From a virus, in the IMG/VR virus record IMGVR_UViG_3300033993_002030, positions 1 through 31,777 of that record: 31,777 nt of DNA; one strand, written 5' to 3'. Positions 1 to 31,777 of this stretch are shown one piece after another; position 1 is the first letter of the stretch, and every line of letters starts with the position of its first letter. The notes under the pieces are model-generated. The model was given only the letters and a program-made list of their open reading frames with translations, had not been told where the DNA came from and ran no database searches. Position numbers and translations under genes: made by a program.

Positions 1-246
1 CCACTTCAGTTCCTTGTGCGCTTTGCCCATCTCCATGATGATAGACAATTTCTTGTGGGCCTTGCGGACATGGTCGCAGACCACGCCAAAGGCTCGCTCC
101 TCCACCGCTTGCGCGGCTTGGGCTACGTCTTCCTCGGCTCTCGCGAAGTAATCCATGATGCACGCTTCATGCTGCATGGTTCGGTATTCGAGCCACGGGA
201 TCATCTCGCCTCCGGTGTCGAGGGGTTTGAGTAGTTGTTTGCTCAT
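1..246 (-). CDS. Hypothetical protein, C-terminus cut by window edge
   Basis: An open frame starting MSKQLLKPLDTGGEM runs 82 codons without a stop to the first base of the window, so the C-terminus is missing. It is rich in Ala, Glu and Lys and probably helical (EEDVAQAAQAVEERAF, then a basic HVRKAHKKL stretch); no family is recognised. The ATG lies one base after the stop of the upstream small gene, and a good Shine-Dalgarno (GGAGG in the last codons of that gene) fixes the start. It is the last visible gene of the left minus-strand accessory operon and is probably translationally coupled to its neighbour. Confidence 0.7.
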   Translation of the reverse strand, partial: MSKQLLKPLDTGGEMIPWLEYRTMQHEACIMDYFARAEEDVAQAAQAVEERAFGVVCDHVRKAHKKLSIIMEMGKAHKELKW

Positions 247-247
247 G

Positions 248-382
248 TTAAACCTCCGTGTATGTGACCGAGGCGTTCGCCCCGTATTTGGCTTGCGCCT
301 TTTTCTCGGCTTCATTGTGGCTGCGAGCTTTGATGATCTCGCGCTCGTTGCCTTGTCCGTCGTAAACAATGTAGTGTTTCAT
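248..382 (-). CDS. Small hypothetical protein (44 aa)
   Basis: This short frame encodes MKHYIVYDGQGNEREIIKA followed by SHNEAEKKAQAKYGANASVTYTEV. The pattern of a short beta segment, a basic-acidic helix and a final strand resembles the many small soluble phage proteins of unknown role. An AAAGGAAAC Shine-Dalgarno lies about eight bases before the ATG, just after the TAG stop of the amidoligase gene. The good ribosome site and the tight spacing on both sides support a real gene. It has no recognised motif, and its function is unknown. Confidence 0.65.
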   Translation of the reverse strand: MKHYIVYDGQGNEREIIKARSHNEAEKKAQAKYGANASVTYTEV

Positions 383-397
383 TGGTTTGTTTCCTTT

Positions 398-1693
398 CTA
401 TTGAGTCGCGTTTGCGACTTGGGTTGGCTCATGTTCGATACCAGCGCGGGAATACACGCCGCGCCGGACATAGAACTCGTGCAAGTGCGGGTATGACTTG
501 ACGTTGTTGGTGACGAACTTGAGGAACGGCTGCGGTGTCTCGATGTCCCTGCATCCGTGGTTGGCCGGAGCGCAGAACGCAATCAAGGCATCGTAGAATT
601 CGAGGTTCTTGTAGAACGATTCAGGCTTCAGGGTTCCGCGGAAGATGCGTATCTCGACAGTCTCATCCCGCACGTTGAGCGCAACGTAGCGGTTGGGAGA
701 CAGCTTCTTGCCGTCAGTCAGCTTCTTGCCCATCTCGATGCACGCCCATTGTTTGAGCGCACGACCCGCCGTGGTCTTGACCACGCTTTCGTTGTTAGGG
801 TGATTGATCCAGACCAGCATCTTGCCAAGCTGGAGTTGCGTCAGCGCGGAGCGGCTGGCATGGATGTGCATACCGCAGCGTCCATTCGTCCAGCTTGTCA
901 GCGTGGTGGAAGCCGAGTTGATGAACTCCGACCACTTGCGCTTGTGCACGTCGAGCGAGTCGGGGCGGGTGACAATCTCGAATCCGGCATCGGAGAGCGA
1001 GCCGTCACGCTTGAGCACAACGTAGTCCAAGCCGAGCGAGGTATAGACCCGCCGCGCCTCGTTGCTGTAGTGCACGTTGCCCTTGCACTCGACCTCCAAC
1101 TCGATGCCGTAGAAGAGCGGCCCCTTACCCTCGGACTGTTTGTAGTCCGCCGAGCGGTTGCCGTAGCTCTTTACCGCATACGGATCGTGATATTCTTCCT
1201 CTTCATCGTCGTCGGAGTCGCGATCGTCCCAACAATTTTGGCAGTAGCCGTCTTCGGCGTAGTCGTCGTTGTCGAAGCGATGCCCGCACGATTCACACTC
1301 GAAGGTGTGCTCGTGGAGATACTCGTGGGAATACCAATATCCCTGCCAGCGTTGGCCGTCTCCGTAGAGGTAATACTCTTGATTGCCCTCGCAGAAGCGA
1401 GCCTCGTCGGACAACGCATACTCGTCGTCGTGCATACATACGGCATCGTCAAAGAGGGCGTATCGCTCGTCGTAGAGCAGGACAACGTGCTCGTTGTTGA
1501 GTGCATATTCGCCATCGTGCAACTGGACGATGTCGTCATCGACCAGCGCGAGCTTGCCGTCATGCAGGGTGACGATCTCTACCTCGTCGCGATTGACGAT
1601 TGTGCCGTCATGCAGCGTGACTTGCGTGGACTCTTCGGGAGTCGCGTTTGCGACTTCCTCGGTGGAATACGCAGCGTCTTGTGGGTGTGTCAT
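398..1693 (-). CDS. Predicted amidoligase (COOH-NH2 ligase, glutamine-synthetase-like fold) with repeat and zinc-ribbon N-terminus
   Basis: The C-terminal half (about residues 193-375 of 431) carries amidoligase-family hallmarks: GIELEVE (196-202), a DGS near 230, FEIVTRP, CGMHIHAS (273-280) and TVEIRIFRGT (345-354). Such enzymes use ATP to join a carboxylate to an amine. The N-terminus has five copies of a 15-18 residue unit around (V)xLHDGxYAL (about residues 25-98), then a zinc ribbon with CxxC pairs at 133/136 and 151/154 and a very acidic linker. AGAAAGGA upstream of the ATG supports this start. Palindrome copies fall inside codons 14-19 and 426-431, both read as VANAT. The upstream neighbour is a class II amidotransferase-like protein, a plausible ammonia supplier. 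The family call is good; the substrate is unknown. Confidence 0.75.
   Translation of the reverse strand: MTHPQDAAYSTEEVANATPEESTQVTLHDGTIVNRDEVEIVTLHDGKLALVDDDIVQLHDGEYALNNEHVVLLYDERYALFDDAVCMHDDEYALSDEARFCEGNQEYYLYGDGQRWQGYWYSHEYLHEHTFECESCGHRFDNDDYAEDGYCQNCWDDRDSDDDEEEEYHDPYAVKSYGNRSADYKQSEGKGPLFYGIELEVECKGNVHYSNEARRVYTSLGLDYVVLKRDGSLSDAGFEIVTRPDSLDVHKRKWSEFINSASTTLTSWTNGRCGMHIHASRSALTQLQLGKMLVWINHPNNESVVKTTAGRALKQWACIEMGKKLTDGKKLSPNRYVALNVRDETVEIRIFRGTLKPESFYKNLEFYDALIAFCAPANHGCRDIETPQPFLKFVTNNVKSYPHLHEFYVRRGVYSRAGIEHEPTQVANATQ
403..420. repeat. Palindromic hairpin repeat, copy 1
   Basis: GAGTCGCGTTTGCGACTT forms a 6-7 bp stem around a four-base loop. It overlaps the last codons of the amidoligase gene and lies just before the ribosome site of the next small gene. 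The 18 bases are identical to copy 2 at the other end of the same gene. Confidence 0.85.
1639..1656. repeat. Palindromic hairpin repeat, copy 2
   Basis: GAGTCGCGTTTGCGACTT lies inside the amidoligase gene near its start and is translated as VANAT in the amidoligase frame. Being inside a coding region, it is not a simple intergenic terminator. Confidence 0.85.
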
Positions 1694-1724
1694 TGGGTGT
1701 TGTTCCTTTCTGTGTATGGGGTTA

Positions 1725-2618
1725 TTACTCGTGGGTGAGGTTCATCATGCCGATGGCACGCGCCTCGGACTCGGCGTCCTCCTCATCGAGCAAGTCCATG
1801 AGGAAGTCATACATTTCGGCTGGGTCTTCTTGGAATCCGGCCTCGATGGCTGATCTGGAGAAGCCCCGCCTTTGCAGTTCATCGGCAATCCACTCGTTCT
1901 CCTGCGAGACACCGATGCCCCAGATCGTCGGGTTCTCGGGATCCCAATCGGGAAACGACTCGCGCTCGTTGCCGAGTGACTCCTCGTGTCGCAGCGGCTT
2001 CAATCCACGCGGGTATTGGAAGTCATCGTCATCCCATGCCGAGTTGTAGCTGCCGCGTCCGCTATAGACTGACAAGCGGGGTTGGTAGCCGGAGTTGGAA
2101 TACCAATGGCCGTCCGACTCCCACTTGCCGTCCTCTTCGTTCCAGATCCCGAAGTCGCCGTCCGAACGCAGGAACACGAACTTGCTGCCGCTGATCGCGC
2201 AGCGTCCCAGGAACGAGATGGCTTGATGCTGGTAGAACTCCGGATCGAGTTCGTGCAACGGCTTGAGGACCTTCTCGACATAATGCCAAGTGTCCGACTT
2301 GGTTTCGTCATCCTTGGTGCAGATGGGCAGGACGCCGTTGTGGATCATGGCGAGGTTGTCCGTGATCGAGAACGGATGGCAGTTGTCGGTGTCCTTCTTG
2401 CCGTGCGTGGCAAGACGGAAGTGGATCAACGCCGGACAATCGGCATACGGCTTGAACGCACGCCAGAACTCCTTGAACTTGAAGAAGCCCTTGCCGATGA
2501 CCAGTCCTCCGTTGACCGCAGCGGCGAATCCTGCGCCGTGCGTGTTGTTCTCGAAGCCGTTGCGATAGGCTTCCTTGTCGGGTTTCGTCGATGCGGGTTT
2601 GTATATTGCTAAACACAT
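1725..2618 (-). CDS. Class II glutamine amidotransferase-like protein (N-terminal nucleophile hydrolase)
   Basis: The protein of 297 aa starts MCLAIYKP, placing Cys2 as the expected N-terminal nucleophile after Met removal. HFRLATHG (66-73), DNCHPF (78-83) and MIHNGVL (91-97) match the conserved class II amidotransferase pattern (arginine-bearing strand, N-HP, HNG). Such domains release ammonia from glutamine for a partner synthetase. The open frame extends further upstream, but this ATG has an AAAGGA site about 10 bases before it and exposes the catalytic Cys, so it is preferred. The C-terminal third is acidic and specific to this protein. It lies directly upstream of the amidoligase, suggesting a two-component ligase and ammonia donor. 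Other phage proteins of this type are known, but their substrates are not. Confidence 0.8.
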   Translation of the reverse strand: MCLAIYKPASTKPDKEAYRNGFENNTHGAGFAAAVNGGLVIGKGFFKFKEFWRAFKPYADCPALIHFRLATHGKKDTDNCHPFSITDNLAMIHNGVLPICTKDDETKSDTWHYVEKVLKPLHELDPEFYQHQAISFLGRCAISGSKFVFLRSDGDFGIWNEEDGKWESDGHWYSNSGYQPRLSVYSGRGSYNSAWDDDDFQYPRGLKPLRHEESLGNERESFPDWDPENPTIWGIGVSQENEWIADELQRRGFSRSAIEAGFQEDPAEMYDFLMDLLDEEDAESEARAIGMMNLTHE

Positions 2619-2656
2619 ATTGGTGTTTTCCTTTCGTTGTTTGCTGTTGGTGTTGT

Positions 2657-2674
2657 GAGTCGCGTTTGCGACTC
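2657..2674. repeat. Palindromic hairpin repeat, copy 3 (perfect)
   Basis: GAGTCGCGTTTGCGACTC has a perfect 7-bp stem and a GTTT/AAAC loop. It sits in the leader of the amidotransferase-like gene, about 40 bases before its start codon, next to a second hairpin at 2684-2697. Confidence 0.9.
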
Positions 2675-2683
2675 GTTTGCCTC

Positions 2684-2732
2684 GTCCGTCTTCGGACAAG
2701 CTGCCGCCCTCCACGAAGGAAGGGCGGTGTGC
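2684..2732 (-). promoter_or_regulatory. Two consecutive hairpins in the amidotransferase leader
   Basis: On the transcribed strand a strong GC hairpin (CCGCCCTTCC, loop TTCGT, GGAGGGCGG, one bulge) is followed by GTCCG-AAGA-CGGAC and then by palindrome copy 3. No U-tract follows, so these are better seen as attenuator-like or mRNA-stabilising structures than as a classical terminator. The position between a stop codon and the next ribosome site fits that reading. Confidence 0.5.
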
Positions 2733-2743
2733 TTGTGCGGTTA

Positions 2744-3265
2744 TTACAAAGAGGCGATCAGCTTGTGGCCGTCTTCGGCGTCCTCTTTCCAAGGGCCGCG
2801 CCAGTAGGCGACATGCTTGGCGAACGTGGCGGGGGGATCGTCGCTGGCCGCAACATCGGCGACCATGTCCCGAGCATACTCCTCGGGAATCCTCATGTGT
2901 TCGCGCAAGATGTGGAAACATTCCTCCGGTGTCCGAGCATTGCTTCCTGTCCCGCCGTGATACTCGACGCCGGAGCCGATCTCGGGATCACACCCCGCCA
3001 GCCAGTAAAAGCCGTTGGCCTCGGCGTGCATCGGTTCGCCCGTCTCCGCATCGGAAAGATGCAGCGCGACGAGCGGAGCCAGTTGCGGGAAGGCGGCGAG
3101 GATCTCGTCGTGAATACACCCGCCGCATTGGAAGTCGCCGCGCTTGCGCTGAAACGGCGTGCTGATCTCTCCGGTGACGGAAAAGTATCCGCCTTCGGTT
3201 GTTATCTTGGCGATGAGTTGTCCCTTGTATCCTTCGGGAGCTTTCGCCGTCAGTTTCTTGGTCAT
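2744..3265 (-). CDS. Conserved-looking phage hypothetical protein (173 aa)
   Basis: This soluble protein starts MTKKLTAKAPEGYKGQLIAK, has a CGGCIHDEIL segment near residue 47 that may bind metal, and an LHLSD...MHAEANGFYWLAG block that looks strongly constrained. I believe similar sequences occur in other phages as proteins of unknown function, but I cannot name a family. A GAAAGG ribosome site lies about eight bases before the ATG. It is the gene directly upstream of the amidotransferase-like gene and may belong to the same pathway. No signal peptide or membrane segment is seen. Confidence 0.75.
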   Translation of the reverse strand: MTKKLTAKAPEGYKGQLIAKITTEGGYFSVTGEISTPFQRKRGDFQCGGCIHDEILAAFPQLAPLVALHLSDAETGEPMHAEANGFYWLAGCDPEIGSGVEYHGGTGSNARTPEECFHILREHMRIPEEYARDMVADVAASDDPPATFAKHVAYWRGPWKEDAEDGHKLIASL

Positions 3266-3311
3266 CTGATTACCTTTCTTTCCGGCCCTGATTGGCGGGG
3301 CCGATTCACCC

Positions 3312-3329
3312 GAGTCGCATTTGCGACAC
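3312..3329. repeat. Palindromic hairpin repeat, copy 4 (diverged)
   Basis: GAGTCGCATTTGCGACAC keeps a 5-bp GTCGC/GCGAC stem but has changes in the loop and at one end. It lies in the leader of the 173-aa gene. Confidence 0.8.
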
Positions 3330-3338
3330 GCTGCACCC

Positions 3339-3359
3339 CCGAACGGATGGGACGTTCGG
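3339..3359 (-). promoter_or_regulatory. Perfect 7-bp hairpin paired with palindrome copy 4
   Basis: CCGAACG and CGTTCGG flank a seven-base loop on the transcribed strand, just before palindrome copy 4. As at two other leaders, an unrelated hairpin directly precedes the palindrome. No U-tract follows. Confidence 0.5.
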
Positions 3360-3380
3360 AGGTGAGTGCGTGTGGCGTTA

Positions 3381-3479
3381 TTACTTGGTGACCTCGATCA
3401 AGATCCAGACGGCGAGGAAGGCGAGGATCGCCAGCTTGCAGAGGATCGCGTCGAGGATGTCGTCGGTGGGCGGTTTCAT
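3381..3479 (-). CDS. Micro-protein with one membrane segment (32 aa)
   Basis: The frame reads MKPPTDDILDAILCKLAIL then AFLAVWILIEVTK, a single hydrophobic helix long enough to span a membrane after a short polar N-terminus. Its ATG overlaps the TGA of the preceding small gene (ATGA), so translation is probably coupled. The function is unknown; small phage membrane proteins of this kind can be holin-like, superinfection-related or regulatory, but nothing here decides. Confidence 0.6.
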   Translation of the reverse strand: MKPPTDDILDAILCKLAILAFLAVWILIEVTK

Positions 3480-3592
3480 TGCTCGTCGCACCAGACTTCC
3501 AGTGAACCGCCGAGGTTCCAGATACGCTCGCCGAGCGAACTGATCTTCAGCGACAGGATATGAAGTGAGCGGATGAGATTACGCTTCAACAT
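3476..3592 (-). CDS. Micro-protein (38 aa), unknown
   Basis: The frame reads MLKRNLIRSLHILSLKISS then LGERIWNLGGSLEVWCDEQ, an amphipathic, basic-then-acidic peptide. It starts inside the end of the upstream 60-aa gene and its stop overlaps the start of the next gene by ATGA. The double overlap is the main evidence for expression. No family is recognised. Confidence 0.5.
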   Translation of the reverse strand: MLKRNLIRSLHILSLKISSLGERIWNLGGSLEVWCDEQ

Positions 3593-3761
3593 AGACGCCT
3601 CCCTTGTCGGATGTTGCGGGACGATAGAACTCGAAGACACATTCCTCGGAGAGAGGAAGGGGAGCTTCGACCTTTCTTCCGGCGACCTTCACGATATTAC
3701 GCGAGGGCGACCAGATGACTTCGACAATGCGCTTTTGAGGCGCGGCTTTTTCGATGGTCAT
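3579..3761 (-). CDS. Small hypothetical protein (60 aa)
   Basis: The product MTIEKAAPQKRIVEVIW and onward is probably a small beta-rich domain (alternating VEVIWSP, VKVAG, CVFEFYRP). An in-frame start lies 17 codons further upstream, but this would overlap the preceding gene and add a segment reading through the stop-junction motif, so the internal ATG is preferred. The stop overlaps the next small gene. The function is unknown. Confidence 0.6.
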   Translation of the reverse strand: MTIEKAAPQKRIVEVIWSPSRNIVKVAGRKVEAPLPLSEECVFEFYRPATSDKGGVYVEA

Positions 3762-3783
3762 GGTGTGTGGGTTTGCGGGGTTA

Positions 3784-3990
3784 TTACACGCCAACCGGAA
3801 GGAGGTTGGCAAGACTGAACGTCATCGGTTGCACGGCGCGGGGCCGCTCGATGAGGTTCACAGTTGTCCGCTCGGGGCGGGTGAACTCCAAGCCGCCATA
3901 CTTGGCAGCGTGCAATTCCTCGCGGGTGAGCGTGTCGATAGCACGATGCGTCATCACAACGTGCAGTTTCCTGACTTGTTCTCTTTTCAT
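3784..3990 (-). CDS. Hypothetical protein (68 aa)
   Basis: The protein begins MKREQVRKLHVVMTHRAID and includes TREELHAAKYGGLEFTRPE, suggesting a short helical domain followed by an extended tail. An upstream in-frame start would read through palindrome copy 5, so the internal ATG after AGAGAAAC is chosen, although that ribosome site is weak. The stop is a TAATAAC junction motif. The function is unknown. Confidence 0.6.
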   Translation of the reverse strand: MKREQVRKLHVVMTHRAIDTLTREELHAAKYGGLEFTRPERTTVNLIERPRAVQPMTFSLANLLPVGV

Positions 3991-4007
3991 TTTGTTTCTC
4001 TGGTTGA

Positions 4008-4025
4008 GAGTCGCGTTTGCGACTC
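4008..4025. repeat. Palindromic hairpin repeat, copy 5 (perfect)
   Basis: GAGTCGCGTTTGCGACTC is identical to copy 3 and lies 17 bases upstream of the start codon of the 68-aa gene. A CTTGCC-6-GGCAAG hairpin at 4028-4045 directly precedes it in the transcript. Confidence 0.9.
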
Positions 4026-4027
4026 GC

Positions 4028-4045
4028 CTTGCCATTGTGGGCAAG
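4028..4045 (-). promoter_or_regulatory. Perfect 6-bp hairpin paired with palindrome copy 5
   Basis: CTTGCC and GGCAAG flank a six-base loop two bases from palindrome copy 5. This is the third leader with a palindrome directly preceded by an unrelated hairpin. Confidence 0.5.
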
Positions 4046-4097
4046 CGACAACGCAAGCGGATGGAACACTTGCGCTGGTTGGCTACTCACAATCCAT

Positions 4098-4144
4098 GCA
4101 GCGTGATGCAGGGTTCAGGGTTCATGGTTCATGGTTCACGCTGC
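4098..4144. repeat. Heptamer repeats enclosed by a 9-bp inverted repeat
   Basis: GCAGCGTGA (4098-4106) and TCACGCTGC (4136-4144) are perfect inverted arms. Between them a heptamer related to GGGTTCA/TGGTTCA is repeated about four times in tandem. The block sits in the roughly 170-bp non-coding gap upstream of the 68-aa gene and abuts palindrome copy 6. Confidence 0.8.
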
Positions 4145-4162
4145 AAGTCGCGTTTGCGACTC
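4145..4162. repeat. Palindromic hairpin repeat, copy 6
   Basis: AAGTCGCGTTTGCGACTC has a 6-bp stem extended by a mismatch. It lies two bases beyond the stop codon of the 133-aa gene and directly abuts the heptamer-repeat block. Confidence 0.85.
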
Positions 4163-4164
4163 GG

Positions 4165-4566
4165 TTACTTGCCAAGGGCCAGCGAGTAGATGCGGCGAGC
4201 GATCGCGGACAATTCCGCTTTGCTATACTTCTTCGAGAGCGCGGCGAACTCTGCTTGCGCTTTCTTCTGGATGTCCTGCGAAGCGCCGGATTTTTTCTGC
4301 GGACGGCGGACGATGCCGAACGACTCGAACGCCCGATGAATGTCCTGCTTCGTGAACTTGTTTGCTCGCAGAGTCGCGGCAATTTCCTCCACGTTCATGG
4401 CTTCGCGATTCTCGCGGATGAACGCTTTCAGTTGGTCACGCTTCGACTTCGCGCAATTTTCGAGGATGCCGATTTCGACAATCTCGCGAGCGATTGCATC
4501 ATTGATGCTGTCGGTCGTGTTGGCGATTTCGTAGTTGATGGTCATGCTGATGTTGGTCTTTTTCAT
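4165..4566 (-). CDS. Hypothetical helical protein (133 aa), first gene of the accessory operon
   Basis: The protein is mainly helical and charged, with a central segment around residues 57-84 (MNVEEIAATLRANKFTKQD and following) that resembles a small helix-turn-helix-type domain, and a basic C-terminal helix pair (QKKAQAEFAALSKKYSKAE). This makes nucleic-acid binding possible but not shown. An alternative start is Met8. It is the most upstream gene of the minus-strand accessory operon and faces away from the TerS-like gene, so it may act as the operon's regulator. No family is recognised. Confidence 0.65.
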   Translation of the reverse strand: MKKTNISMTINYEIANTTDSINDAIAREIVEIGILENCAKSKRDQLKAFIRENREAMNVEEIAATLRANKFTKQDIHRAFESFGIVRRPQKKSGASQDIQKKAQAEFAALSKKYSKAELSAIARRIYSLALGK

Positions 4567-4584
4567 TTTGCTTTGCTTTCTTGT

Positions 4585-4602
4585 GAGTCTTGTTTGCGAC
4601 TC
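4585..4602. repeat. Palindromic hairpin repeat, copy 7 (decayed)
   Basis: GAGTCTTGTTTGCGACTC keeps a 5-bp GAGTC/GACTC stem; two stem bases are changed. It lies in the leader of the 133-aa gene and is the rightmost copy. Confidence 0.75.
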
Positions 4603-4696
4603 ATTGGTTGATGGATGCAGAGGGGAAAACTCTTTCTCCTCGCTCCATTAATAAGTGACCAGCAGCGCGTTTTACTCTGTTATTGTGGGAGGAATT
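4603..4696. promoter_or_regulatory. Divergent intergenic region between the accessory operon and the TerS-like gene
   Basis: This gap separates genes facing away from each other, so it should hold promoters for both directions. It contains an imperfect inverted repeat (GAGGGGAAAA/TTTCTCCTC type, about 4620-4642). I could not fix convincing -35/-10 boxes. GGGAGGA at its end is the ribosome site of the TerS-like gene. Confidence 0.4.
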
Positions 4697-5218
4697 GTGC
4701 GATTATTAAGGATGGGAAAACCCTCTCTTCCGGTTGACTGGGACGTTGTCAAAGGTCTTTACTTGCAAGGAGTCTCTGTTCCTACGCTTTCGCAACGCTT
4801 CGGGATCAACGCAAATACCTTGCGCGCAAAGGCTTCCAAGAAAGGATGGAACGCGATTGTAGGAACAGAGAAGGAACGCAAGGAGCAACTAACAGAGAAA
4901 AGTATAGCAGTCGCAAGGGACATTTGGGCAGAGAGAAGAGAGGCGATCAGAGAGAACATACACACCATTGGAAGCAGGATGACTGCTTATGCTTCGCAAC
5001 TACCTGAAGACCAACTGCTTGCCAAGGCTGATAAGGTAAAGATAGCGACAGAGATAGCAGGAAAGATTGTAGGGCTCGACAGACAAGAGGACAAGAATGT
5101 TGTAAACATCGCATTGTTAGGGAGTTACACCGATTCGGGGTCAACGCTGAAAGATATACAAGTTGACACAATAGAGGGCGATTACTCTGTCGGACACACA
5201 GATTCCGAACCCTTGTGA
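4697..5218 (+). CDS. Small terminase-like DNA-binding protein (TerS)
   Basis: Near the N-terminus is a homeodomain-like helix-turn-helix, VDWDVVKGLYLQGVSVPTL then SQRFGINANTLRAKASKKGW, of the W...G.s...la.rfGi...T...ra...gW type typical of phage small terminases. A long helical oligomerisation-type region follows (EKERKEQLTEKSIAVARDI...). TerS binds the packaging site and presents DNA to TerL. A GTG start four bases after GGGAGG is chosen; the ATG five codons later (MGKPSLPV) is a good alternative. Two oddities are that it is about 15 kb from terL and that its composition is AT-richer than most of the window. It could instead be another HTH regulator. Confidence 0.6.
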   Translation: MRLLRMGKPSLPVDWDVVKGLYLQGVSVPTLSQRFGINANTLRAKASKKGWNAIVGTEKERKEQLTEKSIAVARDIWAERREAIRENIHTIGSRMTAYASQLPEDQLLAKADKVKIATEIAGKIVGLDRQEDKNVVNIALLGSYTDSGSTLKDIQVDTIEGDYSVGHTDSEPL

Positions 5219-5568
5219 CACCACCACCCACCCCACCAGAGTAGAGGGCCAGGCCCCAACTCGCCCCTATATCTATCATTATCATGGGCTGTAAATTTTT
5301 TCGCCCAAAATGGAATTATTAACTTTTCGAAGGGGAGCCGGGTCGGACGGAACCCCCTCGATGCGCTAGAAGAGGGCGGCAAGGCACTTCAGGAAACGAC
5401 GCCACCGGGAAGCAGTCACGACAGCCTTCCGATCGCACCGCTCGAAGAAACCGAGACCGCCATAGGGTCCATAGACCAGGCCGAGATCATTCGATCGATA
5501 CATAAGAGTTCACCCCCTTTCATAGGCCCACAAGGAAGCACACATCGGGCCAAGTGCTATATTAACAA
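5219..5568 (+). other. Gene-poor stretch with a startless open frame
   Basis: No gene with a normal start is seen. The reading frame of the TerS-like gene stays open after its TGA until a TAA at about 5669, roughly 150 codons, with codon-like composition (few T in first positions, G/C-rich third positions) but no ATG or GTG until near the end. It may be a decayed gene or chance. The tRNA-like elements downstream lie in the same open stretch, so its distal end is unlikely to be coding. Confidence 0.35.
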
Positions 5569-5637
5569 CGCAGGAAAGGCTGGTGCCCCGACGGGTCTCA
5601 TAAGCCTGTCGTCCGAGTTCAATCCTCGGTCCTGCAA
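5569..5637 (+). tRNA. tRNA-Met (anticodon CAT), short D-arm
   Basis: A cloverleaf can be drawn: acceptor GCAGGA/TCCTGC; a reduced D-arm GGC-TGGT-GCC; anticodon stem CGGGT/GCCTG with loop CTCATAA (anticodon CAT at 5599-5601, U33 and A37 present); and a perfect T-arm CCGAG-TTCAATC-CTCGG. The total is about 69 bases, shorter than usual because of the D-arm. Bases 1 and 72 are C and A, the mismatch typical of bacterial initiator tRNAs, although the anticodon stem lacks the full three G-C pairs. No CCA is encoded. The anticodon and T-arms are convincing; initiator versus elongator identity is uncertain. Confidence 0.6.
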
Positions 5638-5640
5638 AAT

Positions 5641-5711
5641 GATGGGGGTGCATGGCAGCGGCCTCTAAAGCCGAAGGTGCTGCTTTACCGGGGATCACCC
5701 GGACCTCATCC
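5641..5711 (+). ncRNA. tRNA-like structure with a CTA anticodon-like loop
   Basis: GATGGGG and CCTCATC form a 7-bp closing stem (one G-U). Inside lie GCATGGCAGC, a short D-arm-like unit; CGGC-CTCTAAA-GCCG, an anticodon-like hairpin that would read UAG; a long variable region AAGGTGCTGCTTT; and CCGG-GGATCAC-CCGG at the T-arm position. The T-loop lacks the usual TTC, and an alternative fold pairs GCAGC with GCTGC, so this may be a degenerate tRNA or another structured RNA. It directly follows the tRNA-Met. Confidence 0.3.
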
Positions 5712-5718
5712 CACCTTT

Positions 5719-5937
5719 ATGAAAGCTACCCTGGAGTTCAACCTACCCCAAGACGACGAGGCCCTCACCGACGCCCGGCAGGGGTCCGATTGGAAGTGGG
5801 CGGTCGATGACCTCTTCAACTACCTCCGATCCGAGACCAAGCACGCCGACCACTCGGCCGAGGAATATGCGATCTTCGATAAGGTCCGCGAGAAGCTCGC
5901 CGAGATCCTCGAAGAGCGGGATCTGAGGGTCTGGTAA
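5719..5937 (+). CDS. Small conserved phage protein (72 aa)
   Basis: The sequence MKATLEFNLPQDDEALTDA and onward, with WKWAVDDLFNYLRSETKHAD, follows a pattern familiar from many tailed phages: a short strand, an acidic stretch and a tryptophan-bearing amphipathic helix. The molecular role of this type is unknown. The internal ATG is chosen because homologous-looking proteins begin MKATLEFNLP; the longer upstream start would overlap the tRNA-like element. Its stop overlaps the next start (TAATG), indicating coupling. Confidence 0.8.
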   Translation: MKATLEFNLPQDDEALTDARQGSDWKWAVDDLFNYLRSETKHADHSAEEYAIFDKVREKLAEILEERDLRVW

Positions 5938-6086
5938 TGTCCGGCTGGCTCATCGCGGCGACCGGCGTGGCCTACGCTTGGGTTGCGATTGAGATGGCGT
6001 TATCTGGTAAGTGGCCGCTGGCGATCGTCTGGGCCGGATATGCTTTCGCCCAGATCGGGCTATATATCGTCAGCCGGCAGGGCTGA
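5937..6086 (+). CDS. Small membrane protein (49 aa), two hydrophobic segments
   Basis: The frame reads MSGWLIAATGVAYAWVAIE, then a short GKWPL turn, then AIVWAGYAFAQIGLYIVSR, giving two likely transmembrane helices joined by a short loop. Proteins with this MSGWxIAxTGxxY...GxWPxAxVxxGYA pattern recur next to the MKATLEFNLP-type protein in phages; their role is unknown. Start and stop overlap the neighbour by TAATG. It is the last plus-strand gene before the repeat-rich non-coding region. Confidence 0.75.
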   Translation: MSGWLIAATGVAYAWVAIEMALSGKWPLAIVWAGYAFAQIGLYIVSRQG

Positions 6087-6100
6087 AAGCTCGATTTCGA

Positions 6101-6411
6101 GGGAACTTCCCACCAAGTCCCCTAGGAGTTCCCTAGGAAGTTCCCACAGTTAAGTCGCTGATTTTCAGTATACTTACACCGAAAGGGAACTTGGGAACTT
6201 CCCCTATACTTTTTCTTTTAAGAAAAGTATATAGGAGGGGACGCCCGTCCCCCCGCGGAGGCGATGTATACTCCCCGCGGGGAGGGCTCTTCCCCCCTTT
6301 CCGAGTTCCCAAGTTCCCATCGGGTCACAACCTGTTGTCCGACAGAGGTTTAACTGTGGGAACTCCCCCCTGGAACTTCCGAGGACGGGGAACTTCCCAT
6401 ACCTAGTTCCC
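6101..6411. repeat. Iteron cluster GGGAACTT(CCC), probable origin or operator array
   Basis: About twelve copies of GGGAACTT or its complement lie here, at 6101, 6127, 6138, 6185, 6193, 6303, 6311, 6358, 6372, 6388 and 6404, plus a variant near 6115. Four copies extend to the palindrome GGGAACTTCCC or a one-base variant. A 15-bp perfect inverted repeat AGTTCCCACAGTTAA (6139-6153) / TTAACTGTGGGAACT (6350-6364) brackets the middle. The region is non-coding and lies between convergent genes, next to the replication operon. Such arrays typically bind a replication initiator or a dimeric regulator. Confidence 0.75.
6204..6234. terminator. A/T-rich hairpin between convergent genes, likely bidirectional terminator
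   Basis: TATACTTTT and AAAAGTATA form a stem extendable to about 12 bp with one bulge. The T-rich and A-rich arms give a U-rich 3' side in both directions, and it lies between the ends of convergent transcription units. It is embedded in the iteron region, so it could also be an easily melted origin element. Confidence 0.5.
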
Positions 6412-6489
6412 TTAGTAAACATAACCGAATCTCACATTCCTCTGTAGCGTGCACCTTGAGCCTTGAAGCCGAACCTTTCGACTTCATCG

Positions 6490-6507
6490 AACAGTCGATC
6501 GACTGTT
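6490..6507. promoter_or_regulatory. Perfect 18-bp palindrome
   Basis: AACAGTCGATCGACTGTT is its own reverse complement and is enclosed by CTTCA/TGAAG arms. It may be an operator or part of the hairpin-rich end of the replication operon. No binding protein can be assigned. Confidence 0.45.
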
Positions 6508-6529
6508 AAAAGTGAAGATCTTTGAGGTG

Positions 6530-6544
6530 CCGAGGAATCCTCGG
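6530..6544 (-). terminator. Hairpin just after the deaminase gene
   Basis: CCGAGGATTCCTCGG (minus strand) forms a perfect 7-bp stem starting about 11 bases after the deaminase stop codon. The following sequence has no clean U-run, so terminator function is plausible but not certain. Confidence 0.45.
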
Positions 6545-6554
6545 TAGCTCGCGA

Positions 6555-7091
6555 CTAGATCCACCGGACCACGCAGCCCGCTTCATGGAACATGGTGCGT
6601 GCGGCAGAGAAGCTCTCCTCCCATCGGGGGACCGAGTGCTCCGGGCAGTAGACCTCTTTGATGCCTGCTTGGACGATAGCAGCCGCGCAATGTGCACAGG
6701 GCTGGTATGGGTAGACGAAGATCGAATGGCCCTGGAGGGGCTCCTTGGCCGCGAGGATGGCATTCATCTCCGCGTGGAGGGTGTAGAGGAGTCGGGTCGG
6801 TCGGTCGGCCAATCGGTCGACCTTGTCCTCGACCCCGCGGGCGAACCCATTGAAGCCGACCGAGGCGATCGATCGGTCTGGCCGGACGATGACCGCGCCG
6901 ACTTGGCTACTAGGGTCCTTGGACCATGTGGCAACGTGCGAGGCTAAGTTAATAAACCGCTCGGTCCATTTGGCGTTCATAGTTTTGAGGCGGCGGTGGC
7001 AGGACTCGACACCCGCTCTTGTTACATATTCGTGTGTTATTTTGTAACGCTCCGCTATCCGGCCGCGTGTCCATCCACGCCGCACCGCCAT
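6555..7091 (-). CDS. dCMP deaminase-like zinc enzyme with N-terminal HTH-like extension
   Basis: From MNAKWTERF onward (141 aa) this matches the deoxycytidylate deaminase family: HAEMNAIL supplies the zinc His and catalytic Glu, and PCAHC the two zinc Cys. The reaction, dCMP to dUMP, feeds dTTP synthesis. A start directly after the primase stop (TAA, two bases, ATG) is chosen; it adds 37 residues, MAVRRGWTRGRIAERYKIT and on, that look like a helix-turn-helix. The alternative start at 6980 gives the bare enzyme but has no Shine-Dalgarno. A hairpin follows the TAG stop. Confidence 0.75.
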   Translation of the reverse strand: MAVRRGWTRGRIAERYKITHEYVTRAGVESCHRRLKTMNAKWTERFINLASHVATWSKDPSSQVGAVIVRPDRSIASVGFNGFARGVEDKVDRLADRPTRLLYTLHAEMNAILAAKEPLQGHSIFVYPYQPCAHCAAAIVQAGIKEVYCPEHSVPRWEESFSAARTMFHEAGCVVRWI

Positions 7092-7093
7092 AT

Positions 7094-9439
7094 TTAATAA
7101 GGATCGTTGTCCACCTCGACCGTCTCCGGCGTCGGCCGGGTCAGCCGGTATTTGTTCAGCTTGGCCGCTCCGCACCTTTTCTTGATAATCTCGATGTTCG
7201 GGTCTTGGCGGGAGACAAGCTGACTGAGTCGTGTTGAGAGAGTCCGCACCGGCCAATCGCGGATAATCAGGGTGTTGTCGAAGGTGTCGTTAAGCGCCTG
7301 GAGGAATTCGACGGCGGTGCCCTCCCAGACATCGGTGGCGCTATCGACACGCCGCCACCATGCGTTGATGAGGTCGCGCAATTCCGCGTGCTTCCCGCCG
7401 GCATCAATCTTGTCCCGCACTTCTTGGGCGATGATCCCGCGGACAATGTAGCGGTTGGCCGCGTCGATATATTTGGTGGGCACCTCCCAAGCCTTCAGCC
7501 AAGCGAGGAGGGCGGGGAGTTCGACCTCCACGTCCTTGAGTTCCTCGACGATCGGCCCTTCCTCGTAGGTCTTGAGGGCCAAGGCGATGATCTTGTCTTC
7601 GTTCGAGATATCGAGGGCGGGGACCGCTTTGATTGAAACCGGATCATCGTTGGCTGCGATGACGACTCTCCCGCGCCATTCGACCATGATCGGTGTCAGG
7701 TATTTCTCGTGGTATTTGTGCTTCCCGTGGGCCACGAGCTTCTTCACGTAGCTCGCGTAGCGTTGAAGGGCTAACTCAGACTCGGCGGCACGGGAGTCAT
7801 CGATGATGGCGAGCGGGGACTGGAAGAGATCGGCGTTGAAGCCATTGCCTTCACCTGAGACGACCGAGGAAAGGTCGGCGTAGCCGCCCATCGCCGGGGC
7901 GAGGAGGCGTTCGAGCAGGAAGGTCTTAAAGCAGTGGACAGGCCCAACCAAGATCATGGCTTGCCCCATGCAGAGTTTCCCTTGTTCCGCGGACTCGTAG
8001 AACCGTTTGAACCAAAACAGGAAGGTGTCCTTGTAGTCGGAGTGGGCGAAGACGTTGTCGAGGATGGCCGCATAGCGCGGAAAACCGACGCCCCAAGCTC
8101 CGGCGGTCTCAGCCGCGGGCATGATCTTCACGTTCTTGGCAGTGTTTAAGTATTTCTTACCACCTTCAAACCAGAGTTCGTTCGGGTTGTAGAGGGACGG
8201 GCCGGCACCGTCGACCCGGCGCTCTTTGCAGATCGTCTTCTTTGCGCGGTCCATCGGCGACATCGCCGCCCCCTTGGGGGCTCGGTCGGAGATGTTCCGG
8301 CATTTGAGGACGCTTGTGAGCATGGCCACCATCTCATAACGCCAGATCCCATCGTCCCCGCGCAGGAAGAAAGTTTTCCCGTCGTAGTAGATGTCGTCAT
8401 ACTGTCCACTCTTCTCTGCGGAAGTGGACGGTTTGGAGGAGTTATCCGATGATTCGTTGCCGGGATCTGTCGTTATCTGACAGTTCGTTTCATTTGACTC
8501 CTCCGAAATGTTCTCTTGAGACCTTTCCGCGGAATCGCCTGCAACCTTTCCGGCGTCCGGATTGAAGTAGATAAGCTGCTGCGGCTTGCCCGTATCACGG
8601 CGCATACACCCAGGAACTCGGGTCAGGCGCACCGCGGACATGGCGGCGGGGTCCGCACCGAGCGGGACCACCAAGTCGGCGATCTCGCTGGCGCGAGCCA
8701 AGTAGCCCTCGCGGTCTTTCTGGCCAACGCGCACGAGAGCGTGAGCGGACTTCGAGCCCGAGGTAGTGACGGCGACGATTGGAAGATCGAGCTTGGTGAG
8801 GACACGGAGCCAGAGTTCCATCTCGACCGAATCGGATTCGATGAGGAGGTATTCGTAAGCGACTAAGTTCTCCTCGGCCCGCTGTGACTTCTTACCAAGC
8901 CGCGGAATGGCGAGGAACTTCCCGTTGACCGGATTGACCATGATCCACGCACCCTCGGTGTTCTTGGTGATCGCGTTATCGACCAAGAGGTCGGGCATCG
9001 TCTCGTTCCAGACGAGCTTCCCCTGGGACTGCTGGTCGGTGAAAATAATGTTCGCCTGCTTTGGGTAGAGTCGGCGGAGAAACTCGGACGCGGTGATGTC
9101 GGCGACCGCGACAGGCGAGGACTGGAGGAAATCTTCCACCGGAAGCGGGCCTTCCGCGGTCAGGGCCTTGAGCTTCTCGGGATCAAACGCCCGTTTGAGA
9201 GAGACACGGGCCTTGGGCTCGATCAGCCCCTCGACCTCGGCGCGGACCTTGGAGACCGTGTCGGCGATCTCGCGGGGTTGGGGTGGGCGCTCAAGGTAGT
9301 GGGTGATCCACTGGTCGATGAATTGGTCATCGTAAGAGTTAGCAACCAGCGCGTGCGCTGCGCCATACATCCAACTATGGCATCCTTGGCCGGAGGCTGG
9401 GCATGGGTTTATTCCGAGTTCTTCAGGTGTGGGGTTCAT
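7094..9439 (-). CDS. Primase-helicase (archaeo-eukaryotic-type primase plus SF3-like helicase)
   Basis: The 781-residue protein has an N-terminal region with EYLLIESDS (196-204) and TTSGSKSAHALV (225-236), consistent with the acidic and SxH motifs of AEP-type primases, then a Ser/Asn/Glu-rich linker (about 305-345). A C-terminal ATPase follows, with Walker A GPVHCFKT (499-506), Walker B LAIIDD (543-548) and a VVIAANDDP sensor segment. Such proteins prime and unwind the phage replication fork. The Walker A lacks the usual GKS/T glycine, having FKT. The start follows TAATAACGCCCTA with no obvious Shine-Dalgarno. It is followed by the deaminase and preceded by the polymerase. Confidence 0.8.
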   Translation of the reverse strand: MNPTPEELGINPCPASGQGCHSWMYGAAHALVANSYDDQFIDQWITHYLERPPQPREIADTVSKVRAEVEGLIEPKARVSLKRAFDPEKLKALTAEGPLPVEDFLQSSPVAVADITASEFLRRLYPKQANIIFTDQQSQGKLVWNETMPDLLVDNAITKNTEGAWIMVNPVNGKFLAIPRLGKKSQRAEENLVAYEYLLIESDSVEMELWLRVLTKLDLPIVAVTTSGSKSAHALVRVGQKDREGYLARASEIADLVVPLGADPAAMSAVRLTRVPGCMRRDTGKPQQLIYFNPDAGKVAGDSAERSQENISEESNETNCQITTDPGNESSDNSSKPSTSAEKSGQYDDIYYDGKTFFLRGDDGIWRYEMVAMLTSVLKCRNISDRAPKGAAMSPMDRAKKTICKERRVDGAGPSLYNPNELWFEGGKKYLNTAKNVKIMPAAETAGAWGVGFPRYAAILDNVFAHSDYKDTFLFWFKRFYESAEQGKLCMGQAMILVGPVHCFKTFLLERLLAPAMGGYADLSSVVSGEGNGFNADLFQSPLAIIDDSRAAESELALQRYASYVKKLVAHGKHKYHEKYLTPIMVEWRGRVVIAANDDPVSIKAVPALDISNEDKIIALALKTYEEGPIVEELKDVEVELPALLAWLKAWEVPTKYIDAANRYIVRGIIAQEVRDKIDAGGKHAELRDLINAWWRRVDSATDVWEGTAVEFLQALNDTFDNTLIIRDWPVRTLSTRLSQLVSRQDPNIEIIKKRCGAAKLNKYRLTRPTPETVEVDNDPY

Positions 9440-9449
9440 TAGGGCGTTA

Positions 9450-10826
9450 TTACTTGGTGTATTGTTTAGAGATGATGGCTTCGGCTCCGAGGGGGAGGTC
9501 TGAACACCAGGAAGGTGGGGTCGACATGATCTTCTCGACGGCTTGGCGATGGGCTTGCGCGTCGGATTCGTCCACCAGCAAAACTACTTCGTCGTGGACT
9601 CTTAGCAAAATTTCATAACCCGCGTCCTCCAGCGCCATGACGCGATCCATAAAAACGTCACGAGCGAACGCTTGCGTGGCATTTTCCGCGAGTAGGCCCC
9701 CGTAGAGTTTGACCTCCATCATTTTGCCGAGACGGGGCAGGAGTCCGGTGATCTCGCCGTTGTGGCGCTTGATCTGGCGGTAGACGAGTTCGCGGCCGGA
9801 GGGTAGGGGGATGGTCAGTTCGCGGTCATTCGGGTCGGTGGAGATCCGCAGCGCCCGGTCGAGCTTCTTCCACAGCGCGATGATCTTCGGGCTGGCCTCG
9901 CGATACGACTGCACAATAGATTGCGCTTCGGTGAAACTAATGTCGAGTCCGGCCAGCATCTTCGCGACCACGACGAACTTCGCGGGTCCGCAGCCATAGC
10001 CGAGACCCAGGACACGGGCCTTGGCGAGAAAGCGCATCTTCGGATCCACTTCCTTGAGCGGTCGCGGATCGTTGTAGCCCATCGTCGCACGAGCGTGCGC
10101 TTCGTAGATATCGACGCCGCTGGCGATCAGTTTCAGGAGATCGGTGTCCTTGGCGAGGTAGGGCAGGCAGCGTGCTTCGATCTGGGCAAGGTCACAGATG
10201 ACGAGCGTCTTGCCTTCCGGAGCTTCGATGAGCTTGCGGATATCGACGCCGGCAACTTCACCACGCGGGATGTTTTGGCAATTCCAGCCGCCACCGCCCG
10301 AGTCACGCCCGGTCGTTGCTCCGAAGAACTTCAGTTCATAAGGCATACGCCCATCGGGGCGGGTGCGAGCGATCATTGTGGTCACCGTGTTGAGGTGTTT
10401 ATTCGCTTTGCGGTAATCCCTGACCGCCCGCACCCAAGGAAATTTGTCGGAGAACTCAGCTTCCCATGCCGCGCCTTCGGGATCCTTCTCGGCAAAAGAC
10501 TTGGGAGCCCGGATACCTTCCTTCTCGCACTGGTCGCGGATCGCTTGCAGCGAGAGCGGGGGATACTCGCCACCGATCCACGGGAGGAGGGCCTCGGCAC
10601 GGCGCTTCTCGGTGATTAGTTTATCCCGCGCCTCGATGAGCCGATCCATGTTGACTGGCACTCCGCGCATTCCCATCTGGCGCGTCATCGCCGAGATCCG
10701 CCATTCGGTGTCCGGCATCTTCTCGGCATATTGCTGCCAGAGCATGAAGGTCGCTTTGGTATCTTGCAGCGCGTAGCGGGCGACTTCTTTCTTGAAGTCG
10801 TTGGTCATGTAAGGGCTCTTAGGCAT
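9450..10826 (-). CDS. Family A DNA polymerase, polymerase domain (exonuclease part encoded separately)
   Basis: Motifs in order are ATTGRDSGGGGWNCQNIP (about 170-187), motif A VICDLAQIEAR (209-219, catalytic Asp212), an O-helix-like AKARVLGLGYGCG and motif C VHDEVV near the C-terminus. This polymerises DNA for phage replication. At 458 aa it lacks most of the usual N-terminal exonuclease, yet begins with KEVARYALQDTKATF, the YxxxD exonuclease motif III. Motifs I and II sit in the separate gene at 11512-12000. The ATG overlaps the stop of the preceding 55-aa gene. The next gene is the primase-helicase. Confidence 0.9.
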   Translation of the reverse strand: MPKSPYMTNDFKKEVARYALQDTKATFMLWQQYAEKMPDTEWRISAMTRQMGMRGVPVNMDRLIEARDKLITEKRRAEALLPWIGGEYPPLSLQAIRDQCEKEGIRAPKSFAEKDPEGAAWEAEFSDKFPWVRAVRDYRKANKHLNTVTTMIARTRPDGRMPYELKFFGATTGRDSGGGGWNCQNIPRGEVAGVDIRKLIEAPEGKTLVICDLAQIEARCLPYLAKDTDLLKLIASGVDIYEAHARATMGYNDPRPLKEVDPKMRFLAKARVLGLGYGCGPAKFVVVAKMLAGLDISFTEAQSIVQSYREASPKIIALWKKLDRALRISTDPNDRELTIPLPSGRELVYRQIKRHNGEITGLLPRLGKMMEVKLYGGLLAENATQAFARDVFMDRVMALEDAGYEILLRVHDEVVLLVDESDAQAHRQAVEKIMSTPPSWCSDLPLGAEAIISKQYTK

Positions 10827-10986
10827 CGGGCTTCTTCAATACAAAGGGTCTTGGTAGCAGGATCGGCCGCTGTCCCGCCTTCCGGCTGGTCGTCTTCCGG
10901 CGGTAGCCGATCAGGGCCAGGTCGTCGCCCGACTTCGCGATGATCGGAAGCAGGCGACCTTGTTTGATGAGTTTCTCGATGTTCAT
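10819..10986 (-). CDS. Small basic protein (55 aa) inserted between exonuclease and polymerase genes
   Basis: The product MNIEKLIKQGRLLPIIAKS followed by GDDLALIGYRRKTTSRKAG is small and basic, with a strand-turn-strand look. Its start overlaps the stop of the 115-aa gene by ATGA, and its stop overlaps the polymerase start, so all three are probably translated as a coupled chain. No family is recognised; the basic character would allow nucleic-acid contact. Confidence 0.65.
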   Translation of the reverse strand: MNIEKLIKQGRLLPIIAKSGDDLALIGYRRKTTSRKAGQRPILLPRPFVLKKPDA

Positions 10987-11330
10987 TCCGCGGCAAGCTC
11001 CTTCAAAATCTTGAGGCACTGGTTGATCTGCATCCCATCGATAACTCGGCAGGATGAGATCCGGTTTGGTTTGAACGAGTTGCCAGAACTCGACTCTTCT
11101 TCTATTTCGAGCAACTGGATTAAACATTGTGTCGTCACGCGGAACCTCGCGACCTTGTGTTGGAGAACGTCTTCCCGCTCCGCGCTCATCCCAAGGAGCC
11201 GGGCCTGTTCCAAGCACTCGGCTTGAGCGGCATCTCGCTGATCCTCAAACTCGGCCAGCGCGTCGAAGACATTGGTCTTGCCCTGCCTCCACCGTTCGAT
11301 GGCTTCTCGTGTGTGGGGATGATCCTTCAT
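10983..11330 (-). CDS. Hypothetical coiled-coil-like protein (115 aa)
   Basis: Starting MKDHPHTREAIERWRQGKT, the protein has a long helical region (DALAEFEDQRDAAQAECLE, then EREDVLQHKVARFRVTTQC) with heptad-like spacing. The ATG overlaps the stop of the preceding broken gene (ATGA). It lies in the insert that separates exonuclease and polymerase parts, so an accessory role at the polymerase is possible but not shown. Confidence 0.65.
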   Translation of the reverse strand: MKDHPHTREAIERWRQGKTNVFDALAEFEDQRDAAQAECLEQARLLGMSAEREDVLQHKVARFRVTTQCLIQLLEIEEESSSGNSFKPNRISSCRVIDGMQINQCLKILKELAAE

Positions 11331-11454
11331 CGTCTGACAAATGTTTGCCCGCCCAGCCACATCGCGTTGAGATGCTCGTGGGAGTAGTCCGGTTTCCAGA
11401 AGAAAGCCGCACGGCAGTGGGTTTTGCGGTCTTCCTCGAACGTGACTTAGCCAT
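11327..11454 (-). pseudogene. Small gene apparently broken by a one-base frameshift
   Basis: The start MAKSR and the end FEEDRKTHCRAAFFWKPDY then SHEHLNAMWLGGQTFVRR look like one natural 42-aa protein, but they lie in different frames; the 128-bp span is one base short of a multiple of three near CGTTCG. The ATG overlaps the stop of the 27-aa gene, and the TGA overlaps the next ATG, exactly where an intact gene would sit. It is a true frameshift or a sequencing error. Confidence 0.45.
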
Positions 11455-11530
11455 CGTTCTCGTGACCGAATTCTTCGGGTGTGCGCCATCCGGAGATGGC
11501 TTGGAATACTTTTAAGAGTCCTTGGTCCAT
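11447..11530 (-). CDS. Micro-protein (27 aa) overlapping the exonuclease end
   Basis: The frame MDQGLLKVFQAISGWRTPEE plus FGHENDG starts inside the last codons of the exonuclease gene and ends in a TAA that overlaps the next start. Evidence is only the overlap pattern and protein-like composition. No function can be given. Confidence 0.4.
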   Translation of the reverse strand: MDQGLLKVFQAISGWRTPEEFGHENDG

Positions 11531-12000
11531 TTCATTCCTTTCATGTTGTCTCGGGTCGACTTACTCATCTCGATCCCGAGGAGATGTTTGGCCGCTTCTT
11601 TGAGGGAGCGGGGGTAGCTTAAAAAACTGGCGAGGTCAGCCGTATCGAAGACGAACCGCGGAGTTACGAAGTGTGTAATGATGCCTTTCTCGACAAGCGC
11701 CTCGTAGAGCGTCAGATCGAAGGCCGCGTTGTGCATGATCCAGTCCCGTCGATGACATTGAACCCAGGGCGCATCTGCGGGTTGACCGACGAAACAAGTC
11801 CCGTCGTCGAAATACATGGCGACCATGTAGATGTCGGTTTCGCGGGCATACTTCCAAGCGCCCATCGTGGTGACCGAGATGTCCTTGTCGTAGTAGGACT
11901 CGAAGTCGATCGCGACAGAGGGATGCCGGGGGAGGACTGGTCGGCGCTCCGCCCTCCCAGACGGTTGGTTTATTTCAGTGGTCTCCCCCGGCAAAGTCAT
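11512..12000 (-). CDS. 3'-5' exonuclease fragment of the family A DNA polymerase (motifs I and II)
   Basis: VAIDFESYYD (Asp32, Glu34) is DEDD motif I, and MHNAAFD (Asn91-Asp95) is motif II. FDTADLASFLSYPRSLKEA then AKHLLGIEMSK is the usual segment between motifs II and III in PolA-type exonucleases. Motif III (YxxxD) is absent; it is found at residues 18-22 of the polymerase gene about 0.7 kb downstream. A proofreading site would therefore need both polypeptides. The start ATG overlaps the previous stop (ATGA); a longer upstream start is disfavoured because of that coupling. Confidence 0.8.
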   Translation of the reverse strand: MTLPGETTEINQPSGRAERRPVLPRHPSVAIDFESYYDKDISVTTMGAWKYARETDIYMVAMYFDDGTCFVGQPADAPWVQCHRRDWIMHNAAFDLTLYEALVEKGIITHFVTPRFVFDTADLASFLSYPRSLKEAAKHLLGIEMSKSTRDNMKGMKWTKDS

Positions 12001-12188
12001 AGCTCGTAAACCTCCACGGGCATGTGTTCCTGTGCCCAAAGGATTTCGGTTAGTTGATTACCCGCGAAGACGCAGAGGTCATCGACCAGTTCCTCTTGGG
12101 CTGCGATCTCGTCGATCAGTTGGCCGAGCGTTGTAAAAGAATCACGCGGTCCGAAGCTGATTCGCCCGATGCAATATTCGTCGTTCAT
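11997..12188 (-). CDS. Small acidic hypothetical protein (63 aa)
   Basis: The product MNDEYCIGRISFGPRDSFT then TLGQLIDEIAAQEELVDDL is acidic and likely forms a short beta hairpin plus helix. Its TGA overlaps the exonuclease ATG. The start lies inside the end of the preceding zinc-binding gene. No family is recognised. Confidence 0.6.
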   Translation of the reverse strand: MNDEYCIGRISFGPRDSFTTLGQLIDEIAAQEELVDDLCVFAGNQLTEILWAQEHMPVEVYEL

Positions 12189-12360
12189 AATACTTTTGTC
12201 TTTGTTCCTTGTTGAACCGGCGCTTTTTGCCCGGTGGTGTGGTTCGGTGCCAGTTTCCGCAGAACAGGCAGAGATAAGTGTCTTGCCCACGAAACCGTGC
12301 TTCTTCCTCGGTTGGATAAGCGCGTTTGGTCATACAGCCGGAAATGAAGTCTAGTTTCAT
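12142..12360 (-). CDS. Small zinc-binding phage protein (72 aa)
   Basis: The sequence MKLDFISGCMTKRAYPTEE followed by TYLCLFCGNWHRTTP has a Cys plus a CxxCGxWH zinc-ribbon pattern, seen in many small phage and mobile-element proteins (KRxYxTxxEA...C..CxxWHxT). The C-terminal half is very basic (KKRRFNKEQRQKYYERR), so RNA or DNA binding is likely. It overlaps the next gene by 47 bp. An alternative start at Met10 would lose the first Cys. Confidence 0.7.
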   Translation of the reverse strand: MKLDFISGCMTKRAYPTEEEARFRGQDTYLCLFCGNWHRTTPPGKKRRFNKEQRQKYYERRILHRANQLRTA

Positions 12361-12363
12361 TAC

Positions 12364-12546
12364 TCATTCCTCCTCCCCCGCTTTGCGGTAGGATTCATGC
12401 TTTTCTTCACAATCGCATTCGCCGTAAAAGCCCTCGCAGTATTCGCAATACTGTTCCATTGGGTCGCTGCGTCTGGCCCAGTAATGGGCCTCTTCGGCAT
12501 CCATCCCTTGCGCCTCGTCGCGGTCTTGATCTGGGTCACTTGGCAT
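12364..12546 (-). CDS. Small acidic Cys-rich protein (60 aa)
   Basis: Starting MPSDPDQDRDEAQGMDAEE, it contains YCEYCEGFYGECDCEE, four Cys that could bind a metal. A GGGAGGG Shine-Dalgarno ten bases before the ATG decides the start against a longer upstream one. The start lies inside the end of the preceding membrane micro-protein gene. The function is unknown. Confidence 0.65.
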   Translation of the reverse strand: MPSDPDQDRDEAQGMDAEEAHYWARRSDPMEQYCEYCEGFYGECDCEEKHESYRKAGEEE

Positions 12547-12661
12547 CGTCGTCTTCCCTCCCGCGTTTGATGGCCCAGGCAAAGATCGCCCCGTAGGTCG
12601 AGAGCCCGCCGAGCAAAAGCCCGAAGCCCATGCCGACCAGAAAGAATCCTTCAGGGCTCAT
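12536..12661 (-). CDS. Micro-membrane protein (41 aa)
   Basis: MSPEGFFLVGMGFGLLLGG then LSTYGAIFAWAIKRGREDD shows one or two glycine-rich hydrophobic segments and a charged C-terminus, as for a small inner-membrane protein. It overlaps both neighbours and shares ATGA with the upstream gene. It is one of several such micro-proteins in the replication operon. The function is unknown. Confidence 0.65.
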   Translation of the reverse strand: MSPEGFFLVGMGFGLLLGGLSTYGAIFAWAIKRGREDDDAK

Positions 12662-12930
12662 TTCAGCCTCCAGAATCGAAGCCGATCCACGCCTTCACCG
12701 TCGGTGACGGCTCGGGTCGCGAACTTCATTTTCCCGCGCCGGCCGATGCTGTGAGCGATCGAGCGCAGCCCGTTGAAGTGTTCGTGAGTCGAGGCCGGAT
12801 AAACGAACGAATCGCCCACGTTCAGGTTGCCCAGCAAGTAGGAGAGCGGGTGTTGATACCGCGACTGGTCGCCAGGTTTCTTGTCCGCGAGAGGAACGTC
12901 CTCGTCGATGACGACGGTGTAGGTTCTCAT
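12658..12930 (-). CDS. Hypothetical protein (90 aa)
   Basis: The protein begins MRTYTVVIDEDVPLADKKP and has NLNVGDSFVYPASTHEHFN and GRRGKMKFATRAVTDGEG segments. The strand-rich pattern with a helix in the middle resembles small single-domain phage regulators of unknown type. Start and stop overlap micro-membrane protein genes on both sides, indicating coupling. No family is assigned. Confidence 0.65.
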   Translation of the reverse strand: MRTYTVVIDEDVPLADKKPGDQSRYQHPLSYLLGNLNVGDSFVYPASTHEHFNGLRSIAHSIGRRGKMKFATRAVTDGEGVDRLRFWRLK

Positions 12931-13016
12931 TTAGCGTCTCCCCCCTTGGCGGCGAGCCACGCTCCAAATCCGAATAGACCGACCCAGGAGACGAATAGTC
13001 CGACGATTGGGATCAT
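12927..13016 (-). CDS. Micro-membrane protein (29 aa)
   Basis: MIPIVGLFVSWVGLFGFGA then WLAAKGGDAK is a single hydrophobic helix with a positive tail. Both ends overlap neighbouring genes by ATGA, the main evidence for translation. The function is unknown. Confidence 0.55.
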   Translation of the reverse strand: MIPIVGLFVSWVGLFGFGAWLAAKGGDAK

Positions 13017-13207
13017 TTATTTCCTCCGATAAATTCGCGTTGGCGCTCGGTCAGGAGATTCTCCTTCCACTCACGCAACTCCCATTGAGCCAGTTCATCC
13101 GACATCGCGTGGCGCTTCTGCATCTCCAGGTAGGCAGTGCCGAACCCGACAACCACGGCTGCGGTGACAGCCATCGCCAGTGCGGAACAGAATCGACGAG
13201 CGGTCAT
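13013..13207 (-). CDS. Small N-terminally anchored protein (64 aa)
   Basis: MTARRFCSALAMAVTAAVV then VGFGTAYLEMQ is a signal-anchor-like segment, followed by a charged helix (DELAQWELREWKENLLTER). It may be a small membrane-anchored protein; spanin-like or other roles cannot be told apart. The ATG overlaps the DUF1599 stop. A longer upstream start would overlap the DUF1599 gene further and is not preferred. Confidence 0.6.
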   Translation of the reverse strand: MTARRFCSALAMAVTAAVVVGFGTAYLEMQKRHAMSDELAQWELREWKENLLTERQREFIGGNK

Positions 13208-13530
13208 TTCCACTCCTGACGGTGGCAGAGAAGACCAATGATCCCGTAGTTGGCGATATCCAACCAAGTGTCAGAAACCTTCTCATGTTCCGGTGACGCG
13301 CCATTCCAGACGAGCGTCTTGAGCCGCTCGACCTTGTCGTTCATGCGGACGACGATGCCCTTCTCACCGAAAGATGAGATGTTTGCGCTCCCGTAGTCGC
13401 GCTGCTTGGAATCGAGGAGGATAGCCGCCTCACAGAAGGACCGGAAGGCTTTGCGCCCCATCTCGGTCTGGATGCCGAGAGCTTCGGCCGTTTTTTCGAT
13501 GTAAGTTAGAACTTCAGTATTAGTATCCAT
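13204..13530 (-). CDS. DUF1599-type protein (nucleotide modification associated domain 1)
   Basis: The central part, LDSKQRDYGSANISSFGEK then GIVVRMNDKVERLK and DTWLDIANYGIIGLL, matches the K..DYG..N...FG..GI..R..DK..RL......DT..D...Y.I pattern of DUF1599 proteins common in phages. The family is thought to act in nucleotide or DNA-base metabolism, but no activity is established here. At 108 aa the length is typical. A long hairpin lies just before the start. Confidence 0.75.
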   Translation of the reverse strand: MDTNTEVLTYIEKTAEALGIQTEMGRKAFRSFCEAAILLDSKQRDYGSANISSFGEKGIVVRMNDKVERLKTLVWNGASPEHEKVSDTWLDIANYGIIGLLCHRQEWK

Positions 13531-13544
13531 AATTTTGAAAGTGG

Positions 13545-13601
13545 TCTCCGGTGGGAGGAAGAACCCGTGGCCGCATGAGGCCGAAAACCCCCCACCGGAG
13601 A
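13545..13601 (-). promoter_or_regulatory. Long inverted repeat between operon genes
   Basis: TCTCCGGTGGG and CCCACCGGAGA form a perfect 11-bp stem, enclosing a smaller GGCC-GCATGA-GGCC hairpin. It fills most of the gap between the 62-aa gene and the DUF1599 gene. No U-run follows on the transcribed strand, so an attenuator, RNase-processing or stability role is more likely than a simple terminator. Confidence 0.55.
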
Positions 13602-13607
13602 AATTTG

Positions 13608-13796
13608 CTACTTCTGCCAGACCTCCACGCGGTCAGATGAACCACTGAAAGCGACAGTCTTGTTTGCCTTCTTCGCGTCGGCGATCAGCCGGTCGAACAT
13701 GGCTTCTTCCTTCTGGTTATAGGGACCGGCGAGACGGCTATAGCCGTTGCACTCAAGTCCCTCCGGATCGCGGAAGCGGAGATTTTGGAAGCCCAT
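13608..13796 (-). CDS. Small hypothetical protein (62 aa)
   Basis: MGFQNLRFRDPEGLECNGY then SRLAGPYNQKEEAMFDRLI suggests a short strand-rich start and an amphipathic helix. The ATG overlaps the preceding stop (TAATG). It is the last gene before an intra-operon hairpin. No family is recognised. Confidence 0.6.
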   Translation of the reverse strand: MGFQNLRFRDPEGLECNGYSRLAGPYNQKEEAMFDRLIADAKKANKTVAFSGSSDRVEVWQK

Positions 13797-14554
13797 TACA
13801 GGAGTCCTTTGATCTCAGCTTGGAGTTCCGCGGGAACTTCACCGGCCGTCTTCATCGAGGGAATCCACCACGTTCCCTTGTCTCCGGTTTTGAGCTTCGA
13901 CCCGAGGGTGTAGAAGCCGCCGAAGAGCCCCGTCTTGTTGAGATGCCCGACGCGATAGTCGTTGTAGAGGATCGCTGCGGTCTCGGCGTAGGCGGTCGAA
14001 GACGCGGTAAAAATCACCCGTGCGTAGCGTTTTTCACCGAGCACATAGAAGAATGACGTAGCCGCTTCTTCCGACAGTGTCTCGGGCTCTTGGATCAAGA
14101 ACTCGATGTGGCCGACCTTGGCAAAGATGCCTTCCTTGCGACCATAATCGACGCGACCACCGGCCAGCCGAACTTCCTCGGCCGTCTGGAAGACGCGGGG
14201 ACGAACGTCCGGATCGTAGGGCAGCGACTCTTGGTATTCGACCTTCAGACGAACGGCGATGACTTTGAGCGGAACGGCCGCGCCCTTGTTCTTCGGATCG
14301 ATGTCGTTGATCTGGTGTTCTTTGTTGAGAACATAAGTGCCCGGCGTGAACAAGTTCGACAGATCGCCGACTTTGTTGACGAGGTTGAGGCGGGGCAGTC
14401 GGATATCTTCCGCGCCGAATTCGCCATAGATTCCCTTACTCGGATCATCGCCCATGACGGCGACCTGTGCTTCGGGGCGCACGGCGACTGCTCTACTGCC
14501 GGCTTCCTCGATGATTGTAGCTTCAACAGCTTCCTCAAACGATACTTTTCCCAT
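13796..14554 (-). CDS. Conserved phage protein (252 aa), possibly ssDNA-binding
   Basis: The segment DIRLPRLNLVNKVGDLSNL then FTPGTYVLNKEHQI and the later RPRVFQTAEEVRLAGG and TASSTAYAETAAIL look like a protein type I associate with phage replication loci. It sits between the RecB-like nuclease and the polymerase, where ssDNA-binding or annealing proteins are often found. The role is inferred from position only; there is no recognisable OB-fold signature. It begins 13 bases after a TAATAAC junction with no clear Shine-Dalgarno. Confidence 0.6.
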   Translation of the reverse strand: MGKVSFEEAVEATIIEEAGSRAVAVRPEAQVAVMGDDPSKGIYGEFGAEDIRLPRLNLVNKVGDLSNLFTPGTYVLNKEHQINDIDPKNKGAAVPLKVIAVRLKVEYQESLPYDPDVRPRVFQTAEEVRLAGGRVDYGRKEGIFAKVGHIEFLIQEPETLSEEAATSFFYVLGEKRYARVIFTASSTAYAETAAILYNDYRVGHLNKTGLFGGFYTLGSKLKTGDKGTWWIPSMKTAGEVPAELQAEIKGLL

Positions 14555-14571
14555 AATTATTGATGGTGTTA

Positions 14572-15336
14572 TTACTTGGTTTTCTTCAGGTAGTGATAAG
14601 TCCCCTCGGACTTGGCCGCATCGGCATCCACCAGTGCGTCACGAAGATGTTCTTTTGCTCGGGCCATCTCGCCGCGCTTGGCGGTCCGGGCGATGGCTTT
14701 CTCCAGTTCCCCGATTTTCACCTCGGCGCAGGCGGCGAAGGCTTCGGGGGTAATTTGATCTTTGACTGTCTCCCACGCGGCTTGGGCGTTGGTGATCTTG
14801 AAAGGTGACTTGCGCTCGGCGAGTTCGAACCCGGGGATTTCGATCCCTTCCTGCATCCGCATTTCGAGAGCACGAGCGTCGACCTTATCGGCCCACGAGC
14901 GCATGATCGGTGCCGCCTTCTTGGCGAACGCAATCACGTGCGGGTCAGAGATGTTGGCCGGATCGTATTGCGCCGGCAGGGTCAATTCGTCGGCTTTGTA
15001 TTCTGACGCGATCGTCAGAGCCAGCGACGAGAGTTTTGGGCAACTGGCTTGGCGGGCGCACCAAGCGCAGTGTGCCCCAGTAAGGTAGGTCAAGGGGTCA
15101 TCGCGCCGTGCTGCGGCAATGATGGCCGCAACTTGTGAGGACAAACGATCGTAGTCACTTTCCCGGTGCCACGTCTCGCGGTCGATGACCCCTTGGAAAG
15201 GTAGAAGAACATGAACTGTGACCTCATCGACTTCGGGATGAGCATCCCAAAGGCCAACAGTATACGCCCAGAATTGCGGCGAATCCGCGCTGTAGGCTCC
15301 GAAAGCAAATTTGTAATCGACGAGTTCGGCTTTCAT
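14572..15336 (-). CDS. RecB/Cas4-like PD-(D/E)XK nuclease, C-terminal part (DUF2800-like)
   Basis: It starts MKAELVDYKFAFG, carrying the catalytic DxK strand (VDYK) of RecB-family nucleases, followed by QFWAYTVGL and a cysteine cluster GAHCAWCARQASCP that resembles the Fe-S or zinc cluster of DUF2800/Cas4 proteins. The first third of the domain, including RGTLGH and FGHIDHII, lies in the end of the previous reading frame. The ATG overlaps that frame's TGA. The enzyme would resect DNA ends with the adjacent helicase. Either two chains assemble or one base is missing at the junction. Confidence 0.75.
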   Translation of the reverse strand: MKAELVDYKFAFGAYSADSPQFWAYTVGLWDAHPEVDEVTVHVLLPFQGVIDRETWHRESDYDRLSSQVAAIIAAARRDDPLTYLTGAHCAWCARQASCPKLSSLALTIASEYKADELTLPAQYDPANISDPHVIAFAKKAAPIMRSWADKVDARALEMRMQEGIEIPGFELAERKSPFKITNAQAAWETVKDQITPEAFAACAEVKIGELEKAIARTAKRGEMARAKEHLRDALVDADAAKSEGTYHYLKKTK

Positions 15337-17033
15337 TTAGTGTCGTGGAGGATGATGTGGTCGATGTGTCCGAACTGATCGAGGACGTTGTAACGCTGCT
15401 CCCGAAGCTCCCGAGCGCCGACGAGGGGTTTCCTTAATGCTGCGAGATACTTCAGACACATATCCGCCGCCTCGCGCAGCTTCGGGTCGTCCGGCGGGAT
15501 CACGTCGAGGTTCTCTTTCTCCACCGCGAGGTGACCGAGTGTCCCCCGATTGGCCGCGCTTTGGTCGCGAGTCTGGTCGTTTCGGAATCCGGGGCATTTG
15601 GCTTTCTCCTTCAAAGAGCTTGGCGAATGTTCGCTGTGCTCGGTGTTATGCTCTTGCGGCGTTATTACCTGCATGGAAGATGAGACCGGGGTAACCACCC
15701 CATTGTTCAAATTATTTTTTCCTGCATTCAAAATTCCTACATTCTCCCTTTTTTCCTCAGTCAGCTTGAGGGCTCCCTGCTCCACGGTGCCTGGTGCGTA
15801 GAGCCTTAAAGCGAGTGCGCGAGACTTGGCCCCGACCCGTCGGATTCGTCCAAGAGCCTGCTCCTCCACGAGGCCGGAGAATTGCGGACAAATAAGTGCA
15901 ACACGTGGGAACTCTCCGACCACGTCGTGTAAATCGATGGATTGCCCACCCGCCGCGATCTGGACAATGACACAGCGGAGTTCGTTTTCTTGGAACCGGC
16001 GTTGGGTTTCCGCTCTGGCTTTCGAGGTTTCTCGCCCGTCGATGACACCCGCGTCTTCGAGGAGCTTCCGTGCTTGGTCGATGGATTCATGGAAATTTAG
16101 AAAGAGGACCACCGACCCGCCTGATTCGACGATCTCCTGGGCACGCTCCACCAGATACGCGACTTTGACCGTTTCAAGGGCTTGGCGCTGCCGGAGGTTT
16201 TTGACACCGCCCGGATCATCCGGATCAGCCATTTCGTCATAAAGCGCCTTTACGGTAGCGCGGTCTTTATCTGAGAGCCACAGGGGCTCATCCGAGAGCA
16301 TGAGGTCCGGCAACTGTTCGCGTAGCTCCTCCTCGGACACCCGATATCCGCGGTTCGTGAATACCGAATGGTGGAGCCTTTCCATCTTCTCTTTGTTCTC
16401 CGGCCGGCGGGGGTTCCATTCGAGGCCACCCCAGCGCCCTTCTTCGGCCCCCATCTCGCGCACCCACTTCCAGAAGTAGCCGCCCGTGAACAGCCGCAGA
16501 TTGACTCCGATCGCCTTCATCTTGAGGGGGGACTCCGCGGCCGTCGCCGAGAGCATCAAGACAGCATGATTCCCTGCGGCAGCTTCGAGCATCTTCCCGT
16601 TCTGGGAGTTGTAGGCCCCGAACATGTGGGCCTCGTCGAAGATGAGAAGACACCGCTCGGGAAGCTGCCATTCGAACTTTATACCTTTTCGGGACGACGT
16701 TTTCCCCCCTGTCTCTGTAGAACGCTTACTGCTACCCCCGTTCGGGATCTTTTTGAGCCAAGGCGTGTTCCCGTTCCGTAACTTTTCGGGATTAAGGACA
16801 AATAGGGGGTTCACCCCGAAGCTGGACAGGGTTTCTGTCCATTTGAAAATCACCGATTTGGGACATACAACGCACGTTTTTAGCGCATATCGTGCAGCAA
16901 GAGCACTCGCGATGACCGTTTTCCCGCCTCCGCACCCAGTCCCGTCCAGGCTGGCCCCGACCGAGTCGATGATCTTCAGGTGCCGTTCGACGGCTTTCTC
17001 TTGATATGGGAAAAGTTTGAACGAGGCGGGCAT
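15333..17033 (-). CDS. SF2 (SNF2/DEAD-like) helicase fused to the N-terminus of a RecB-like nuclease
   Basis: Residues 1-435 form a helicase: GTGCGGGKT (31-39, Walker A), FDEAH (132-136), LSATA (161-165), NLRQRQ region, and QALGRIRRVG (392-401, motif VI). From about 454 onward the sequence changes to a nuclease start: SPSSLKEKAKCPGF, AANRGTLGH (493-501) and FGHIDHII (554-561), which continue into the next gene. The two halves are joined through GKNNLNNGVV, encoded at a six-A run (15715-15720); one base more or less there would end the helicase at about 440 aa. Met454 is a possible nuclease start. A TAATAAC junction motif lies just inside, out of frame. Confidence 0.8.
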   Translation of the reverse strand: MPASFKLFPYQEKAVERHLKIIDSVGASLDGTGCGGGKTVIASALAARYALKTCVVCPKSVIFKWTETLSSFGVNPLFVLNPEKLRNGNTPWLKKIPNGGSSKRSTETGGKTSSRKGIKFEWQLPERCLLIFDEAHMFGAYNSQNGKMLEAAAGNHAVLMLSATAAESPLKMKAIGVNLRLFTGGYFWKWVREMGAEEGRWGGLEWNPRRPENKEKMERLHHSVFTNRGYRVSEEELREQLPDLMLSDEPLWLSDKDRATVKALYDEMADPDDPGGVKNLRQRQALETVKVAYLVERAQEIVESGGSVVLFLNFHESIDQARKLLEDAGVIDGRETSKARAETQRRFQENELRCVIVQIAAGGQSIDLHDVVGEFPRVALICPQFSGLVEEQALGRIRRVGAKSRALALRLYAPGTVEQGALKLTEEKRENVGILNAGKNNLNNGVVTPVSSSMQVITPQEHNTEHSEHSPSSLKEKAKCPGFRNDQTRDQSAANRGTLGHLAVEKENLDVIPPDDPKLREAADMCLKYLAALRKPLVGARELREQRYNVLDQFGHIDHIILHDTK

Positions 17034-17050
17034 GGGTATCGTCTTACCTT

Positions 17051-17305
17051 ATGATGAAAATTATTAACTCAATACTTGTAGCGGGTCTCCTTACGGGAAC
17101 CGCATTAGCTGGCGACGGGTCTTTCTATGTGATCGATCTCTCGAAACCGAACGGGATCACGTATGTGCAGAAGCAGGGCAATCGGTATTACTACTCGTCC
17201 GATCAATCAGACGCGGTGATGGAACGAATCCGGTCGAACAGAGAACGGCGGGCTGAACGCCGGGAGGCACAGAATCGGGAGTTGCTGGGGAGTCTGCTGG
17301 ACTGA
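17051..17305 (+). CDS. Small secreted protein (84 aa), antisense within the replication operon
   Basis: MMKIINSILVAGLLTGTAL followed by A-GDG is a clear signal peptide (basic start, hydrophobic core, ALA cleavage). The mature part SFYVIDLSKPNGITYVQKQ and YYYSS is strand-like, then a very charged helix RIRSNRERRAERREAQNRE. It starts 17 bp from the divergent helicase start, and its 3' half overlaps the end of the resolvase gene on the other strand. No Shine-Dalgarno is visible. The function is unknown; a cell-envelope or lysogenic-conversion role is possible. Confidence 0.6.
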   Translation: MMKIINSILVAGLLTGTALAGDGSFYVIDLSKPNGITYVQKQGNRYYYSSDQSDAVMERIRSNRERRAERREAQNRELLGSLLD

Positions 17306-17624
17306 CCCAATCGGAGTCGCGCACCAAGCGCAGCCAATCAGCGGCGAGCATCGTGACCAACCACGGCTCGCCGTTTTTCTTGTGCGCGACGACTGGCGTT
17401 TTCTTTCCCGCATCATTGATCGCCTGCTTCATCGCAGCCAAGACGTTCAAGTTCTGCACGCCTTTCACTTCGAAGTGCAGCGACGGCAACTCAGGACAAA
17501 CTACGTCGGCATTGCCGGCCGCACCGCAGTATTGCTGACCGCGGAATGATTTGAGGAACCCCGCCTCGCGGAGTTGATCGCGCCAAAGGCGCTCGACACG
17601 TTTTCCTTTTTGCCTGGAGTTCAT
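17157..17624 (-). CDS. Holliday-junction-resolvase-like PD-(D/E)XK nuclease
   Basis: The protein starts MNSRQKGKRVERLWRDQLR and has GAAGNADVVC (Asp40) and HFEVKG (Glu52, Lys54), the catalytic triad layout of small PD-(D/E)XK resolvase-type nucleases, followed by a KKTPVVAHKKNGEPWLV strand pair. It would cut branched DNA during replication or packaging. The last 45 or so residues (VSPADSPATPDSVPP...) look unconstrained and lie antisense to the secreted-protein gene, so the functional part probably ends earlier. The start overlaps the previous stop by ATGA. Confidence 0.75.
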   Translation of the reverse strand: MNSRQKGKRVERLWRDQLREAGFLKSFRGQQYCGAAGNADVVCPELPSLHFEVKGVQNLNVLAAMKQAINDAGKKTPVVAHKKNGEPWLVTMLAADWLRLVRDSDWVSPADSPATPDSVPPGVQPAVLCSTGFVPSPRLIDRTSSNTDCPASAHT

Positions 17625-17908
17625 AGAATCGAGGCCCCCAGTCCTTGCGCCCACCGAGTGATGGCGACTTCATGGTAGATGTATTTCTTGTCGCCGACTT
17701 GGGTGTAGGGCAGGCCGCGCTTGCGCCAGTAGCCAAGTGAGTGCTTTTGCACTGTCCGACCGAAGATCGCGCTTAATCTCTCAGCCGCTTCATGCGGACC
17801 GAGTGTTTCCTTGGGTCGCTCGACCGGAGCTTTGATCTCCAAGCGCAGCTTCCCACTTTCGAGCGGAGTCGCAGTGAAGGACTCGCACTCCAAGATCATC
17901 GAAGTCAT
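17621..17908 (-). CDS. Helix-turn-helix protein, excisionase or MerR-like (95 aa)
   Basis: LGPHEAAERLSAIFGRTVQ followed by LGYWRKRGLPYTQVGDKKY is a winged HTH of the excisionase/MerR type: an n-terminal recognition helix pair, then the RKRGLPYTxVGxKKYIY wing. It could be an excisionase or an early regulator. The start follows TAATAACACCATA with no clear Shine-Dalgarno. It lies downstream of two ribbon-helix-helix genes and about 0.8 kb from integrase, consistent with a lysogeny control cluster. Confidence 0.7.
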   Translation of the reverse strand: MTSMILECESFTATPLESGKLRLEIKAPVERPKETLGPHEAAERLSAIFGRTVQKHSLGYWRKRGLPYTQVGDKKYIYHEVAITRWAQGLGASIL

Positions 17909-17921
17909 TATGGTGTTATTA

Positions 17922-18110
17922 CTACAGCCCGAAGAATTTACGCAACGCAGTGCGAATGACCGCGCTCATTGAGCGCCCCGAACTCTCCGACTCAGCTTTA
18001 AGCCGGTCTTCGAGTTCGGGGTCGCTGGCGAATGAGCGGATCAGCTTCGGGTTGCGAAGGTTAGCTATCTTCTCGGTCAATGGAGTCTCGTAGTTCGTCA
18101 CGAGAATCAC
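17922..18110 (-). CDS. Ribbon-helix-helix protein (62 aa)
   Basis: The C-terminal half, SFASDPELEDRLKAESESS then GRSMSAVIRTALRKFFGL, fits a CopG/Arc ribbon-helix-helix: a strand, helix A, a GRSMS turn and helix B. It would bind DNA as a dimer. The start is GTG, fixed by AAGGAG five bases upstream, and overlaps the end of the preceding gene by about 50 bp. Its TAG stop is followed directly by TAATAAC. Confidence 0.7.
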   Translation of the reverse strand: MILVTNYETPLTEKIANLRNPKLIRSFASDPELEDRLKAESESSGRSMSAVIRTALRKFFGL

Positions 18111-18228
18111 GATAACTCCTTAACCCGTCCTCGACAAATAGGGAGGCAAGTTTCTCTGGCGTCAGGGAACAGTAGTGAGCCGCTTCGTCGAGTTCGGATT
18201 TCAGGTTTTTGGTGAGGTCTAGTATCAT
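18061..18228 (-). CDS. Small ribbon-helix-helix-like protein (55 aa)
   Basis: MILDLTKNLKSELDEAAHY then CSLTPEKLASLFVEDGLRS has the strand plus two-helix layout of small ribbon-helix-helix proteins. It overlaps the next such gene, suggesting a duplicated or heteromeric regulator pair. No Shine-Dalgarno is obvious; an A-rich run precedes the start. A longer upstream start would run through the intergenic junction motif and is not preferred. Confidence 0.55.
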   Translation of the reverse strand: MILDLTKNLKSELDEAAHYCSLTPEKLASLFVEDGLRSYRDSRDELRDSIDREDS

Positions 18229-18284
18229 TGTTATGGGCTTTTTTTTTTGTGTATGTGCAGTTGTTATGGTTATTACGGCGTAGT

Positions 18285-18317
18285 GAAAAAGAAGCCGCGG
18301 GGAATGAACCCCGCGGC
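18285..18317 (-). terminator. Rho-independent terminator after the third ribbon-helix-helix gene
   Basis: GCCGCGGGG and CCCCGCGGC form a perfect 9-bp GC stem with a TTCATT loop, followed on the transcribed strand by TTCTTTTT. It separates the integrase/regulator unit from the replication operon. It is the clearest terminator in the window. Confidence 0.9.
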
Positions 18318-18323
18318 ACCGAG

Positions 18324-18629
18324 TCACCCGTTCCGGTGTTTCCGGAGCAGGGCAGCTATGGTTTTCTGCATTTGTGGATCGAGGCTGTCGGCAGCGCGTT
18401 CTTCCTTGGTGTCGGCCTTGTAGACGGCTAACTCCTCGGCTACGCGGGACAGCGTTTTATCTGGGTCTTCTGCGGCTAGGTAGGCGGAGGTCGCTTCGCG
18501 GATAAGTGAACTGACATTCGTCTGCTTGGCTGCGGCCAAAAGGCGCAGGGCAGAGGAGGTCATTTTACTCTCTACGTAGCTCACTCGTTCAGTGCCGGCC
18601 TTCAGACGGCCGTGTTTTGTTGTGCTCAT
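18324..18629 (-). CDS. Ribbon-helix-helix regulator (101 aa)
   Basis: After a basic start MSTTKHGRLKAGTERVSYV, the segment SKMTSSALRLLAAAKQTNV then SSLIREATSAYLAA is a good ribbon-helix-helix domain. An acidic helical C-terminal tail follows (KTLSRVAEELAVYKADTKE). A GAAAGGAAAA ribosome site supports this start over a longer one. An inverted repeat lies 28 bp upstream, between it and integrase, and could be its operator. It is a candidate lysogeny or integration regulator. Confidence 0.75.
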   Translation of the reverse strand: MSTTKHGRLKAGTERVSYVESKMTSSALRLLAAAKQTNVSSLIREATSAYLAAEDPDKTLSRVAEELAVYKADTKEERAADSLDPQMQKTIAALLRKHRNG

Positions 18630-18656
18630 GGGTTTTGGGTTTTTTCCTTTCTCTAT

Positions 18657-18674
18657 ATGTTCGACAACGAACAT
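18657..18674. promoter_or_regulatory. Inverted repeat, possible operator
   Basis: ATGTTCG-ACAA-CGAACAT has perfect 7-bp arms and lies between the integrase stop and the ribbon-helix-helix start. Such a site suits a dimeric regulator. A related half-site ATGTTC occurs upstream of integrase near 19942. Confidence 0.55.
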
Positions 18675-18684
18675 GTGTGGTTGT

Positions 18685-19911
18685 TCACCATTTTATTAAA
18701 GATGCCAAGCCATTTTCTTCCGCATAAGCCCGCACCACTATCGGTGTGATATTAAACCATTCATCGGCTTCCGCCGTGGTCACGAGGCCGCGGTAGTATC
18801 TTTGGAGGGTTTTGACTGAGTGTCCGGACAGATAAGATGTCTCGGCAGCGTTCCGATACTTAGCCAAGTGATACGTAGAGAAAGAGTGACGCAGCGCGTT
18901 GTTTTTCCATTCAAGTCCCACCGCTTCGAGGCGAGCTTTGTTTCGGCTGATCGCAGCCACTCTCCGATGGCTGGTAAGTTTTCCTGATTCCGGCAGCACG
19001 GCTACGTCCAACCAGGCTTTGACTTGGTCGGTTTTATCAAGGACACGGCGTGAGGGGGTCTTAGCAATCTCGGCGTCGATGACCGCGTGGTCTGTGTCGA
19101 AGTTGAGATGTGCTGCTGTCATCCTCTGGAACTCGGCACGACGGGAACCAGCAAACGCCATCGTCGCCAAATAGGGGATCTCGTCTGGCTTCGCGATCAT
19201 CAGGAGGTGCATCATCTCCCAAGGTTTCCAAAATGGTTTTGTCCCGCGGTCGGTCGGAGGCAGGGCTAGGTCGGTGGTGATCGACTCAGCATCTTTTCCG
19301 AGATATCCTTTTTTCTTGGCAAACTTTTCCATCATCTGCCAGAGCCGGACTAGGTTGCGGTAGGTAAACGGAGACCAATCCCCCCGGCTAATGTATTCTT
19401 GAAAGTCTTCGTGGGTAACACTGTTGAATTGTTTGTAGCAGACCCACTTCCAGAGGCGGTTGCAGTCGGTCGACAATCCATTGATGTAGTATTTGGAAAG
19501 GTTCTTCACTTTCTGGCGCTCTCGCATGTGATCCAAGAACTCTTCCGACACCTCCTCAACGGTTTTGTGACCAGCCCCGATCGGGTTCTTCGCGACATAT
19601 TGTTCCACGGCTTCGAGTAGGCGACTTTTCCCGCCCGCTTTGCGTAAACACTCGCGAAGGAATAGATTATCCTCCGGATGAATTGTAGTTCTCTCGCCGA
19701 GGGCGCTGGCCAAGTCAGTGACGATCCTTTGAGCCTCCTCTATCGCTTTGTCGCGTTTGGCAAAGACGCGCCTCATCGTCTTCCGCCCTACCTTCCATCG
19801 GATGAGGAACTGGCGGTAAGCTCCATTGCGGACCTTGGCGATGTGCGCCTTGGCCCCATTGAGCCGGACGACAACGCCCTCGTTTCGGGTGTCAGTAATT
19901 TCGATTTTCAT
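18685..19911 (-). CDS. int: Tyrosine recombinase / phage integrase
   Basis: The catalytic domain shows FAGSRRAEF (Arg257 or 258), KTPSRR (Lys284), ALRHSFSTY (Arg341), LSGHSVKTL (His364) and RYYRG (Tyr372 or 373), the R-K-HxxR-H-Y set of tyrosine recombinases; the first His of HxxR is Asn338 here. An AP2-like N-terminal arm-binding domain (about 1-70) and a SAM-like core-binding helical domain (about 115-205) precede it. It would integrate the phage genome into the host chromosome. It is transcribed away from terL. At 408 aa, the length is normal. Confidence 0.9.
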   Translation of the reverse strand: MKIEITDTRNEGVVVRLNGAKAHIAKVRNGAYRQFLIRWKVGRKTMRRVFAKRDKAIEEAQRIVTDLASALGERTTIHPEDNLFLRECLRKAGGKSRLLEAVEQYVAKNPIGAGHKTVEEVSEEFLDHMRERQKVKNLSKYYINGLSTDCNRLWKWVCYKQFNSVTHEDFQEYISRGDWSPFTYRNLVRLWQMMEKFAKKKGYLGKDAESITTDLALPPTDRGTKPFWKPWEMMHLLMIAKPDEIPYLATMAFAGSRRAEFQRMTAAHLNFDTDHAVIDAEIAKTPSRRVLDKTDQVKAWLDVAVLPESGKLTSHRRVAAISRNKARLEAVGLEWKNNALRHSFSTYHLAKYRNAAETSYLSGHSVKTLQRYYRGLVTTAEADEWFNITPIVVRAYAEENGLASLIKW

Positions 19912-20170
19912 GCTTGTTAATTGTGACCAGATTTTGTGTCAAAATGTTCAAAAATATTCATAAGCGCATAATAATATCGAAAATGATAATAGGCGGAACT
20001 TCGCCGCTAACAGAGTAAATCGAGTGACTTACAGAAGTTAAATAATCCCCTAAACCCGTAAATTCGAACCCGTGCTACGGTTGTCATAAAGTGTTGGTAA
20101 TGAGGTGACTGCGAAGTATCAAAAACGATTGTGTCCGCTTGTATAACTCTGTAGCAGAAAAATTTCCAAA
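19912..20170. promoter_or_regulatory. Divergent non-coding region between integrase and terL, possible attP
   Basis: About 260 bp, AT-rich near integrase, with no gene. It must hold divergent promoters, but I cannot fix boxes. It includes a small hairpin (GGCG-GAACTT-CGCC near 20000) and a segment around 20055-20090 where TTCGAACCCGTGC resembles the reversed end of a tRNA T-loop and CCGTA/TACGG are inverted. Next to integrase this is the natural place for attP, but no full tRNA 3' end is visible. Confidence 0.4.
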
Positions 20171-21943
20171 ATGACCCCGATTTTTGCCTCCGATGCCACG
20201 ACTCCTCTGGTCGGATACCGACTTAAATACGGGGTCTATTTTGTGCCCGGAACGGCCGATTGGGCGATCGAGCTTTACTGCTTCGTGAACCGTGATCGGC
20301 GGTCGCCGGAGATGTTGCCGATCGAAGAGCATTTCAAAAACGCGGCTCAGATTTTCTTCAATAAGAAAACTGAGAACTTTATTTGGCACCCTTGGGCCGA
20401 TGACATGTTGTATGAGTGCTGTCACAATAAGTTCGTCGGTTTCGCAGGCTGCGGTTCGTCCGGCAAGTCGGAATTCATGGCCATCTGGGCTCTCCTGAAT
20501 TGGATGGCCGCGCCGTTCCATACGCTTTCGTTGGTCACCTCCACGAGCATTCGGGACGCCAAGAAGCGGGTCTGGGGTGCCATCCAGAGGTATTGGCCGT
20601 GCATCAAGCCCGTGGCCCCAGGGAAGCTCGCGGATACTCCGACTCCGGCCATTTACACGATCCGGAACGGGGAGAGGATGGAACAAGCGGGGGTTTACTT
20701 GATTCCGGCCGAGGCCAAGAAGACATCCGAGGTGACGGGTAAGATGCGAGGCATGAAGGCTCCGCGGGTCATCGTCGCGGCCGACGAGTTGAGTGAGTTG
20801 GGTCATGCCTTCCTCGACACGGCGATGTCGAACCTTTCGAACAACCCGTTTCTCCACATTTGCGCGGCGGCGAACCCTGTCTCCTACTACGACCCCTTCG
20901 GGCGATTCGTCGAGCCGGTCAACGGGTGGGGGAGCATTACGGTCAACGATGAGAAGTGGGAGACCAAGCTGGGTGGGGTCTGTCTGCACCTCGATGCCCT
21001 CAAGAATCCGAACTACTTGGCCGGCGAGAACAAGTGGCCGATCCAGAAGTGGGAGAAGATCGACGAGGCTCGTGAACGACTCGGTGAGGACAATCCGATC
21101 TTCTGGCGCGACTATCGGGGGTTCTGGCCACCGCAGGCGGTCAGCAAAGCCATTTATTCCGAGGCCGAGATCATCCGCTTCCAAGCCGATCAGAAGCCGA
21201 TCTGGAGGGGCCGCGCCGAACGTATTGTCGGCATCGACCCCTCGTTCGTGAGCGGCGGGGATAGGTGTGTCATTTATTTGGGCTCGTTTGGCCAGAACAA
21301 AGATGGGGTCGATCAGGTTTCCTTCGACGAGTTCCACTACCTCGACGAAGAGGCCAGCAACCCCGAGCCGCGAACCTTCCAGATTGCCAAGAAGATCAAA
21401 GACATCGTGACTAAGGCGGGCGTTCCTTGGAGGAACATCGGCGTCGACGTGACGGGCGGCGGTGTGCCCTTCTGCGATGCGATGGCCACGGTCTGCGGAT
21501 CGAATGAGTTCCTCCGGGTCCACTTCGGCGGGGCTCCCTCGGGGCGCTCACTCTCGGCTTACGATGCGACTGCGGCCCAGGATAAGTATGTGAACCGCGT
21601 CACCGAGCTTTGGTTCGGCGCGAAGGAGTTTCTCCAGAATGGTCAGTTGCGTGGGATCGGGCCGGACTTGGCTCGGGAGATGACCAGTCGGAACTACGAC
21701 ACCCGGAAGTCGGGATCGATGAAGGTGGTCGTCGAGTCGAAGACCGACATGAAGGCCAGGATCGGCCGATCGCCCGACGTAGCCGATGCGGCGTTCGTCA
21801 TGCTCGATGTTGTTCGCGAACGGTTCGGGCTGCGTCCTCCGCAAGAGACTGGTGGGAGTCGCCGCGGGATGAGCAGTTGGAAGTCGACGATGACGATCAA
21901 GTATGCCCCGCGGCGGTCGGGCTATTTGTTGACGAGCGCATAA
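20171..21943 (+). CDS. terL: Terminase large subunit (packaging ATPase and nuclease)
   Basis: Of 590 residues, GCGSSGKS (93-100) is Walker A and VIVAADE (about 197-203) Walker B with the catalytic Glu. The C-terminal nuclease shows VGIDPSFVSGGD, NIGVDVTGGG and DVADAAFVML, the three acidic clusters of the RNase-H-like terminase nuclease. TerL pumps and cuts phage DNA at the portal. It has no visible Shine-Dalgarno (AAAATTTCCAAA before ATG). It begins the plus-strand virion block, with the portal about 5 kb further downstream rather than adjacent. Confidence 0.93.
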   Translation: MTPIFASDATTPLVGYRLKYGVYFVPGTADWAIELYCFVNRDRRSPEMLPIEEHFKNAAQIFFNKKTENFIWHPWADDMLYECCHNKFVGFAGCGSSGKSEFMAIWALLNWMAAPFHTLSLVTSTSIRDAKKRVWGAIQRYWPCIKPVAPGKLADTPTPAIYTIRNGERMEQAGVYLIPAEAKKTSEVTGKMRGMKAPRVIVAADELSELGHAFLDTAMSNLSNNPFLHICAAANPVSYYDPFGRFVEPVNGWGSITVNDEKWETKLGGVCLHLDALKNPNYLAGENKWPIQKWEKIDEARERLGEDNPIFWRDYRGFWPPQAVSKAIYSEAEIIRFQADQKPIWRGRAERIVGIDPSFVSGGDRCVIYLGSFGQNKDGVDQVSFDEFHYLDEEASNPEPRTFQIAKKIKDIVTKAGVPWRNIGVDVTGGGVPFCDAMATVCGSNEFLRVHFGGAPSGRSLSAYDATAAQDKYVNRVTELWFGAKEFLQNGQLRGIGPDLAREMTSRNYDTRKSGSMKVVVESKTDMKARIGRSPDVADAAFVMLDVVRERFGLRPPQETGGSRRGMSSWKSTMTIKYAPRRSGYLLTSA

Positions 21944-21975
21944 TGCGTTATCTTAACCCCCTAACACCGTAATCT

Positions 21976-23244
21976 ATGCCCTCTTACTTTCCTGAGAATA
22001 ATACGCCGCTGCCGACTGATACGGTCGAGAGATCTCTACATAAAGCGGTTTCGCTGATGAGTAGTGCAGTTGGAGGGGCGGAAGCCCCTATACCAAATGA
22101 CTCAACTGAGATATTGGCCAACAAGTTAGTTAAGTCTCTTAACGCTGCGGCTTCGATGGAAAATTCTGATGCATTTGACGAAGCTCCAGAAGACGGGATT
22201 ATCTACGGAAGGAAAGATGCGGATTGGGTAGACATTACAGCGCCAGCCAACCTTCAGATTCGTCGCGGAACTAATGCGGAAGTAAATGCAATTACTCCAT
22301 TGGTCGGTGAGCCAGTTTGGAAAACCGACACAAAGAAACTTGTGGTTGGAGATGGTGTTACTTTGGGCGGTATTGCTACTGGGAAGTTCCCATTAGACGG
22401 AACATTGAGGGCGGGGACAAGTGCCACCCCAACGGCGGGATCCATCTTTGTCGTTGATGAGGTAGAAAATCGCGGTGGTTTGGGGTCGTTCAGGCCGCAT
22501 GTTGCTGGAAATGCGCGTGGTGCTGGAGCGGTTGACTTTCAAATGCAAAGACAGTTCGCCACACAGGTGGCAACTGCTCCGCGCTCTACAATTATTGGTG
22601 GGGAAAGAAATACAATTGAATCCGCTGCATTCAGAAGCGTAATCCTCGGTTCTAATGCAACAACGATCAGCAGTAATGGGCCGTCTGCTGCCATTATATG
22701 CACCGACAGGATTATTAGTGGCGGTCTAGCATTTAGCGTGAATTCAAATATCAGCGGGCATTTTGGCGTGGGGTTTCACGCGAATGTTGACAGGCAAAAT
22801 ATGCTTGCTCATGGAAATGGAAACTTTGTCACTGGATTTGGTAGTGAAAAAAGAGCGCAAGCTATTCAAGTTATCCTAAAGGGCAGAACAACTAACAATA
22901 CACCAACACCAATGGCTATTGATAATGTTGGGCCAGTATACTTCACAATACCAAACAATGTTGCGCTGTTTGGTCAAGTTGAAGTATGTGCGATTGAAGA
23001 AACAACAGCAACAGAGGCCGTTCATTATTTTAGAAAATTTGGAATTCGTAACCTTGGTGGGACAACAACATTGATGGGATCTGTCACAACAATCGGAACA
23101 GATTATGAATCAAATCCTAACTACGATGTTTCGGTCACGGCAGACAATACATCAGACAGTCTGCAAATAACGGTAACGGGCGACACATCCAAGGTATTAA
23201 GATGGGTTGTCACAATTCGCGGCACTGAAATACAAATAGATTAA
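21976..23244 (+). CDS. Tail fibre / receptor-binding protein with Mtd_N-like module
   Basis: The 422-aa protein starts with an anchor MPSYFPENNTPL...ERSLHK that recurs at the start of the gene at 29888. Residues 93-133 (LQIRRGTNAEVNAITPL then GEPVWKTDTKKLVVGDG) match the N-terminal module of Mtd-type tropism proteins. Next comes a STIIGGERNTI...SVILGSNATTI stretch like YadA-type beta-roll heads, and a glycine- and threonine-rich C-terminus. It probably forms a trimeric adhesin. The DNA is clearly AT-richer than terL or portal, suggesting recent acquisition. The start follows TAACACCGTAATCT. Confidence 0.75.
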   Translation: MPSYFPENNTPLPTDTVERSLHKAVSLMSSAVGGAEAPIPNDSTEILANKLVKSLNAAASMENSDAFDEAPEDGIIYGRKDADWVDITAPANLQIRRGTNAEVNAITPLVGEPVWKTDTKKLVVGDGVTLGGIATGKFPLDGTLRAGTSATPTAGSIFVVDEVENRGGLGSFRPHVAGNARGAGAVDFQMQRQFATQVATAPRSTIIGGERNTIESAAFRSVILGSNATTISSNGPSAAIICTDRIISGGLAFSVNSNISGHFGVGFHANVDRQNMLAHGNGNFVTGFGSEKRAQAIQVILKGRTTNNTPTPMAIDNVGPVYFTIPNNVALFGQVEVCAIEETTATEAVHYFRKFGIRNLGGTTTLMGSVTTIGTDYESNPNYDVSVTADNTSDSLQITVTGDTSKVLRWVVTIRGTEIQID

Positions 23245-23245
23245 A

Positions 23246-24610
23246 ATGCCAATATCGGCATCACAAAATCATCCGATCAACTGCGGTCTAGCTACAACCA
23301 GTAGCTTTTCACGGCAGTTTGCAAAGAAGACGGTAGCCAACAGAGCCATTGATGTTGTTGCATTTGAAGTTAACAGGGGCAACGGAACATTGAATGAATC
23401 TTCGACCGAAACTATAGGTGACGCCGTCTATAATAAAAATACTTTTTCACAAATAGTAACAGATTGTTCTATTAACATCACACCCGTCAAACAACAGCTT
23501 GAGAGGGTAATCGCCGTAGAAAGTTCCAATACCTCAATACTGGCTAATCCACAGCCCAACAACCCTTTTTATTTGGTATATCAAGCTGACGGAACCGTAA
23601 GTATTGTTGTGACCCTAAGTAATAATGAAAAAGCGGCCACCCCATTTCAAACACAAACACGAACACCCGCCCCAGTCTACGTCTTTAACAACCATGTTGT
23701 CGGATCTCTTTCAAAACACATATTAAATCAGGCTGAAGCAATTGCCAATAACTCGACATCACCCCCGAATCATTACCCAATATATTCAACATTCAATCCG
23801 CAATCTAACGTATATCTAAAGAATTCTGGATTCTACGCCAATTCATTGGATTTTTCGGGGATAACGGTAAATAAAGTTGGTAGCGGTGGGGTAACGAGCG
23901 TGACAGCAATTACACCACGCCATGCGATAGGGGCCGCGCACTATCCGCCAGAAATCAATGATGTGATGTATTTTTGCGATTCCAACAATCAAACGGTAGC
24001 GAGAACAGTTGTTAATAGGAGCTTTTCAAACAGTTCTGATTCGGTAATAGTAAAATTCAATCAAGATTTACCGTCTACTGTCAAAAAGTATAAATTCTTG
24101 CCCGCAAATTGGGGTAATCATCTTCCGATAAACTACCCAGAAATTACAGCACCATCACTCCCAGCAAGTTCAATTCCTTGGTATGCTGGATACGCCGTCC
24201 CAATGGTAATCACAAGTCATTACAGGTGGGATGAAAGCTGGCCCCTGCAAAGGGCCAATAGGTATGCTTATATTGTCCCATCATTCGTAAGTTATTTCAT
24301 AAACAATGCACAAAGATCCAACGCAAATATTGCAGGATTTCCTGCTGGTTTTTTAACAGAGCCGAATGTCAATAAATTTGTAAACTACAACGGGGCGGGT
24401 AGCGGTATACAGGGCGGAGACAGTGGATTGCCGTGTTTTTACATAATAAACAACGATTTAACACTTGTTATGAAGCACACTGGAGCGGCAAATGGCGCGA
24501 TGCTATCTGATTTTTTAGGGGATATAAATACTTCAATCAGCCTGCTTGGGGCTGAGGGGCACAGCATCCAAACTACTGACCTTTCTGGATTTACCAACTT
24601 TTCTAATTAG
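23246..24610 (+). CDS. Trypsin-like serine protease-fold protein in the fibre cassette
   Basis: The 454-aa protein carries AITPRHAIGAAHY (His232), SDSVIVKF (Asp265) and GIQGGDSGLPCF (Ser393), the order and spacing of a chymotrypsin-fold triad. The first ~200 residues are strand-rich and unassigned and may be an attachment domain. No signal peptide is seen, so it is likely virion-bound rather than exported. It follows the fibre by one base and shares its AT-rich composition. It could cleave a host surface protein, process the fibre, or be an inactive adhesive fold. Confidence 0.65.
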   Translation: MPISASQNHPINCGLATTSSFSRQFAKKTVANRAIDVVAFEVNRGNGTLNESSTETIGDAVYNKNTFSQIVTDCSINITPVKQQLERVIAVESSNTSILANPQPNNPFYLVYQADGTVSIVVTLSNNEKAATPFQTQTRTPAPVYVFNNHVVGSLSKHILNQAEAIANNSTSPPNHYPIYSTFNPQSNVYLKNSGFYANSLDFSGITVNKVGSGGVTSVTAITPRHAIGAAHYPPEINDVMYFCDSNNQTVARTVVNRSFSNSSDSVIVKFNQDLPSTVKKYKFLPANWGNHLPINYPEITAPSLPASSIPWYAGYAVPMVITSHYRWDESWPLQRANRYAYIVPSFVSYFINNAQRSNANIAGFPAGFLTEPNVNKFVNYNGAGSGIQGGDSGLPCFYIINNDLTLVMKHTGAANGAMLSDFLGDINTSISLLGAEGHSIQTTDLSGFTNFSN

Positions 24611-24630
24611 GGAGGGATAATAACCCCACA

Positions 24631-24816
24631 ATGTCGTATCGCGTCACAGTTGAGGAGTTGCGGAAAAATGCGCCACCGCTGCGGATGATTTCGCTGACCG
24701 CGCCGGATTGGCTTCAGGCCGTCGATGCGGTGACTGAGGTGTTGTCCAAGGAAGACACCATGTTCCAAGAGGACGAGACCGAAACACGCGAAGAAGCTAA
24801 CGACGATTGGTCGTGA
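24631..24816 (+). CDS. Small acidic hypothetical protein (61 aa)
   Basis: MSYRVTVEELRKNAPPLRM then ISLTAPDWLQAVDAVTEVL is a short strand followed by helices, ending in a very acidic tail (EDETETREEANDDW). GGGAGGG lies about 14 bases before the ATG and is followed by ATAATAACCCC, a junction-motif variant. Its TGA overlaps the GTG of the next gene. The function is unknown. Confidence 0.65.
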   Translation: MSYRVTVEELRKNAPPLRMISLTAPDWLQAVDAVTEVLSKEDTMFQEDETETREEANDDWS

Positions 24817-25787
24817 ACTATTTCCACTCCGGAGACTTGGGGGATGTCCTCTACGCGCTGCCCTCGATGAGGGAACTCGGGCGTGGGGATCTCTATCTGA
24901 ACTCCCGTCCTTGGACGGCGAAGATGACCGAACAGCGGGCGGCGGTGTTGCGTCCTTTACTCGAAGCTCAAGAGTATGTCGGCAAGGTGATTCACGGGGA
25001 TGCGCCGAAGAACGAGCACTGCGTCAATTTCTCTACCTTCCGTAATGGCGGGCTGATCTACGGGGTCAGCTTGATGGAACTGCAAAGTGATTGGGTCAAT
25101 GCGAACGCGGTGCCTGATCCTTGGCTGAAAGTTTCCCCCTCGGCGCGGGCACGGGGGCGGGTCGTCTGTCACCGCAGCCCGCGCTACCACAATCCTTACT
25201 TCCGGTGGGATCTGATCGGTGAAGCCCTCGGCACGAAGATGCTCTTTGTCGGGTTGCCGCACGAGGTCGAGGAACTGCGACGGGTGACCAAGGTCCATGC
25301 CGAGTATGCCATCACCAGCGACTACCTTGAACTGGCCAAGCTGATTGCGGGGGCGGATCTCTTTATCGGCAACCAGTCGAGCCCGATGGGCTTGGCTATT
25401 GGACTTGGAGTGCCCTTCATCCAAGAGACATGCCTTTGGACGCCGGACTGTCTCTACCCGCGCAAGGACGGCACCTATTGTTATGACGGTGGGATATCCC
25501 ACTTCGAGATCCCGCCCTTCAATCCGCCGCCGGATGTCGACCGTAACGCGCTCCCGCCGGGCGGTTGGCAAGTGATTTCCCGTCGATCCGGAGAGCGTGT
25601 CACCTTCAAGAGCCACCGCCTCGCGACCCGTCACCTCTACAAGACCGACCGCTTTTTCACCGAGACAGATGCCGCCGTCGAGGTCGACCGGCAGAATGCC
25701 CTCCGCATTCCGCATCTGGTCCGGCGCAACTCGACCTTTGAAATCTTCGGCAAGGTGGCACCTTTAGTCCACGCCGTTGCTGCATGA
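24813..25787 (+). CDS. Glycosyltransferase, GT9/heptosyltransferase-like (GT-B)
   Basis: The start MNYFHSGDLGDVLYALPSM matches the N-terminal GDxxxxxPxxxxL motif of ADP-heptose transferase-like enzymes, and ELAKLIAGADLFIGNQSSP then MGLAIGLGVPFIQE matches the donor-binding C-terminal motif of the same fold. It would transfer a sugar to a glycan or protein. GTG overlapping the previous stop (GTGA) is chosen over a TTG two codons earlier. It lies between fibre and portal genes, so virion decoration or host-surface change is possible. Its acceptor is unknown. Confidence 0.7.
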   Translation: MNYFHSGDLGDVLYALPSMRELGRGDLYLNSRPWTAKMTEQRAAVLRPLLEAQEYVGKVIHGDAPKNEHCVNFSTFRNGGLIYGVSLMELQSDWVNANAVPDPWLKVSPSARARGRVVCHRSPRYHNPYFRWDLIGEALGTKMLFVGLPHEVEELRRVTKVHAEYAITSDYLELAKLIAGADLFIGNQSSPMGLAIGLGVPFIQETCLWTPDCLYPRKDGTYCYDGGISHFEIPPFNPPPDVDRNALPPGGWQVISRRSGERVTFKSHRLATRHLYKTDRFFTETDAAVEVDRQNALRIPHLVRRNSTFEIFGKVAPLVHAVAA

Positions 25788-26176
25788 CTGACTGTGAAAA
25801 AGGCACCTCGGCCGAGGTAAGGTTTATTTTTGAAGCCGATGGGCGTGGCTGGAAAGTCTACGTGCCGCTCGGTCATGCCCATGCCGCCGACCTCGTCATT
25901 CTCCGTCCCCCGAAACGACCCATCAGTGTTCAGGTAAAAACCGCGACCTTTAATCCGCACCGCAATAACTACGGAGTGATGACGAGCCGCGGCAAGAAAA
26001 CCAAGAAGGCTTATGCTCGTGGCGACTTCCAGATTCTCGCCGCTTGGCTCCCCGACTTGAAGCAGTTCGTCCTTTGGCGATTTGACGAGATTAAGAAGAG
26101 GAAGAAGATTTGTTATTCGCCGCGGCTCCACCGTCAGCCGGATAATTGGGAAATCCTCGACACCGTGCTAAAGTAA
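25784..26176 (+). CDS. Small PD-(D/E)XK endonuclease-like protein (130 aa)
   Basis: KGTSAEVRF (Glu11), HAADLVIL (Asp36) and SVQVKTAT (Gln50, Lys52) follow the layout of small PD-(D/E)XK nucleases, close to the group I intron endonuclease type (PDDEXK with QxK). GWKVYVPLG is also typical. It starts by ATGA overlap with the glycosyltransferase and ends with the TAATAAC junction motif. It may be a free-standing homing or repair nuclease; no intron is apparent nearby. Confidence 0.65.
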   Translation: MTDCEKGTSAEVRFIFEADGRGWKVYVPLGHAHAADLVILRPPKRPISVQVKTATFNPHRNNYGVMTSRGKKTKKAYARGDFQILAAWLPDLKQFVLWRFDEIKKRKKICYSPRLHRQPDNWEILDTVLK

Positions 26177-26190
26177 TAACTCCGTAAACC

Positions 26191-26946
26191 ATGCTCCTCG
26201 TCCTGCCCGTTTCCCAAGTCGACCTCAAGCTCGCCACCAAGCTGGCCGGGCACATGGCCCTTTTGGGTAACCTCGGCCGGCACAAGCTGCTGGTGGTCGG
26301 AGCCTACAATACGAAGGACGAAGCCGCCGCGCTCAAAGAGCAGTTGGCCCCGCTTTTCGCTTCGGCCGACCTCTTTATTCCAGATTCCGAGTGCGAACTC
26401 GGCTGGCCCCAGAGTGCCAACCATCTGTGGGCTCGCACCGTGCGCCACCTCCAGCACAGCGGGAACAAGGACACTTGGTATTGGTTCGAGGCCGATAACA
26501 CCCCGATCCGCGAGGATTGGCTCGATGCGATCGAGACCGAATACAACCAAGCCCAAAAACCTTTCCTCGGAGCCATCCAAGTGACCCGGATGCTGGATCG
26601 CAAGACGGGCGAATTCGTCAAAGTCGACGGCGAGCATGTCATCGGCACCTGTGTTTATCCGGGCGATTTCCATAACCGCTCGATCTTGTGGAGCTATGTC
26701 CGCACCGACGACGGCCCGAATGTCGAGCCCTTCGACGTTTACCTCCGCCACGAGATGCGCCCGCACACCGCGGTATCACAGTTGATACACAACAACTGGC
26801 GCACGAAGAACTACGAGATCGATGAAGACGGGCGCATCTACTGCGATCCGATCGACGACAAATCGGTCTACGGCCCTGTGCCGACCAACGCCGCCGTCGT
26901 CCACGGTTGTAAAGACGGCTCACTTATCGAAGCCCTGCAAAAATGA
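26191..26946 (+). CDS. Putative GT-A-type glycosyltransferase (251 aa)
   Basis: The N-terminus MLLVLPVSQVDLKLATKLA then LLVVGAYNTKDEAAALKEQ gives alternating strands and helices; LGWPQSANHLWARTVRHL and WYWFEADNTPIREDWLDAI resemble the acceptor and DxD-like donor region of GT-A enzymes, here EADN. The later PGDFHNRSILWSYV and FDVYLRHEM blocks fit the remaining fold. The family is not certain. It begins after TAATAACTCCGTAAACC and ends overlapping the portal start (ATGA). Confidence 0.55.
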   Translation: MLLVLPVSQVDLKLATKLAGHMALLGNLGRHKLLVVGAYNTKDEAAALKEQLAPLFASADLFIPDSECELGWPQSANHLWARTVRHLQHSGNKDTWYWFEADNTPIREDWLDAIETEYNQAQKPFLGAIQVTRMLDRKTGEFVKVDGEHVIGTCVYPGDFHNRSILWSYVRTDDGPNVEPFDVYLRHEMRPHTAVSQLIHNNWRTKNYEIDEDGRIYCDPIDDKSVYGPVPTNAAVVHGCKDGSLIEALQK

Positions 26947-29264
26947 CAAATTCCGAACTAGCACCCCTCGAACTTCTCGGCCTTGAAGAGAACGGCCGCG
27001 CCCCCAAGATGCGCGTGGACAACGTCAACAGCGCCCGCTCCATCTACAAAGCGATCAAGGACAGCGACCAAGGTTCCAGCAAAAACCGCGCCCTGGTTGA
27101 CGCCATGTTCAATGGTGCCGCCCCTTTCAACCAGCAAGACTTGATCGAGATGGGCCAAGGCGAGCGCACGAACCTCGATTTCGGCGAAGCTGCCGCCCTG
27201 AAAGAGCAAGCTCTTGCCGGATACTATGACCTCACCTCATCCGTCGATGTCTTGGCTCGTATCTCGATCGATTACGGTTCCCCCGAGCAGAAGGTCGAGT
27301 GGGAGCGCATCCTCGCCGAAGAATTCACGCGGACCCTCAAAGAGTGGCAGGAATTCGAGTTCAACCACCAGATGCTCGCCGACCAGTTCGTCTCGCATGG
27401 CGTCGGGGTTTGTTATTTTGAGGACGAGGTCGATTGGCGTTGGCGCGTGGCCGGGCTCTCCGAGTTCCGGTTACCACGCGGAACACGCGCTTCCGAGTGG
27501 GAGATCGAGGTCGCCACGGTTGATCGCGAATACCAAGCCCACCAGCTTTACAAATTCATCGAAGACCCCGCCGTGGCCAAAGACCTCGGATGGAACGTCA
27601 AGATGGTGAAACAGGCGTTGATCCGCGCTTGCCGCGACAGTTCGTTCCAAGAGGCCGGCGAGTGGGAGAAGCTGGAGGTCGAACTTAAAAATAACGACCT
27701 CCTCTACGGCAACAGCCGTGGCAAGAAAGTCCACGTTGTCCACATGTGGGTGCGCGAGTTCGACGGCAAGGTCAGTCACCTCATGTTCCTCAAGGATCCG
27801 ATCGGCTCGGATGAGAACGCCAAGGAGGAGGACTTCCTCTTCAAGCGCCCGAATCGTTTCGCCGCCCCGACGAATTGCTTCGTTACTTTTTGCTATGGCG
27901 TCGGCAACGGCACCTACCACGGCATCAGAGGTTTGGGCTATAAAGTTTATCCACACATTCAGCTTTTGAATCGTCTGCGCTGCGGCATGGTCGATGGTGC
28001 GTTGCTCTCCTCGGCCCTGATCGTCCAGCCCGGCGACAATGGTTCCCGTGCCCTCGAAGACCTCACGCTTTCCTACTACGGCCCCTACGCGCTGTTTCCT
28101 CCAGGGCTGAAAATCGTCGAGAAGGCGATCCCGAACTACAACCAGAACCTCATGCCGGTCTTGAACGACCTCACCATGAATATGCAGAACCGGACGATCG
28201 GCTACCAGTCGCGTGCCGTCACGCCGGATGGCCAATCCCGCACCGCGTATGAGGTCAGGGCGCAACTCCAGCAAGAAGCCGTGCTCGGTGCTGCGGCGAT
28301 CAATCTGTTCTACCACCCGTGGAAACGTCTTCTTCGTGAGGCATACCGCCGTTTAGTGTCGCGTGATTATGCCGCTAATGAACCCGGCGGTCGTGAAGCC
28401 GTCGACTTCAAGAAGCGTTGTATTGCCCGCGGAGTGCCGACCGAAGCGATCCATCGTTTCTCTACGGTCGAGCCCGTTCGCGCCATTGGTTACGGAAGCC
28501 CTGGGATGCGCTCGGCCGCGATCGATGAGACGATGTCCATCTTCGGTTCCTTGGACGAGATGGGCCGGATCAATCTTCTGCGCGACCGCATCGCCGCCCG
28601 CTTTGGGCAGGAAGTGGTCGACCGCTACTTGCCGTCACCTTCAGTAACTCTTCGCACTCCTATTGATGACAAGATCGCGATGCTCGAAAACTCCGATCTC
28701 TCAATGGGCACGATGTTGCCCGTCAACTCTGGGGAAAATCACTTCATCCACGCCTCCCGCCATCTGACCTCCCTTGATGGTTTGGATGCCGCAGTCTCGC
28801 AAGGCCAAGCGGAGCCCGCGGCGGCAATGAAAGCCTACGCCACGATGATTCCTCACCTCGGCCAGCACTTGCAGTTACTCGCAGCCGACGTGGCTCGCCA
28901 AGACCAAATCGCACTCATGCGTCAACGCTTTCAGCAGCTAAGTGCCTCGGCCAAGCGGCTTTCCGATGAGCTTGCCGCTGCCGCCGAACAGCAGGCGAAA
29001 GCCGAGCAAGCCGAACAAGCTCGAATGATCGAAGCCGAGCGTGCCCGCATCGCCCAGATGGAGCAGCAGTTGGCCGAAGCTCAAATGCTCTCACCCAAAG
29101 CCCAAGCGGATCTTATCGAGCGCCGGGCTAAACTAGAGATGCAAATCGAGAAGCACCAAGTCGATATGCAGACCAAGCAAGCCAAGGTCATGCAGGAGCT
29201 TGCCCTCAAAGACGCCAAAACCGCTGCCGAGATTTCACCGGCTGCACAACCGACGATGCCGTGA
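26943..29264 (+). CDS. Portal protein
   Basis: The 773-aa protein has an N-terminal region with conserved-looking SARSIYKAIKDSDQGSSKN and WEFEFNHQMLADQFVSHGV-type helices, a large central wing/stem part (HIQLLNRLRCGMVDGALLS; NMQNRTIGYQSRAVTPDGQ) typical of podovirus-like portals, and a long C-terminal coiled coil rich in A, E, Q and K (about 665-770). The portal is the dodecameric DNA gate and tail-joining site. It overlaps the genes on both sides by ATGA or GTGA. Its length is at the large end for portals because of the coiled coil. Confidence 0.8.
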   Translation: MTNSELAPLELLGLEENGRAPKMRVDNVNSARSIYKAIKDSDQGSSKNRALVDAMFNGAAPFNQQDLIEMGQGERTNLDFGEAAALKEQALAGYYDLTSSVDVLARISIDYGSPEQKVEWERILAEEFTRTLKEWQEFEFNHQMLADQFVSHGVGVCYFEDEVDWRWRVAGLSEFRLPRGTRASEWEIEVATVDREYQAHQLYKFIEDPAVAKDLGWNVKMVKQALIRACRDSSFQEAGEWEKLEVELKNNDLLYGNSRGKKVHVVHMWVREFDGKVSHLMFLKDPIGSDENAKEEDFLFKRPNRFAAPTNCFVTFCYGVGNGTYHGIRGLGYKVYPHIQLLNRLRCGMVDGALLSSALIVQPGDNGSRALEDLTLSYYGPYALFPPGLKIVEKAIPNYNQNLMPVLNDLTMNMQNRTIGYQSRAVTPDGQSRTAYEVRAQLQQEAVLGAAAINLFYHPWKRLLREAYRRLVSRDYAANEPGGREAVDFKKRCIARGVPTEAIHRFSTVEPVRAIGYGSPGMRSAAIDETMSIFGSLDEMGRINLLRDRIAARFGQEVVDRYLPSPSVTLRTPIDDKIAMLENSDLSMGTMLPVNSGENHFIHASRHLTSLDGLDAAVSQGQAEPAAAMKAYATMIPHLGQHLQLLAADVARQDQIALMRQRFQQLSASAKRLSDELAAAAEQQAKAEQAEQARMIEAERARIAQMEQQLAEAQMLSPKAQADLIERRAKLEMQIEKHQVDMQTKQAKVMQELALKDAKTAAEISPAAQPTMP

Positions 29265-29674
29265 ATATCGACGTTACCGGATTACTGACCAACGCGCTTT
29301 CGACGGGGCTCTCCTCCGGCGTTCTCAAGACCAATGTGCCTTGGATCGACCGCATGATGAAGGGCGCTTCGATTGGAATGTCCGAGGGTTCGGCCGGCGG
29401 TAGCCTCGGCGGTCCGGTTGGTGCGGGTTGGGGTGCGTTGGGTGGCGCGGTATTTGGCGGGTTGGACGGCGCGGTGGACGGGCCGATCTTTCGGGCCAAG
29501 ACCGGAGGATCTTCCGGTTTCGGGGGTTGGTTTGACGACATGATGCTCGGTGCAACCCAAGGCACCGCCCAAGGAAGTTCAATGGGTGGGTGGGGAGCAA
29601 TCGGCGGCGGTGTCCTCGGAGGGTTCCAAGGTCTTTCCGGCAACAACAACATTCAGAGCCAGGGTTTTCTATGA
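29261..29674 (+). CDS. Glycine-rich protein (137 aa), possible virion or ejection protein
   Basis: It starts with GTG (overlapping the portal stop) and contains repeated glycine-zipper-like stretches (GGSLGGPVGAGWGALGGAV, then GGVLGGFQGLSG). Such helices pack closely and can insert into membranes, so an internal or ejection role is plausible; a structural linker is equally possible. Its stop overlaps the next ATG. No family is recognised. Confidence 0.6.
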   Translation: MNIDVTGLLTNALSTGLSSGVLKTNVPWIDRMMKGASIGMSEGSAGGSLGGPVGAGWGALGGAVFGGLDGAVDGPIFRAKTGGSSGFGGWFDDMMLGATQGTAQGSSMGGWGAIGGGVLGGFQGLSGNNNIQSQGFL

Positions 29675-29883
29675 GGGACTATAAAAAAGAATACGAGAGC
29701 TACCATGCCTCGCCAATCCAGAAGAAACGCCGCGCTCAACGCAATGCGGCCCGCCGCAAGATGACTAAAGCGGGTTACGTGAGCAAAGGCGACGGCAAGG
29801 ACGTGCATCATAAAAACGGAATGAGCAACCACTCCAGCAATCTGGCCGTGTTGCCGAGGTCCGTGAACCGGAGTATTAAGTAA
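29671..29883 (+). CDS. Small basic HNH-like phage protein (70 aa)
   Basis: MRDYKKEYESYHASPIQKK then RRAQRNAARRKMTKAGYVS and DGKDVHHKNGMSNHSSNLA contain an H-H...N...H pattern like a minimal HNH motif. Proteins with this DYKKEYExYHxxPxQKxxRAxRNxARR start recur near phage virion genes; their role is unknown, possibly DNA binding or nicking at packaging. The ATG overlaps the previous stop; the gene ends with the TAATAAC junction motif. Confidence 0.7.
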   Translation: MRDYKKEYESYHASPIQKKRRAQRNAARRKMTKAGYVSKGDGKDVHHKNGMSNHSSNLAVLPRSVNRSIK

Positions 29884-29887
29884 TAAC

Positions 29888-30121
29888 ATGCCCGCTTATT
29901 ATCCAGAAGGAAACACCCCGCTGCGCGAGGACTATACCGAGCGGTCGTTGCAGAAGATCAACGACATCATGCACTCGAATACTCCGACCTGGGACGACAT
30001 CGCGCTGACCTATGCCGGAAGCAACCTGACGAAGGTCGAGTATAAGCTCAACGGCTCGGTCGTCGAGACCCGCAACTTTTCCTACAGCGGCACCAATCTC
30101 ACCCGCGTTCTAAAGAGTTAA
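29888..30121 (+). CDS. Fibre anchor protein (77 aa), N-terminus shared with the tail fibre
   Basis: MPAYYPEGNTPLREDYTER followed by SLQKINDIM is clearly related to the first 28 residues of the fibre at 21976. The rest (LTYAGSNLTKVEYKLNGSV, SGTNLTRVLKS) is a small beta module. The start lies directly after TAATAAC. It probably attaches a second fibre set, built with the following genes, to the tail. It could also be a truncated fibre left after a cassette swap. Confidence 0.65.
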   Translation: MPAYYPEGNTPLREDYTERSLQKINDIMHSNTPTWDDIALTYAGSNLTKVEYKLNGSVVETRNFSYSGTNLTRVLKS

Positions 30122-30122
30122 G

Positions 30123-30638
30123 ATGGCTTGGAGCTTTAATCCCTTTACCGGCAACCTGGATCTTAGTGGATCCAGTGGGGGTGAGAGCTATATCGACGGC
30201 GACGTTGAATATCACAGCAACCTTCCGGTGACGGTTGGCTCGCCCGCGGTGAACAGCGCGTTCCTTGTGAGAAAGGGCGAGGGGCTATATTTCATCTCGC
30301 GCAAGCCTGCTGGAATCTGGGTGCGGGAGTTGGACAACGGCAATCTGGACGACTGGAAATATGCTGGGACGTTCAGTGATTTGTATCGGGATGCAAATTT
30401 TCGCATCCTCAACAATGCGGATGTCAGCAAGGAACTGGCGTTTTCGCTCTCCAGCATCACCACCGGCACGACCCGCACGCTGACCATCGCCAACCGCTCC
30501 GGCACCAACGTCGTCAGCGACACCTCCGCCGGCAGCGGCAGCGACGTGGTCAACAACATCGTTTCGCTCACCCAAGCCGAATACAACGCCATCGGAAGTC
30601 CCGACGCGGCCACGTTGTATCTCATCACCGATCCCTGA
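30123..30638 (+). CDS. Tail-fibre or minor virion protein (171 aa)
   Basis: The start MAWSFNPFTGNLDLSGSSG is typical of small fibre-associated proteins, and the end SLTQAEYNAIGSPDAATLY then LITDP is the kind of short hook seen at the end of fibre modules. Between lies a beta-rich region (DANFRILNNADVSKELAFS, LSSITTGTTRTLTIANRSG). It probably builds on the anchor gene just upstream. Exact position in the particle is unknown. Confidence 0.65.
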   Translation: MAWSFNPFTGNLDLSGSSGGESYIDGDVEYHSNLPVTVGSPAVNSAFLVRKGEGLYFISRKPAGIWVRELDNGNLDDWKYAGTFSDLYRDANFRILNNADVSKELAFSLSSITTGTTRTLTIANRSGTNVVSDTSAGSGSDVVNNIVSLTQAEYNAIGSPDAATLYLITDP

Positions 30639-30641
30639 CCT

Positions 30642-31484
30642 ATGGCCCTTCTGCAAAAAGCCTATCTCGGTGCCACGCCGCTCTTCCGCAACGTCGATTG
30701 GTTTGAGGCGTCCTACACTCCGGTCAACTCCAGCGCCGAAGTATCGCTCACCGCCAACACTTCCGCGCACACCAAGGGTTCGTATTCCGAACTTATCGCC
30801 TCCACTTCCGCCAATGCGGGTCTGTTGGTGCTTATGGTGCAAGACATCAGCACCGCAGCCACCAACACGGCCACACTCATCGACATCGCCACAGGAGCCA
30901 GCGGTTCCGAGACGGTTATTATTTCAAACCTCGCCGTAGGTGGCGCTCTTGCCACCACCGGCCCAACAGGCGTTGCCGTTGCCGTTCCGCTAAAAATCGC
31001 CAGCGGCACGCGCATCTCGGCTCGCATTCAGTCTGTTGTCACGGGCGGCAAAACAGCAACCGCACAAGTCTTCCTCTTTGATGTGGGCGGCGATTACGCC
31101 ACGGCACCCACCAGCGTTGATGTCATCACCGGAGACACCGCAACGAGCCAAGGCATCAGCTTTAGCGGCTCCAGCGGCACATGGGTTCAAGCCATTGCCT
31201 CCACTTCCCGAGCCTACCGCGCCGTGGCCATCATGCCGTCCACGCACAACAGCAACATTGCAACCATTGCGCCACAACTGGAGATCGGTGTTGGCGGGGC
31301 GGGCAGCGAACAAGTGTTTGGATCAACCGTTGCCTCTTATGGCAACAACGAAAACGTGCAGTCCTCGCCTCCGTATCTGTCGCTTTTCGGACGCAACATC
31401 CCCGCAGGCTCCCGCCTCGCCGTGAAGCACAACATCGCCGCCAACCCCGACCGCTACGGCTTCTGCCTCATCGGCATCCCCTAA
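30642..31484 (+). CDS. Putative virion structural protein (280 aa)
   Basis: The protein starts MALLQKAYLGATPLFRNVD and is Ser/Thr/Ala-rich with long alternating strands (ANAGLLVLMVQDISTAATN and following), as in fibre, baseplate or decoration proteins. The end GSRLAVKHNIAANPDRYGF then CLIGIP suggests a closed beta domain. No signature decides its type. It follows the fibre-like gene by three bases in the same operon. Confidence 0.55.
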   Translation: MALLQKAYLGATPLFRNVDWFEASYTPVNSSAEVSLTANTSAHTKGSYSELIASTSANAGLLVLMVQDISTAATNTATLIDIATGASGSETVIISNLAVGGALATTGPTGVAVAVPLKIASGTRISARIQSVVTGGKTATAQVFLFDVGGDYATAPTSVDVITGDTATSQGISFSGSSGTWVQAIASTSRAYRAVAIMPSTHNSNIATIAPQLEIGVGGAGSEQVFGSTVASYGNNENVQSSPPYLSLFGRNIPAGSRLAVKHNIAANPDRYGFCLIGIP

Positions 31485-31485
31485 A

Positions 31486-31777
31486 ATGCAAAACTGGCAC
31501 CTCCTTTATAACACCACAACCGGCGAATCCGTAAGCATCGGCACCGTGATAGCTGACCCGCTTCCGGAAGGCATCACCGCGCTCCCGCTCACCGACGCCG
31601 AAGGTGAAGGACTGCAAAACGGCACCCTCATCTGGGACGCCGCCACGCGCAGCTTGATCGCAACACCGCCGCCCAGAGTCACCGCCGAAGAACACCTCAA
31701 ATCCGTCGGCCTCGGCGGCGAACGCCAGCCCACGTTGCTTTATCTCCGCCAGTCCCTCGCCGCCGCCGGCCAGCAAA
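31486..31777 (+). CDS. Fibre-associated hypothetical protein, cut by the window edge
   Basis: The frame starts one base after the previous stop: MQNWHLLYNTTTGESVSIG then TVIADPLPEGITALPLTDA, and runs to the last base without a stop. The WHLLY-TTGES-S-GTV-A-PLP-G pattern resembles small phage proteins often found with fibre genes. The C-terminus is missing, so its full length and domain are unknown. Confidence 0.7.
   Translation, partial: MQNWHLLYNTTTGESVSIGTVIADPLPEGITALPLTDAEGEGLQNGTLIWDAATRSLIATPPPRVTAEEHLKSVGLGGERQPTLLYLRQSLAAAGQQ

Follow-up and report, generated by a model that had tools for sequence, protein, structure and literature searches.

The minus strand of the phage sequence considered here contains two adjacent genes (398-2618), encoding a putative amidoligase and a class II glutamine amidotransferase (GAT)-like protein, whose pairing is almost obligatory in viral records and which, in the group to which this phage belongs, move as a unit. 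The pair is best explained, with a probability of about 0.58, as a two-protein, glutamine-dependent amide-forming enzyme that is encoded in an accessory/early region of the phage genome and that would amidate a carboxylate of the host or the phage. The interpretation reached in an earlier note on this DNA is broadly correct and of a kind described before. What is new here is the gain or loss of the whole pair, or its swap for a second type of pair, at one site.

The sequence, referred to as the window, corresponds to the entire IMG/VR record IMGVR_UViG_3300033993_002030, namely, 31,777 bases. Since end repeats are absent and phages related through their DNA polymerase reach 74 kb, the window probably covers roughly one half of the genome of a phage. 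As the earlier note had described, both open reading frames are present, adjacent and co-directional. The order on the minus strand is a gene encoding a 173-aa protein (2744-3265; phrog_17696, function unknown), the GAT gene (1725-2618), the amidoligase gene (398-1693) and then small genes, with the GAT gene being transcribed before the amidoligase gene and separated from it by 31 bp. The same strand encodes a primase (7094-9439), DNA polymerase A (9450-10826), a helicase (15333-17033) and an integrase-like protein (18685-19911), while terminase and tail genes are found on the plus strand. A near-identity DNA search of annotated phages with positions 1-12000 of the window yielded no match, nor did an Rfam search. 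Elsewhere in the window, an ORF near the primase gene (6555-7256) encodes a cytidine/deoxycytidylate deaminase-like protein (PF00383, 3.7e-20) and positions 21976-23244 encode a protein containing the Major tropism determinant N-terminal domain (PF18454, 3.4e-11). The window ORFs that were scanned did not reveal a reverse transcriptase.

The amidoligase gene (398-1693, minus strand) encodes a protein of 431 aa that contains each of the motifs previously noted, i.e., GIELEVE, CGMHIHAS and TVEIRIFRGT. Across 54 aligned relatives, E198, E200, D230, S232, E239, H276, E347 and R349 are invariant, such that the ExE, DxS, H and ExR motif residues are intact, with this invariance describing the family itself rather than a residue-by-residue match to the metal and nucleotide ligands of glutamine synthetase. 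The assignment to the amidoligase family made in the earlier note held only by an indirect route. Pfam PF12224 (Amidoligase_2) did not match the window protein, although it matched 39 of the 54 relatives (best 2.4e-12). PHROG searches gave a match at 1.5e-20, with PHROGs 16683 and 22302 both matching the protein, as did two PHROGs annotated as 'amidoligase enzyme' (1e-4 and 8e-4), and tblastn revealed relatives with values down to 8e-27. Scanning viral contigs with the window amidoligase returned nothing, as was also the case with 5-row alignments.

The remaining support came from structure prediction. In the AlphaFold2 model (mean pLDDT 78.5), most of the catalytic part scored above 90. The predicted core (aa 185-416) resembled YbdK (Z 12.7), 1tt4, the Salmonella homologue of YbdK (Z 12.9), glutamine synthetases (Z about 11.9) and plant glutamate-cysteine ligase (Z 11.8), and of the named viral proteins retrieved by Foldseek, many are annotated as amidoligases. 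The glutamine synthetase fold was detectable by structure only; when solved structures were searched by sequence, the amidoligase profile mainly retrieved zinc-finger and LIM domains. Based on relatives, PHROGs and predicted fold, 398-1693 can be assigned as encoding a glutamine-synthetase-fold amidoligase, with the catalytic domain comprising aa 189-416 (446-1129).

Two further regions of the predicted amidoligase bear on what the enzyme might recognize. A zinc-ribbon-like Cys4 motif (C133, C136, C151 and C154; 1232-1297) gave weak LIM-like matches, and in the three Cys columns counted, Cys is found in 40-46 of the 54 relatives. Closer to the N-terminus (about aa 24-116; 1346-1624) lies an acidic region of short, LHDGxYAL-like repeats, modeled with low confidence, with such repeats also being recognized by eye in L229 and L004. 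The zinc ribbon and repeats probably serve to recognize a macromolecular target. It is possible, albeit doubtful, that these elements dock a protein substrate and that the pair modifies proteins in the course of host takeover, anti-defense or phage protein maturation, rather than the cell surface. The conservation of the zinc-ribbon Cys residues, the acidic repeats in the window, L229 and L004, the inclusion of the related Pup ligase PafA in the Foldseek list and the strand shared with the replication genes would all suit such a role. Against this, neither a tag protein nor a target gene was identified, and since peptidoglycan amidation of the MurT/GatD type is likewise cytosolic, location does not discriminate between a protein and a surface target. 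This alternative concerns the target only and is compatible with glutamine-dependent amidation chemistry.

The GAT gene (1725-2618, minus strand; ATG at 2618) encodes a protein of 297 aa that begins with Met-Cys2 and contains HFRLATHG, NCHPF and HNG, again as the earlier note had listed. Its predicted catalytic domain spans aa 1-181 (2076-2618) and includes Cys2, R68, T71, H81-P82, H93-N94-G95 and D109. Among 66 GATs, C2 is kept in 65, His81-Pro82 is conserved, and H66, R68, T71, H93-N94-G95 and D109 are invariant. As most of these loci were gathered using the pattern HFRxATHG, part of the invariance within that stretch follows from the selection itself; Cys2, HNG and Asp109 lie outside the pattern. 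Here too, the proposed type II GATase membership stood through relatives and fold and not through direct Pfam assignment, with GATase_6 scoring 21.1 bits against the window protein, under the 27-bit cut-off, and GATase_4 matching 42 of the 66 relatives. The protein is matched by phrog_25883 (4.9e-19) and has tblastn relatives with values down to 8e-31; a viral-contig scan using the window GAT alone returned one locus. On these grounds, together with the predicted fold, 1725-2618 can be assigned as encoding a class II glutaminase-type protein.

That predicted fold (mean pLDDT 82.1; catalytic part mostly above 90) raised a question of chemistry. The core (aa 2-181) resembled GlmS (Z 15.4 and 15.2), EgtC (Z 14.7) and PurF (Z 13.8). 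The values for GlmS and EgtC amount to a tie, such that fold does not separate the glutaminase of an amidotransferase from a gamma-glutamyl hydrolase of the EgtC type. In ergothioneine biosynthesis, EgtA, a glutamine-synthetase-fold gamma-glutamyl ligase, and EgtC, a GAT-fold Ntn hydrolase, act in one pathway. By analogy, the window amidoligase could join the gamma-carboxyl of glutamate to an amine and the GAT-like protein could later remove the gamma-glutamyl group, as does EgtC, with no ammonia being donated. YbdK and glutamate-cysteine ligase, the best fold neighbors of the amidoligase, are in line with this scheme, given that YbdK/GCS or EgtA relatives add gamma-glutamyl groups to amines. 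Moreover, genes encoding gamma-glutamyl cyclotransferase-like proteins adjoin the pair in eight loci, according to visual inspection of the sequence, and are also present in phages phiM6 and StenR_269, while the GAT of PSA-HP1 has been grouped with degradation genes (PMC5498523). The EgtC/GlmS fold tie and the cyclotransferase genes near some pairs make this a serious rival. Still, when solved structures were searched by sequence, the GAT profile matched GlmS (1.4e-10) and PurF (1ao0; 1.2e-8), yet no EgtC chain at E <= 0.1; the HFRxATHG/HPF/HNG pattern is GlmS-like; and the window ORFs scanned did not include a gamma-glutamyl cyclotransferase. Gamma-glutamyl addition and removal is considered less probable than amide formation using ammonia from glutamine, but is a live alternative.

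Whether the two genes belong together was addressed by scanning viral contigs for the DNA motif of the GAT alone, ignoring the amidoligase. This revealed at least 119 stretches, of which at least 116 encode a GAT according to profile. Among the matches listed, an amidoligase was found in the fetched flank at 104 of 116 GAT loci. In all 104 listed pairs that were read, the two genes share a strand, with the amidoligase gene coming first in 91 and the GAT gene in 13, and with fewer than 100 bases separating the two in 87. The 12 listed loci seemingly without an amidoligase were mostly cut by the flank, and 11 of them contain one in the whole record. Considering whole records, an amidoligase is present in 115 of the 116 listed viral GAT records; with this very strong co-occurrence and the profile similarity found through relatives, neither of the findings that would have spoken against the earlier note was obtained. 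Pairing of the two genes is, accordingly, almost obligatory in viral records. In bacterial genome contigs, mainly from Bacteroidales and Bifidobacterium, 34 of 37 GATs are likewise paired with an amidoligase. Over 42 loci, pairwise distances between amidoligases correlated with those between GATs (r 0.50; none of 2000 permutations was as high), as would be expected of co-inherited genes.

Adjacency in a single genome is, by itself, weak evidence of joint action, and the two could be unrelated accessory genes that happen to adjoin. In light of the 115 of 116 listed viral GAT records and the 104 of 104 read pairs found on one strand, together with the exchange of whole pairs described below, such a coincidence is highly improbable. 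Pairing thus supports joint action of the GAT and the amidoligase. A fusion of the two genes was sought and none was found, and this was counted against the preferred explanation, in which any channel between the proteins would be hypothetical. Annotated phages carrying the pair, or an amidoligase with a GAT nearby, include Methylophilales, Mycobacterium, Acinetobacter, Stenotrophomonas, Sinorhizobium, Rhizobium and Christensenellales phages; such pairs are widely carried by phages. In three loci (L071, L115 and L117), two amidoligases flank one GAT or two tandem pairs are present.

Comparison with phages related through their DNA polymerase revealed the pair to be exchanged as a whole. In L216, which is closely related to the window phage (96% identity in DNA polymerase and 87% in primase), flanks that are 95-96% identical to those of the window enclose a different small gene and a far-diverged amidoligase-GAT pair in place of the 173-aa protein, GAT and amidoligase genes. 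The order of the two genes in this pair is reversed relative to the window, and BLASTP detected no significant similarity between the window and L216 amidoligases; the amidoligases of the window type (type 1) and the L216 type (type 2), and likewise their GATs, are related weakly by profiles. Type 1 is represented by the pair in L229 and type 2 by those in L216, L217, L227, L230 and L232, whereas neither gene was found in six polymerase relatives of 60-70 kb using profiles of either type. In another close relative, L225, homologous flanks are retained and the slot of the pair (L225 7840-10721) is occupied by a gp88-family gene (PF17338, 3.5e-49) and genes of unknown function. In no polymerase relative was one gene of the pair present alone. 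As the pair is of type 1, of type 2 or not found in these relatives, with one gene never occurring by itself, the amidoligase and GAT genes move as a unit in this group, consistent with the accessory character ascribed to them earlier. Such whole-pair exchange implies joint action of the two proteins, with different pair types being able to fit one slot; the two genes very likely work as one unit.

Outside the polymerase group, the closest relatives of the pair were found in two records (G001 and G002), both with the GAT gene first, as in the window. Here, the GATs are 62% (over 178 aa) and 46% (over 272 aa) identical to that of the window, respectively, and the amidoligases 43% (over 288 aa) and 38% (over 383 aa). 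No further window gene was matched in the 19-kb surroundings of these pairs.

The exchanged block is bordered by repeats. The palindrome GAGTCGCAAACGCGACTC occurs in seven copies in the window (up to 2 mismatches; 0.07 expected by chance), each found on the minus strand at a gene boundary within 403-4602. The copy at 403-420 marks the left border of the block exchanged in L216, that at 1639-1656 lies at the start of the amidoligase gene, within the ORF, that at 2657-2674 is upstream of the GAT gene, and a variant at 3312-3329 is close to the right border; the copies at 4008-4025, 4145-4162 and 4585-4602 are found at gene boundaries in the same cluster. While the left edge of the block starts at a palindrome, at the right edge identity between the window and L216 continues about 50 bp beyond the palindrome, ending where the first exchanged gene begins. 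L216 also contains seven copies. At corresponding places, the palindrome reads AGTCCGTTAACGGACT in L225, TGTCCGGAATTCCGGACA in L217, TTGTTCGCATCCGAACAA in L229, TTGTCCGATCACCGGACAA in both L227 and L232, and TTGTCGGAATTCCGACAA in L230, with three to eight copies per phage in the window and these seven relatives. Copies largely agree within one genome; between most phages, the sequence differs and symmetry and position are kept. Either a factor that differs between phages and recognizes its own sequence or the spread of repeats would fit this pattern, and the palindromes may be sites for a regulator, hairpins formed in RNA or linkers for recombination. A comparable case is offered by cluster K mycobacteriophages, which contain start-associated sequences with inverted repeats (PMC3203893). 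A separate gene-end context, GTAATAACNNCAC, consisting of a double stop (TAATAA) followed by CC-rich bases, was found at eight places (up to 1 mismatch; 0.11 expected), namely, 1716-1728, 2735-2747, 3372-3384, 3775-3787, 14563-14575, 15656-15668, 17910-17922 and 24617-24629; similar repeats are found in L225 and L217.

The two-gene module is already described, in mycobacteriophage Marvin (gp105/gp106) and in the Methylophilales phages MEP401 and MEP402, as the small form of phiEco32/RIO-1-type cassettes. The Marvin and MEP401/MEP402 genes are likewise adjacent and co-directional, and encode proteins with the same motifs that are about 25-39% identical to those of the window. They differ in that the amidoligase gene, rather than the GAT gene, comes first, and in that the window amidoligase has acidic repeats near its N-terminus and is missed by Pfam. 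The cassettes of phiEco32, RIO-1, PSA-HP1, LUZ24-like phages, phiM6 and StenR_269 also combine, within an early accessory block, a PF12224-type amidoligase with a class II GAT, and add genes encoding ATP-grasp, COOH-NH2 ligase or gamma-glutamyl cyclotransferase proteins. The scanned window ORFs contained none of these three; the window being probably a fragment, they could lie elsewhere. In cluster S mycobacteriophage records (e.g., JF704100 and MH727553), the amidoligase and its GAT neighbor both bear the annotation 'glutamine amidotransferase domain protein', which for the amidoligase is probably a mislabel.

Ammonia transfer is the usual partner logic of class II GATs. Folds and conserved residues support a glutaminase and an ATP-dependent amide-forming enzyme, with the GAT probably releasing ammonia from glutamine and the amidoligase probably building an amide bond using ATP; that the one feeds the other is plausible. 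In the proposed mechanism, Cys2 of the GAT, N-terminal following Met removal, would hydrolyze glutamine to glutamate and ammonia, the amidoligase would spend ATP to convert a carboxylate into an acyl phosphate, and the ammonia, passed within what may be a physical complex, would attack the acyl phosphate to yield the amide. In GlmS, PurF and AsnB, glutaminase and acceptor sites are found in one chain, a difference from the window pair that was counted against this explanation. GatD belongs to the class I GATs and MurT is built on a Mur ligase fold, such that MurT/GatD is a functional analogy only. That system amidates peptidoglycan through a two-protein glutaminase and ATP-dependent ligase (PMC3267633).

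As for the target, carboxylates of peptidoglycan precursors or other surface components are the leading, if tentative, class, with amidation leading to a change in the cell surface and superinfection exclusion; a protein target comes next, at somewhat lower probability. Modification of the cell surface against superinfection is a proposal of Iyer (2009) that is repeated in PMC10580990 and PMC5498523, both of which propose a cell wall change against superinfection for the peptidoglycan modification cassettes of the phiEco32/RIO-1 type. No experimental test of the product of an amidoligase-GAT pair was found in the literature searched.

It may further be speculated that the pair is an exchangeable, diversifying unit. 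The swaps would then suggest that selection favors variety in product or target, e.g., surface or immunity states that compete with one another, and the bordering palindromes would be phage-specific regulator sites or recombination linkers. Closely related phages with a type 1 pair, a type 2 pair or no pair offer a clean comparison. Should the product be a surface or peptidoglycan amide, the host envelope would be altered by the phage itself, and this alteration would play a part in superinfection exclusion.
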